From Pyrenophora tritici-repentis (taxonomy: Eukaryota > Ascomycota > Dothideomycetes > Pleosporales > Pleosporaceae), in NCBI RefSeq assembly GCF_003171515.1, contig NC_089390.1, forward strand, positions 7,564,001-7,628,000: a DNA stretch of 64,000 nt. Reading direction: 5' to 3'. Made by a program: the position numbers and the translations under genes. Below the pieces are notes generated by a model. It was not told the origin of the DNA, did not search any database, and was given only the letters and a program-made list of their open reading frames with translations. Positions 1 through 64,000 of this stretch are shown here, piece by piece. How positions within the stretch are numbered: position 1 is the stretch's first letter; every line of letters starts with the position of its first letter.

Positions 1-3000
1 TGACGTGTAATCTGCGGATGGAATCTTCTTGTCTCTGTGTTGTTTGCTAGACATTCCAAACTTGTCAAGTACTGCGTGTATGTACTGTTCTTGATCGAGG
101 TAGATTGTGCGGCGCTTTCTGTCTCGCGTAACTCGTACTCCAAGGATCTTATGAATCTCCCCTAGGTTCTTGGTGTTGAATCTTCCAGAAAGCTTCTTGT
201 AGAACCAATCAATTTGAGCTCGATCTTTTGCGGCAACAGCAATGTCGTCAACGTAGACGAGGATACGGAGTTGTTTTTCTTCGTGGATAAACATGCACGG
301 GTCGGCAAGGCTTTGCACGAATCCCCATGCCAGAAGTTCTTTCTTTATTAACAAGTTCCAGTCACGAGCAGCTTGTTTGAGTCCATATAGGCTGCGGAGA
401 ACTTTAAGGACGTATCCTTTCTTAACTTCTACTCCCTGGGGTTGCTTAAGAAAGATCTCTTCCTTCAAATGCGACTCTGTGAAAGCATTCTTGATGTCAA
501 AGTGAAAACATTCTAGGTTTTCCGCTGCGACAGTGGCCATAAACAGACGTAAGGTGTCCATGCGAACTGTCGGGCGAAAGTCTCGTTGTAGTCTGTTCCG
601 TGTACTTGCGTAAAACCTCTTGCCACAAGGCGTGCCTTAAACCTCTCAACAGTCCCGTCGAGATTTGTTTTGACTGTAAAAACCCACTTTGAATCAACCA
701 TGTTCGCGTCTTTTGGCTTTGGAACTTCCTCCCAGGTTCGATTCTCCATTAACGCGATTATCTCTTCAAGTATTGCTGCTTTCCATTGCTTTCCATACTT
801 TGGGTCGTTGATAGCTTGCTCGTGTGTCTGGGGGATCTGGATTCCTGCGATCTCGGTTGCTGCAAAAGCCTTCTCAGATAGTCGTGTTTGCTCTTCTATA
901 AGGCCAGCTTGGGCTAGCATAGCTTTAACGATCTTGCTAAATCTCTCGTCCTCAACAACCTCTTCGTTAGACCTCTTTCGTTTGGCTTGTCTGGTGAAGT
1001 ATCGTGGAGCCTCCTCTTCTCGTACAGACTGGGTATACGGTTCTTCGGGTCCCTCTTCGTCCACAAGATTAGGAACCCGCTCATCAGATGGTGCAGTAGG
1101 GGGAATAGTCGTTAGCTTCCCTGGTCTTCCTCTGTGACGCTTAACTGGTTCGGGAGTTAGCTCTGCCGACGACAGTTCTATTGGGTTCTCGGGAACTGGC
1201 TCCACTATTTCTGCAGGAGATGGTTCCATTGGTTCGACAGGAGATGGTTCCATTAGTTCGACAGGAGATGGTTCCATTAGTTCGACAGGAGATGGTTCTA
1301 TTGGTTCTGCAGGAGATAGTTCCATTGATTTGGCAGGAGGTGGTTCCATTGGTTCTGCAGGAGATGATTCCAGATCCTTCCTAGGTCTTCCTCTTGGTTT
1401 TCGGTCTGGCATCGTATTCTGCGTCCCTTGTGGTCCAGCTGGTATGTTTCGCAGTCGTAGTTCAACTTTTCCTCCAGGGGTGTATTCGTCCACTGATAAT
1501 CGGCTTGTCCTTGAGGTGTATCCAAGCTCTGGCGAATAGAACTTGAACTGCTTGTTTGTTGTCTCAGAATATCCCATGAATACTCCAACTCTGCCACGGT
1601 CCACGAGCTTGTCATGTCGTTGGTCTGCTGGAATCGTTTTGGGGTTGATGTAAGAATAGCATTTGCTCCCCCATACACGGATGTGGTCAATGGATGGTTT
1701 CGTTCCTGTGAATGCCTCTTCAGGACTGACTTGCTTTCCATTGATCGTGGGTCCTGTGTTTGTGCGGTTTCGCAGGTATGCGTCTGCTTCGACAGCTTCA
1801 TCCCAAAACTCAATTGGTAAACCAGCGTCTTTCAGCATTGCTCTCATATCAGCTTCAGCGGTTTGGATGTTTCGCTCAGCTGGTCCATTCTGGTGTGAGG
1901 AAGCAATTGTTGTAGGCTGAATTTCCACGCCCTGTGTAACTCTCCATTCCTCGGCTTGCTGTAGAAGTTCTGGTGCGTTGTCAGTTCCAGCAGCTTTAAC
2001 CTTTTCGCCAGTTTGATGTTCTACAAAGGTCTTCCAGATTTGGAGTTCCCTTTGTGCGTCTCCCTTTTTCTTCAGCGGGATAACCCAGTTTTTTCGCGTG
2101 TAACTGTCAATAATAAGGAGGAACCACCTGTTTCCTCGCAGAGATGTTGGAAAGGGTCCTGCAATGTCAAACTGTACTAAGGCTAGCTTCGTGGCCTTAT
2201 GCTCTCTCAGCTGCTTAGGGATGCTGTTCTTCATTTTCGTCAGAGAACACACTTCGCAGATTTCTATCTTCTCTGGAACTTGAATCTTCTTCTGGAGAGT
2301 TGTAACTTCGTGGAGTTTAGCAATCTTTGCAGGTCCTAGGTGTGCGAAGCGTCTGTGATACAGCAAGTATCTCTCCTTTTCATTAACCTTAAGCTCGCTC
2401 TTAACTGGTGCATGGAGTTCCGTGCCTAGAAATGCTGTTTCTTGGTATCCATCGGCAATGTGTGACACTACGTAGAGGCCGTCGTCCATAGTTGCTTCAA
2501 TAATAACCTTCTTTCCTAGTTTGAAGTATAGTGCGTGTGAATTGAAACGACCCTTCAGGCTTGCTGCGCAAATTCTTCTTCCTGATAACAAATTGACTCC
2601 AAGGTTAGGTACAAGCAGTACTTCTGACAGCCATGTCGACGATCCATCCTTACACACCACTTGAGCTTCTCCTTTCCAGTCCGCATATAATTCTCCCCCT
2701 CCAACCCGAACGACTCTTCGTTTGATCTTAATCATTCGTCTAAATAATGAGGGTTGGTCAGACATGTGAGAGGATGCGCCAGTGTCGGCAGCCCAGGTAG
2801 ATGGAGAGGCCTTACCGACGATGTCTTTTGAGAGACGGCATGTCTCAATTTCCTCGGGTTCGGAGTCTGAGGTCTCAGATAATTCATCTGACTCTGAATT
2901 GACTTCTTCGGCTCCATATGCTTTGCCAGTCCTTTTGTGGGAATTCCTTTGCTTAGGTGTCTTAACGAGCAGCTTAGATGATTTCTTAGCGTCGTATTCC

Positions 3001-3863
3001 TTAAGGAGCTTTCGAGCTCTCTCACGTCTTGGGCAGTCTCGTACGCCATGGGCTCCATCACAAAGGAAGCATTGGACCGTGAATTTGGCACCAGATTCGG
3101 AGTCAGACGATAGTGGCGAGTTCTTATGATTTCGACGCCTGTAAGGCGGAACATACTTCTCCGTCTTTCGGAATGCTGGAAGAGCTTTTTCGTTGGCGTC
3201 TTGCTGGTCTCGAACCTCCTTCTCTTCCAGAAACTTAAGTTTCTGTTCAACCGTGAGGTTAAGTTGGGCGTTTAAGGTGTCAATCGTAGTCTTGAATTCT
3301 TTCGGAAGTGATCTGATAAGAACGAGTAGTAGTGCAGAGTCCTTGTAAGCTCCGTTGGTGTCGGCGTCTGCTGCTACAAGTTTACGTCGGTAGTCCTTTA
3401 GCTTCTCCCATGATCCAACAATCGTGTTCCCGGGATTAAATGTGAACGTTTGAATTCTAGTCATGTATATGTTGGCAGTTGTGGCGTCAGTTTGGGTGTA
3501 CTTCTTTTGTAGGTAGGCCCAGAATTGGAAGGCAGTATCGTATTCGTCAATGAGGGCTTGGTCATCCTCGCTAAGCGACCGAAACAAGAGATCGATTGCA
3601 GTGGCTTCATCTTCTAGGTACTTGTCTCTTTTTTCAATGTTGACGCGGATCTTGGTATGCTTGTCTGTTTCAGCAATTTCCAACTCTTCCATAGCCTCCG
3701 TTAGTCTACTAGCTGTTGCTATTTGACAGTGCTGTACCAGATTTTTCTCGCAGACATAGAAGACTTTCTTCCCCTTAAGCTTGACCTTGTTTCGGCGAAA
3801 CCAAGTATCGTGGTTTTCGGCTGTGAGCTGGGGGATCTTCCATTCTTCCTTCTCTGCAGCCAT
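1..3863 (-). pseudogene. Copia I gag-pol polyprotein (partial, one frameshift)
   Basis: Start chosen at 3863 (MAAEKEEWKIP) because it aligns with the start of the family II gag; an upstream in-frame Met at 4004 would add only a HRP-repeat leader. In order: UBN2-type gag, CCHC knuckle (CFLCDGAHGVRDC), aspartic protease (DTGASSHM), gag-pre-integrase, integrase core (DIAGPFPTSLRGN and TDNAPE...), a linker with an 8-residue repeat rich in SPVEL/MEP (about 1200-1360), and the start of the Copia reverse transcriptase (KWVFTVK, FKARLVARGF). The frame breaks in a G run at 572-574 (plus strand). The RT then continues in the next frame to the window edge, with YVDD near position 250. RNase H is not in view. 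Confidence 0.9.
1200..1360 (-). repeat. 24-bp tandem repeat coding for an 8-residue Ser/Pro/Glu repeat
   Basis: About six units of 24 bp encode variants of SPVELMEP in the integrase-RT linker of Copia I. The unit length is a multiple of three, so copy number can change without breaking the frame. Confidence 0.8.
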
Positions 3864-4021
3864 CTTGTGCGGGTGATGCGGTTGATTCGGGCGATGCGGG
3901 CGATGCGGGCGATGCGGGCGATGCGGGCGATGTTCTGCGGGTGGTGCAGTCGTTATCGGTTCTCGAGCGTGGAGACGGTGTGTGTAAGTATGGTTGCGTG
4001 TCAACCGCGTTGTACACGACT

Positions 4022-4116
4022 TTTTCTCTTTTCCGATTCCTGCTTGAATCTAAGTCCTTCGTGACTTGGGTGAGTGTTTTTGATTCCTTCTCGAATCTAA
4101 GTCCTTCGTGACTTGG
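4022..4116 (-). repeat. 47-bp tandem duplication in Copia I leader
   Basis: A 24-bp core (GAATCTAAGTCC...) occurs at 4046-4069 and again at 4093-4116, period 47. It lies between the primer-binding site and the gag start, in untranslated leader. Confidence 0.8.
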
Positions 4117-4152
4117 TTAGGTGTTTAAAACCAATAACGTTGGGTTAGGCAA

Positions 4153-4166
4153 CCGGGCTCATAACC
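4153..4166 (-). other. Primer-binding site, half-tRNA (initiator Met type)
   Basis: In element orientation GGTTATGAGCCCGG directly follows the LTR. It is complementary to the anticodon stem-loop of eukaryotic initiator tRNA-Met (CCGGGCTCATAACC), the internal half-tRNA priming known from Ty1/Copia elements. The same 14 bases occur at 45101-45114 in family II. Confidence 0.75.
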
Positions 4167-4403
4167 TATTGGAACAAGGTCTCCTCTGGTGGTATGACTA
4201 CCATAGGGAACCGAGTAGAGGTATGTTAGGTCACCACGTATTGGATTGAACTACACTAAGAGCTGTTGTTCTGTCTTCTTATTATCATGATGATCTGGGG
4301 ATTTACATGACAGATCATCATTCCGCGTCGGTCCTTCTGCTCGGGCTTACTTCCACGAGCCTCATCCCCGCCGACCTGGACTGAACCTTACATCTTCTCA
4401 ACA
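4167..4403 (-). repeat. 5' LTR of Copia family I
   Basis: 237 bp. In element orientation it begins TGTTGAGAAGATG and ends TTGTTCCAATA; the tips form a short imperfect inverted repeat (TGTTG/CAATA). The inner end abuts the primer-binding site exactly. The distal 50 bp closely match the end of the solo LTR at 58858. Confidence 0.85.
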
Positions 4404-4571
4404 GAAAGGATCTTTTCGTTAACCTAATCCTTTCTCTTTTCGACTTATATGCCCTCATTGTTAATCCTTTAAGATGCATCTTGCAGATTAAAAAGTGATT
4501 TAAACTTCTTAAAGTGTTGCTAGGTTAAGAATTGGGTGAACCCATCTATTCAACTCGGAATAATTGTTTGG

Positions 4572-4814
4572 TGTTGAGAATACAGTCCGTAAGTGACTTG
4601 GTGGTATCAAGCGGAGGAGTAGTCACATGATTGGTGACACGTGCAGGTGGGTCCTAGCGGGGAGCTTGGACGCAGCTGCACGCAACACGGATCTACGAAC
4701 GTGTGAATAGCTCCTTAGTCAATACAATACGAGTCGTACCACCACTACCGTTGTGCCTTAGAGAGCGCTCTATTAGGTAGTCATACTACTACTAATAGTG
4801 CCAGCTTTTCAATA
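4572..4814 (+). repeat. Solo LTR of Copia family II, with 5-bp target duplication
   Basis: 243 bp from TGTTGAGAATACAG to CTTTTCAATA, the same length as the LTRs of the full element at 44858-50685. By eye it differs from them only near the end (CTTTTC against CTTCTC). It is flanked by TTTGG at 4567-4571 and 4815-4819. This marks loss of a full element by LTR-LTR recombination. 4404-4566 holds nothing I recognise. Confidence 0.95.
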
Positions 4815-4832
4815 TTTGGCATATTTCTGCTG

Positions 4833-5570
4833 TAAGGTGCGTCCCTACGTGAAGAGACCAGACTTGTCAACAATCAATCGATCGACATGATTGATTCCTA
4901 TATGGGTTAAAGAATTACTTCATTAGGCAGCCTTTAACCTAGATAGGAATCAATCATGCCGATCTGATTGATTGTTGACAAGTCTGGAAGAGACACACTG
5001 TGTCGCGAGACAAGTTTGCACTTCGGACCTTCGGCGCTCCCTGTTTGCAGAGTTGTAAGGCTGCCATTAGCACATCATCAACAATGCTGATTACTCCTTA
5101 AGAATGTTAGCGTCCGACATAAATCGCCGCTGTGTTAGCCGTAATATTAATTGTTTCGTCATCGTCGTCAATTAACTCTTTAGCGATACCCCCCTATTCA
5201 TTGACGACTTTAAGGACCACTTAAGTTCTCGGAGAGTTATGCGGAGAGCACGACGAAGGAAGATCGATTCTCTAGGCTCGTAAGATCACTCCGGCGTGGG
5301 AGCGAGCATGCCGGGACCCCCGTAATGCGAAGCAAAAGATCTCTAGAAACGAGCCCGAGCTGGCGGGACGCGCTAGTGACTTCTAGCATGCATGAGCCTG
5401 CATTAGCGTGCTTGCTGCCGACTGTATTCTATTGTAATGAATACGGCGCTATGCCCACCCTGTGTGCCTCTCGAAATAGGCGTGGCGCACACTGATGGCT
5501 TCCTAGAAGCATCTACGACTACGTGTAGACAGAACTATTCTATGTATATGTGCTCTATTTTCTGTTGGGA
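4833..5570 (+). repeat. Left arm of a large imperfect inverted repeat around the NLR-like gene
   Basis: Starting at TAAGGTGCGTCCCT, this arm matches the reverse complement of about 11860-12443 over its length at roughly three bases in four, judged by eye. Shared landmarks include TACTCCTTAAGAA, GCGTCCGACATA, GATACCCCCCT, ACGAGCCCGAGCT and TACGGCGCTATGCCC. A MITE (4859-4986) interrupts this arm only. No transposase is visible between the arms. The outer tips show no obvious target duplication. Confidence 0.8.
4859..4986 (+). mobile_element. hAT-type MITE, family M2, copy 1 (128 bp)
   Basis: Almost the whole element is an inverted repeat with tip CAGACTTGTCAACAATC on both ends. It is flanked by an 8-bp target duplication GAAGAGAC (4851-4858 and 4987-4994). 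CAG tips and an 8-bp duplication are hAT hallmarks. The opposite arm of the large inverted repeat carries the matching uninserted site near 12425. Confidence 0.9.
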
Positions 5571-6095
5571 GTTTGCCCGGACGCTCCTCGTCCTTTTTTT
5601 CCTATCGCTAACACGTTATGCGTGCTATTGTAAGACTCATACTATAACTAATGTCGATTTAAGCGTACTAGGACGCACGGTGTAACGGGACGTTTTCTCT
5701 TGTAGACCCTCGGATTGTCCATAGTGTTCTCGAATGCATACAAATGTAATACGCATCTATTCCGCAACTCTCGTTCTCCTAGCAAATTAGTCTCCGACGC
5801 CGAAAAGTCCATCGTTAACCGTGCTGTCGCTCGTTCTGTCAACACTGTCCCCGACTCTCCTCTTACACTCCCTTGTTTGTTCGCGACAATACATATCTGC
5901 GAAAAGCTCGGTGGGCTAGAAAGTGAGCTAGGATAGCAGAGATAAAGGCTGTGGACTGAAAAGGTCGATCTAGGGTAACTACTAAGGGTACATCACGGCA
6001 GTTTCTGCGCATAGACGGCAAGATCGTCAAAACAGACACAGAGCTCCAGCTACTCTTGGCATACAATCTAAGGAATGACCCGGAACTTGGTGTAT
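5571..6095. other. Non-coding stretch downstream of the NLR-like gene
   Basis: Several short open frames occur on both strands but none resembles a known family or has convincing splice signals. The part near 6096 presumably includes the 3' UTR of the NLR-like gene. Confidence 0.5.
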
Positions 6096-6599
6096 TTAGC
6101 AGGTCAGTTCAACCCACTTTTGGTCCCTTTTTGTACGCTTAACCAGAATGTGTGCCTTATCTACACAGAAAGCACCTCTTATCCTACAGTCCTCGCAAAC
6201 ATCCCAATCTCCATTAGAGCAATATCGGCAGTGGTAGTGAACGTCGGTTCCACTTATGCGCGAAGTGCACACGTCGCATTCTATAGACCCTGAGTTATCA
6301 CCACAATTAGGCGACGGTACTTGTCCAAGACTAGTCAGTCCACACATTTCAGAAAGTAGTTCTGATACTGCACTATGCCCTTTCTTCGTAGCTATCCAGA
6401 ATGGTGTCCGCCCGAATTTGTCGGTGATTCTAGGGTCACAGTCGTACCAGCTAACAAGGACTTGAACAGCACTAGTCTGGCCGCCGGCCGCAGCCCACCA
6501 GAGTAGATTCCGATCATACGGATCTTGGAACTGTGTAGTACCACCATTTGAGATTAAAAGCTTGAGTACTTCACATTTGCCCTTGTATGCTGCTGCCTG

Positions 6600-8800
6600 C
6601 AGTGCGTTGCCGTACGCTCCACCCTGCGCTTTGACATCGGCGCCCTTGTCGAGTAGCATCTTGACTACCTGCTCATGGCCTCCATACGAAGCTGCCTGCA
6701 GTGCATTGCCGTAGAATCCACCCTGGGCATTGACATCGGCGCCATTATCGAGCAGCGTCTTGACTACCTGCTCTTGGCCTTTAGCTGAAGCTGCCTGCAG
6801 TGCGTTGCCGTACTCTCCACCCTGGGCGTTGACGTTGGCGCCCTTGTCGAGCAGCATCTTGACTACCTGCTCATGGCCTCCGGCTGAAGCTGCCTGCAGT
6901 GCGTTGCCGTACTCTCCACCCTGCGCGTTAACATCAGCGCCCTTGTCGAGCAGCATCTTAACTACCTGCTCGTGGCCTCCTTGTAAGGCTGCCTGCAGTG
7001 CGTTGCCGTAGACTCCACCCTGCACGTTAACCTTGGCGCCATTGTCGAGCAGCATCTTGACTACCTGCTCGTGGCCTTCAGCTGAAGCTGCCTGCAGTGC
7101 GTTGCCGTACTCTTCACCCTGCGCGTTGACATTGGCGCCATTATCGAGCAGCATCTTAACTACCTGCTCGTGGCCTTCAACTAAAGCTGCCTGCAGTGCG
7201 TTGCCGTACTGTCCACCCTGCGCGTTAACATCGGCGCCATTATTAAGCAGCGTCTTAACTACCTGCCCATGGCCTTCAGCTGAAGCTGCCTGCAGTCAGA
7301 GATGTCAACAAGCAAGTCAAGCTGGCTTGATTCTTATCGATTGCAGATCACAGACAATATAGAGGCTCGTGCACAGTGGCACGTCCCAGAGAATGGTCTG
7401 TGATCTGCAATCGATAAGAATCAAGCCAGCTTGACTTGCTTGTTGACATCTCTGCCTGCAGTGCGTTGCCGTACTCTCCACCCTGGGCGTTGACGTCGGC
7501 GCCCTTGTCGAGCAGCATCTTGACTACCTGCTCATGGCCTCCGGCTGAAGCTGCCTGCAGTGCGTTGCCGTACTCTTCACCCTGGGCGTTGACATCGGCG
7601 CCATTATCGAGCAGCATCTTGACTACCTGCTCGTGGCCTTCAACTAAAGCTGCCTGCAGTGCGTTGCCGTAGAATCCACCCTGGGCGTTAACATCGGCGC
7701 CCTTGTCAAGCAGTATCTTGACTACCTGCTCGTGGCCTCTAGCTGAAGCTGCCTGCAGTGCGTTGCCGTACTCTCCACCCTGGGCGTTGACATCGGCGCC
7801 CTTGTCGAGCAGCATCTTGACCAACTGGTCGTGGCCTCTAGCTGAAGCTGCGTAGAGTGCGTTGCTGTACTCTCCACCCTGCGCGTTAACATCGGCGCCG
7901 TTATTAAGAAGCGTCTTGACTACCTGCTCGTGGCCTTCAGCTGAAGCTGCCTGCAGTGCGTTGCCGTACTCTCCACCCTGGGCGTTGACATCGGCGCCCT
8001 TGTCGAGAAGCGTCTTGACTACCTGCTCGTGGCCTTCAGCTGAAGCTGCCTGCAGTGCGTTGCCGTACTCTCCACCCTGGGCGTTGACATCGGCGCCCTT
8101 GTCGAGCAGCGTCTTGACTACCTGCTCGTGGCCTTCATCTGAAGCTGCCTGCAGTGCGTTGCCGTACTCTCCACCCTGGGCGTTGACATCGGCGCCCTTG
8201 TTGAGCAGCATCTTGACTGCCTGCTTATGGCCTCCATACGAAGCTGCGTAGAGTGCGTTGCTATAGAATCCACCCTGGGCATTAACATCGGCGCCCTTGT
8301 CGAGCAGCATCTTAACCACCTGCTCATGGCCTCCATATGAAGCTGCCCGCAGTGCGTTGCCGTACTCTCCATCCTGGGCGTTGACGTCGGCGCCCTTGTC
8401 GAGCAGCATCTTGACTACCTGCTCATAGCCTCTAGCTGAAGCTGCCTGCAGTGCGTTGCCGTAGAATCCACCCTGGGCGTTGACATCGGCGCCATTATCG
8501 AGCAGCGTCTTGACTACCTGCTCTTGGCCTTTAGCTGAAGCTGCCTGCAGTGCGTTGCCGTACTCTCCACCCTGGGCGTTGACGTTGGCGCCCTTGTCGA
8601 GCAGCATCTTGACTACCTGCTCATGGCCTCCGGCTGAAGCTGCCTGCAGTGCGTTGCCGTACTCTCCACCCTGGGCGTTGACATCGGCGCCCTTGTCGAG
8701 CAGCATCTTGACCACCTGCTCATGGCCTCCGGCTGAAGCTGCCTGCAGTGCGTTGCCGTAGACTCCACCCTGCGCGTTGACGTCGGCGCCTTGCTCTAGC
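6600..8800 (-). repeat. Array of 99-bp ankyrin repeats with very high internal identity
   Basis: About 22 units read ADVNAQGG.YGNALQAAS..GHEQVVKMLLDKG, interrupted once by the MITE. Differences cluster at a few places: the residue before Tyr (E, V, F, Q, A), the two after AAS, M/T/I before LL, and DK/DN/NK/NN at the end of the helix. Blocks of three units near 6700-6900 and 8470-8690 are nearly identical in DNA, as expected from recent block duplication or gene conversion. Confidence 0.92.
7297..7454. mobile_element. hAT-type MITE, family M1, copy 1 (158 bp), inside the ankyrin array
   Basis: The arms are long inverted repeats with tips CAGAGATGTCAAC and GTTGACATCTCTG. The target duplication is CCTGCAGT (7289-7296 and 7455-7462). 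By eye it is identical to the copy at 23655-23812. It carries no coding capacity and must have moved with a transposase supplied elsewhere. Confidence 0.95.
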
Positions 8801-11211
8801 AGCAGCCTTGTAATCGTACCTAACCCTAAATTTGCTGCATAGTAGAGTGGCATGGGTACGCTATACAGACTTTTTCCCACGTCTGGCTCGTCCCGAGGAT
8901 GGTCCGGATCATACAGCTGGATCCAGGTGAGATATGCAGGCTCTTTCATGGCCATTAAACTCATCGCTAGCCGACTTACTTGCTCTATCTCGTCTCCTGT
9001 CTTTCGAAGATGGCTGCTCCAGAACTCTGATGAGTACCTTGCTAGCGCAGATCTCTCCAAGACTTCTTTTGATAATGGTTTTTGGAGTTGAGTTAGGTAC
9101 TTCAAAGAGCCTTTCGCTATCGCGTTATGACATTCAACCTCTTGCATGTTGTACCGCTTTGCCTGCCCTTGCCTGATTCTGTCTGACACAAGATACTCCT
9201 GAACTGAATAGTGTGCTAGAGAGATAATCTGTTGGGCAGGCTTCCATCTTCCTTCCGCCTTGTTCATAGTAATAGTGACTAGACTAGAGCAGATGTTTAG
9301 TGCTTCTAGTGGGTCTTCTAGCACTTCATCGCGGTCGAACGCTGGCTCGCGCCCAACATCGATAGCGACAACTTCGGCAATCTCTTCGACGGACAGTGGC
9401 CGCGCGGAGAACGTTAGCCATTGCAGAATGCGCATTGCGTACTCGCAGTCTTCTTCGCGTATGGCGGAGAGAATGCGGTCGTATGTCTGGTCTAGCGTTT
9501 GCGGCAAAGTAGTGAGTGACTTGCGCAGCATCACTCGATTGCGACACTTCTCTAATGTGTCAAGCTGACATACCGCCCATCGGAACCTACACTGTTGTTA
9601 GCTTTAGCTCTGTAGATAACTAGGTGAATATACGTACATCCCGCGAGCTCCTCGCATTAGTGCTGTCTCGATCTCTTGCCTAATTGCAGCATCCTTGTTC
9701 CATTTTGCTAAACCCTTATTGTCAGACAGCCTTTGTTGAACGTATCGTTGTATATCCTGATCTACTACGTTTCTCTGAAGACAGACAGTGTCCTCTTCCT
9801 TGACGTAATTCTCTAAGGAGCTCTCGATATCCCGCTCTTTCCGGCTGGTCATAAGCAGATGCAGGTTGTTAAGCTCCCACCTAGCCACTGTTTCAAGCAC
9901 GTCCATTAGTTCTAAGCGCTGCGTGCATTCGTCAAGAGCATCAAGAACAACATAGACCTGCGTGAAATCTTGCACTGTCTGCTGTGTTACTTCTAGAAGC
10001 GTATGCATTAGCGGTTGTCGTTGTCCGTTTTCGCAAGATGAGAACAACGCGTCAACGCCCTTAGGTATTATAACTGAACGCTGCAGGAGTTGGCAGAGCA
10101 ATGAGCGGAGCATTAGCTCTGGATCCTGTTTCTGTGTATCGTTGAAGTCGAAGTAAAAGTACGCCGTCACGATACTTATGTCATCATGGCAGTGCTGCAG
10201 CAAGTTCTCGATGATAGTAGAGCTCAGGATGGTCTTTCCACATCCTGGGATCCCATACAGCCATAGTCGCGACGCTGCACTCTCTTTCCATTTTTTCAAC
10301 TTTGCACTTTCCAGCAACCAGACCCCAGTCTCTACCTGCCGCTGCTTGTGCGCTTTGTGGTAGTTTGTGGACGGGTCAGGCGCCGAAAGCCAGCTGCAGA
10401 TCTTGCCAAGCCTCACTTCTTGGCTTCGGCTGCGAGTCTTAGTATTGTTCACAGAAGCACCTGCGATGTCCTCAGAAGCCTCCTGTACCTTTCTCTGCAG
10501 CCGTTTGATCGCATTATCTTTGCCCTCGCCATATATAAGTGACATGTAGATGCCAAAGATGCCTAGCAGACAGTATGCACCATCTTCTTCACGTGTCGTC
10601 TGGCGATTTTCTGCCCAAGAGAACCGCTCAGCAACGTCGAATTCGGACAATTTGCTCCCTGACAGAGCTCCAATAGGTATTCCTGTGATCTCGTGTATGG
10701 TTTGCTTAAGCGTTTCCTTGTCCCCGAGCCGCTCTCCCTCTTTTGAGAAGAACTCGACCGATTTAGGAGCAAGAAGTTCCTGGAGGGTCCAGCCTCGGTT
10801 GAACCACCTGCTCTTTCTGAAAGCTGACTCGCCATCCCCTTCCAAAGCGTGGTTTTCGACGTCTGAAAGGAAGACGTAACACCTTCTGGCGTTCTGGTAC
10901 CAGCGAAACATGGAATTAATCGCCTCTGAAAGCTCCGTATTGTTTGCCTTATCAATGCAGCAGGTGTCTACCCAGAAGTGCTCTAGACCATCCCGCTTAG
11001 CCTGTTGCGCGCAGAAGCGAAGCTTCTGGTACCCCTCTTTGCTCTGTGTGTTGATGTCTACTGCGTTGTCTAGATCTTTCAGATCGGCAAATGTCACCTC
11101 CTGCTCTTCTTTCCAGGTGTGCGACAGGATCGCATAAGGCGGGATCTTTTCCCCGATTAAGTCTTCGGTCCACCTCAGCTTTTCATCGCTTGTAGTATAT
11201 AGCAGCCGCAT

Positions 11212-11859
11212 GGTGTTGTGTGTCTATCTGCGCGAGCGGTAGAAGAGAGCCTCGAAGCCTCGAAGCAGGCTGAGGGAACCGATAGCGCGCGGCGGCACGC
11301 TCGCGTACGGCGTGGAATCGTAGCTGTTGGGTCTATTGCGAGTGCTAAGTAACGATTTGCTAAGTTATAGGTGAAGAAGACTGGCCTCCTCGTTGTTGGG
11401 CAGGCTGCATCTCCAACACCTAGGGCAGGAGGCACAGCCCGCCTGCGCCGTGACGTGAGGCTGGCCAGGCAAGGCTGACAACGTATAGTCGTGCGACAGC
11501 TACTACGCTACAAACTAAGAAGTAGTTCTTGCCTAAGGACGCGATCTAATAGTGTAGAAAGCGCGATTCACAGGCCGTCGTTTACTGTAAGAGCATATTA
11601 GGATGTTTGTGCAGCGCGTGCTAGTTCGTACAAGGACACACTTGGCCACAGAGAATCTGTGCCGCTAACTATCGTGGGGCTCGGAACGCAACGCAGCGAC
11701 AATAGCGTTAAGAACGACCTAGAACATCTTAAGCGACGTATTTGTCTAACACTAGTAAGCGGCTCTGACGTGGACAACAAAATGCTGTCGATGCGTATTA
11801 TGCTAAAAGCCATGTTCACGTAGCCTTCGCCTACCTAGGTAATCGCGACCTAAGACTCA
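11212..11859. other. Upstream region of the NLR-like gene
   Basis: No convincing gene. It should hold the promoter of the minus-strand NLR-like gene, but I see no clear TATA box. Its distal part may extend the right arm of the inverted repeat in a very diverged form. Confidence 0.45.
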
Positions 11860-12443
11860 AGCAGGGAACAGAGCATCCTCGTGCACAACCGCAGTTGGAA
11901 GCGTTTCTAGAATGCTATCAACATGCGCCACGCCTATTTTGAGCGGTACACAAGACGGGCATAGCGCCGTATTATTTACGATAGAATACAGTGAGCAATT
12001 AGTGCGCTAATGCTAGATGATGCATGCCAAGCTACGTTAGCGTATCCCGCTAGCTCGGGCTCGTTTTAAGAAATCTCCTGCTTCGCACAACGGGGCTCCT
12101 GGCATGCACGCTCCCGCGTCGGAGCGATCTCTCAAGCATGGGACATTGATTATTCTTAGTCGCGTTCTCTTCACAACCCTCCGAGCACTTAATCGCCTTT
12201 CGCAATCGCTAATGAACAGGGGGGTATCGTTGAAGAGCCGCTTAACGGTGTTGACGAAACGATTAACAGTACGGCCAACGTAGCAGCGATCTATGTCGGA
12301 CGCTAAGGTTCTTAAGGAGTAACAGCTATATAATTATGGTGAACTAATAGTAACTTTACCAGGCTCCAAATGGGAGGCGCCGAAGCTCCGAACCGTCAAC
12401 TTGTCTCGGGACGTGGTGTCTCTTTACTTAGGGACGCACCTTA
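11860..12443 (-). repeat. Right arm of the large imperfect inverted repeat
   Basis: The reverse complement aligns with 4833-5570 (see that entry). The outer tip ends CGCACCTTA at 12443, the mirror of TAAGGTGCG at 4833. It carries the uninterrupted version of the site where MITE M2 copy 1 sits in the left arm. 12444-12577 holds nothing I recognise. Confidence 0.8.
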
Positions 12444-12585
12444 GCCATATGTTCTGTATCTCCGCATGATGCATACGTGTGGCAATCCTTTCATTCTTAC
12501 TCACTACAATATCCTACGATGCATGGACTTCAGGACTTATTGTTCTTTCTGGAACGCCATGGAAACCCAGAGACGTCCAGACTAC

Positions 12586-12713
12586 CAGACTCCGCAACAA
12601 TCAATCGGATCGGCATGATTGATTCCTATCTAGGTTAAAGGCTGCCTAATAAAGTAACTCTTTAACCTATATAGGAATCAATCATGTCGATCGATTGATT
12701 GTTGCGGAGTCTG
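12586..12713 (-). mobile_element. hAT-type MITE, family M2, copy 2 (128 bp)
   Basis: Same length and body as copy 1 (4859-4986) but inverted relative to it. The tips read CAGACTCCGCAACAATC on both ends. The target duplication is CAGACTAC (12578-12585 and 12714-12721). It lies just outside the large inverted repeat. Confidence 0.9.
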
Positions 12714-12721
12714 CAGACTAC

Positions 12722-13119
12722 GTATGACAGAATATGAATCAGCCAGTATCTAAGGAGCTCACAACGCCATACGGCCTTCAGAATTCAGTCTAAGAATAAC
12801 AATAGAAAAGCCAATATTTATAATGTACGTACGTTTTCATTAGCTATTGGTGTTGTCTGCTGCAAACTTTTGGTCTTATTGTATTAGCACAGATTGGTTA
12901 TCGTATGTTGTGTACCTGACGGGATGCGTAATGCTTTGAGCTTGCATACAAGATAATTCATTGACGAAATCCTTTTATGGCTACATACAAGTTCCTGGGG
13001 TTGAAAAGATCAGAGCGCCCTGCCTCCATGGCCTCAGATGTAACAGGCTGAGCCTCGAGTCACATGACTAGGCTGCTAGCCTAGTCGCTTCCCCCAATCA
13101 GTACTCACCAACTTCGAGT
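12722..13119. other. Intergenic, no gene seen
   Basis: AT-rich sequence between the MITE and the start of the LINE; no open frame of note, no repeat recognised. Confidence 0.5.
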
Positions 13120-13321
13120 TTTTCCGAACACGTGAAACTCCATCAGAAACCAACTATATCCATCGAAAGAAATAGATTCCGACTACTCCCAAGCCGTGCA
13201 GCCGCGTGGTTGTGGAGATACAAGGAGTCTAGTACCCCAAACGCGACGCGTCCGAACTTTCAGAAGCAAACGCACAGACTAAGCCAAGAAACAACAACAA
13301 CAAGACAACAGAGAGGCTAAA

Positions 13322-14773
13322 ATGGCCCCAGATAGCGACACTATCGTAGTCCAGCTACCAGAAGACCTCCGGACCCCAAGCATACTGGAAGACGAAATAG
13401 AGACCGAAGAAAGGCACCAAGACAACCCAACAACACCCATCGAGCAGACCACCCAAGAAACACCAAGGTTAATTATTCAGCCACCACTAAATAAAAGACT
13501 AGCGGTATTCTCCCCAGAGATAACTACAAGAGAGAGAAACCTATTCTAGAACAGCCAAGAAAAGAAACCAAGAGCAAAGGACTCAACCTAAGCAATCTTC
13601 TAGGCAAGGGACCTAATTCTACAAGCATCTACTATGGCCGAATCCCATCTATCCCAAAACAAACTACTACAACTACTGGACGTCTTTAGAGACTTTACGG
13701 AACTAGGTAGGGTTACGCAGCAAATGACTGAGAAGTTTACAGCACAGCTTGCGTACTAGACTGCAACGCTTACAAGCGCCTCCCAACAAGCTACAAAGAC
13801 ACTAAAGAAAGCTGTTAATGCCGCAACTGGACCACAAAACCCAAACAACCAAGAAAAACCAAACAACCAGAACACCCAGAACATCTAAAACACCCAAAAC
13901 ACCCAAAACACCTAACAAAACAAGACATTATACGCTAGCGTAGCCGCCCAGAACAACGGAAACACATGGACTACAGTGTCTACAAAAAAGAAGACAAACA
14001 AAAAGCCAGCAAGCTACTACCAAGCAGTCCTGACGCTTACCTAGCCTACGTCTCACACACCACTCCAGATTAGAGACCTAATCAACGAAGAGTTCACAAA
14101 GGGCGGCATTAAAGACCTAGTAGTGAAGGAAGTAACAACAAGTAGAAAGAACAATATTATTCTAACAACTACTCCAACCTACTCAGGAGAATACCTAGTC
14201 CAACACAAGCATATATGGCATCAAAAGTTCGAGCTAAAGAATGTACAACTACTAGAATCATGGACGAAAGTAGTAGTACATAATGTGCCAACAGAATAGG
14301 AGGGAGCAGAGACACTAGAGATACTCCACACAGAAATCCCAGCATACAACAACGGACTACAAATTACTGGCAACCCATACTAGATATCAAGAGAATGGCA
14401 AAACAAGAAGAACAGCTCTATTGTAATAGCATTCAAAACAGCCGAAGACGCAGCTAGACTTGGTGGTAGAATTACAATCCTTGGACAAACTCTCTTCACC
14501 GAAAAGTTTAAGCCTATAGCAGCATCTACCTAATGCCTAAACTGCCAACAATTTGGCCACCCAGCCACTAGATGCCGAAACTAACCAGCATGCAATTTGT
14601 GCGGAGAAGAACATGCAACTACAACACACAAATGCTTAGTGTGTAATACAAAAGGAAAACCCTGCAACTATACACTCCCCCACTGTAGTAACTGCAAAGA
14701 GCCCCACTTTGCAAACAGCAAAGAGTGCGAACTCTACCAAGCAGTAACAAAGAGCATCCCCGCAGGATTTTAA
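13322..14773 (+). pseudogene. LINE ORF1 (gag-like, three zinc knuckles), dead
   Basis: From ATG 13322 (MAPDSDTIVVQLP) one frame runs to TAA 14771-14773, interrupted by about a dozen TAG/TAA codons and no indel. The C-terminal part has three CCHC-type knuckles beginning CLNCQQFGHPATRC, CNLCGEEHATTTHKC and a third with HCSNCKEPHFANSKEC, as in ORF1 of I/Jockey/Tad LINEs, where the protein binds the element RNA. The stops fall where Gln or Trp is likely, which fits RIP-type C-to-T change at CpA on either strand. Confidence 0.85.
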
Positions 14774-15161
14774 TGTTGAACAACATTAGGATCCTCTAAG
14801 TCAATCTCAACAAGAGCATTATAGCGACTGAGTCTACACTGCAACTTGCAGTTGAACTTAAAGCTGATATAATTGCAATTCAAGAGCCATGGCTAACTAC
14901 CAACGACAACTACGCAACAGCAAGATCCATAAATCACACTGCGTTTATCCAGATCTTACTAGTAACAAACCTACCCGTCCGCCCTAGGGTTCTATTTTAT
15001 ATATCTAGAACACTAGAAGCAGAGACATTCACCCAAAACGACTTCAAAATAGACCTAGACGCAATGGCTATTACAATAAAAGGTTCTAATTTCCAATTTA
15101 ACCTATTTAACGTATACAACTAAACAAACGCCGAAGGGGAAAAAACACTGCCCAGAGCTAT

Positions 15162-15350
15162 TGTCAGATTGAGGCGAGGTTTTGCTCCATGATCGAGCCG
15201 ATGGTGGTTGGGGAAGGACATGAGACCCCCAAACCAGGGCTAGCGCCGGGACTTAGCACTGCCAAGCCCGAGGCGAGGCCACCTCCCACAGACAGAGCCG
15301 TAGACAGACACAGAGAATACACACTTGATCCCATCCATAAAAATCTGACA
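15162..15350 (+). repeat. 5' LTR of Copia III
   Basis: 189 bp, TGTCAGATTGAGG...AAAAATCTGACA; tips TGTCAGAT/ATCTGACA form an 8-bp perfect inverted repeat. Identical by eye to 20629-20817 and to the solo LTR 21062-21250. Confidence 0.95.
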
Positions 15351-15364
15351 ATTAAGAGTCTCAC
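15351..15364 (+). other. Possible half-tRNA primer-binding site (Lys-CUU type)
   Basis: ATTAAGAGTCTCAC follows the LTR directly. Its complement GTGAGACTCTTAAT resembles the anticodon stem-loop of tRNA-Lys(CUU). The tRNA match is from general knowledge and not checked against this genome. Confidence 0.5.
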
Positions 15365-15489
15365 TGCCTGTACCGAGTACAGAAGAGTCAATCAAAGTTA
15401 CTTTATACTACAAATACCGTCATTACGACGATCCCCACGCTACAACACGTAAGCGCCGAACCGAAGAGTCATCAAAACTCATCGACAAG

Positions 15490-16689
15490 ATGTCTGTACC
15501 ATCAAACAGAGATCCAACAGTGATCCTAACGGATTATACCAATTGGGCTAAATAGTACCAACAACTACAAGCGGAATGCGCCGCATACCAAGTGTGGGAA
15601 AAGGTAGATCCAAAGCAACGCGGGATCCCTCTAATAGAACCACAACCACCACTAGCTCCACTTATCGGAAGCTATCAGCCATCAACTGCAGCGACGAATC
15701 TGCACGTTACCCAATATCGCCAAGCGATCGGCGACGATAGCGCCGAAGCGCCAGCCTACGTACCGGTACGACCCTCGGACCTCGCGACGAACGCGAAGAC
15801 GTCCTATAAAGAAGATATCGATTATTACCGAATACAACTAGAAGAGTTTAAAATACTTAACCAGAGATATCAACAAGAGCGGACCGGACTCGGAAAGCTC
15901 ACCGAGCACATAAGGAAGACTGTGTCACAACACCTCTTCTACAACTGCTGCAAGGCAGGTCTTTCCCATCGGCAGTGGATCGAAAACTTAGCCGCAAATG
16001 TTGGGATTGACACGAAGGAGGAACTCAAACGTGCGAGAGAACGTTACCTCGCGGCCCAAAAACCGATGAGGTTGTTAGCACAGTGGGAGACCTGGCTAAC
16101 TGAGATGGACCATGCAATCACGGAAGGCAAGGCCCTTGGCATACCTGAATGCCAAGACGAAGAGTTTATCAAGGAGGACTTTGTCAAAGCAGTTCTCAAA
16201 CCATCACCAGAATGGACTACCGCGTTCATGGCCGGTGGAAATAAAGACCCACGTGTCACTGTACGGATGATGATTAAACAGTTCCGAGAGTACGCCTCAC
16301 TGTTGCATCCGATCAAACACAAGGTCCCGAAGGCCGCCTTTGTAGCAAGTAGACCTCAACTGAACGGCGAAGACGCAGATAACGCCGCCGAGAAGGCCCC
16401 AGGAAAGCGAGGTCGCGGCAAAAGCCGAAGGACTCCCGGACCGGGCAAGGATAGGAAACAATGCAAGGTATGCGACCAACAGCACGAACTAAAGAATTGT
16501 TGGTACGCGTTTCCGCACAACGCACCTGTTTGGTGGAAGCCACGTGAAACACTGAAGACGATGGCTCAGCACCGAATTGATAGCGACACTGATCTCGAAC
16601 AAGAGATAAGGGGAGCCAAGAGAGCTAAATTAGGGACACCCCAGATTAAGAAGTCACAGAGCACTCCGGTAGAGGATACTGTCGAGTGA
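15490..16689 (+). pseudogene. Copia III gag, one in-frame TAG
   Basis: ATG 15490 (MSVPSNRDPTVILTDYTNWAK) opens a frame broken once by TAG at 15553-15555, where Trp or Gln is expected, then open to TGA 16687-16689. It encodes a UBN2-type gag with a knuckle CKVCDQQHELKNC near 16460 followed by WYAFP, a common arrangement in fungal Copia. The next frame (pol) lies in the same reading frame, separated from gag only by this TGA. A GTG at 15592 lies downstream of the TAG, but I see no reason to prefer it as start. Confidence 0.85.
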
Positions 16690-16722
16690 CCAGAAGGCCG
16701 GAACATAGGCCAGATTAACCTT

Positions 16723-19700
16723 ATGATATTTGCCTCATCATTTATGGCAAAGGAATCTAAGTACCCACTTCAACGTTCTTACATAATGGACTCCGGAACC
16801 ACTATACACGTCGGCAACGACCTCGGACGATTCACGGATATTCGACCGCCTATGACAGGAGACTTCCTCTGGGCAGGCAATACAAGGGTGTGGATTAAGG
16901 CATACGGTTCAGTTACTCTGAGAGTGGATAGCGCAGACGGTCACCGTCTCCTCTACCTCGAGAACGTCGCCTACTGCCCTGACCTACACTGCAGTCTTGT
17001 CTCCTTCCGGATACTCCGCCGGCAAGGTCTTTGGTGGGACACCAAATCCGACCCAACAATCCTCCGACGGTCCGACGATAGCGAACTGGCAGTACTACAC
17101 GAGAAGTACGGACAATGGATACTGGAACTCAATGACGCTGAGGCGCGAGCAGCGTTTTCAACGCAGCAGCCAACGCGCAGGACAGCCGTACGAAAACGAG
17201 CTGAGGCTATAGTCTGGCACAAGAGACTTGGCCACCCTGGATCCGACGCCCTAGAACACCTAGTGAACCAATCTGAGGGGGTGAAGATCGTCGGGGTCCC
17301 CACAGTGAAATGCGATGCCTGTGGGATATCAAAGTCGAAGCGAATGATACGACGGACGCCCCGGACTATTTTGGAAGGTCCGGGAGAGCGAGTTGCGATC
17401 GACTTTCACGACTACGAAGCAGAAAGTACGACCAAGGAGAAGAGTCAGATGCTTATTAACTGCCGCGTTACGGGATACATATGGGATTTCTATCTTAGTG
17501 ACAACCGAACGGCAAGAGTCATCCTTAAAAGCCTTAAGATGTTCGTCACCTTTATGATGAATCAATTTGGTATAACGGTAAAGGTTATTGAGACGGACAA
17601 CGAGATATTTTCCGTGAAGCCAGAGGTCGCCAGATGGTGCAGAACAAGAGGTATAGTACTCGAGCCTTCCGCCCCCGATACGCAAGCGCAAAACGGAGGA
17701 GCCGAACGCTCAGGGGGTGTGGTAAAAGAAAAGGGTCGAGCAATGCGACTCGATGCACATCTGCCGTGGGACCAATGGCCGGAAATCGCCCGGACCGCCG
17801 TCTACCTACACAACAGGACGCCGAAATATCAGAACCGCTGGAGATCTCCATACGAGATGTTCTTCACGGCAATCGCTTTCCAGAATGGAGTTGTTACATC
17901 ACCACGCAAGCCCAACCTGTCGCATTTACGAGCGTACGGCTGTAAGGCATTTGCGATGACGGATGACACGAAGCGAGGAAAAGGACGTCTACAGAGATTT
18001 GACCCGAAAGCCTGGATAGGGTACTTAGTTGGTTACCGTTCGACGAACATATTCCGAATTTGGGTACCATCTATAGGCAAGGTCATTAGCACTCGCGACG
18101 TTGTATTCGACGAGGAAGTCGTATATAGTGGAGAGCATAAAGAGGTTATGGACAATCTTATGCATAGCACTACAGAGGAGATAGCAGCATGGATTCGAAC
18201 TATTGAACTGCCCCCTGGACCAAACCCCACACGGGAAGAACTTGGAACTTTCTACGAAGATGAGACCATTGCTAGAGCGCCGGAAAATGGGCGGCTCGAG
18301 TATGATGAGGCGGGAAGGAAGGTAGTACCTTATCCGACGCCACCACATACGCCCCCACCGGCAGCACTGCTTGCTCAAATGCTAACTAATGTGGAACACC
18401 CCTTCAGGGACGATGATACCGGAGGCTACGGCCTACAATCCGAAGAGACTGCCTACGGGAAACAAGGTCTTGACACTAGCTACGGCGAACATGGTGTACA
18501 GACTGGCGCACAGCGCGAACATGGTCTATCCGCAGGCGTTCCACGCGAACAATGCGATGCCGGAGGCTACGGCCTACAATCCGAAGAGACTGCCTACGGG
18601 AAACAAGGTCTTGACACTAGCTACGGCGAACATGGTGTACAGACTGGCGCACAGCGCGAACATGGTCTATCCGCAGGCGTTCCACGCGAACAATGCGATG
18701 CCGGAGGCTACGGCCTACAATCCGAAGAGACTGCCTACGGGAAACAAGGTCTTGACACTAGCTACGGCAAACAAGGTCTCGCGAGTGGTATCCTCCATCC
18801 GGAACACAGGATGTTGAAGGAGCCATGGGCAGCCGCCTTTATGGCAGGCACCAAGGCAGGAAACGTTCAAAACTTGGCAGGAGAGCGACTGGACAAGGCA
18901 AAGCTTGAGCGTATGATGCGAAACGGCAAGAAGCCTCATCGCAGCCAGCTGCCACCGCCTCCCCAAGCGAACGGCCTGCGAGAGGATCACGAGTTGTTCT
19001 ATTTTTTCAAAGAGGCTGAGATTACACATCTCCATAGCCACAAGGAAACCAGATCCTGGTCAGAGGTCCCGGCGAAGACGGCTCGGAAGACCGACCAGCA
19101 GGTACTGGACTCAATGTGGGTATACACCTACAAATTTGACAAGCACCATCGATTCCAGAAGTGTAAGGCGCGATTGGTAGTGCGTGGAGACCAGCAACGA
19201 AATGTCACCGCACAAGAAACCTACGCTGCTACACTGGCCGGAAGATCGTTTCGGATGCTAGTGTCGATTGCGGCCCGGTTTGACCTAGAGCTGAAGCAAT
19301 ACGACGTATCGAACGCCTTCGTCAACGCAGATATTGATCGAACAGTGTACATGCGGATGCCCCCAGGATACAGGAAGCAGGGAACAATACTGCAACTAAA
19401 CAAAGCGCTGTACGGCCTACGGATCTCGCCATTGCTCTGGCAAAGACACTTCACTGCCTTCCTTCTAGAAATCGGGTTCTCGCCAGTTCCCCACGAACCT
19501 TGCTGCATGATCCGAGACGGAGTGTTCATCTTCTTTTATGTTGATGACATTATCCTTGCCTCTTCGAAACGGCACGCGGAAGTAGCTCGGAAAGTGGAAG
19601 AGGAACTGAAACAGCGATACAACCTGACCGGAGGAAAGGATTTGCAGTGGTTTTTAGGAGTAGAAGTTATACGGGACCGAGAGAAGCGAAAGATCTGGCT

Positions 19701-20562
19701 GTCACAGAAAGCTTATGTTGAGAAGATTGCACGGCTGGCAACGAACAAGGACCAACGACACAACACACCAATGGCTAGAGTCGAACTAGTTGCACGTGAG
19801 GGTTTGGCGACTCCTGGAGAGATTAACTTGTATCAACGCAAGATTGGATCGTTACTCTTCGCCGCCGTCAACACCCGACCCGATGTCGCATTCCCAGTAT
19901 CACGACTCGCCCGGTTCCTCACAAACCCTGGTCCACTACATCAAGAAGCCGCTGACCGAGTGCTGTTGTACCTGGAGTCAACCAAGCTTCTATCCTTATC
20001 ATTCGGAGGAGACGACCAATTGGTAGTAGCTAGCGATGCATCCTTTGCGGACAACACCGCGGATCGCAAGAGCTCCCAAGGGTACGTTATCAAGCTATTT
20101 GGAGGACTGATCGCATGGAGGGCGAACAAACAAGATACCATCACGACATCTACGACCGAAGCAGAACTCCTCGCGCTATCGCAAGTGGCTAAGGAGTCCA
20201 TGTTTGTGCGGATGCTGCTAGAGGAGCTTCGGGTAGAGTTGACGGAGAAGACAATTACGATACAGTGCGATAATACGCAGACGATCCGGCTGATCAACGA
20301 GGAGATCTCTCAGCTGACGACGAAACTCCGTCACGTGGACATCCACAATCACTGGCTGAGGCAAGAGGCAAAGCGAAAGTCTATCAGAGTCGTGTATGTA
20401 CCGTCTGGCGAAATGCTCGCCGATGGTTTCACGAAGACCCTGCCTGCCAACAACTGGCCCCAGTTCTTGACGCAGGTCGGACTGGTTGAAGTGAAGGAAC
20501 GAGACGTAGAGGAAGCAGATCCAGAGGAAATTCTAGAGAAGATGGAAAGTCTTGTTATATAG
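16723..20562 (+). CDS. Copia III pol: protease, integrase, reverse transcriptase, RNase H
   Basis: 1279 residues from the first Met; the frame is open back to the gag TGA at 16687. Protease MDSGTTIHV near residue 22; gag-pre-integrase; integrase (DFHDYEAES, ETDNEIF, then a Glu in QNGGAERSGG); linker with 47-residue tandem repeats (about 566-684); RT (SMWVYTYKFD, YDVSNAFVNAD, FYVDDIILAS near 945); RNase H (ASDASFADNTADRKSSQG near 1105, TTEAELLALSQ). Complete and apparently intact. Translation by read-through of the gag stop is possible, since pol has no obvious own start context. Confidence 0.94.
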   Translation: MIFASSFMAKESKYPLQRSYIMDSGTTIHVGNDLGRFTDIRPPMTGDFLWAGNTRVWIKAYGSVTLRVDSADGHRLLYLENVAYCPDLHCSLVSFRILRRQGLWWDTKSDPTILRRSDDSELAVLHEKYGQWILELNDAEARAAFSTQQPTRRTAVRKRAEAIVWHKRLGHPGSDALEHLVNQSEGVKIVGVPTVKCDACGISKSKRMIRRTPRTILEGPGERVAIDFHDYEAESTTKEKSQMLINCRVTGYIWDFYLSDNRTARVILKSLKMFVTFMMNQFGITVKVIETDNEIFSVKPEVARWCRTRGIVLEPSAPDTQAQNGGAERSGGVVKEKGRAMRLDAHLPWDQWPEIARTAVYLHNRTPKYQNRWRSPYEMFFTAIAFQNGVVTSPRKPNLSHLRAYGCKAFAMTDDTKRGKGRLQRFDPKAWIGYLVGYRSTNIFRIWVPSIGKVISTRDVVFDEEVVYSGEHKEVMDNLMHSTTEEIAAWIRTIELPPGPNPTREELGTFYEDETIARAPENGRLEYDEAGRKVVPYPTPPHTPPPAALLAQMLTNVEHPFRDDDTGGYGLQSEETAYGKQGLDTSYGEHGVQTGAQREHGLSAGVPREQCDAGGYGLQSEETAYGKQGLDTSYGEHGVQTGAQREHGLSAGVPREQCDAGGYGLQSEETAYGKQGLDTSYGKQGLASGILHPEHRMLKEPWAAAFMAGTKAGNVQNLAGERLDKAKLERMMRNGKKPHRSQLPPPPQANGLREDHELFYFFKEAEITHLHSHKETRSWSEVPAKTARKTDQQVLDSMWVYTYKFDKHHRFQKCKARLVVRGDQQRNVTAQETYAATLAGRSFRMLVSIAARFDLELKQYDVSNAFVNADIDRTVYMRMPPGYRKQGTILQLNKALYGLRISPLLWQRHFTAFLLEIGFSPVPHEPCCMIRDGVFIFFYVDDIILASSKRHAEVARKVEEELKQRYNLTGGKDLQWFLGVEVIRDREKRKIWLSQKAYVEKIARLATNKDQRHNTPMARVELVAREGLATPGEINLYQRKIGSLLFAAVNTRPDVAFPVSRLARFLTNPGPLHQEAADRVLLYLESTKLLSLSFGGDDQLVVASDASFADNTADRKSSQGYVIKLFGGLIAWRANKQDTITTSTTEAELLALSQVAKESMFVRMLLEELRVELTEKTITIQCDNTQTIRLINEEISQLTTKLRHVDIHNHWLRQEAKRKSIRVVYVPSGEMLADGFTKTLPANNWPQFLTQVGLVEVKERDVEEADPEEILEKMESLVI
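18421..18776 (+). repeat. 141-bp tandem repeat inside Copia III pol (about 2.5 copies)
   Basis: Units begin GGAGGCTACGGCCTACAATC at 18421, 18562 and 18703; the first two are full and look identical, the third is partial. Each encodes 47 residues (GYGLQSEETAYGKQG...). The repeat lies in the variable linker between integrase and RT. Confidence 0.95.
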
Positions 20563-20628
20563 TCCGGTATGAATGTCGCAAAGACCACTCCAGCTCAGGC
20601 TGTCGAGGAGCGCCGAGCTGAGGGGGTG

Positions 20629-20817
20629 TGTCAGATTGAGGCGAGGTTTTGCTCCATGATCGAGCCGATGGTGGTTGGGGAAGGACATGAGACCCCCAAA
20701 CCAGGGCTAGCGCCGGGACTTAGCACTGCCAAGCCCGAGGCGAGGCCACCTCCCACAGACAGAGCCGTAGACAGACACAGAGAATACACACTTGATCCCA
20801 TCCATAAAAATCTGACA
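20629..20817 (+). repeat. 3' LTR of Copia III
   Basis: 189 bp, identical by eye to the 5' LTR; followed by the target duplication GCTAT. Confidence 0.95.
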
Positions 20818-21061
20818 GCTATACTTAACACTAAGCTTCCGCCAAGTTCTATTTTAGTACTAGATAGCAACGAGCACCATCCATTGTGGGACCCGCTATG
20901 CCCAACGACGAGCCAAGGAGCACAGCCATTTATTGACTGGATTGAAGAACAAGATCTAGAGCTCCTAAACACACCAGGAGTAGGCACATTCTTCAGACCA
21001 CACCTATCTAGAGAAACAGTCCTAGACCTCTCACTTGTCACTCTAGACTTGGCTAGCAAAG

Positions 21062-21250
21062 TGTCAGATTTTTATGGATGGGATCAAGTGTGTATTCTCT
21101 GTGTCTGTCTACGGCTCTGTCTGTGGGAGGTGGCCTCGCCTCGGGCTTGGCAGTGCTAAGTCCCGGCGCTAGCCCTGGTTTGGGGGTCTCATGTCCTTCC
21201 CCAACCACCATCGGCTCGATCATGGAGCAAAACCTCGCCTCAATCTGACA
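21062..21250 (-). repeat. Solo LTR of Copia III, opposite orientation
   Basis: 189 bp, the reverse complement of the Copia III LTR, flanked by CAAAG on both sides (21057-21061 and 21251-21255). It is a separate insertion into the LINE endonuclease region, 244 bp from the full element, later reduced to one LTR. Confidence 0.95.
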
Positions 21251-23654
21251 CAAAGCTACGGACTGGCAGACCATACCTAAAACTGGATCAGATCACTACG
21301 GCCTCCTATTCTCCATCCAAACAAACGCAGACCTTGTAGAAAACCCGACAAACTAACCTAGATTTAATACTGCAAAGGCTAACTGGGACACCTTTAACAA
21401 AGAACTAGAAACGGCAATCCAAAACAGTCAAACCTTGCAAGATATGGACCAGATCAGTGATCCAAGAAAGGCAGACTTAATGGACCTCCTCCTCGGCAAC
21501 AATACAGAGCTAGAGCAACAGCTAGAAGAGATTAGTAAAGCAATAACTTAAGCAATCTAAACTGCAGCAAACAAAGCTATCCCTATTACTAGACTTAGTC
21601 TAAAACTAAAAGCTTAGTGGAACAAAGAGCTGACAAAGCTACGACAAGACACTTCCCACTATAGAAGGATTTTTAAAGAAAAGCTCGAAACCACTGCGAT
21701 ACACGACGCCTACCTAGAGAAAAGAGACTTCCTACGTGCACGAAACACCTACAACAAGGCAATCAAAGACGCTAAAAGGAAACACTAGAATGAATTTCTA
21801 GAGAAGGAAGACCCGCAGTTAATCTACAAAGCTATGGCATATACAAAGGATAACAAAGTCGAAAGAATTCCACCTATACAAGGAGAAACATTATTCGACA
21901 AGAAATGCTAAGCGTTCCGCAACACGCTATTCCCACCACCGCCTATAACCAAAGCGCCCACATTCACTAACTACCAGGAAAAGAGATGGGATTGGCCAGC
22001 ACTATCCACGACTGAACTAGAACGAGCATGCTCGAGTTAAGTCAAAAGTAGCACCCTAGGACTAGATGCAATAACACAAGACATAATCACAGCCGCGTAC
22101 AAAGCTTAACCGCAAACAATATTTAGAGCTTTCTCACTCCTATTCAACTATAGATACCACCCAAAATGCTGGAAACAAGCTACAGGAGCTGTTCTTAAAA
22201 AGGCATCAAAACTAGACTATTCAATCCTAAAAGCCTACAGAGTTATCACTCTATTAAGCTGTTTAGGAAAGATTAACGAGAGGATCACCGCAAGTAGGCT
22301 GAGCAATCTAGCAGAAATCACAGAGCTACTACACCCAACCCAAATTAGGGGTAGACTCAAGAAATCTGCAATAGATGCAGCTATGCTACTTATCGACCAA
22401 ATTCAGCACCAGAAACAGAAAGGCCAAATAACATTAACTATCTTCCTAGACGTAAAGGGAGCATTTGACCACGTCTCACACAATCAATTCCTGCGAACGC
22501 TTAAGAAGCTAGGCCTTCCAATTAGTCTTATCGCTTAGACAAAATCCTTCTTCTCAAACAGATCGCTAAGACTCTCCTTCGACAATAAGACACAAGAATT
22601 CTCCGAGATAATAGCTGGGATACCTTAAGGCAGCCTAGTGTCTCCAATATTCTTTCTTATCTACACTAGAGACCTCTTCCTAGGACTACAAAGCTTCAAC
22701 CTATCCTATATTAACGACCTATCTCTATCGACATCCTCAACATCCCTAAAGAAAAACGTCAAAATACTAGAACAGCAAGTCCGCCTACTATCTCACCAAG
22801 GGAAAAACTTAGCGATTATGTTTAATATAGCTAAGACAGAGCTCATTCACTTTACCGCCAAGAAAGAGAGAAAAGAGAGAAGCCTACAGCTCCCAGACAA
22901 CACCATTGTAGAACTAAAAGACACAATCAAATGGCTAGGCATCTACATAGACAATAGACTGTCCTTCAAGGAACATATTGCTACACGCGTAAGCCAAGCA
23001 ACAAAAGCATTTCACAGGCTAGGGAGACTAGCTAACATCGAAAGAGGACTCTCCCCAAAAGCAGTACGACAACTATACCTAGCCTGCGTCACAAGCGTTG
23101 CAGACTACGGATCACAAATATACTGGAAGAACCAAAGCTACGCCACTAGCCTCCTACAATCACTGCACAACCTAGCGTGTAGAAAGATAATTAGAGTGTT
23201 CAGAACGTCACCATCTCTACCAACAAGCATTAAATCTAGACTTACGTCACCTGCAATTAGACTCAACACCAACAACCGAAAGTATGCGTCTAGAGCACAC
23301 CAGCTATCCAGCAACCACCCAATCTAGAAAGCAATTACAAGGATCACAAATACAGACAAAACTAGCTACAAAAAGCTAAACCAGCATAGACAACTATATA
23401 CTATTGTTAAGTCAATCCTAGAGAGAGACAACAACAGCGTAGAAAAGATAATCCTATATAGGTTTAGACCGTGGGAAAGTCTTAACTACAGGGTTACTGT
23501 ATTAAAAAAGAGCAAAGAGGAAGAGGCAATTGCACACGCGGATTATATCCTATCAAGGAGCGGAGATAACTTCACCGCAATCTACTTAGATGCCTCACAA
23601 CACGACAAGGGAATAGGGATCGGCGTAGGTGTAGTAGCGTACAGCTCCACCCAC

Positions 23655-23812
23655 CAGAGATGTCAACAAGCAAGTCAAGCTGGCTTGATTCTTATCGATT
23701 GCAGATCACAGACAATATAGAGGCTCGTGCACAGTGGCACGTCCCAGAGAATGGTCTGTGATCTGCAATCGATAAGAATCAAGCCAGCTTGACTTGCTTG
23801 TTGACATCTCTG
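23655..23812. mobile_element. hAT-type MITE, family M1, copy 2 (158 bp), in LINE RNase H
   Basis: Same 158-bp sequence as 7297-7454. Target duplication CCACCCAC at 23647-23654 and 23813-23820. The insert shifts the LINE frame by one base. Confidence 0.95.
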
Positions 23813-24892
23813 CCACCCACGAAGAAACCTTTTCTTAAAAGACAAACATTGGATGCTCCTAACTAGTCTACAACAGTGAACTAGAGGGGATAGCACAGGC
23901 ATTCGAACACGCGGCTATAGTGGCACAAGAAGGCCAAGAGATCTACGTATACGCAGACAACCAAGCAGCAATCTATAGGCTTAACAACCTATCGGACAAC
24001 CTAGGACAACAGTGGCTACTAAGATGCATCAGAGCTGCAAAGAGAATAACGACAAAGAAAGCATCGATCCACCTGCAGTGGGCCCCAGGACATAACGACG
24101 TTAAGGGCAACGAAAAAGCCGACACGCTAGCAAAGGAAGCAGCTAAAGAGAGACCAACAACATCGACCACAGCGAGCCTAGCCTACTTAGGCACAGAAAT
24201 CAACAAAATACAAAAAACAGAATAACTGATGGAGTACAAGAGGTATACCAACAGGCCCACCAAAAACAGAAGCTTCTACTTAAGGATCTTCAAGCTTAAT
24301 ACACATACAACAATCAAAGTCCCGAAGGGAACACCAAGAGAAATCTCGAGCGCGTTCTACTCACTCAAGCTAGGACATGGATACTTCAACTCCTACCTTA
24401 AGAGATTTAACAAGAGAGACTGCAATCTATGTATATGCTACAAACCACAAACACCACAGCATCTACTTCTAGAGTGCAAACAGTACAAAACACATCGAAA
24501 TACACTTAAAGAAGCAATACCACACAGACCTATCACCCTCCCACTTCTCCTCCAAACAAAGACAGGCATTAAAGCTACTCTAGCCTTTATTGCAAGTACT
24601 AGGATTGGCACGAGAAAATGGCACCTTAGGCAAACCACCGAACAGACAGACACTGTATAAAACTACAAAAACAATATTCCCTTATCCAAAAGAGCCCGCT
24701 GCTACATCTCTTTCTACTCACCAAACTGCTCTTTAGCACCCGCGCCAATGGAAGACTAGCTCTGAAATTGGAGTACGCAAAACACCACCCAAATTGTACA
24801 AGACCCATAGAAACTCCACAACGACCATCATACATAGAACGGCTTAGCCAAAGTCCTACATAGTCACCGACTGATACAGGACTCTAATGGAA

Positions 24893-24912
24893 ATATAATA
24901 ATAATAATAATA
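24893..24912 (+). repeat. ATA-triplet tail of the LINE
   Basis: A run of ATA/ATAAT units about 230 bp after the ORF2 stop; short A-rich simple repeats are typical 3' tails of I/Tad-type LINEs. Confidence 0.6.
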
Positions 24913-25094
24913 TAGAAGAACGAATAACGCAGTCTTCTTATCTGATTACTTGTTGGCACAATGAGTCGACGCCAGATCCGATTAATATAGAAAGGAAGAT
25001 GGCATAGCAGCTGTGTAGCGGTGCAGGCCTAATATATATTAGATCCCGAAAAAAAAAGAAGGCGTGAAATTACCATAAAGATACCTTGCCGTAC

Positions 25095-25340
25095 TTAGTT
25101 AGAAGTGCTTCTACCTACAAGTAAGAGACTAGAGGTAATAATTGCGCCACAAAAATGGATAAACGCTGTAGTTACGTTCACAAAGACGAAGGTATGCAAC
25201 AACCGCATATATTCTTCGTCTCTGCGCTTAGATCCTAAATTCTTGTGGTTTTCTAATTGCTTGCGTAAGAGTGCCGAAGATAAAAGTAATGCAGCAGCGA
25301 AACGAGCAAGTAGTGCTAACTCGTAAGCAGAAGATACCAT
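25095..25340 (-). CDS. Short hydrophobic open frame, doubtful gene
   Basis: 81 residues, MVSSAYELALLARF... with two hydrophobic stretches (about 5-22 and 51-75). No family recognised. It lies downstream on the same strand as the decayed membrane-protein frame at 25570-25918 and may be a remnant of the same gene or chance. Confidence 0.2.
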   Translation of the reverse strand: MVSSAYELALLARFAAALLLSSALLRKQLENHKNLGSKRRDEEYMRLLHTFVFVNVTTAFIHFCGAIITSSLLLVGRSTSN

Positions 25341-25569
25341 TTTGCCTCTACTTGTAATTAGACAACTTTAAATACTAATGTATTCTACTTACGCAACCGC
25401 GGAAATAATGTCTAGTATAGTTAAGACCGCCACTAAGTGTACCGCTTATATAACCTAGGGGGGAGAGATAAAGATCTGTAGCATTTGGGCGAGCTAAGGG
25501 TCCTATTAGTCCGGAACAAGCTATTAAGGTAGGCAGACTATCTTACGTTGTTGCTGGTGAGGAGTTAGA

Positions 25570-25918
25570 GATTACACATAATAACTGCGTCAAGCTAGGA
25601 GTACATCTCTTCTGTTAAATAGGGTGCAGTCGCGATTGCAACGATGCCGGTAATCGCTAGGCCTATCGAAACAATGCCAATAACAATTTCTAAAATCTTC
25701 TCCTAATAGTAATCGTACTTGGAGACATAGGATGCTACTCTAAGAAGATTTCTAATATCGAGGTAACTAATCGTGCTGCTTAATACGAGTCCGACTAAGA
25801 AGCATATTGCAAGGCCGACGAATACAAAGAGTGTTATGTTGACAAGAATTAGTACAGTACTAAATATGGGGGGCTCCTGTCTTTTGTAGCTACTCCATGT
25901 GTGGTCTAAAACCGGACT
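25570..25918 (-). pseudogene. Decayed membrane-protein frame
   Basis: One minus-strand frame reads SPVLDHTWSSYKRQEPP, then a long hydrophobic stretch (STVLILVNITLFVFVGLAI and on), then a polar helix and a second hydrophobic stretch (ILEIVIGIVSIGLAITG). Two TAG codons interrupt it. The regular polar and hydrophobic layout suggests a former two-helix or larger membrane protein. I do not recognise the family. Confidence 0.4.
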
Positions 25919-27172
25919 TGTGGAGAGTTACATCGTCGTGTACACAATCCTAGGAGTAGAGCCTAGGCAGAGCGAGTGATACGATGAGGGAGTGATCCTA
26001 AACAGCTGCATGCATAGCTGTTGGGAGATCCACATAGTCTTGCAGTATTCGGCGTTGCCGACCACTGGTATAGGGCTTGTGAACAGTCGTGATGGCTGCA
26101 GGTGCCCACATTGTAAGGGGTGAGAACTAAAGTGAGACTGGATCCGCATCTACATATCCCTCATCATGGTCCTCAGCTGACACTGGTACTTGCCGTTAAA
26201 GTCCTAACTATCGCCTTTAGCAACCTGACTAGGCTTTGCTTAGAGCCGCAGACGTGGAAAGCGAAAGCCTGCAGCGATGGGGAGCTTAGTAGGCTATACT
26301 GGAGAGATCTAGGTCTAGATTGGAGAAGCTTTGGATCTCTTTATACACGAATGTGCTTAAGGTTTTTACTAACATACAGCATACGACGACCTGGTGCGGA
26401 TATTTTTACTTATAAGATACTAAACAACTGTCATCTGTTAAGTTACTCCTATGTTAAATAATGTACTCATATGCGAACAAAGGGAATTCTCTCTGTACTT
26501 CTTCGTTCGTATATGCTTCTCTTGAACATCTCTGTTCACAGTTACCTTAAGCGTCTATGTGGACCGTCCTTGATGCTGGATAGGCAGCTTTGGTACTACT
26601 GAACTCTGGATTCGGCAATACAGAGATAGAGTAGAGGAGCTTGTTAAGCTGAGTTGGAAGGCTTATGTCTAATTACCTTAAATATAATTGACTTTTAGAT
26701 AATGGTAGAGTTTTGAACGAGGTTAAGTTAGAATACTTTGACTGTTGGTGTTGTAACATACGGAGGGCTAGAAAAGCGTACAATACAGATGCCACAGCTA
26801 ATCAACACATAGAGTCATGTTCGTAGGCACACCGCTGCGAGAACGGCTGGCACGGTCGGTGGACGGTGGTACGCAGAAGGCAGAGTGATGCAGGTACCGA
26901 GGGTCGGATTGGCGGTTACGTATGTAAATCCAGAAGTCGTTTTAACAAACAGTTTGCATTTCGCGCTAATCGGCCTATCGAGTGGTTCACTGTTCAATCG
27001 AGGGTGCTAAAAGTATCGTATCTCAACCGCTAGCGTAAGTTACCTCCCGAGCATAATCTTATAATACTAGTAATATGTAGATTAGATTACAATGTTATAA
27101 TTGCAGTAACTAGTTATGTCTACGGGATTGTTTAATTACATAATGCTTAAGCATACCGAATAATATATCTCC
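25919..27172. other. AT-rich stretch without a recognisable gene
   Basis: A 113-residue open frame at 26120-26461 (plus) and a 60-residue one near 26815 (minus) match no family I know. The sequence is rich in TA and looks mutated; it may be an old gene or repeat beyond recognition. Confidence 0.45.
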
Positions 27173-29278
27173 TTATTCCTCTTGCTCCTTTAAGTCGTCC
27201 TGTGCTGCCCAAAGTATCTCTTTTATCTCCGAGTACAGCTTTAGATTCGGAACCCTCTACCTCCCACCATTGGGGAACACCTTCCTCCGTAATCTGTTGA
27301 CGTAAGGTATCAACGATTGGTAGTATGGTGTAAATGTCACCCTTGCGGTCCTAAGAAAATCACTCTCGTCACCTACTTCTCCTTTTTTTAATTTAGCCAG
27401 CTCTTCAGTGTCGATATAATTCTACTTCTTAAATTATAGAACAACTCTTCCTTTGCTCGGCCCATCATAATAGATACATATCCAGAAAAGTACCTAGAAG
27501 AATGATTCCAGGTCGTGCATAAACGAATGCATTTCGTCCTCTAGAAGCACTCCAATTGCCATGAATGCTCGCGTGCCGGTTTTCCCTCGTGACCCGGACG
27601 GTTTCTCGCGATCCTCCTTAATAGCAAGGTCTAGGTCGATTAAGAAGGCATGCCAGGAGGGGTTGTCATCGTCCTCGTTCACCATAAGGTTGTTCGGCGA
27701 GATATCGCATTGTAGCATGCCGGCCCGCGTATACAGCGACTCGTATCCTGCGATGCAGCTTTCTAACGCAGCTAAAAGGCTAGCCCTAGACCTCGCCATG
27801 TATATCGGCTTCCCGTAGTCTTGGACAATAACGCGGCGATGCACCCGATCCGCTGTTGCCCTTCCTCCTTTTACTAGAGAGCTCGAATAGGTTCGCTTGC
27901 TAGGCGATAAGGATGCGTTTGTGCAGCTCGAGCATCGCTTCTGTCCGGCGACGCTGCTGCTTCGGCCTTTCCTTGAGAGGGAGCGAACAACTGTGCTTAG
28001 AGGTGGCATTGTGTATCCCGGTTTATAGTTTGTCGCTTTCATTACGTCTAGACCTTGTCGCACGTTCCCGCGAATAGAGTCGTCCTGGGTGCCCACACGA
28101 ACCGTCTCATGGTAATAGTATCTCGCCACGTTAACCACGTCCTTCTCGGTTGCCTTACGCAGCAAATCGCCCTCCTCTTCGCGCTCTGGATACTGCCATG
28201 AATCCTTGATAACGAGCGGCTTGTTGGGATCTTCTTCTTTATAAGATTTCCAGCAGGTTGTTGCTCGACCAGCGACGTAAGGCACCCGTTTTATTAAGCT
28301 ATTAATAACGAGTCGCTCTTTCCTATTTTCCCGTTCAATCTTAATGTACCGCTTGTCTCCGTCTGTAATAATCGTCGGGTTAAACCCTAGCTGTTCCTCG
28401 TTCATCTAGAGAAACCTAAGCATTGTAGACACAAACTACAATCTATCTTCGTTAATGTCAAACTGCTCGGAAGCGATGCCCCCAAGTCGGTCGAATATCC
28501 ATAGCCGCATAAAGGGTCCACAGAGAGTGAAGCCGATAACAAAGCGGCGGCTGTCTTGAGCAGCGAGCACCTCCCTCGCGTATCTGCCGAGATCGAGCCA
28601 TGCCTTAGACGCTTTGTCGGCTGACGGATTGCTCTTAAGCTCTCTAGGTATGAGGATTTGTGACTATCGACACTTCGAGTTCACGCCGGCGTTTAGATCG
28701 TCCACAAAGCCAATGTCCAATTTACGATCGGCAGTAGAGCCTTGCAGAGGCTAGTGCGGCTGGGCTAATAGTCGCCGGCGTATTTTAGACACCGGCCAAT
28801 GCCCTTCTGCAAGGTCCAACAGCCAGTCTATAAGCGGAGCAAACTAGCTTAGAACATCCTTTTCCTTCGCCCCTTCAGGCCAACCTTGCCAACCGCTTGC
28901 CAACCGGTAGAGAGGGCTATCTCCTCCCTGGCACTTGTCGAACACGGCCTGTGCCGCCGGTCTCAGACCTAGCACATCTCCGAAGAACGCGTCGAAGAAG
29001 CCAGGTATGCCAACGTATAGATGGCCTAGCTCCTCCTTCAGCACATCGTCTACGTGTTTACGGTGCTCCGTCGAGTTCGCGAAGCTGCCTGTGTTGATTG
29101 AAAGGGGTGTTTGTTAGAAGGACGAGGTAGGGCGAGGTGGAGGCGTCGATTCGGTGACGGCGTCGTAGACTGCGTTCCAAATTACATCGTCAGATTCTTT
29201 GGGAAGGGTTGCTTGTAATAGAGGAAGTATTCGATCGACATCGAACTCATCGGCATTGACAGCGTGTTACGGATCCAT
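27173..29278 (-). pseudogene. FunK1-type protein kinase-like gene, dead by nonsense codons
   Basis: ATG 29278-29276 (MDP, then a stop, then HAVNADEFDVDRILPLL) to TAA 27173-27175 is one frame of 701 codons with no indel and about ten TAG/TAA codons. Features of the fungal FunK1 family: N-terminal GHLYVGIPGFFDAFFG and SGWQGWPEGAKEKDVL, a central KLDIGFVDD...KSNPSADKASKAWL, then the kinase part with YGKPIY, CDISPNNLM (catalytic loop; the usual HRD is QCD here) and FLIDLDLAI (metal-binding loop), and C-terminal DLESFF, stop, VLFWICIYYDGPSK. All stops fit Gln or Trp codons changed by C-to-T. Pogo element A sits 55 bp upstream of the start. Confidence 0.88.
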
Positions 29279-29317
29279 AGACTCGCTCGGCCCATGGCCC
29301 CCATATCGATAAGATCC

Positions 29318-31401
29318 TTATCTTATCGTACTAACGTGTCTGTGCGCGTGATGCCCATAATCGCGTGCCGCACACCCCACCAATATCGCGACGACGGCAA
29401 AGTTGAGGCTGCGCAGCCACGTACAATAACTATTATCGCGAGATTTTCCGGTGTATTGATCTATAGACGTAGCTCTACAACTTTGTTTATCTATATTTTG
29501 CCGGAGTATTGACGGCCCGGCCGCGTCGGGTGGTTGTTGGTGGGGAGCCGGTGCAGCCACCTCAGCCAGAGTACCACCGCCAGCACCACCCACGCGTCGT
29601 TTTTTTGGCTGTTGCTTTGCAGCGGGCTTTGAAGCCTTACGCTTGCCCGATTGGGGTTGTTGTATAGCCTTTGCAGCGTCGCGATCGCGTCGTTTGGCGT
29701 CAAGTTCGGCAGCCTTTACAGCCTTGGCTTCATCCCGCACCTTCTTTGCCTCCTCACGCGCCGCCCGCGCTGCCTCTTTGATCTTAAGTTGATAGATCCT
29801 GTTGTTCTCCTTTGCCTCTTTCAACTCTATCTTATCAAGTAGCTCTTTCTCCTTCTCCTTCTCCTTCACTAGCTGCCTGAAGCGGGCCTCTCGAAGCTTG
29901 CACGGCGACCACCAAACTGCCCCTGAATGGAACGCTTTTCGCTGCTGTAGATCTAGGGGAGGTTCGTGCCGATTGCGGGGCTTCTGGTGAACGTGTAGCG
30001 CCGCGCGCAGTGCGTCCTTCTCGTACTCGGCGATCTCTTTGGCAGCCTGGAGGCGGAGGAGTATTTCTGAGAGGTTGTTGGCCGCAATAGAGCTCGGATC
30101 GTAGGCCTGATTAATGAGGTTCGTGATAGTAGCTCTACTCACGTTCACTAGTGGCGGCGGTGCTGTTAGTGTTGACTTTCGGAACTTTTTAAGTACTACT
30201 TCGGGATCTATAGGAGCTATCCCAGTGGCTTTAAATGCCTTCAACGCGTGCTTCTTAATGAAAGAGGAGTCCCAGGCAGGCTTGAAAAGACGGTAGAAGT
30301 CATCCTTCCTCACAGCTAAGAGACCGTGGCTCGCCTGGAGGTAGTGCTGCAAGCTGAGTGAGTACACGGCTGCCAGAGGTTTGAACATTACCACATCGAG
30401 TGGCTGCAGCGTATGGGTACTATGGGGGGTAGTATGAGTAACATAATATTGTGGGCGATCGCGTAGTCAATAAACTCCATAGTAACGTGACTCCCATGGC
30501 CGTCAAGGATGAGTAAGCGTGTGTGATTGCCGGCCTTCTCCTTCGTATGGCGATCAAACACCTGTTCGAGCCATGCCAGGCCTACCTGATCATTGGTCCA
30601 CCCTGAGGGACTTGAGGTAACGTAGACTGGATCGTCAATTGCGATATCATCAACCCATCTGGCGTACATGTTGCCCGAAGTAGCTTCGTATATAATCGCG
30701 GGCGGTAACGTACTCCCATCAGCACATATAGCAGCGATAACAGTGATCCAATCTCTGTTGCCGTCCTGTATCACTTTCTTAAAGCCCCCAGTCTCATATT
30801 TCTGCTTACTAAACACTCTCTTACTCCTCCCCGTCACTCCAATAAGGAATCCCTTCTCATCCATATTATATACATCCTGCGCCCGAATATGGTGCTGAGC
30901 CATTTTAGTAGATAGTAGATCAAAGTACGACTCGTACTTGTATACAGAATCAGCCCGGTGGCGATTGCGGTCCAAACCAGTTGACCAACGTGATATAATC
31001 GCGTCGGGATGACGGTGAAAGAAGCGCGTCACCCAGCTTTGGGAGGCAGCCCTTCCGGCTATAGCACTAGCAAAGTTCTGGATCATAGTCCTCGTCGGTG
31101 GTAAGCCAGCCTCAGTAAGCTCGTCAATGTGCTCTAGAAGCTGTAGCTCCTGGTGTGGGTGAAGGAGTTGCTGATTACGTGATTTGGCTTCATTTGAGCC
31201 CCGGATCTGTTGATGGCGTCGCGACAACGTAGAGCGATCAACACCAAAGCGGCGCGCAACCTCAGAGTATGTAAATTTATCTCCGGGATCACGCGATTCA
31301 ATAGCTTCAATCGCAGCGTTGATACAACTCATAGTTGTGGAGTTATGGGTGGTTGAAGTGGTAAGGGTGGATTGGTGTTGATGTTGCGGGGTGTGCGGCA
31401 C
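29318..31401 (-). pseudogene. Pogo A transposase (DDE superfamily), one frameshift
   Basis: First part 31401-30388: likely start at the Met of MSCINAAIEAIES (about 31332); psq-type helix-turn-helix (FTYSEVARRFGVDRSTLSRR), CENP-B-type HTH, then DDE core with NMDEKGFLIG and LLILDGHGSH. The frame breaks in a run of six G (plus strand 30424-30429). The second part, from about 30430 down, gives the third acidic residue in LQPLDV, then RLFKPAWDSSF and a Lys/Glu-rich coiled coil. In this frame the protein reads out through the inverted repeat to a stop at 29318, outside the element, so its true end is uncertain. Confidence 0.9.
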
Positions 31402-31432
31402 GCGATTATGGGCATCACGCGCACAGACACGT
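29334..31432 (-). mobile_element. Fot1/pogo DNA transposon A
   Basis: 2099 bp with perfect 45-bp terminal inverted repeats beginning ACGTGTCTGTGCGCG and a TA target duplication (29332-29333 and 31433-31434). This matches Tc1/mariner superfamily elements of the Fot1/pogo branch. The transposase is on the minus strand, split by one frameshift. Confidence 0.96.
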
Positions 31433-31819
31433 TAGCACCTTGGCGCCCACAGCACAAAGTTCGGGCTCACAACGTAGATAGCTCGATAGCTTGTATCTTG
31501 TCAAATCCAATCTTTCTTGGTCGATCCCTCACACTCGTGCATGCAGCAACTAGCTGCCTTATCTACCGCAGGTTTAATTCCTAACACTAACTATCTTTTC
31601 TTTTCCTGCCGGGAGATTAGATCCGTCCCCAAATCCTCTAAATCTGCAATAATATTCTGCTGCTAAAATATAGCTAGTTGCCTATCTTAGCTAGCGCTAT
31701 ACGCCTTCCTGTATGCCCTTATGTCCTCCTCTTATGTCCTTCGTTATCGCGCACACGTGCCCGTTAACTACTCGGTGCCTTTAAGGTTGCTAAGCTTAGT
31801 GCTCTTAGTCGTAGGCTTA
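31433..31819. other. Short AT-rich stretch, probably more of the dead Copia remnant
   Basis: No gene. The minus-strand frame of the Copia remnant continues a little way here (CDCNTKPTTKSTKLSN) before losing meaning. Confidence 0.4.
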
Positions 31820-32640
31820 GTGTTGCAATCACAGTTAACCCACCCTTGCACTCGGAGGTTAAGCTCGTTAGAGTTAATAAGGTTCTCTATCGCAGCGTTG
31901 CAACCTATTTTTATTATAGAGTCTACTAGGTTATTGCGACCGTCGATCTATCTAATATCTATAAGTTCGCTGCGCTCGTAGGCTTCGCGCATTACTATAA
32001 TGTTAATTATAAGGCGTTTCTCCTTAGTTGTGCCGAGCTTAATAAGGCAATCGTATAGCGATCGCGAGCTAGTGTATACTACAATAGGGACCTTAGGTAA
32101 GTTAAGTCGTTCTATGACTATATTAATGGTGCCGCTAATTGCGACTGCGATATCTACGCCGTGCGCCATCGCGTAGATCTCGGAGGCGAGGACGCTCCTG
32201 GTGATCCGCTTGCATTTGACTAAGAACTAGTGGACGATGTTGCTACGTATCCCGAAGTTTGTGTCGCTTAAGGTAACTTTATTACTAAGTATAATAACAA
32301 ATCCTATCTAGGAGCTTATATCCTTATTGTTAGCAAAGGACGCGTTAACTAGGGTAAACAGCTTAAGGTTACGTATATCTAGAGGCACGTAGGTTAACCT
32401 ATAGCAGAGGTTCTTCTTTTACTATTTAATGCGTTTATTTAACTTAGATATTTCTTCTTTTATAGGCTCACTTGCTTGCGTAGCAGTGGCGAGGTTAAAG
32501 CTTGCTTTAGGTTAACAGATTGTCGCGATGTAAGCGCCACGTGCGCGTTGTTAAATGTACGTCTTCTTGTTAGTTGCAATCTCTAGTTTCTTACCTTGTT
32601 TCTTTTAGCGTAGTGCAATTACGCCGACTGTTATAAGACT
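31820..32640 (-). pseudogene. Remnant of a Copia pol (linker and RNase H end), dead
   Basis: One minus-strand frame reads QRARGAYIATIC, YVPLDIRNLKLFTLVNASFANNKD, KCKRITRSVLASEIY, HGVDIAVAIS, KLGTTKEKRLIINI and ENLINSNELNLRVQGWV. This is the 3' end of a Copia polyprotein typical of filamentous fungi, unlike the three Copia families here. It has many TAG/TAA codons and Asp-to-Asn or Ser changes at conserved places, with no indel in the readable part. 32641-32948 holds nothing else I recognise. Confidence 0.75.
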
Positions 32641-32948
32641 AACGACGCACCCGTTAAAGTTAATAGAGTTATTAGTACTGTACAACACGCACAATCGTAC
32701 GTTCATTGTTCATGATATTATCGTCAATAGCAACTCTAGATTCACTCTCACCTTTTTAGGTAAGGTCCAGCTGGTGTTAGGTGTACCTATGTAGTTCTTG
32801 CACATAAATCAAAGTTCAAACTCCTCGTTAGTACTTCTTCTCTAACTAGATATAATAGCTTCACATGCATCGTAGCGCATACCAACAAATAGAAGAAGGA
32901 TGCGTAAGTTTGTCCATTAAACTTCCAGTTCTAAGGGATGCTAGACCT

Positions 32949-35381
<2,433 letters not shown>

Positions 35382-36936
35382 ATGGTCGATGTGAGCGAGA
35401 AGAAGCTCCCCACAGAGCTAGAGCGTCGTATGTCTCACAAATTACCCATAATACACCAAGTTCTGACATGATGCTGTTACAGAAACAAGCACACACGAAG
35501 GACAAGTCCAAGATTTTTCGTACCAGCTCGTCGGTCTCTCTATTCAACCCGAGGATGCACGGGACATGTCCGCCATGGAGATCATCTCTGCTGGATGGTG
35601 TATATGTAACAGCTGGGCTGGTATTGCCGCCACCTTTGCCCTCGCCATCGCTCAAGGTGGTCCCACTACCTTGGTCTACGGTCCGATTGTCATACTAGTG
35701 TTGGTTGGATCCTGTGCACTGACGTTGTCGGAACTTGCAAGTGTTTATCCTACAGCTGGTGGACAGTATCATTGGACTAGCATTTTGGCGCCCAAGAGTT
35801 GGAGTAGGGGGTTGGTGAGTCTTGTTGGTTTTGTAGCCGTGGATGTCTCGCTGACTCTTATACAGAGTTATTGTTGTGGCGCCACCAACGTGTTTGCTTG
35901 GATTTCTCTCGCTGCCGGGGTTGCCATTATCGTTCCTCAACAAATTCTCGCTATGGCGGTCTTCTGGAACCCATCATATGTGCCAAAAGCTTGGCATACG
36001 TTCTTGTTATATCAAGCCGCAAACTTGATGACCCTGATATACAACATCTACGTCTTAAAGCGGACGATGTGGATCCATGATGTAGGCTGTACGTGTTTGA
36101 TCTAGTCCGCAATCCGTTCCTCGCTGACTATACAGTTTTCCTGTCTCTTTCTGGTTTCGTAGCACTGTTCATCACCAGTCTCTCTCGTAGCAGCTCGCAC
36201 TTCCAGCCCTCGGAGATGGTGTGGCATACATTCCTGAACAACAGTGGATGGACCGATGGCATCGCATTTTTGACTGGTCTTGTTAATCCGAACTACATGT
36301 ACGCGGGTATAGACGGGGCGATACATTTGGCAGAAGAGTGCAAGAACGCCGCGGTGGTGGTACCTCGCGCACTCATGAGTACGATAACTATCGGCTTTGT
36401 GACGTCACTCATCTTCGCCATTTCCATGATGTACTGTATCAAGGATTTACAGGCTGTTCTTTCAAGTACTACAGGGTAGGACCCAGACGTCTTTCCAATA
36501 TGGAGTTTGCTAATTCTCGTAGTGTGCCAATATTTGAAATTTGGCGACAGAGTACCAGGTCCGATGCGGCTGCCACGGTCTTTCTTACAATATTGGGGAT
36601 GATGGCTCTCTTCGCACTCAATGGATGTCACCAAACTGCCTCTCGTCTGACATGGTCCTTCGGCCGGGACGATGCGATTTTCGGTAGCCGTTGGCTCAAC
36701 AAGATTAGCTCGAAGCAAGAGGTGCCCATCGCCGCCCTGATCTTTAACTTTTGCATCATGGCTCTCATCGGATGCATTTACCTAGCCTCAACATCGGCCT
36801 TCAACGCGTTCATCGGTACAGGTTTGATATTGCAGCATATCACATACGCGTTTCCGGCTTCATTGTTGATGTATCGAAGAAGGTCTACAATGTGGTTGCC
36901 AAAAAGTAGATCTTTCAGGCTCCCATCAGCCTTGGG
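35382..36936 (+). pseudogene. Amino-acid/GABA permease, 5' part (exons 1-4), cut by hAT insertion and inversion
   Basis: Exons 35382-35427, 35483-36088, 36136-36475 and 36523-36936; introns of 55, 47 and 47 bp are GT-AG with CTGAC/GCTAAT branch-like sites. The product starts MVDVSEKKLPTELERQ and shows APC-superfamily permease features: MSAMEIISAGW, ALAIAQGGPTTLVYGP, LSELASVYPTAGGQYHW, AGIDGAIHLAEEC and SRLTWSFGRDDA, as in GABA/choline-type permeases of the plasma membrane. The frame is intact up to PSALG, where hAT copy 1 begins. The rest of exon 4 and exon 5 lie reversed at 50691-50898 and 44820-44857. Joined, the parts total 1602 nt (533 residues), normal for the family. Confidence 0.9.
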
Positions 36937-37059
36937 CAGTGATCGGAATGGTCTGGTCTGACTTGGTCTTGGTCTGGTCTAGACCGCCAAGACTTGGTCT
37001 GGTCTGGCGATTTTTTGAGACCGTGGTCGGACCGGTCTAGATGATCGGACCGGTCCGGC

Positions 37060-37067
37060 TATAAATA
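37060..37067 (+). promoter_or_regulatory. TATA box of the hAT transposase
   Basis: TATAAATA in GC-rich subterminal repeat sequence, about 130 bp before the transposase ATG. The same box occurs mirrored at 53506-53513 in copy 2. Confidence 0.5.
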
Positions 37068-37198
37068 GGTCCACGTGACTAGATCTTAGACTAATCTAGC
37101 CAGAAAATTTAGCACAATATGAGTCATTAAGATCAAGGTAAGTCTTCTACTTACATAGAACAATCAAGTCCTTAACAACCTACTTATATACTATTGTT

Positions 37199-39496
37199 AT
37201 GGAGCCTTCAACACCAACCTCACCGTCCCCATCGAATATTATAAGACTAGATTTAACGTCTCTTACTCCATCTCCTATCCCCACGTCATCACCCACCCCT
37301 ATACTATCACCCACTCCTATTCAATATCACGAATCTCCAGATGAGTTCGTGCAGGGCGGTATCACGTACGTGAAACGTGCAATAATTGCAAGGAAGGATT
37401 TCCGTCAAGGTACATCACACATCTGGAAGTACGGACTCCAATACATTCGAGATAGCGATAAGAAAGAGGTGTATTACTGCCATGAGTGCAGGGTTGGGAA
37501 GAGCAAGCAAGAGTTGTTTGTCATCAATGGCACTTCTAGGATCCGGAATCACCTGGAACAGAAGCACCAGATTGATCCCCAGAGTGGCATCAAGCGAAAG
37601 GGTTCTGTACGGAAGTCTATAATCGACCAGCAAAAGGATGGGGCTGCTTCCAGCATCTTTTTCTGGAAGGAGTCAGTAGAGAAGTTTAAAGAGCTTCTAA
37701 TTCGTTGGATTGTGTACTGCCATATCGCCTTCTTTCAATTAGAGAACCAGTACTTTCGTGAACTACTCCTCTTTTTAAATCCGGCACTACTCAACCACCT
37801 CCCGAAGGCTGCGAAGACTATCCGAAGCTGGGTAATGAATGCATTCATATCGAAGAAGCAACAGCTTAGGGAGGACCTACACCATTCACGGAGTAGGATC
37901 TCTATCTCCTTTGATCTCTGGACTTCACCAAACCCTTACGCTATCCTAGGCGTCGTCGCTATGTGGATTGATACTACCGGCATGCGACGTGTTACCGCTT
38001 TAGGTATGCGACGTATATACGGCGAACATACTGGAGAGAATCTTGGATCGGTGGTCCTTGAATTGCTGGAAGAATACGACATTAGCGGAGATCAGATTGG
38101 ATACTTTATGCTGGATAATGCCTCGGCAAATGATACCGCTGTTGAGTTTATACTCAAGGATCTCTGCCCATGGATGAAGTCAAAACAACGTCGTCATCGC
38201 CGGCTACGTTGCTTGGGCCATGTCATCAACCTCTGTTGCCAGGCGTTCCTTATGGGGCGAAACTGTGAGAAGTATCTTGCGAAGCTGGAGAAGCATCATC
38301 AACGTGGCGACTATACGAAGGTGGAAGAGCTCTGGAAGAAGTTCGGATGTTTGGGTCGTCTTCACAACCTGGTGCGATACATCAGGCTTACTCCACAACG
38401 GCGTGAGGAGTTTGCTACAATTATTATCGGCGGAGATCTTTCGCAATTCGACGGGCTTGAGCTTATCCAGAACAACTCGACCCGCTGGAACTCATGGTTT
38501 TATTCGATTACACGTGCATTAAATGTTCGAGAACGTTTAGAGCTCTTCTCGGCTCGTCATGTACCTGGAAAGGGCTCCGTAGGGATCGCGAACTTTAAGC
38601 TTGATGGACAGCACTGGTTTGAGCTTGAAAAGATTGAACTCGCTCTCAAAGACTTCTATGCTGCAACTTTGCTTTCTGAAGGTAAGAAGACGTCACTTGC
38701 GGACTGGTTTTCAACTTTGGACTGCCTTCTCCGGGAGATAAGCGAGACGAAGGATCACTACCACGACATCCACACTGAGGACGATAACAACTTTACATGG
38801 AAGTACCTTCAAGGCTGCGCTGATGCTGCTTGGTTAAAGTGCGTTGAGTACTATAACAATCAGCAGCTGAATTGGCAAAATCGATTCCCTGAAGATACTG
38901 ACCTTCCACCGGCATATTATGCGGCTCAAATCCTTGATCCATATCGCAAGTGGGGATGGTTCAGGCAAGAGTGGGTTCTTCATGGCGACGAAGAGAAGAA
39001 GAGGTGGTTTGAAAACGCACAATTAGCGGTGAAGCATCTCTGGGAGACAGAGTATAAGGGAAGGTACCCTGTCGAGATGCTGCCACCACCAGCCAGGAAG
39101 GAGAGAGATCCTGACCCAGCATTTGATCGCCAGCGGGAACATAAGCGCATTCGAATAGACGCTCCAGTTTCTACAACTGATTTGTATGAACAATACATCT
39201 CTACTGACCGGCTTCATAACGAAGAGGCAGGTTGCAATGAGGCTATTGCGTACTGGCTATCTCGCTACGACTCCCAACGAGATCTCGCTCGCTTCGCTCT
39301 AGACATGTTTGCGATCTCGCCTATGTCGGATGAATGCGAACGTCTTTTTAGTAGCGCGAAGCTTACTATCGTCGATCGCCGTGGTAGGCTGAAGGCAGAT
39401 ATTATAGAAGCGTGCGAGTGTCTCCGGGCCTGGTATGGAAAGCCCCAAGCTGAGGGGAACAGCGATATCGAGGATAGTGAGAACGAAGACGACTAG
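37199..39496 (+). CDS. hAT transposase, intact
   Basis: 765 residues. The N-terminus is Ser/Thr/Pro-rich, then a BED-type zinc finger (YYCHECRVG near residue 97, RIRNHLEQKH near 121), then the RNase H-like core (SFDLWTSPNPYAILGVVAMW, LDNASANDT, RCLGHVINLCCQAF), and the C-terminal hAT dimerisation region (DMFAISPMSDECERLFSSAKL and ADIIEACECLRAWY). Length and order fit active fungal hAT elements. The start at 37199 is the first Met after the TATA box and leader. It may still be active; copy 2 carries a frameshift. Confidence 0.93.
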   Translation: MEPSTPTSPSPSNIIRLDLTSLTPSPIPTSSPTPILSPTPIQYHESPDEFVQGGITYVKRAIIARKDFRQGTSHIWKYGLQYIRDSDKKEVYYCHECRVGKSKQELFVINGTSRIRNHLEQKHQIDPQSGIKRKGSVRKSIIDQQKDGAASSIFFWKESVEKFKELLIRWIVYCHIAFFQLENQYFRELLLFLNPALLNHLPKAAKTIRSWVMNAFISKKQQLREDLHHSRSRISISFDLWTSPNPYAILGVVAMWIDTTGMRRVTALGMRRIYGEHTGENLGSVVLELLEEYDISGDQIGYFMLDNASANDTAVEFILKDLCPWMKSKQRRHRRLRCLGHVINLCCQAFLMGRNCEKYLAKLEKHHQRGDYTKVEELWKKFGCLGRLHNLVRYIRLTPQRREEFATIIIGGDLSQFDGLELIQNNSTRWNSWFYSITRALNVRERLELFSARHVPGKGSVGIANFKLDGQHWFELEKIELALKDFYAATLLSEGKKTSLADWFSTLDCLLREISETKDHYHDIHTEDDNNFTWKYLQGCADAAWLKCVEYYNNQQLNWQNRFPEDTDLPPAYYAAQILDPYRKWGWFRQEWVLHGDEEKKRWFENAQLAVKHLWETEYKGRYPVEMLPPPARKERDPDPAFDRQREHKRIRIDAPVSTTDLYEQYISTDRLHNEEAGCNEAIAYWLSRYDSQRDLARFALDMFAISPMSDECERLFSSAKLTIVDRRGRLKADIIEACECLRAWYGKPQAEGNSDIEDSENEDD

Positions 39497-39610
39497 ATTG
39501 ACAGTCAGTAGTAAAACACATTTCCTCGGCTTCCTTCTTTGCTTCAGCCTCATTCTTGGCGGTCTTGTTGGTCGGACCGGTCTGGTCGGACCGGTCCTTA
39601 TGTAAGCACC

Positions 39611-39650
39611 TGGTCTGGTCTGGTCTGTACCCTCAGACCAGACCAGACCA
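39611..39650. repeat. Perfect hairpin in hAT subterminal repeats
   Basis: Two 17-bp arms (TGGTCTGGTCTGGTCTG and its complement) around a 6-base loop. Repeated TGGTC units near the tips are probable transposase binding sites, by analogy with other hAT elements. Confidence 0.6.
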
Positions 39651-39675
39651 GACCATTCCGATCACTGCCCCATGA

Positions 39676-40199
39676 TAAGTTCAGGATGATACTCTCAGTG
39701 GATCCAAAGCGCTGTGCAATGATGAGGACAAATCGATCTTAAATTGAGCATGCATAACGCCACATCCACCAATAACCTGGTTTGACTCCGAACAATTGAA
39801 TAAACTTAGGGTATCAGATCTGGCCCTTGATAACGGCACACTGCCCTACCTTGGATCAGAGTCAGAACTGCCCAACGACCGAATAGTTCTAATTTGATTC
39901 GACAGTCGAATGGAAACCAACTTTATCCAAATTTCCAGCCACCACGGCATCCGGAACATGCCCAAATTTTGGTGCCAAGTTGTCAACAGTAAATTCTAAC
40001 CATCATGAACCAGAAACCTAAGTCCTCCTTCGCCCTTTCCCCGCCCTCAAGTCGGATGTCTTGATCAGCACATGTTAATTCAGCAACAATCGTATGTCTC
40101 AGAGGCTGATGAAGTGTCCACCCTTTATACTAAAGCCAATGCAGTCGCCCATCTTCACATGGCAAGGAAACAAGCGCCGTTCCAGATAACTCCTCGAGT
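39676..40199. other. Non-coding or unresolved 5' exons of the C2H2 fragment
   Basis: No clear family. If the inversion is undone, this stretch follows directly on the Ser/Gln-rich gene at 53858-54532. It could then hold linker exons of a single zinc-finger gene. Confidence 0.35.
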
Positions 40200-40670
40200 C
40201 CCTCAGCCGATGCCGTTGCCTCTAAAGTCCGTGATTCGACTCTTCCGCCACCTGCCGCCGCTGATCCTGTCATTGGCCAAGTAACTCTTTCGGGCAAGTT
40301 CAAATGCTTACAAGAAGGATGCCACGACCACGAATCCTTGACCTTCAACCGCCTAGCTGACTTCAAACGTCATTACGAAAATGCTCATTTGGGGACGTCG
40401 ATTGAGTACTTCTGTCCTCGGAACGGCTGTCCCCGCTCAAGAAATCCGGGAGGGGGAAAAAGTAAGGGACGAAGTTTTAAAGGACGCAAGGACAAGATGA
40501 ATGAACATTTGAAGACGGCTCATCGGAAAGATAAGGAGAAACGGAAGAAGTTTGATGAAAGTGAGAGTGAGGTGGGGGATATTGAATTTGATGAGAACCT
40601 AGAAAGTAAAAGACCGAAGGGTAGGCAGAGTGGGCATCGGACATTAGCTACATGTATAATAGATGTCTAA
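40200..40670 (+). pseudogene. C2H2 zinc-finger gene fragment (3' end)
   Basis: A plus-strand frame ending at the stop before 40670 carries two C2H2-type units: KCLQEGCHDHESLTFNR...HYENAH and FCPRNGCPRSRN...HLKTAH, then an acidic and Lys-rich tail. The frame is open leftward to about 40130, then hits a stop without a credible start, so the 5' part is missing or spliced. The left end of the region is a hAT/inversion breakpoint, so it probably belongs with 53858-54532. DNA-binding protein by motif; target unknown. Confidence 0.55.
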
Positions 40671-40824
40671 ACACATGACAAATCATATCTCTAATCAACC
40701 GAATATCTTAGACGAGCGTAAAGAATCTGTATACCGGGCTTCAGTCATAGCTGCCTACGCTGAATGGGTTGGGGGTTGAGCTGCCCCGAGCAATGACCCC
40801 TGCGTCGGCAAAGTGCGGCTGCTA

Positions 40825-42940
40825 GAGTCCCCACCCGGGCTGCGCACGTTTCCGGGCCGCGCACGCCGAACAACATCAACACCACAGCAAACATGAGGTT
40901 ATTAAGCCACACTGAATAGCTGTATATACAAAATAACTCCGGAATTTACTAAAAATGACCTTGCGAACACTTTGTACTATCTAAATTTGGCCGGAATTTT
41001 GATGTTCCGGCCACCACGTGACGTCCGGGCTGGTTGGGCTGGTGTAGCTTCTATGGCTACACCTGAAGCTACACTACTATCTACTCGTTTCTGCCGCTTC
41101 TTCTGCTTAGGTAGAGGTCTTGAAGCTTTGCGCTTACCTTTTTGGGAAGGTTAGATAGCTTTGTCGCTGTTTTCCTGCTGTTTCTGCTGCTCTCTTCGAG
41201 CTGCTTTGTCAGCGTTCTCCTTCTCCTTCTCCATCTTGTCTCTCTCTCTCTTCTCTTGAGCCTCTTGTTTACTCTTTTCACTTAAGAGTTTCTTAGCCTC
41301 TCGGAGCTGTTTAGCATCAGCTTTTCGAGCTTAATCTGCTAGTATTTTGGCGTCTTTTCTGGCTCTTTCGTCCCGAGCTTCTTGGAGCTTTCGAGGAGAG
41401 TAGAAGATAGCATTAGTAGGCCGCTTTTGGTCCCCTTTGAGTGGCAGGCGTCGGCCACGCTTTGTACGCTTATTTTTGGTGTTAAGTGATGTAAGTAGCC
41501 CCTTATTCTTATACTGTAGAAGCTTGTGTTGAGTACTAGCGCGGTGAATTGCTCCTACAAGCTTTGTAACTACTTAATCGTTGTTTCCCTTAATAGCACG
41601 CTCTACTAGACGTTCTGTACGCCACCAATTAGCGGGAGAGAGGTGAGATAGGCTTATATTGTCGGTCTGCAGTGGTGGTGTAGTGTAATCAAACCTCTTA
41701 GTGACTACTGTCTGATCTATCGGCTATATACTAGTGGCTTTAAAAGCAGCAACGATATTAGCTTTAGTGAAGGAGGAGGCATACGCTGGCTTAAACAAGC
41801 TATAGAAATTAGCTTTCACTACTAGGAGAAGCCCCTAGGAGCGTTGTTGTTGCTAAGAGAGTTAAGACGAATAGTAGTGTAAGAGTGGCCCAAACACACC
41901 TATATCAAGAGGCTGAAGAGTATAGGTAGAATGAGATGGAAACACTATCACTATGATCCGATTCTCGATCGCGTAGTCCAAAAACTGCTTAGTAAGATAG
42001 CTCCTATAGCCGTTACAGATGAGTAGCCGCCAAGACTAACGAGCTTTCTCCTTAGTGAATTAATTAAACCGCTTCAGCTATGCTAGACCAAGCTTCTCGT
42101 TGCTCTAGCTAGTAGGACTTGAGCTAACGTTAATCTAGGTGTCCTCTGGGGGTATGTCTTCAACCTAATTGTTGTATAGATCGTACGCCTCACTGCCTAT
42201 AATAATGGACGTTGGCAGCGTCGTCCTATCTGCATAGATCGTTGGGATAATCGTAATCTAGTCTCTGTTGCCGTCTTAGATAGCTGCTCTTGCCCCATCT
42301 TGCACCTAAACTGGCTTACTAAACACTCTCTTTGACTTGTTCTGTACACTAATTAAGAAGCCCTTTTTATCTATATTAAAGGTAAGACGCCTCTCTATCT
42401 TATGCTCCTCTATTTTCTGATGCAGTATATCAAAATATAAGTTGTATTTATTAATAGAATCAGCCTGGTGACGTACGCGGTCGAGGGTGGGCGCCCAGCG
42501 AGAGATGAGACGGTCCTGGTTTCGATGGAGGAAGCGCTCAACCCAGCTCATTGAGACTGGGTTACCACAGATTTCTGAGCCAAAGTTCTGGATCATCTCT
42601 CTCGTAGGAGGTAGTCCTCGTATATGGAGCTCCTCTATATACTGTACAAGCTCTAGCTCTTGTTGTGGTAGCAGAGCTTGCTTCATCTCATCACTGGTGG
42701 TTTTGTCGCGTGAGACGCCGCGCCATCTTCGGGACAGCGCACTGCGACTACAACCAAACTGGTCGGCAACTTTCTGGTATACAAAGTGTTCTCCTGGCTT
42801 TAGCGATTCCAAATATTTAATCGCTTTCTCAATAGCGGTCATATTGGTGGAGTTGCGACGTGTTGAAGTTTGTGGGTGGTCTGGTGTTCTGGCGTTCGGC
42901 GTGCGCGGCCCGGAAACGTGCGCAGCCCGGGTGGGGACTC
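40825..42940 (-). mobile_element. Fot1/pogo DNA transposon B, dead
   Basis: 2116 bp with perfect 47-bp terminal inverted repeats beginning GAGTCCCCACCCGGG and a TA target duplication (40823-40824 and 42941-42942). Similar in size and coding order to pogo A but with a different inverted repeat. Confidence 0.95.
40977..42842 (-). pseudogene. Pogo B transposase, dead by nonsense changes
   Basis: ATG 42842 (MTAIEKAIKYLESLKPGEHF) to TAG 40977-40979 is one frame of 622 codons without indel but with many TAG/TAA codons. HTH (VADQFGCSRSALSRRWRG), CENP-B HTH (GLPPTREMIQNFGSEI) and DDE core are clear. The catalytic boxes are damaged: NIDKKGFLIS (usually NMDEKGF) and CNGYRSY (usually LDGHGSH). The C-terminal Lys/Glu-rich coiled coil remains. 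Damage of this kind is RIP-like. Confidence 0.9.
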
Positions 42941-43089
42941 TACTCCCGGCATCGGCTTCTGACCGTCGACACTTATCAGTGCGCCTCCACCACCCCTCTG
43001 ACTACGATCAAGAAGGTAAAGGGATTGCAGAGCTCATAGATCATGCATCAGCACCAACATGATGGTGAATCTCGATCGGACTGATTATC

Positions 43090-44763
43090 ATGTCACCTCA
43101 ACGCGAGATCCTGGGTGCTTCACCAACAAGAATCGGCGAGAAGTCAACGCCAAAAGACCGAGGTAGATAACCCTTTACTAGCATTCAACTTGCTTCATCA
43201 CTCACAATAGCGAAAGCTGATGTTCCCTAGGATGTTTTCAGTGCTCACGGCGGCGCATAAATTGCGACAAGACTGAGCCATCGTGCGGGAAGTGCATGAA
43301 GAGAGGAATCGAGTGCTCTGGGATCAACCGCATACGATTCGCTGAAGGAGTCGCAAGAAGAGGCAAGTTTAAAGACCTCAAGGTGCCAGATATCAGTTCC
43401 GATGGAGTAGACTGTCTACCAATCACCACGCCATTTCTCATGGTAAGGTGGCAAGACGAAAACAAGAAACATGCAAACCCGAAACGAGATCTACAGAGGC
43501 AGCACAGGAAGCGTGCGTCTGCCAGTAAAACTATTGCAATCGATGGAGGGAGAAATATAAGCCTTTCCCCCATCCCGATGGCTGCTGCCTCTACAAACAC
43601 GCATTTCGACGGCCCGGGTTCTCCGCAGGCTCCAGAAAAGCAAAACATTGAAACGCATGTCGAGGAGGGCATTGAAGAGATTGTACGAGACCAAACAATT
43701 TTTTCGTCATGGTACTCGGGCTACAATAAATTACAGCCCTGGATCGCACCACTGAGCCCGAAAACACGTGAGTTATTTTCTTATTTCTCAGATGTTATCG
43801 CACCAGCCATGGTCATACTTGACACGAGTTCAAATGGTTATCGCGACATCCTCCTACCCATGGCGCTTGAAGACGAGGTGTTGTGTCGCGCTGTGGCTGT
43901 TGTGGCAGCGCAGCATCTCAGCCGCGAGAGGCTTGAATTGCAGGAGGTCGCCGAAGCTGGTCGGACCGCAATCATCTCGCGTCTACGCAGAGACTCATTG
44001 TCTGCCACTGCGGACCGGGTTTTTAACCAATTCACTTGGGCAACTTTGATTGTGCTGCTCGTCGGAGAGACAGTCACTGGTAGCGCTGACTACAGTTTTC
44101 TGATTCAGATGTTGCTATGCTTGTCGGCAAATAGTACGGTCAAAAGCCAGGAATTGCCTGTCAACCGGTTCCTTCAGACTCAAACAAACATGTAGGCTAC
44201 AGCGATGTATGGCGTAACATACCCTTAGTTGACCTTTTCCTAGGTTTGAGATGCTTGGTATCCCGCTACTGAGTGAATCCAACGGCATTGCTACTTTGCA
44301 AGGATTGTCCCGATGGCAAGACTGGCAAATGTACGAGCAGTTTCCCGAGGGCGCGGATAACCGTCGCATCATCCTCAAGATCCGGCAATGCTATTCCGCT
44401 GCCTGCGACATCTACATTCAACGTGCTACGAGCGGGAACAAAGAGTGGCCGATCTCAACGCTCCACCAAAGTGAACTCAACAGATATACAACCACCCACC
44501 ATCTGATGGAGTTACTCTCGCAAATACCGCCAGATATGCCAGGCGCGCACTGTCTTGTATGGCCATGTTTTCTCGGCGGCGCCGAAGCGACAGATCATCA
44601 CCAACGGAACTTCTTCGTCGATTACATGTATCACATCTACGCTCGTACGGGATTTCGCAATATCCTGGTCGCTGTACAAAGTTTGCAAAATTTGTGGGCG
44701 AGCAAAGGTGATGAGCGATGGACCCTATGCTTACCAGAGCATTCCAGCGTGTTGGTGATGTGA
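43090..44763 (+). CDS. Zn2Cys6 transcription factor
   Basis: Exons 43090-43162, 43231-44191 and 44244-44763; introns of 68 and 52 bp are GT-AG, and joining gives 517 residues. The product starts MSPQREILGASP; the zinc cluster follows at the first splice (GCFQCSRRRINCDKTEPSC...C...C, CX2CX6C first half), then a Ser/Pro-rich linker, then a fungal transcription-factor domain of the type-2 class (ELFSYFSDVIAPAMVILD, LCRAVAVVAAQHLSR). Nuclear regulator by family. No defect seen. If the inversion is undone it lies tail-to-tail with the permease, 57 bp between stops, which suggests a pathway regulator; that role is inference. Confidence 0.88.
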
Positions 44764-44819
44764 TTTACGCCTGACAAGACTCTTATGGCTACAAAAAAAG
44801 ATTGGGGCTATTCAGAGAT

Positions 44820-44857
44820 CTACAACGCCAGGCGGGGTCCTCGATAATGCTTCTTTG
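44820..44857 (-). pseudogene. Permease C-terminal end (last 12 codons)
   Basis: On the minus strand, 44857-44820 continues the permease frame after the Copia II insertion: TKKHYRGPRLAL and TAG (44822-44820). The first five bases are the target duplication of Copia II. Aromatic W.FY..K.Y.GPR endings are typical of this permease family. Confidence 0.85.
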
Positions 44858-45100
44858 TGTTGAGAATACAGTCCGTAAGTGACTTGGTGGTATCAAGCGG
44901 AGGAGTAGTCACATGATTGGTGACACGTGCAGGTGGGTCCTAGCGGGGAGCTTGGACGCAGCTGCACGCAACACGGATCTACGAACGTGTGAATAGCTCC
45001 TTAGTCAATACAATACGAGTCGTACCACCACTACCGTTGTGCCTTAGAGAGCGCTCTATTAGGTAGTCATACTACTACTAATAGTGCCAGCTTCTCAATA
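44858..45100 (+). repeat. 5' LTR of Copia II
   Basis: 243 bp, TGTTGAGAATACAG...CTTCTCAATA. Followed directly by GGTTATGAGCCCGG (45101-45114), complementary to the anticodon arm of initiator tRNA-Met. Confidence 0.95.
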
Positions 45101-45176
45101 GGTTATGAGCCCGGTTGCTCGGTGCTCTACGGTTCGGCGACCCACCAGATCAAGGTGATCTGAAGCCACGAAAGTC

Positions 45177-45436
45177 GAGACGAGCTTCTCGCACACGGAA
45201 GACGAGACGAGCTTCTCGCACACGGAAGACGAGACGAGCTTCTCGCATACGAAAGACGAGACGGGCTTCTCGCACACGGAAGACGAGACGAGCTTCTCGC
45301 ATACGAAAGACGAGACGGGCTTCTCGCATACGAAAGACGAGACGGGCTTCTCGCACACGGAAGACGAGACGAGCTTCTCGCATACGAAAGACGAGACGGG
45401 CTTCTCGCACACGGAAGACGAGACGAGCTTCTCACA
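45177..45436 (+). repeat. 27-bp tandem repeats in Copia II leader (about ten units)
   Basis: Units of GAGACGAGCTTCTCGCACAC plus GGAAGAC (or the CATACGAAAGAC variant). Each unit holds a near-palindrome, GAGACGAGCTTCTC. The array lies between primer site and gag start. Because 27 is a multiple of three, long Arg-rich or other repeat peptides open in several frames; I take these as by-products. Confidence 0.9.
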
Positions 45437-45589
45437 CACCGAAAACGAGCATACGGTTCCAGCTAGAGAAAGCTGAAGGGCGCAGACGCCAAAACGTTTA
45501 CAAACCCACTAAACACCCCCTACACCTCGAAACCACACACAACTACGGCATTTGACGCGTCACAGACAGTCAAAAGCACAACCGCGAAG

Positions 45590-48500
45590 ATGGGCAGCGA
45601 CGACAGATACGATAAGGAGCCTAAGATCCCAAAGCTGACGAAGGAGAATCACGAGAAATGGTTCCGCAATAACAAACTGAAGCTGAAGGGAAAGGGAATC
45701 TTCTACACTATCGAAGTCACGAAGCACGCGTACGCCTGGATTGCACGACATGGAGCTGGCACCTCCACATCAACTGCCAACACCTCTCAAGACCCGGCCG
45801 GCACTGTCAACCCTACAGAACAAGCAAGCGTCCTAGGCCTGACAAGCGACTTCGAACGACTGGGAGGTACATGGAACGCTGAAAAGGCAAAGGAATACGA
45901 CAAGGATGAGGCTAAGGCACTGTTCTACATCACAAACAGTCTCCTTGATGATGACGACGCTCTCGCAGACGAGTACGAGACTGCATCTGCCCTCTGGACC
46001 GCACTGAAGGTCAAGTACTCAAAGACTGATCAGTTGACAGCCAACAACATCATGACCAAGCTTCAGAACTTCACCTGGAAAGACGAGAAGGATGTCGACT
46101 ACACGTGGGCAAAGCTAAAAGAATACCGCCGCAAGATTATTGCAGCTAAGCCTGCTGCCAAGGGACTCTACAATGATGAGGCACTTCTCCAGATCATGCT
46201 ACGCGCTCTTCCAGAAAGCTACGGATCAGTAATCGACTATCTCGATGTCCAGACCTCTCTCACGGTTGACGAAAAGATTGCTGCACTCCGCACGAAGGAG
46301 CTGCGACTGAACGACACGGCTGAGCATGCAAATGTAGCATTCCCGAAGTACCGTCACCCGAATGACCATAGAAGCTCGGACTCCTCGATGCGCGACCGCC
46401 CCCGTTCTACATCGCCTGAATTAGGCCCATCCACAGGATGCCTCCATTGTAAGGGAGAACACTGGGCCCGAGACTGCAAATACAAGGGTGAAATTCAGGA
46501 ATTCGGAAGAAAACTTCGAGAGAAAGACGAAAGAGCTGAGAGACGCGCAGCCAAGTCGAAGAGACCTTCTAGAAATGAGAACAAGAAGCGATCTGACAAA
46601 CCTGTCAAGCCTACAGTCAAGACAACCTCGAGGCGCAAGCATGGGTACGCAGCCAAGAATCAGGATTCTGACTCTGGAACGGACAATGGCTCCTCAGGCA
46701 CGGACAGCGAGACCAGCCACGAGTCTACATCCGTGGAAACAGAATGTACGCAACACTGCCATATCTCTGCGGAACAAGCTAGTAAAAGCACACCGGCGAA
46801 CTGGATTGCTGATACTGGTGCTTCATCACACATGACTGACAAGAGAAACCTGTTTAGAGGACCGCTAAAGCGCACGCCGCTCACCACTATCCAGGTTGGG
46901 GAGGATTTCTTCATTCTACCCAACGTGGTACTGTTATGATGAAGGCACTGGATGGGACAACAGGATTACTCCGAAAGGTTCTCTACGTACCTAAGCTCGG
47001 CGTGAATCTAATCGCAGCAAGACGGTTGTGTAGGGAGGGACTTCAAGGCATTTTTGATGACAAGAACATGTATTTTAAGGACAAATCAAGAATCGCAGTA
47101 CAAGCAGCACAGAAGGACGGTCTGTACATCGTAAGCCACATTGCAAGCAAGTACTCAGGAAAGGCGTTTATTGCAGGCAAGACTCGGACCGACAGCAACG
47201 ATCAAAGCACTGCGGAGGAAAGTCAGGAGACACAACCCGAGACACAATCCGACCAGGACCCAGACGAATCCGAAGAAGACAAGTCCACGAAGAAAGATCG
47301 CCGGAACTACAGGCTAATGCACAGACGGTTTGCTCACTACGGCCCAGCAATGCTACGAAACCTGTATAAGGTAACGACAATTGAAAAGATTAAAGTACCC
47401 CCAGCCCACAGGCGCTTCTGTGACCCATGCCTTAAAGGCAAGATGAGGAATAAGATGAACAAAATCCTAGCAGAACACAAAAAGGAGGTACTAGCACTAG
47501 TATCTCTTGACTTAGCTGGACCGTTCCCTACATCACTCCGCGGAAATAACTACCTTATGCAAATAATCTGCAACCACTCCCGAAAGAACTGGTCGATACC
47601 ACTGAAAACCAAGGACCAGGCTATCCTAGAGCTACGCAGATGGAAGGCAAAGGTAGAGCTCCAGACTGGGAAGAAGGTGAAGGCCTGCAGATCAGACAAT
47701 GCGCCAGAACTAAAGCTTGTGATAAACCAGTGGGAAACTGAAGACGGGGTTCAGGCCGACTACACCGTAATTGCGAGCTCGAATCAAAATGGACCAGTGG
47801 AGCGAAGCATCCAGACTGCCGAACACGCAATGAGGGCAATGCTCGATGATGCACAACTTCCTATTGAGTTCTGGGACGAGGCCGCTGAGGCTGACGCCTA
47901 CATCCGCAATAGACTGCCAACAGGACCGCTGGTCGAGGGAAAACCCACGTCTCCAGAGCAGGTATTCTCAGGGAAACGCCCAGGCGTAGACCACGTACGA
48001 GTCTGGGGAGCAAGTGTTACACCTATCTCAATCCAAAGACGCTGCCAGCGAAAGGGAGATTAGACAAGTTAGTGCACCGTGGTCGAGCAGGCGTCTTTAT
48101 GGGATATTCTGAAACTACAGACAAGCAGTTCAAAGTCTACTCTCCTGACCTTGGATATACGCATAGAGTTAGCGTCATCCAAACTAATGAGAAGGTGCCA
48201 GGGGGAAAGATAGACCTGAACTTGAGAGTCAAATCAGGTCCAATGGGCACATCTAATGAGCTCATCCCACGGAAAGCCAGAGGAAGACCAAAGAAGAACC
48301 TAAATCAACTAACTAAACCCGACGCCCTGGATGTTGATATTGAACTGCCGCCATCATCGCCGCCATTGCCGCCGCCATCATCGCCGCCACCATCGCCGCC
48401 ATCACCGCCGCCACCATCGCCGCCTACGCCAGCACCTGCGCACCCATCACCTACCATCACTCCACCCGCGCCAACAGTAGAGGATGAGAGCGAAGAAATG

Positions 48501-50414
48501 GAGGTAGACGAAGTTACCAACCCAGTAGCAGCCGAACCATCAGCTAGGTATCACTTCAGGACTCGGACCCAAAAGAGAAAGCGAGATACATTTGACGACA
48601 TGGAGGATGAACATCGCCAAGCCAAAATTGTCAAAGCTATGCTAGCTGTCCTACGAGAGAGCCGAGCTGACGAAGACCCCACAACTGAAATCCCGACATC
48701 TACGCACCACCATGAAGAGTCTGCACACGAGACGATTGTTAAAGCCTTCTATACGGTGATTGTAAGTGGAAACCTCGATGTCACGGGACGAGCAGAACTT
48801 AGCGGCAAAGCTTTCGCAGCAACAGAAGTTAAAGGCATTAGAATCCCTCAGACCTATAAACAAGCTATAAGCGACCCAGAGAACGCACTGAAGTGGAAAG
48901 AGGCAATTGAGGAAGAGATCAGGACTCTTGTGGGGAACGGAACTTGGGAAGAGCTTATTCCACCCCAGGGTGCAAACCTCGTCACCACAAAATGGGTGTT
49001 TACTGTCAAGCTTAAAGTTGATGGTACGATTGAGAGGTTCAAGGCCAGACTTGTTGCTCGAGGGTTCAGTCAACAACACGGGATTGACTACACCGAGACT
49101 TTCGCCCCGACAGTACGAATGGACACCTTAAGGTTATTCCTTGCTACTGTTGCCAAACAGGGCATGGAATGCTGGCAGTGGGACATCAAGAACGCATTCA
49201 CTGAGTCATACTTAAAAGAAGACATCTACCTCACAACACCAGCTGGGGTAAAAGTTAAGAAAGGCAACGTTCTGAAGGTTTTGAGGAGTCTTTACGGACT
49301 TAAGCAAGCTGGACGAGATTGGAACCTGCTACTTAAGGGGTTCTTAACTGAGATCGGTTTTACACAGAGCCTTGCAGACCCCTGCCTATTCACGCATAAA
49401 GGCAGAGGTATTTCACTACTGGTTTATGTTGACGACATTGCTGCTGCCGCGAAACTCACTTCAGACTTAGCCTGGTTCGACGAAATGCTCCTTACGAGAT
49501 TCAACTCCAAGAACCTGGGGGAGATTCGAAAGATCCTTGGAGTTAGAGTCACCCGCGATAGAGATGACAAAGCTATTTACCTCGATCAACAGCAGTACCT
49601 AGAGACAGTCCTAGATAAGTACGGTATCACCTCAGCAAAGTACAAGTCAAAGAAGATCCCTGCTGCAGACTACGAACACCTAAAGCCTGCTACTCCTGAA
49701 GACGCCAGAATCGACTCCACACAATATTCACAGATTATTGGAAGCTTAATGTACGCAATGGTATTCACGAGACCAGACATTGCCTTTGTACTTGGACGAC
49801 TAGCCCAGTACATGAGAGACCCTGTAGAGATGCACGGGACTGCGTTAAAGAATCTAATGAGATATCTACGGTCAACAGTAAAGCAGAAGATTCGCTTCGG
49901 TCCAGGAGGAGATCACCAAAACGAGTTTGGGATCTACACCGACGCTGACTGGGCAAGCGATAAGACAGACCGGAAGAGCATGTCTGGGGGAGTCGGAATG
50001 TTCTATGGAGGACCATTCTCTTGGGCAGCAAAGAAGCAGAAGTCAGTGGCAACCTCAAGTGCTGAGTCTGAGTACATCTCACAAGCCATGTACGCCAAGC
50101 AGGGACAGTGGGCAGCTCAAGTACTCAGAGATCTCGGCCTGCACCAATACGTCAATGAGAACGGTATCACAGTCCAGATGTACGGTGACAATCAGGGAGC
50201 GATTGCACTGGTGAAGAATCCGCATCTGCACGAACGTTCTAAGCACATTGACATCTGCTACCACTTCATTAGAGACCTAGCTGAGCAGAAGAAGCTCCAG
50301 ATTTCTTATATTCCGACTGACGAGATGGTTGCCGACGGAATGACTAAGCCACTGCAGAGAGTTGCTTTCGAAAGGTTTAAGAAGATGCTGGGAGTTATTG
50401 ATGAAGGGCACTAG
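45590..50414 (+). pseudogene. Copia II gag-pol polyprotein, two single-base frameshifts
   Basis: Gag from ATG 45590 (MGSDDRYDKEPKIPKLTKEN) with knuckle CLHCKGEHWARDC; protease DTGASSHM near 46810. The frame breaks in a G run at 46898-46901, resumes for gag-pre-integrase and integrase (SLDLAGPFPTSLRGN, SDNAPE, QNGPVERSIQTAE), and breaks again in a G run at 48005-48008. The third part (48072-50414) has a Pro/Ser-rich linker, RT (TKWVFTVKLK, FAPTVRMDTLRL, YVDDIAAAAK) and RNase H (YTDADWASDKTDRKSMSGG). In both places exactly one base is missing. Apart from this the element looks complete. Confidence 0.94.
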
Positions 50415-50442
50415 AACAAGTCACGTAAGGCCTGTGGGGGAG

Positions 50443-50685
50443 TGTTGAGAATACAGTCCGTAAGTGACTTGGTGGTATCAAGCGGAGGAGTAGTCACATG
50501 ATTGGTGACACGTGCAGGTGGGTCCTAGCGGGGAGCTTGGACGCAGCTGCACGCAACACGGATCTACGAACGTGTGAATAGCTCCTTAGTCAATACAATA
50601 CGAGTCGTACCACCACTACCGTTGTGCCTTAGAGAGCGCTCTATTAGGTAGTCATACTACTACTAATAGTGCCAGCTTCTCAATA
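50443..50685 (+). repeat. 3' LTR of Copia II
   Basis: 243 bp, identical by eye to 44858-45100, followed by the CTTTG target duplication. Confidence 0.95.
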
Positions 50686-50906
50686 CTTTGTATAGAAAAA
50701 CCAATTCAAGGCTCCAAAAATCCCCATCACTCCAATCACAACACTTGAATAATCTGTTCGGTATTAGATCGACAAGGAGAATAATGAGGTATAGGCAACT
50801 TACTCATGTTGCTTCCCGTGACGGGTATCGCGACTGGGAAGCAGTAGAAAACAAGTACGAAGACGGCAAACAGCACTGTAACGATGTTGACAGCCCAGCC
50901 CAAGGC
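50686..50906 (-). pseudogene. Permease fragment: end of exon 4, intron 4, start of exon 5
   Basis: On the minus strand, GCCTTGGG (the hAT target copy, 50906-50899) leads into GWAVNIVTVLFAVFVLVFYCF and PVAIPVTGSNM, then a 50-bp GTAAGT...CAG intron (50754-50803), then YSSVVIGVMGIFGALNWFFYTK up to the Copia II insertion. This continues exactly the frame left at 36936. The segment is reversed relative to the 5' part. Confidence 0.9.
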
Positions 50907-53636
50907 CAGTGATCGGAATGGTCTGGTCTGGTCTGGTCTGAGGGTACAGACCAGACCAGACCAGGTGCTTACATAAGGACCGGTCCGACCAGACCGGTCC
51001 GACCAACAAGACCGCCAAGAATGAGGCTGAAGCAAAGAAGGAAGCCGAGGAAATGTGTTTTACTACTGACTGTCAATCTAGTCGTCTTCGTTCTCACTAT
51101 CCTCGATATCGCTGTTCCCCTCAGCTTGGGGCTTTCCATACCAGGCCCGGAGACACTCGCACGCTTCTATAATATCTGCCTTCAGCCTACCACGGCGATC
51201 GACGATAGTAAGCTTCGCGCTACTAAAAAGACGTTCGCATTCATCCGACATAGGCGAGATCGCAAACATGTCTAGAGCGAAGCGAGCGAGATCTCGTTGG
51301 GAGTCGTAGCGAGATAGCCAGTACGCAATAGCCTCATTGCAACCTGCCTCTTCGTTATGAAGCCGGTCAGTAGAGATGTATTGTTCATACAAATCAGTTG
51401 TAGAAACTGGAGCGTCTATTCGAATGCGCTTATGTTCCCGCTGGCGATCAAATGCTGGGTCAGGATCTCTCTCCTTCCTGGCTGGTGGTGGCAGCATCTC
51501 GACAGGGTACCTTCCCTTATACTCTGTCTCCCAGAGATGCTTCACCGCTAATTGTGCGTTTTCAAACCACCTCTTCTTCTCTTCGTCGCCATGAAGAACC
51601 CACTCTTGCCTGAACCATCCCCACTTGCGATATGGATCAAGGATTTGAGCCGCATAATATGCCGGTGGAAGGTCAGTATCTTCAGGGAATCGATTTTGCC
51701 AATTCAGCTGCTGATTGTTATAGTACTCAACGCACTTTAACCAAGCAGCATCAGCGCAGCCTTGAAGGTACTTCCATGTAAAGTTGTTATCGTCCTCAGT
51801 GTGGATGTCGTGGTAGTGATCCTTCGTCTCGCTTATCTCCCGGAGAAGGCAGTCCAAAGTTGAAAACCAGTCCGCAAGTGACGTCTTCTTACCTTCAGAA
51901 AGCAAAGTTGCAGCATAGAAGTCTTTGAGAGCGAGTTCAATCTTTTCAAGCTCAAACCAGTGCTGTCCATCAAGCTTAAAGTTCGCGATCCCTACGGAGC
52001 CCTTTCCAGGTACATGACGAGCCGAGAAGAGCTCTAAACGTTCTCGAACATTTAATGCACGTGTAATCGAATAAAACCATGAGTTCCAGCGGTCGAGTTG
52101 TTCTGGATAAGCTCAAGCCCGTCGAATTGCGAAAGATCTCCGCCGATAATAATTGTAGCAAACTCCTCACGCCGTTGTGGAGTAAGCCTGATGTATCGCA
52201 CCAGGTTGTGAAGACGACCCAAACATCCGAACTTCTTCCAGAGCTCTTCCACCTTCGTATAGTCGCCACGTTGATGATGCTTCTCCAGCTTCGCAAGATA
52301 CTTCTCACAGTTTCGCCCCATAAGGAACGCCTGGCAACAGAGGTTGATGACATGGCCCAAGCAACGTAGCCGGCGATGACGACGTTGTTTTGACTTCATC
52401 CATGGGCAGAGATCCTTGAGTATAAACTCAACAGCGGTATCATTTGCCGAGGCATTATCCAGCATAAAGTATCCAATCTGATCTCCGCTAATGTCGTATT
52501 CTTCCAGCAATTCAAGGACCACCGATCCAAGATTCTCTCCAGTATGTTCGCCGTATATACGTCGCATACCTAAAGCGGTAACACGTCGCATGCCGGTAGT
52601 ATCAATCCACATAGCGACGACGCCTAGGATAGCGTAAGGGTTTGGTGAAGTCCAGAGATCAAAGGAGATAGAGATCCTACTCCGTGAATGGTGTAGGTCC
52701 TCCCTAAGCTGTTGCTTCTTCGATATGAATGCATTCATTACCCAGCTTCGGATAGTCTTCGCAGCCTTCGGGAGGTGGTTGAGTAGTGCCGGATTTAAAA
52801 AGAGGAGTAGTTCACGAAAGTACTGGTTCTCTAATTGAAAGAAGGCGATATGGCAGTACACAATCCAACGAATTAGAAGCTCTTTAAACTTCTCTACTGA
52901 CTCCTTCCAGAAAAAGATGCTGGAAGCAGCCCCATCCTTTTGCTGGTCGATTATAGACTTCCGTACAGAACCCTTTCGCTTGATGCCACTCTGGGGATCA
53001 ATCTGGTGCTTCTGTTCCAGGTGATTCCGGATCCTAGAAGTGCCATTGATGACAAACAACTCTTGCTTGCTCTTCCCAACCCTGCACTCATGGCAGTAAT
53101 ACACCTCTTTCTTATCGCTATCTCGAATGTATTGGAGTCCGTACTTCCAGATGTGTGATGTACCTTGACGGAAATCCTTCCTTGCAATTATTGCACGTTT
53201 CACGTACGTGATACCGCCCTGCACGAACTCATCTGGAGATTCGTGATATTGAATAGGAGTGGGTGATAGTATAGGGGTGGGTGATGACGTGGGGATAGGA
53301 GATGGAGTAAGAGACGTTAAATCTAGTCTTATAATATTCGATGGGGACGGTGAGGTTGGTGTTGAAGGCTCCATAACAATAGTATATAAGTAGGTTGTTA
53401 AGGACTTGATTGTTCTATGTAAGTAGAAGACTTACCTTGATCTTAATGACTCATATTGTGCTAAATTTTCTGGCTAGATTAGTCTAAGATCTAGTCACGT
53501 GGACCTATTTATAGCCGGACCGGTCCGATCATCTAGACCGGTCCGACCACGGTCTCAAAAAATCGCCAGACCAGACCAAGTCTTGGCGGTCTAGACCAGA
53601 CCAAGACCAAGTCAGACCAGACCATTCCGATCACTG
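50907..53636 (-). mobile_element. hAT transposon copy 2 (2730 bp)
   Basis: Reverse complement of copy 1; the one difference I found is a missing base in a short C run (52091-52092 here, 38481-38483 in copy 1), which also accounts for the one-base length difference. Flanks are CCCAAGGC (50899-50906) and TCATGGGG (53637-53644), unequal to each other but each paired with a flank of copy 1. Confidence 0.95.
51078..53374 (-). pseudogene. hAT transposase copy 2, one frameshift
   Basis: The BED finger and first half of the core are open from 53374 to about 52090; a missing base there shifts the frame, and the rest (51905-51078, with the dimerisation region) continues in the correct frame after the break. 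Sequence otherwise as in the intact copy 1 product. Confidence 0.92.
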
Positions 53637-53857
53637 TCATGGGGCGATGCTCCAGCAATCCATTTGATGTCTCATCGCGTGAATAGAGTTCTCTGGCACT
53701 GATGGCACGACTTGTATCAACATTGGACGGAATCAAAGTAAAGCAGCAAGAACAAATGGAAAATCTGTACCTTTAGGGGGCCCTGGTTGGTAAGGATTCA
53801 ATCTGTTCATGTGGACTGTGGCCGCTTGGTCGCGCGTTGAGACATTTTGAACAAGAC

Positions 53858-54532
53858 TTACTCATCATGGTATGTAGTTCCGCCCAAATCCCGAACATGG
53901 CCATCATCCCTACTATCACTCCAAGTGATGATATCATTGACGTTGAAGTGGAATGGTTCCATAGCGCTACGATTTGTATATCTGTATCCCACATTTGGCG
54001 GCAGATCCGCTGGGCGACCACTATGAAGCTCTTCGGACTCCAAATGCTGCTGCATTGCACCAGGCTGAAGCGCAGATTGTTGTGTTACCGATGCGTTCGA
54101 GTAGGTGCGTAACATATCCGAAGCTACAGAAGTTAGGTTACCACCGAAAGAACCATATGACGCTCGATGTGGGCTTTGGTAAGAGGGATAGTGACCGGAA
54201 GATGTTGATGAGAATTGTGACCTTGAGCGAGACATGCCGTTGTTCACCGGAAAGTGCGAGAAGTCGTTGTGGCTATGCCGTTGAAACTGGCCAGTGGCAC
54301 AAGGCTGTAGTTCAACCTGATAGTGAGAACTTGACGATTGCGGTGTGCCCAGAGGCGAAGTATGAAACATAGAGTCTTGTCGTTGATCGGTGGCTGGCGA
54401 AAGATGATGGTAACAAAATGGGTGTTGAAAGGCATGTGCGATGGTATTCAAGTCGAGATTGAGACTGAGACTGTGGTCGGCGGAAGAGTGGCGCACAATG
54501 CCACCACTATTCAGATACGTGGAACTTTTCAT
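53858..54532 (-). CDS. Ser/Gln/His-rich hypothetical protein, possibly 5' half of a split zinc-finger gene
   Basis: 225-codon frame (MKSSTYLNSGGIVRHSS...) rich in Ser, Gln, His and Asn, ending GTTYHDE just before a donor-like GATGA/GTAAGT, so the true coding region probably continues after an intron. An acceptor-like CTATTAG lies upstream of the Met, so an earlier exon is also possible. No domain recognised. Low-complexity composition is common in N-terminal parts of fungal transcription factors. Undoing the inversion places the C2H2 fingers of 40200-40670 downstream on the same strand. Confidence 0.45.
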   Translation of the reverse strand: MKSSTYLNSGGIVRHSSADHSLSLNLDLNTIAHAFQHPFCYHHLSPATDQRQDSMFHTSPLGTPQSSSSHYQVELQPCATGQFQRHSHNDFSHFPVNNGMSRSRSQFSSTSSGHYPSYQSPHRASYGSFGGNLTSVASDMLRTYSNASVTQQSALQPGAMQQHLESEELHSGRPADLPPNVGYRYTNRSAMEPFHFNVNDIITWSDSRDDGHVRDLGGTTYHDE

Positions 54533-55153
54533 TGGATTGAGATATGGTTGGAAATACCGCTAATAGCTAGTGTAAGGCAGCCGTACAGTGGCAAGTATTA
54601 TGATGAACAGCGAAACCCCGAGAGTCATTAAGTTTTACGAAATGAAGCTAACATACAGTGTAGCGCTGGAAATAGGGAGTTTGCCCAATTGATTGTCTTC
54701 CTGGAGGACCTTCGCTTGGCTTGCATATTTTCAGCCTCGTGGCCACTAAGAGGCATACTGAGATATCAAGGCAAAGAAGGCAAACAGGGCTTACCGGCGG
54801 GCAATAGTTGGGACGGGTACGATTTCAATCAGAGTGAGACGCTCGGTTGCTTACTGTATCTCTGGACTGTAAGGCTGTGAAGTAGAAAACTGGGCGGACT
54901 TTCACAGGAATCCGCATTAGCGAGATGTAATATAGGCAAGGGTGAGCAATTTAGTTGTGAGGCAGTCACGTCATCACGAGCAGCTGGAATGAGTCAGGCA
55001 CCAAGCTTCCGCCCCAACCCGTCATTTTGCCTCACCTTACAAGTCCTTCAAAAGTGGTTTATCCCGCGGACAAGTTTCGCGATCCGCCATCTTCAGCTAG
55101 TCAAAGATGGATCTTTTTGATATGTATCGGGACTATGCCACGTTGGTGGCGTC
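54533..55153. other. Intergenic, no further gene recognised
   Basis: May hold 5' exons of the Ser/Gln-rich gene at its left end and the 3' UTR of AIP1 at its right end. Confidence 0.4.
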
Positions 55154-57136
55154 TCATGCTTTTACACTCCAGACCTTGATGCTTGCATCACCACCCGCCG
55201 AGATGACCTTGTTAGCCTTCTCCCAAGCGACACCGTTGACTCCATCCTTGTGTGCGTTGAGAGCCTTGATCCGCTTCCCCGGGTCCTCGATACTCCAGAC
55301 CATGACATTTGTGTCTAGGCTACCACTTGCAGCGAAGTTCTCACTCTCATCCCAAGCCAGGCAAGTGATGCGTGCGGTATGGGCGCTCCACCGGTCTGTA
55401 ATGACCTTCCAGTCTGCGGTTGTCTCGTATGCGTAGATTTTGCCGTTACCAGCACCTACTGCAAGCTTCTTTCCCGAGGGAGAGAAGGCAAGTGCTGAGA
55501 TTGGGGCCGTCGCGCGGCGGAGGACCGTCTCTGACTCGTTGAGCTCGGTGCCGGAAAGGGTGTAGATGTGTACAAGCTTGTCGTCTCCACCAACGGCTAC
55601 GGTGGAGCCGTGCGCAGCGATTGAGGTCGGTGTGTACTTGACCGATAGTGAGCTTACTTGGGCGCCCTTGGAGTATACAGCTATCGCGTCGGATGACGGA
55701 ACGAGGACGATGCTCGATGTGGCCGCGATAGCCTTGGGCTGGAACTTGAGGTCGTGTGCCTCTCCAGTAAAGATCTTGTCTGGAACTGAGATGGAACGTA
55801 ACGTGTCATCCCATGCAACACTGTGTAATTCAACCTCGTTCTTGCTGTCGGATGTGGTGATGCCGGCGACATAGCTGGAGTGGGAGGCGCCTTCGACCCT
55901 ATCGGCCAGGCCCGTTGTAGTATCCCATGCCAGCACACGGCCTTCATAGCTGCCTGTGGCGAAGGTAGTCCCGGCGATGGCAGCCGCTGTGATGTTCTTT
56001 TGGTGTCCTCGGATGACACGCGTGGGGTTCGGGTTACCGTCGACCAGGTAGTTGAGATTGCCGTCGAGATCCACGCTCACAATGAGGCCGTCACTGCGGC
56101 CTGCTGGCCACACAACACCGACCTGCTGATCGGGTATGCTTGCAACGCCTTCTTCGCCCATCCTCCACCTCTGAATGGCCTTGCCAGCTTCAGGATCCCA
56201 TATCCGAACCGTCTGGTCAGCGCTGGCTGTGACGAACTTGGTCGAGTCCTTTGCCCACGAGATGCCGAATATGCTGCCAGTATGCACACCCTCTCCAATC
56301 TGTGTCTTTGCCTCACCAGTCTTGCCATCGTATAGCCAGATGCGCTTATCGGCGCCAACACTAGCAAAGACGGAGCCATCGGGAGAGAAGGCGGTACCAA
56401 AGACGAACCGATTATGCTGGCCCCTCAAGCTGGTGTTGAACTTGAAGGGAGCGCCATGGTAGAAGACCAGGCTGGTATCGTCGGAACCCGTGGCTGCACG
56501 GAGCGGCCGTTGCTGACGGATCGAGACACAGTTGATCTGCGAAGAGTGTCCCGATATCTCGCCTACGCTGTTGCCGCTGTCGGCCGTGATGCAGTGGCCG
56601 AAACGCTCCTTGCCGTCACCGACTGCAATGATGCGCTGCGAGTCGCCGTCCCACGCCAAGTCGTTGATGCGCCCCGCGATGATGTGGTACTCGCCTGTGT
56701 TGTCCACGTCAGCTCCGTCGTGATAGCATCTGTTCCTTTACCCACCCTTTGTAGCCCCCTCGCCGACACAGTCCCATACTCTGACACTTCCCGACACATC
56801 TCCGCTGGCAACGTAGAAGCCAGAGGGCGAAAAGCGGGCGACGGTCGTCTGTGCTGTGTGTTGCGTGTACTGCGTGCTAACAGCGGGATCGTCGATGGAG
56901 CGAAGGAAGACGGATTTGCCAGACTATGCAAAGTCAGTCACGTTACCAGAAGCTTCACTCCATGGTTATTCCCATACCGCATAAGCTATGCGTTCGCCCT
57001 TGGGGTCCGAAGACAGCGGCGTGGCCTGCCCTCGAGTAGTTGTAGGGGACGCTGCCCAGATGGCCTCTGTTTACGCTTAGTTGCTGCCATTTCGAACCTC
57101 CACATGGTCGATATCCGTACCTGATACTAGGGACAT
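55154..57136 (-). CDS. AIP1: Actin-interacting protein 1 (WD-repeat protein 1 family)
   Basis: Exons 57136-57121, 57066-56978, 56923-56746 and 56694-55154; three GT-AG introns of 54, 54 and 51 bp; 607 residues, the usual length. The product starts MSLVSEAIWAASPTTTRG and continues GERIAYASGKSVFLRSIDDPAVSTQYTQ, as in AIP1. WD repeats run throughout (FSPSGFYVASGDVSGSVRVWD, FSPDGSVFASVGADKRIWLYDG, WAKDSTKFVTASADQTVRIWD, last VISAGGDASIKVWSVKA). The family forms a double beta-propeller that works with cofilin to take apart actin filaments at cortical patches. Core gene, no defect. The 16-nt first exon was placed by family resemblance and splice phase. Confidence 0.93.
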
Positions 57137-57848
57137 GACGCGCTGTAATGCCTACTAAACTTCAGATATCGAAAGATGATATGCAAAGCAATTGTGCCAA
57201 AGTTGGCATGTGAACTTTGTCGCTGGGCGGTGGCCTCTGCTTCGTCACCGCCTGTGTGTTTCGGCGTAAACAAGCTACGAGTCGCGGGGCAGGTGGGGTT
57301 GCCTTCATCACTACTTAGCCAGCAATGCAATCAACGTGCTTCCCCATCACATTACATGACCGACCACGTCTTCGCCTACGTTACGCGTCTAATGAGCCGC
57401 GTCTGGTACTGTCAGACCTAGCTCCACCTAAGCTCTAAACGTGTACCCACGCTATATATGTACTATACTCAAGTGATATGGCCGGGCATCCCTCAATTCC
57501 TTTCGCAGCCCGACCCCTACCAATGCCAGATATCAAGAGGCTGGTAGGCTAAGAGAGTGCATCAGTATAAGCAGAGAACAACCTTGGAACACCCCAGCAG
57601 ACCTTGGCGCACGTCATTGCCGTGTCTGGAAATACTGCGCATTCAACTGGCACTACAATAGACCTACCATTCCGCACTACCTTAAGAAGTGGTTCAACCT
57701 CCACGCTCGAGTCTATCGAGATAACTTCAATCGCTAGCACTGAGTGGCAGACGCCTCATTCTCTAGACAAACATCGTCGTCATATCCGGCAACCCGGCAC
57801 CTCTCCCACATCATCATCTTGCACACCATCAACAAAAACACAACCACA
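57137..57848. other. Divergent intergenic region between AIP1 and a small gene
   Basis: No coding frame I trust. Contains promoters for both neighbours; no clear TATA box assigned. Confidence 0.5.
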
Positions 57849-58231
57849 ATGTGTCTATTCAAGACGTATGAAACGCGCGGTCGCACTGTTGTGGAACCCC
57901 CACCTAGACGAGGAAACTTCACGTCCCACCCGCCGGCGGGTGTAATGCGCTTACCGCGCGAATGGCGCCGCTCAGAGAGCTACAGCGACGACGGCCACTT
58001 TGTGGAAGTCAGGTGAGTTGTATCCTTCTCCCAGCCTGCTTTCTCATGCTAATGATACCCAGGAGATCGCAACCCCGGGTTATCGAATACTATGAGGAGC
58101 CAAGGCGCAGCACTACGCGCCATAGGAGTAGGTCCAGGCGACGAATTAGTGATGTCGATGTTAGGACGCCAAGGGGAAGTTATGTGGATGAGAGGGTTGT
58201 TAAGAGGAGTGTTAGTCGTGTTAGGCATTGA
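57849..58231 (+). CDS. Small Arg-rich protein, unknown function
   Basis: Exons 57849-58012 and 58063-58231 with a 50-bp intron (GTGAGT...CCCAG, branch GCTAATGA), giving 110 residues. It starts MCLFKTYETRGRTVVEPPPRR; the second half is RSQPRVIEYYEEPRRST followed by an Arg/Ser stretch RHRSRSRRRISD. The ATG context (CACAATG) is good. I do not recognise a family. The intron signals and steady frame favour a real gene. Confidence 0.6.
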
Positions 58232-58632
58232 TGGTGGCAGAGATTTGGATGAGATTGTGAAAAAGTCCTGGTCTGGTTTTGAGAGAAGGGAGTTGGATAC
58301 GTCTATTTCTATATTTTATTTTCGATACTACGTAATTAAGTGAACCAAAAAATTGTTTGTTACAACGACACCAGTATCACACCGATGACCCAAGCTAAAG
58401 AACAGCGAACTGAATGTTTTGAGAAAAGTATACCAAAAAAATTGTTCTTCAAATCATATCACAGTTGCTGGCTCTGGTTACTAACATAAATCTGCAAGAT
58501 GCATTAATCCCTGTCATTTGCTGATTTGACTCACCACGGGACTATCGGACGACTCATAGTTGCAACATCAGTCATCTAAGTATAAGATCCAAGTCTTCTC
58601 ATTCAAACTGAAAATCAAACAACTAGTGTATC
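58232..58632. other. AT-rich intergenic, no gene seen
   Basis: 3' flank of the small Arg-rich gene up to the solo LTR. Nothing recognised. Confidence 0.5.
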
Positions 58633-58858
58633 TGTTGAGAATATCTGGGTTCAGTCCAGGTAGAAGGTGCTTGGGGATCACATGATGTGCTGGTGTGGCA
58701 GGCACTGCCCGGTGGGCAATAGCACCCACCACAATAACGTGAGACCTTGACACCAAACCACGATAGTTAATACAATACGTTGCAGCCACCCCGCCTTGTC
58801 CCTCCTCCCACTCGGTTATCCATAGTAGTCATACTACTAGAGGGACCTTGTTCCAATA
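58633..58858 (+). repeat. Solo LTR related to Copia family I, with 5-bp target duplication
   Basis: 226 bp, TGTTGAGAATATC...CTTGTTCCAATA, flanked by GTATC (58628-58632 and 58859-58863). Its last 50 bp nearly match the LTR at 4167-4403. It lies about 70 bp upstream of the dienelactone hydrolase ATG, so it may affect that promoter. Confidence 0.92.
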
Positions 58859-58928
58859 GTATCTCAATTTACTTCCAACCACTGATCAGTTTTTCCAACC
58901 TTAGTTTCTCACACTGGCATCACACCCA

Positions 58929-59864
58929 ATGCAACGCTGCTGCGTCATTGGCACCCTACACACCGGCACTCCAAAAGGAGAGATCAAGTATATGAACAAT
59001 GGTATAACACCCTCCACCTAATCTAACCCCTTCGCTCATCCATCTAACACATCCTCCACAGTCCGAACATACACCGTCTCACCCCCCTCTCCCCCATCCA
59101 ACCCATCCAACCCCCCCCCCCATAGCGGCCCTCATAATAATGACTGACATATTCGGCCCCACCTTCCCCAACACGCAACTCCTCGCAGACGCGTTCGCCC
59201 TCTCAGGCTACCTCGTCCTAATCCCCGACGTCTTCTGCGGTCGCGAACTCACCTTCCCCATCCCTCCATCATTCAACCTGCAACACTATATAGACATGAC
59301 GATGCCGCGGGCCGAGACGGTGGACCCAATTTACAAAAGAGTGATACAGTGGCTGAGAGAAGAGAGAGGGGTGAAGAGGGTAGGGGGTGTGGGATATTGT
59401 TTTGGGGGGAGGTACGTGTGTAGGTGGTTAGCAAAAGCAGAAGGAGGGTTAGACGCGGGGTTTATCGCACATCCGAGTTTTGTGAATGCGGAGGAGGTGT
59501 GGGGGGTAAATAGGCCGTTGAGTATCGCTGCTGCTGGTATGGATAAACTCATCTCATCACATTCGGCATAATGGGAATAGCAACATGTGAATACAGAGAA
59601 AAGAATACGCTAACGCTAACGCAAACAGAGACTGATGATATTTTCCCAGCGGAGAAACGACGCGAAACGGAGGATATTCTCAAACAACTCTCGGTCCCGT
59701 ACGAGCTGTGTCTTTACTCGCATGTTGAACATGGGTTTGGCGTCAAGGGGGATCTGTCGCATGCGAGGGCTAAGTTCGCCAAAGAGCAGGCTTTTCGACA
59801 GGCCGTGTGCTGGATGGATGAGTATGTGAAGAAGGACTGGAGGGAGGAGGATGGTCGCTCATAA
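58929..59864 (+). CDS. Dienelactone hydrolase family protein; one-base frame problem in a C run
   Basis: Exons 58929-59001, 59062-59536 and 59629-59864; introns of 60 and 92 bp (second with GCTAACGC branch). The product starts MQRCCVIGTLHTGTPKGEI and has the hydrolase triad: Cys in GVGYCFGGRY, Asp in TDDIFP, His in SHVEHGFG. The family hydrolyses lactones or small esters in the cytosol; the substrate here is unknown. A run of 11 C at 59111-59121 puts exon 2's first part one base out of frame with the rest. About 260 residues if ten C are real. Assembly error or a broken gene cannot be told apart here. Confidence 0.85.
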
Positions 59865-59945
59865 TTGGTTGTACAATAGCGTGAGCCCGCCTTCATCACC
59901 CCAGTACGCCTGGCGAACCTCCAAATCGTCTCTCTCCGCTCTCCC

Positions 59946-60290
59946 TCAATTCATGAGAACAGAATTGTAACCGACGTCATCTCCCGTAGACCACATCTCT
60001 TCCTTTGTCTCCTGGATATACAGTCTCATACACATTGAACAGCGACAAGGCCACTTGCCCGAAAGCTTCCGTACGCCATCGGATATCATCGTAGCCGCCC
60101 AGATACAAAATTGGACACTGAAGAGTGCAATGAGAAAAGCGACGAAGAGAAGCGCGCCTAGTACGAAGCCCTGGGCGAATTCCTTCAGTGCGATATCGTG
60201 GGTTGGGATAGAGGTCCCAGGGACGTGCATTTGGAAGTTGTGAGGATGCGAAGCGGGGACCGTGGCTTGATAGGGGTAGAGGGGTGCCAT
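59946..60290 (-). CDS. Small single-pass membrane protein, unknown function
   Basis: 114 residues, no intron needed. After a polar N-terminus (MAPLYPYQATVPASHPHNF) comes one strong hydrophobic helix (about 45-70, GFVLGALLFVAFLIALFSVQF), then a Cys-containing tail (WPCRCSMCMRLYIQE). It is convergent with the hydrolase gene, stops 82 bp apart. No family recognised. Confidence 0.5.
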   Translation of the reverse strand: MAPLYPYQATVPASHPHNFQMHVPGTSIPTHDIALKEFAQGFVLGALLFVAFLIALFSVQFCIWAATMISDGVRKLSGKWPCRCSMCMRLYIQETKEEMWSTGDDVGYNSVLMN

Positions 60291-60501
60291 GGTGGTTGTC
60301 GTCTTTCGGTGGGGTATGTGGGTTTTGGTGATAGCTAGAGTGAGGTTGGTGGCGAGTTTGTGCTACCTTGGGATATCGCAAAGTACGTTGGCGGTATTGA
60401 TGTAGAGCTAGAGCTGTTGATGTTGTGTTCCAGCGAATGGATTCACAACGTTTTTAGAGGAACTCTCGCCATAACTAAAACGAACCGTCACTTCCACGAG
60501 C

Positions 60502-61945
60502 TCATGTTTGGTTGCTTGGTTGCCCTGCAGCCCCTTCCACGCCCTTCTGTTCCCTCAACACCGTACCTGCTTCATCGATCTTAGAAGCCCAGGGTGGCTC
60601 CCCATCATCATCAAACTCAGCCCATTGGAAGAAGCTGCATCCCTTCTTACCAGGAACATATCCAGCATGACACATCCACATGTACCTTCCTCTCGACTCC
60701 TTCTTCCTTGTCGCGCACCTGAGCACTGTAGATACACCACACCGGCACTTGGGCGTATATCTAGGATGTAAGCTTTCCTTGTAGAATCGGTAAGTGATAT
60801 TAAGCCGCTTATTCTTCGCAAGTGGATGTGGATCAATAGTCTGAGCCGGAGCGATGCAATGCTTCCACTCCTCCTGCATCTCGGCGTGCATGACCAAGAG
60901 CGAGTTATGTGGCAGATGTATGCTGATTTGACCCTGTGCATCTGCGAGTGAACCGTCTGCTTTCTGGTGCTCGTCATCTTCCGCGACGATCTTGCGAACA
61001 CGGAATTCCCGGGCTACTCCTAAGCTCAGACTGCCGATTACTGCACGGGGACCAAGATATGTGAGTTGGTCGGCATGGTATCCGACACTTTGTTGCGGAC
61101 CGTCGTAGCAGTTGACAAAGGCGGTGTTAGCTTTCCATGGGTGAGGCGATTGGTATTTGAGCTTCTTGCTATTGGGATAGAAGTCGCGTATCCGACGCTG
61201 GACCTCGCCATGAACTGCTTCTTCGACTTGGGGGCAAGCCTTTAGCATCTCTGGCAGGCTTTTTCGCACATGCTATACATTATCAGTAGGTGTGAATATA
61301 CAAGCCTTGTTAACTTGCCTCGATCTTGCGACCATCATAGACGTACTCGGTCTTTTGCTCTTCTGCTTCTTCTAGGCTGTTGACATAGAAAGCAAAGGTG
61401 CTACGGGTGACGACTACTCTATCGAAAAGTTTGAATTCCAGGGTCTTGTACGTAGGCGTTTCTTCCAAGAGCTGTGATAGCAAGGCATCTGCTTGCTTTG
61501 GTGGGAGGAAGTTGTGGATGATAGAGCAGGGTGTATGGGCCTCAATGTCTTCTGGGCTGTACAGGGACAGTGTCCTGCCTTTCTTGACAGCAGACGATTT
61601 CTTTGCCGGGTTACCGTCAAGCGGAGTAATACGATAGGAGCTCAACGATGATTGATAACCGACTGTGGCTGGGGTGGAGCGTTTCCTTGGAGATGTAGTC
61701 CGAGGCTGGTTCAGATAGTCCGAGGCTTGCTCAACCGATCCATCGGCAGCCAGCAGAGTTTCGAGCAGTGTTGCTTCATCCAGGTTCGGGTGAAGAGAGG
61801 CCAGCAATGCCAGCTTGAACTCGGTAGGCTCTTCTTCATGCTGCGTACCCGGTTCATGCTCCAAGATGCGAGTCGCTCCAGTCGCTGGCTTAGGCTCTGG
61901 CTCTGGCTCAATCCGCTTCCTCTTGCGGGACACAAACGCGTCCAT
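60502..61945 (-). CDS. AlkB-like 2OG-Fe(II) dioxygenase with CUE and GRF zinc-finger domains
   Basis: Exons 61945-61319 and 61272-60502; the 46-bp intron starts GCAAGT and ends TATAG (GC-AG type), since no GT donor keeps the frame. 465 residues: basic start MDAFVSRKRKRIEPEP, CUE-like ubiquitin-binding segment (FKLALLASLHPNLDEATLLE near 43-62), AlkB fold with iron ligands in GYHADQ and KHCIAPA and the 2OG-binding Arg in NKRLNITYRF, then a GRF zinc finger (KCRCGVST...WMCHAG...GCSFFQWAE). The family repairs alkylated bases or modifies nucleic acids; GRF fingers bind single-stranded nucleic acid. Probably nuclear. It shares a 335-bp upstream region with PEX7. Confidence 0.88.
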
Positions 61946-62280
61946 GATGGTCGTCGGTGCTACAGCGCGTACTCATGATCAAGGCGACGAAAGCAACCGA
62001 CGCGCCTTAGCAGCAGTGGCGAATCAAACGCGCTATCACGGGACAAGCAGACGCGCAGTCAGACTGGCACTGGTGTCAGTGTTCAGCCCCGCCAAAGCCT
62101 CGCGCCTCGGCCAGTTCAGCCATCGTCATCCGTCACCATGCTGCAGCACCCGCACAGCTCCCACAGCTTCACAACGCCGCGAGCCACAATGCGCCATATG
62201 CCATACACGTTCCACGCGACATAGTCAAACTTGCACCCGCACCCGCCCGCCCGCCCGCTCCATCCCTAACCTCGCCAACG
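61946..62280. promoter_or_regulatory. Shared divergent promoter region of AlkB-like gene and PEX7
   Basis: 335 bp between two divergent starts. Pyrimidine-rich sequence precedes the PEX7 ATG (CGCCCGCCCGCCCGCTCC). No specific binding site assigned. Confidence 0.5.
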
Positions 62281-63401
62281 ATGCTTGAATTCCGGACCCA
62301 GGGCTTCAACGGCTACTCTGTCAAATACAGCCCATTCTTCGATTCGCGCATAGCCGTCGCAGCATCCGCAAACTTTGGTCTCGTCGGCAACGGGCGATTA
62401 TATATTCTCGGTCTCACGGCAAACGGCATCGTTGCAGAGAAATGGTTTGCAAGCCCCTCTCCCCTTCCAAACACTCCATCATAGGTTGACCTTCCCAAAG
62501 GTTCGACACACAAGACTCCCTCTTCGACAGCACATGGTCTGAAGCACACGAATCCCAGCTCCTCACCGCCGGCGGCGACGGCTCGGTAAAACTCTTCGAC
62601 ATCAACGTGCCCACGTACCCCATCGCCTCGTGGCAAGAACACGCGCGCGAAGTCTTCGCCGTGCACTGGAATCTCGTCGCAAAAGACACGTTCCTGTCGT
62701 CGTCCTGGGACGGCACAATCAAGATCTGGAACCCTAATTCCAATGCCAGTCTAACAACATTACCCACTCACTCGTGCACGTATTCTGCGAGTTTTAGTCC
62801 GCACAGTCCTAGTGTATTGAGTAGTGTGAGCTCGGATAGTCATCTTAGGGTGTTTGATTTACGGACCCCGGCGAGTGCGAGTAATCATTTGACTATGAGT
62901 GTGCCGATTCATACACCGCCAAAGGCGAGGATGGGTGCCGCGGCGCCCGTGGGGATTGCGCCCGCTGAGGCGCTAACGCATGATTGGAATAAATATCGCG
63001 ATACTATTGTTGCGACGGCGGGTGTGGATCGCGTTATTCGGACGTTTGATATTCGAATGCCGCAGCAGGGGCCGGTTGCTGTGCTGCCGGGGCATGAGTA
63101 TGCCGTCAGGAAAATTAGCTGGAGTCCGCACCTTTCGGATATCTTGCTAAGTGCCAGTTACGATATGACGTGCCGTGTGTGGACCGACGGTAGTGCCATG
63201 GGCGTGGGCAGTGTGAAGCAGGAGAATATGCTCGAGGATCCCATGTTTTATGGGGGTGGACGGGAGATGGGGAGCATGGGGAGGCATACTGAGTTCGTGA
63301 CGGGCGTGGATTGGTGTCTTTTTGGAGCTGAAGGTTGGTGTGCCAGTACGGGCTGGGACGAGCGGGTTATGGTGTGGGACTGTAGGGCAGTCATGCAATG
63401 A
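62281..63401 (+). CDS. PEX7: Peroxin 7, receptor for PTS2 peroxisomal signals
   Basis: Exons 62281-62444 and 62501-63401 with a 56-bp intron (GTTTGC...CAAAG, branch GTTGAC); 354 residues. Starts MLEFRTQGFNGYSVKYSPFFDSRIAVA, the conserved PEX7 N-terminus. WD repeats follow: LLTAGGDGSVKLFDI, FLSSSWDGTIKIWNP, VLSSVSSDSHLRVFD, TAGVDRVIRTFDIRMP, LLSASYDMTCRVW and CASTGWDERVMVWD. PEX7 carries PTS2 enzymes such as thiolase from cytosol to peroxisome. The intron acceptor was chosen because it restores KWFDTQDSLFD. No defect. Confidence 0.93.
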
Positions 63402-63613
63402 ACGTTTTGAAATTTTGTTTCGAGTTTTCAGAGCGTTGCTGACTTCCTAACATACTGTACAAGGAAACAACAAGCTCGCCGGGTCACATGTAACGTTTAT
63501 TCGGACAAAACGTCTCCCACAGGAAAAGACTGGGTATCATCCCACTGCAACACCAGAGCACCGTGATGCGAAGCCCCAAACGCCATCAAATGCAAAGCTC
63601 AGAACGCCATGAA

Positions 63614-64000
63614 TCAGAGATCACCGAGATTGAGGACGTCATCGAGCGCGTCGTCCAGCTCCTGCACATCCTGCACACCGCCCCCTTGCCAGTTCGTGTT
63701 GACTTCGTCGTCAATCTGCATCGGGTCGCCAAAGTCAATCGTCCACGTTTCGCCCTTGAGCTGATGTTTCGTCGCACCGGTACCATTAATGCCATTTGTG
63801 AGTGCACCATTGGTAAGTGGTTTCGCAGGCTCGTCGTATATCTCCTCTATGCCCTCGGTATCCAGAAACCTCGAATTCATTATCGATCCAGCAATAAGTG
63901 GTGTTTGGCCCAGATACGAGTCCCCAAGATCCAGCGCAAGCCTCAAGTCCTCCATGCATAATAGTTTTCTCTTCCGTCGCTCTTCTGTTTCAATGGGCAG
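63614..64000 (-). CDS. 3' end of a gene, perhaps SAGA subunit Hfi1/Ada1-like; runs off the right edge
   Basis: The minus-strand frame is open from the window edge (LPIETEERRKRKLL) through CMEDLRLALDLGDSYLGQ, then TPLIAGSIMNSRFLDTEG, to a stop at 63614. The Met at 63955 is unlikely to be the start because the frame continues upstream. The segment EDLRLALDLGDS...TPLIAG recalls the C-terminal part of fungal Hfi1/Ada1 coactivator subunits; this is a memory-based suggestion. The acidic ending (ELDDALDDVLNLGDL) fits a nuclear protein. The stop is 213 bp past the PEX7 stop, convergent. Confidence 0.5.
   Translation of the reverse strand: MPIETEERRKRKLLCMEDLRLALDLGDSYLGQTPLIAGSIMNSRFLDTEGIEEIYDEPAKPLTNGALTNGINGTGATKHQLKGETWTIDFGDPMQIDDEVNTNWQGGGVQDVQELDDALDDVLNLGDL

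Follow-up and report, generated by a model that had tools for sequence, protein, structure and literature searches.

Swapped target duplications at two inverted hAT copies point to an 11-kb inversion and a split permease gene in Pyrenophora tritici-repentis

In the 64-kb stretch of Pyrenophora tritici-repentis DNA analysed here (the window), an amino-acid permease gene lies in two parts, with a hAT transposon copy at the broken end of each. The upstream part (35367-36936, plus strand) consists of five exons placed by eye and supplies 457 codons up to an 8-bp duplication, and the downstream part (50680-50898, minus strand) supplies 55 codons with one intron, likewise placed by eye, its final codon and stop lying within the LTR of a copia element. 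The first hAT copy (36937-39667, plus strand, 2731 bp) carries a 765-aa open frame at 37199-39496 with the hAT transposase dimerisation domain Dimer_Tnp_hAT (PF05699 in Pfam, E 4.3e-07, with 30.1 bits where the cut-off is 21.4), and the second (50907-53636, minus strand, 2730 bp) has its long frame broken by a 1-bp deletion at element position 1545; in a global alignment this single gap, in a CCC/CC run, is the sole difference between the two copies, with 0 mismatches. Both the terminal inverted repeats (the first 24 bases are the same at either end) and the 8-bp target site duplications, perfect in 48 of the 73 readable copies in the genome, are hAT features. Enclosed between the two copies are an inverted-repeat element at 40823-42942 with 49-nt arms, TA on both sides and copies matching at 96% on C6 and C7, which from its ends is probably Tc1/mariner-like, and a Copia-type LTR retrotransposon at 44858-50685 (plus strand, RVT_2 and Retrotran_gag_2 domains) between CTTTG repeats at 44853-44857 and 50686-50690, and each of these nested elements retains its matching flanks.

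The hAT copies do not. Copy 1 has GCCTTGGG on its left (36929-36936, plus strand), the likely target duplication of the insertion into the permease, and CCCCATGA on its right (39668-39675, plus strand), and copy 2 has CCCAAGGC on its left (50899-50906, minus strand) and TCATGGGG on its right (53637-53644, minus strand). Within either copy the two flanks fail to match as a duplication; across the copies, left matches left (36929-36936 with 50899-50906) and right matches right (39668-39675 with 53637-53644) as reverse complements, so that both the copy coordinates and the swapped flanks are exactly as a first-pass annotation of this DNA had stated. Throughout the 64 kb, CCCCATGA and its complement have no further occurrence and GCCTTGGG has one extra, at 55731.

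The permease provides independent evidence. Read across the swap, its halves rejoin in frame exactly at the duplication of the first target site to give 512 codons, whereas in the present order the frame meets a stop after seven more codons. Against the Pfam profile AA_permease_2, the upstream part alone matches positions 4-378 with 153.1 bits and the tail alone positions 387-426 with 15.2 bits, under the cut-off of 27, whereas the rejoined protein matches positions 4-426 of 427 with 174.1 bits, which bears out the reassembled frame that the annotation had proposed; a comparison of the joined permease with solved structures gave 0 matches. An inverted duplication instead of an inversion was ruled out for 39668-44850, where no second match was found outside the mobile element at 40823-42942 (40 of 115 candidates scored), and the swapped flanks, the permease and the same search, covering 39668-44850, together show neither deletion nor duplication at the breakpoints, only exchanged duplications. 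Because the flanks are swapped, the permease rejoins and 39668-44850 has no other match, the inversion of about 11 kb claimed at first reading is supported: barring an assembly error, 39668-50906 (11,239 bp including flanks) is flipped with respect to the order inferred for the ancestor, and its likely polarity is supported by the permease and the duplications. At the second junction, a putative zinc-finger-like stretch at about 40.3 kb and an open reading frame at 53858-54532 would adjoin in the ancestral order; neither has a Pfam match at E 0.1.

Inverted repeats of 2.7 kb that are almost perfect are known to mislead assemblers, and the unique segment could have been joined in the wrong orientation between them, in which case the real copies would each have a matched duplication and the permease would be split by one hAT alone. 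The CCC/CC difference could then be an uncorrected long-read error, and an 11-kb flip may escape optical maps; however, any read of more than 2.7 kb can cross a whole copy, the window is without any N, and two further pairs of copies, 11 and 53 kb apart, would need flipping as well. If the host is strain M4, the assembly was moreover built from error-corrected PacBio reads at 75X plus optical maps, as described in the available text (PMC5913888). On the whole I consider such an error improbable.

Those further pairs come from a genome-wide survey of the family. Leaving out 12 unpaired ends and 18 of the 91 paired copies with one or both flanks unreadable, there are 73 readable copies, which besides the 48 with perfect duplications comprise 1 with one mismatch and 24 with at least three mismatched positions. 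One of the 24, C7:220576, was set aside by eye, its flanks resembling one 8-mer with a 1-bp shift; the remaining 23 include C6:1243961, which adjoins a truncated hAT copy, and the long elements C2:19694 and C6:1146762. Among these 23 mismatched copies there are three fully reciprocal pairs, the window pair included, against 0 in 20,000 simulations resting solely on the mismatched copies and their match status; the probability that two duplications of the family coincide is about 6e-5, given the flank base composition, in an estimate that had four loci (L005-L008) in the wrong orientation. Read the right way round, these four copies have perfect duplications, and neither the flank counts nor the links between mismatched copies change. 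That unrelated 8-bp flanks are alike by chance, or that two insertions have decayed duplications with no inversion at all, is thus scarcely credible, since both flank pairs in the window are exact and the permease rejoins precisely at the duplication. Two other sharings were not counted as reciprocal pairs: C3:140107 has a flank in common with the intact copy C3:195992, and a CTCCTGCG flank is common to three intact copies. C10:2149070-2152000 is a perfect palindrome, and such palindromes can be sequencing artefacts.

How the segment came to be flipped is a separate matter. The first-pass annotation envisaged two independent insertions followed by homologous recombination, and the first half of this found no support as stated: both window copies share an allele present in only 3 of the 95 genome copies, so, judged by that allele, they are kin, either parent and descendant or offspring of a single element. 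Across the genome, 4 pairs of close neighbours have derived variants in common where 0.52 would be expected by chance, a level that 8 of 2000 shuffles reached, and local daughter copies are therefore plausible. The second half stood as the likeliest route, but not as a unique one, in that transposition involving sister chromatids predicts the same scars. On balance I lean towards crossing-over between parent and daughter hAT copies as the likeliest explanation: a young hAT would have inserted into the permease gene with the duplication GCCTTGGG; closely related to it, and in the simplest case its local daughter, a second copy would have landed 11 kb off in the opposite orientation with the duplication CCCCATGA; and non-allelic homologous recombination between the inverted 2.7-kb copies would then have flipped 39668-50906, swapping the duplications and splitting the permease. 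I infer both this order of events and crossing-over, rather than a one-step aberrant transposition, as the cause. The chimerism expected of recombination is not visible in the window because the copies, identical but for one base, offer no markers for a switch, and for the same reason they cannot display the hybrid nature that the annotation ascribed to both.

A single permease hAT could also have done all of this in one step, if after replication its ends from two sister chromatids were jointly inserted 11 kb away as a hybrid element, leaving the inversion, two identical copies and swapped duplications, with the second target site a new one. I hold this reading to be possible, though on the doubtful side. 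The swapped-flank pattern observed is the pattern derived for that reaction, and the copies differ by one base only; their shared rare allele counts against the crossover, since hybrid-element insertion needs no second insertion. Identical copies with swapped duplications are what it predicts and what is seen, and recombination between parent and daughter is equally compatible with them. Few natural cases of hybrid-element insertion are known. In the other two reciprocal pairs the copies are non-identical and of different lineages, which fits recombination rather than hybrid-element insertion and makes recombination likelier there; that no switch point is visible in these pairs either counts against it. 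According to the Galileo literature, the outcomes of the two processes are strikingly similar, with the copies chimeric under recombination and identical under the sister-chromatid route (PMC2775673).

Transposition with reversed ends, another alternative, was rejected for the window pair, where both flank pairs match rather than one. One shared new duplication at the junctions with unrelated outer flanks is absent there and present in two half-matched close inverted pairs (C4:3080679/3085386 and C5:2416001/2423251), which hold a single duplication in common as in maize alternative transposition as far as it is described in PMC8225341 and thereby lend something to the hybrid-element reading; however, recombination plus deletion could give such pairs too. 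An exact-match search for third partners of these pairs returned 0 for both predicted left junctions and 0 and 1 for the right ones, and the lone match was rejected, as it sits at the left end of C3:2146217. I would only tentatively suggest that the genome of this fungus is being rearranged by its hAT family through transposition using the ends of two copies or of sister chromatids, a kind documented for maize Ac/Ds, alongside ordinary recombination (C1:6813342/6869608, C3:2146217/2160125). If true, the single-step products would be swapped-duplication inversions as in the window, one-duplication inversions (the C4 and C5 pairs) and candidate inverted duplications beside elements (C3:140107/195992, C10:2149070).

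An inversion is often ascribed to transposons only because some lie close to its breakpoints. In this genome, with mismatched flanks at 23 of 73 readable copies and three pairs fully reciprocal, the scars allow single events to be read without a second genome, and one high-copy family serves to tally inversions, half-matched events and inverted duplications alike. Furthermore, such a flip is shown to keep a metabolic gene split, and recombination versus alternative transposition is now testable using strains with published assemblies; for P. tritici-repentis, PMC9594970 names long-read assemblies of BFP, DW5, I-73-1 and D308.

The maize element Ac belongs to the hAT superfamily. Inversions by Ac/fAc, as far as the accessible text describes them, resemble the window in their 8-bp duplications and in the transposon at each breakpoint; they require two directly oriented elements whose ends face each other, and the only new duplication they leave is a single shared one, unlike the window pair, with both flank pairs swapped, so that the C4 and C5 pairs are the closer to maize (PMC8225341). 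The same text cites non-standard transposition of impala as rearranging the Fusarium genome, and the idea of rearrangement by alternative transposition is therefore already known in fungi. No earlier report of swapped hAT duplications at a fungal inversion was found in a literature search that left most subscription papers outside, which does not prove absence. In a related wheat pathogen, Bipolaris sorokiniana WAI2411, the hAT-related ToxhAT is also inverted, with intrachromosomal recombination offered as an alternative by its authors, but in that case it is the element that has turned round between its own terminal repeats, and target duplications are not identifiable, whereas in the window the inverted piece is host DNA lying between two elements, and every duplication can be read (PMC6737239, in the part available). 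For P. tritici-repentis itself, the available text of PMC3538342 reports hAT elements that are high-copy and near-identical like the present ones, mentions three hAT families, describes histone-carrying elements of 5.6 and 2.3 kb, against 2731 bp for the family of the window, and contains the word "inversion" 0 times. The closest parallel in geometry is Galileo in Drosophila buzzatii, where inversions 2j, 2q7 and 2z3 lie between opposite copies of one DNA transposon and target duplications are exchanged too, although these are of 7 rather than 8 bp, Galileo is of the P superfamily rather than hAT, and the 2z3 copies are visibly chimeric and were compared with uninverted chromosomes, whereas the window copies are identical but for one base and come from one genome (PMC2775673, as far as its text was available).

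The two hAT copies of the window, copy 1 (36937-39667, plus strand, 2731 bp) and copy 2 (50907-53636, minus strand, 2730 bp), are opposite in orientation and align with no mismatches and one single-base gap. The element is a hAT transposon, since its inverted ends share 24 identical bases, its 765-aa open frame matches PF05699 and its family leaves 8-bp target duplications, as a genome-wide reading of flanks showed. Within each copy the two 8-bp flanks differ, and between the copies they match as reverse complements; both the letters and this pairing, as recorded in the first-pass annotation, proved exact on re-reading.

An amino-acid permease gene provides evidence for inversion of the intervening segment (39668-50906) that is independent of the flanks. 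Its greater part sits left of copy 1, the upstream part running for 457 codons as far as the duplication GCCTTGGG (spliced by eye), and at present it reads into the hAT element and meets a stop 7 codons further on. The opposite strand just before copy 2 carries the permease on in frame, through one intron, to a stop, giving 512 codons in all. The Pfam AA_permease_2 score is 153.1 bits (profile 4-378) for the upstream part and 174.1 bits (profile 4-426 of 427) for the joined frame; the tail by itself gives 15.2 bits over profile positions 387-426, which falls short of the family threshold of 27. The last codon and stop fall inside a copia LTR, so the gene's original end was different.

Within the flipped segment, the copia element has matched flanks (CTTTG) and an inverted-repeat element has TA at either side, as expected for elements lying wholly inside it. 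An inverted duplication was considered for 39668-44850 and is ruled out for that part, because matches elsewhere, among the 40 of 115 candidates scored, are confined to the inverted-repeat element. Two adjacent ORFs (43296-44195 and 44251-44763) match successive parts of the fungal transcription-factor domain PF11951, and tandem 27-bp repeats lie at 45114-45518, immediately inside the copia 5' LTR. Elsewhere in the window, about 20 tandem 99-bp repeats with one interruption (6494-8939) lie in long minus-strand frames.

The assembly searched comprises 40,899,269 bases in 41 contigs, of which the ten contigs C1-C10 total 39.90 Mb; the window is C1:7564001-7628000. For P. tritici-repentis M4, excerpts of PMC5913888 describe an assembly built with PacBio reads and optical mapping that has 40.9 Mb in 50 ungapped contigs, 39.9 Mb of it assigned to 10 chromosomes. 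Searching for exact matches gave 95 left and 99 right hAT ends, which form 91 paired elements, 45 with a length of 2731 bp, and leave 12 ends unpaired. Both flanks were read for 73 elements: 48 were perfect, one had a one-base difference and 24 had at least three differences, one of the latter being set aside for an apparent 1-bp shift. Among the 23 mismatched copies, with flanks in element orientation, three pairs are fully reciprocal, namely the window copies, C1:6813342/C1:6869608 (53 kb apart) and C3:2146217/C3:2160125 (11 kb apart), and two share a single flank, C4:3080679/3085386 and C5:2416001/2423251; the other 13 have no partner among readable copies. Eight flank links were observed against a simulated mean of 0.05, no reciprocal pair arose in 20,000 simulations, and all five linked pairs lie on single contigs with their copies inverted. 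Three distances to an inverted neighbour were tried: where one lay no more than 20 kb away, 10 of 13 copies were mismatched, compared with 13 of the remaining 60 (Fisher p 0.0003), and the figures were 15 of 29 against 8 of 44 at 60 kb (p 0.004) and 15 of 31 against 8 of 42 at 100 kb (p 0.011), pair members not being independent. The close inverted pairs C1:4350628/4399504 and C3:5147/30729 have perfect flanks on both sides and no exchange.

Other hAT loci are rearranged in different ways. C10:2149070-2152000 has a left hAT end at both termini, and exact reverse complementarity holds for its outer 200 bp per side and for its inner 201 bp; it is either a fold-back hAT within a palindromic inverted duplication or an artefact of sequencing. 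At C3:140107, a mismatched copy, the 95 bp on the left side, compared by eye, exactly match in reverse complement the 95 bp to the right of C3:195992, which retains a perfect duplication; this is an inverted segmental duplication adjoining the mismatched copy. Many copies (e.g. C1:162572, C4:3080679, C3:30729, C1:9899703) contain short inserts, 136, 166 or 170 bp long, which lie at varied sites and have short direct repeats at their borders; these are MITE-like elements nested in hAT. A full copy adjoins a truncated one in opposite orientation at C6:1242613-1246691 and in the same orientation at C9:2162563-2166871.

The first-pass annotation explained the swapped flanks by two independent insertions followed by homologous recombination, and crossing-over between two inverted insertions does leave their duplications swapped; it is not the sole route, however, as hybrid-element insertion gives the same scar. 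In the latter, after replication, a single element's ends on two sister chromatids would insert together nearby, and by derivation the product would be a flipped segment with one copy per side, in which the left flanks of the two copies hold the old duplication and their right flanks the new. Excerpts of PMC2775673 call the two outcomes strikingly similar, with identical copies expected under hybrid-element insertion and chimeric copies under recombination; the two window copies are identical apart from the single-base gap. They are unlikely to be random family members, because both carry a rare A at element position 1270 (A at 3 places and G at 92, by exact 28-mers), the third A being in C3:2160125 of another reciprocal pair. 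Among 57 fully read copies, four pairs of neighbours within 60 kb share derived variants against 0.52 expected, a count reached in 8 of 2000 shuffles. Recombination fits the remaining two reciprocal pairs, whose members are not identical: C1:6813342 has a 688-bp insertion, present also in C4:2080210, its partner C1:6869608 shows a deletion of 25 bp and an insertion of 169 bp, and C3:2146217, of a 2889-bp lineage, has 16 listed variants relative to C3:2160125. No switch point is visible within these copies, so any exchange would need marker-free stretches. Weighing this by judgement rather than calculation, I lean towards recombination for the window inversion and regard hybrid-element insertion as a real but somewhat doubtful contender, given that recombination seems to occur in this family and that daughter copies close to their parents look frequent.

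In the C4 and C5 half-matched pairs, recombination alone would predict a third partner. For the C4 pair neither exact junction was matched in the genome, and for the C5 pair the exact left junction had 0 matches and the right-junction pattern matched exactly only the left end of another element, which is no third partner. Recombination followed by deletion is possible, as is a diverged third partner. Both pairs look like the maize inversions produced by alternative transposition, for which excerpts of PMC8225341 name as diagnostic an 8-bp duplication that matches between the junctions, and they likewise share one such duplication.

No earlier report of a fungal hAT with several duplication swaps per genome was found in the searches made of open-access papers. 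Swapped duplications at transposon-bounded inversions are themselves known from Galileo in Drosophila (excerpts of PMC2775673), as in the window hAT pair, and recombination, as considered here, has been proposed for the ToxhAT inversion of a related fungus (excerpts of PMC6737239).
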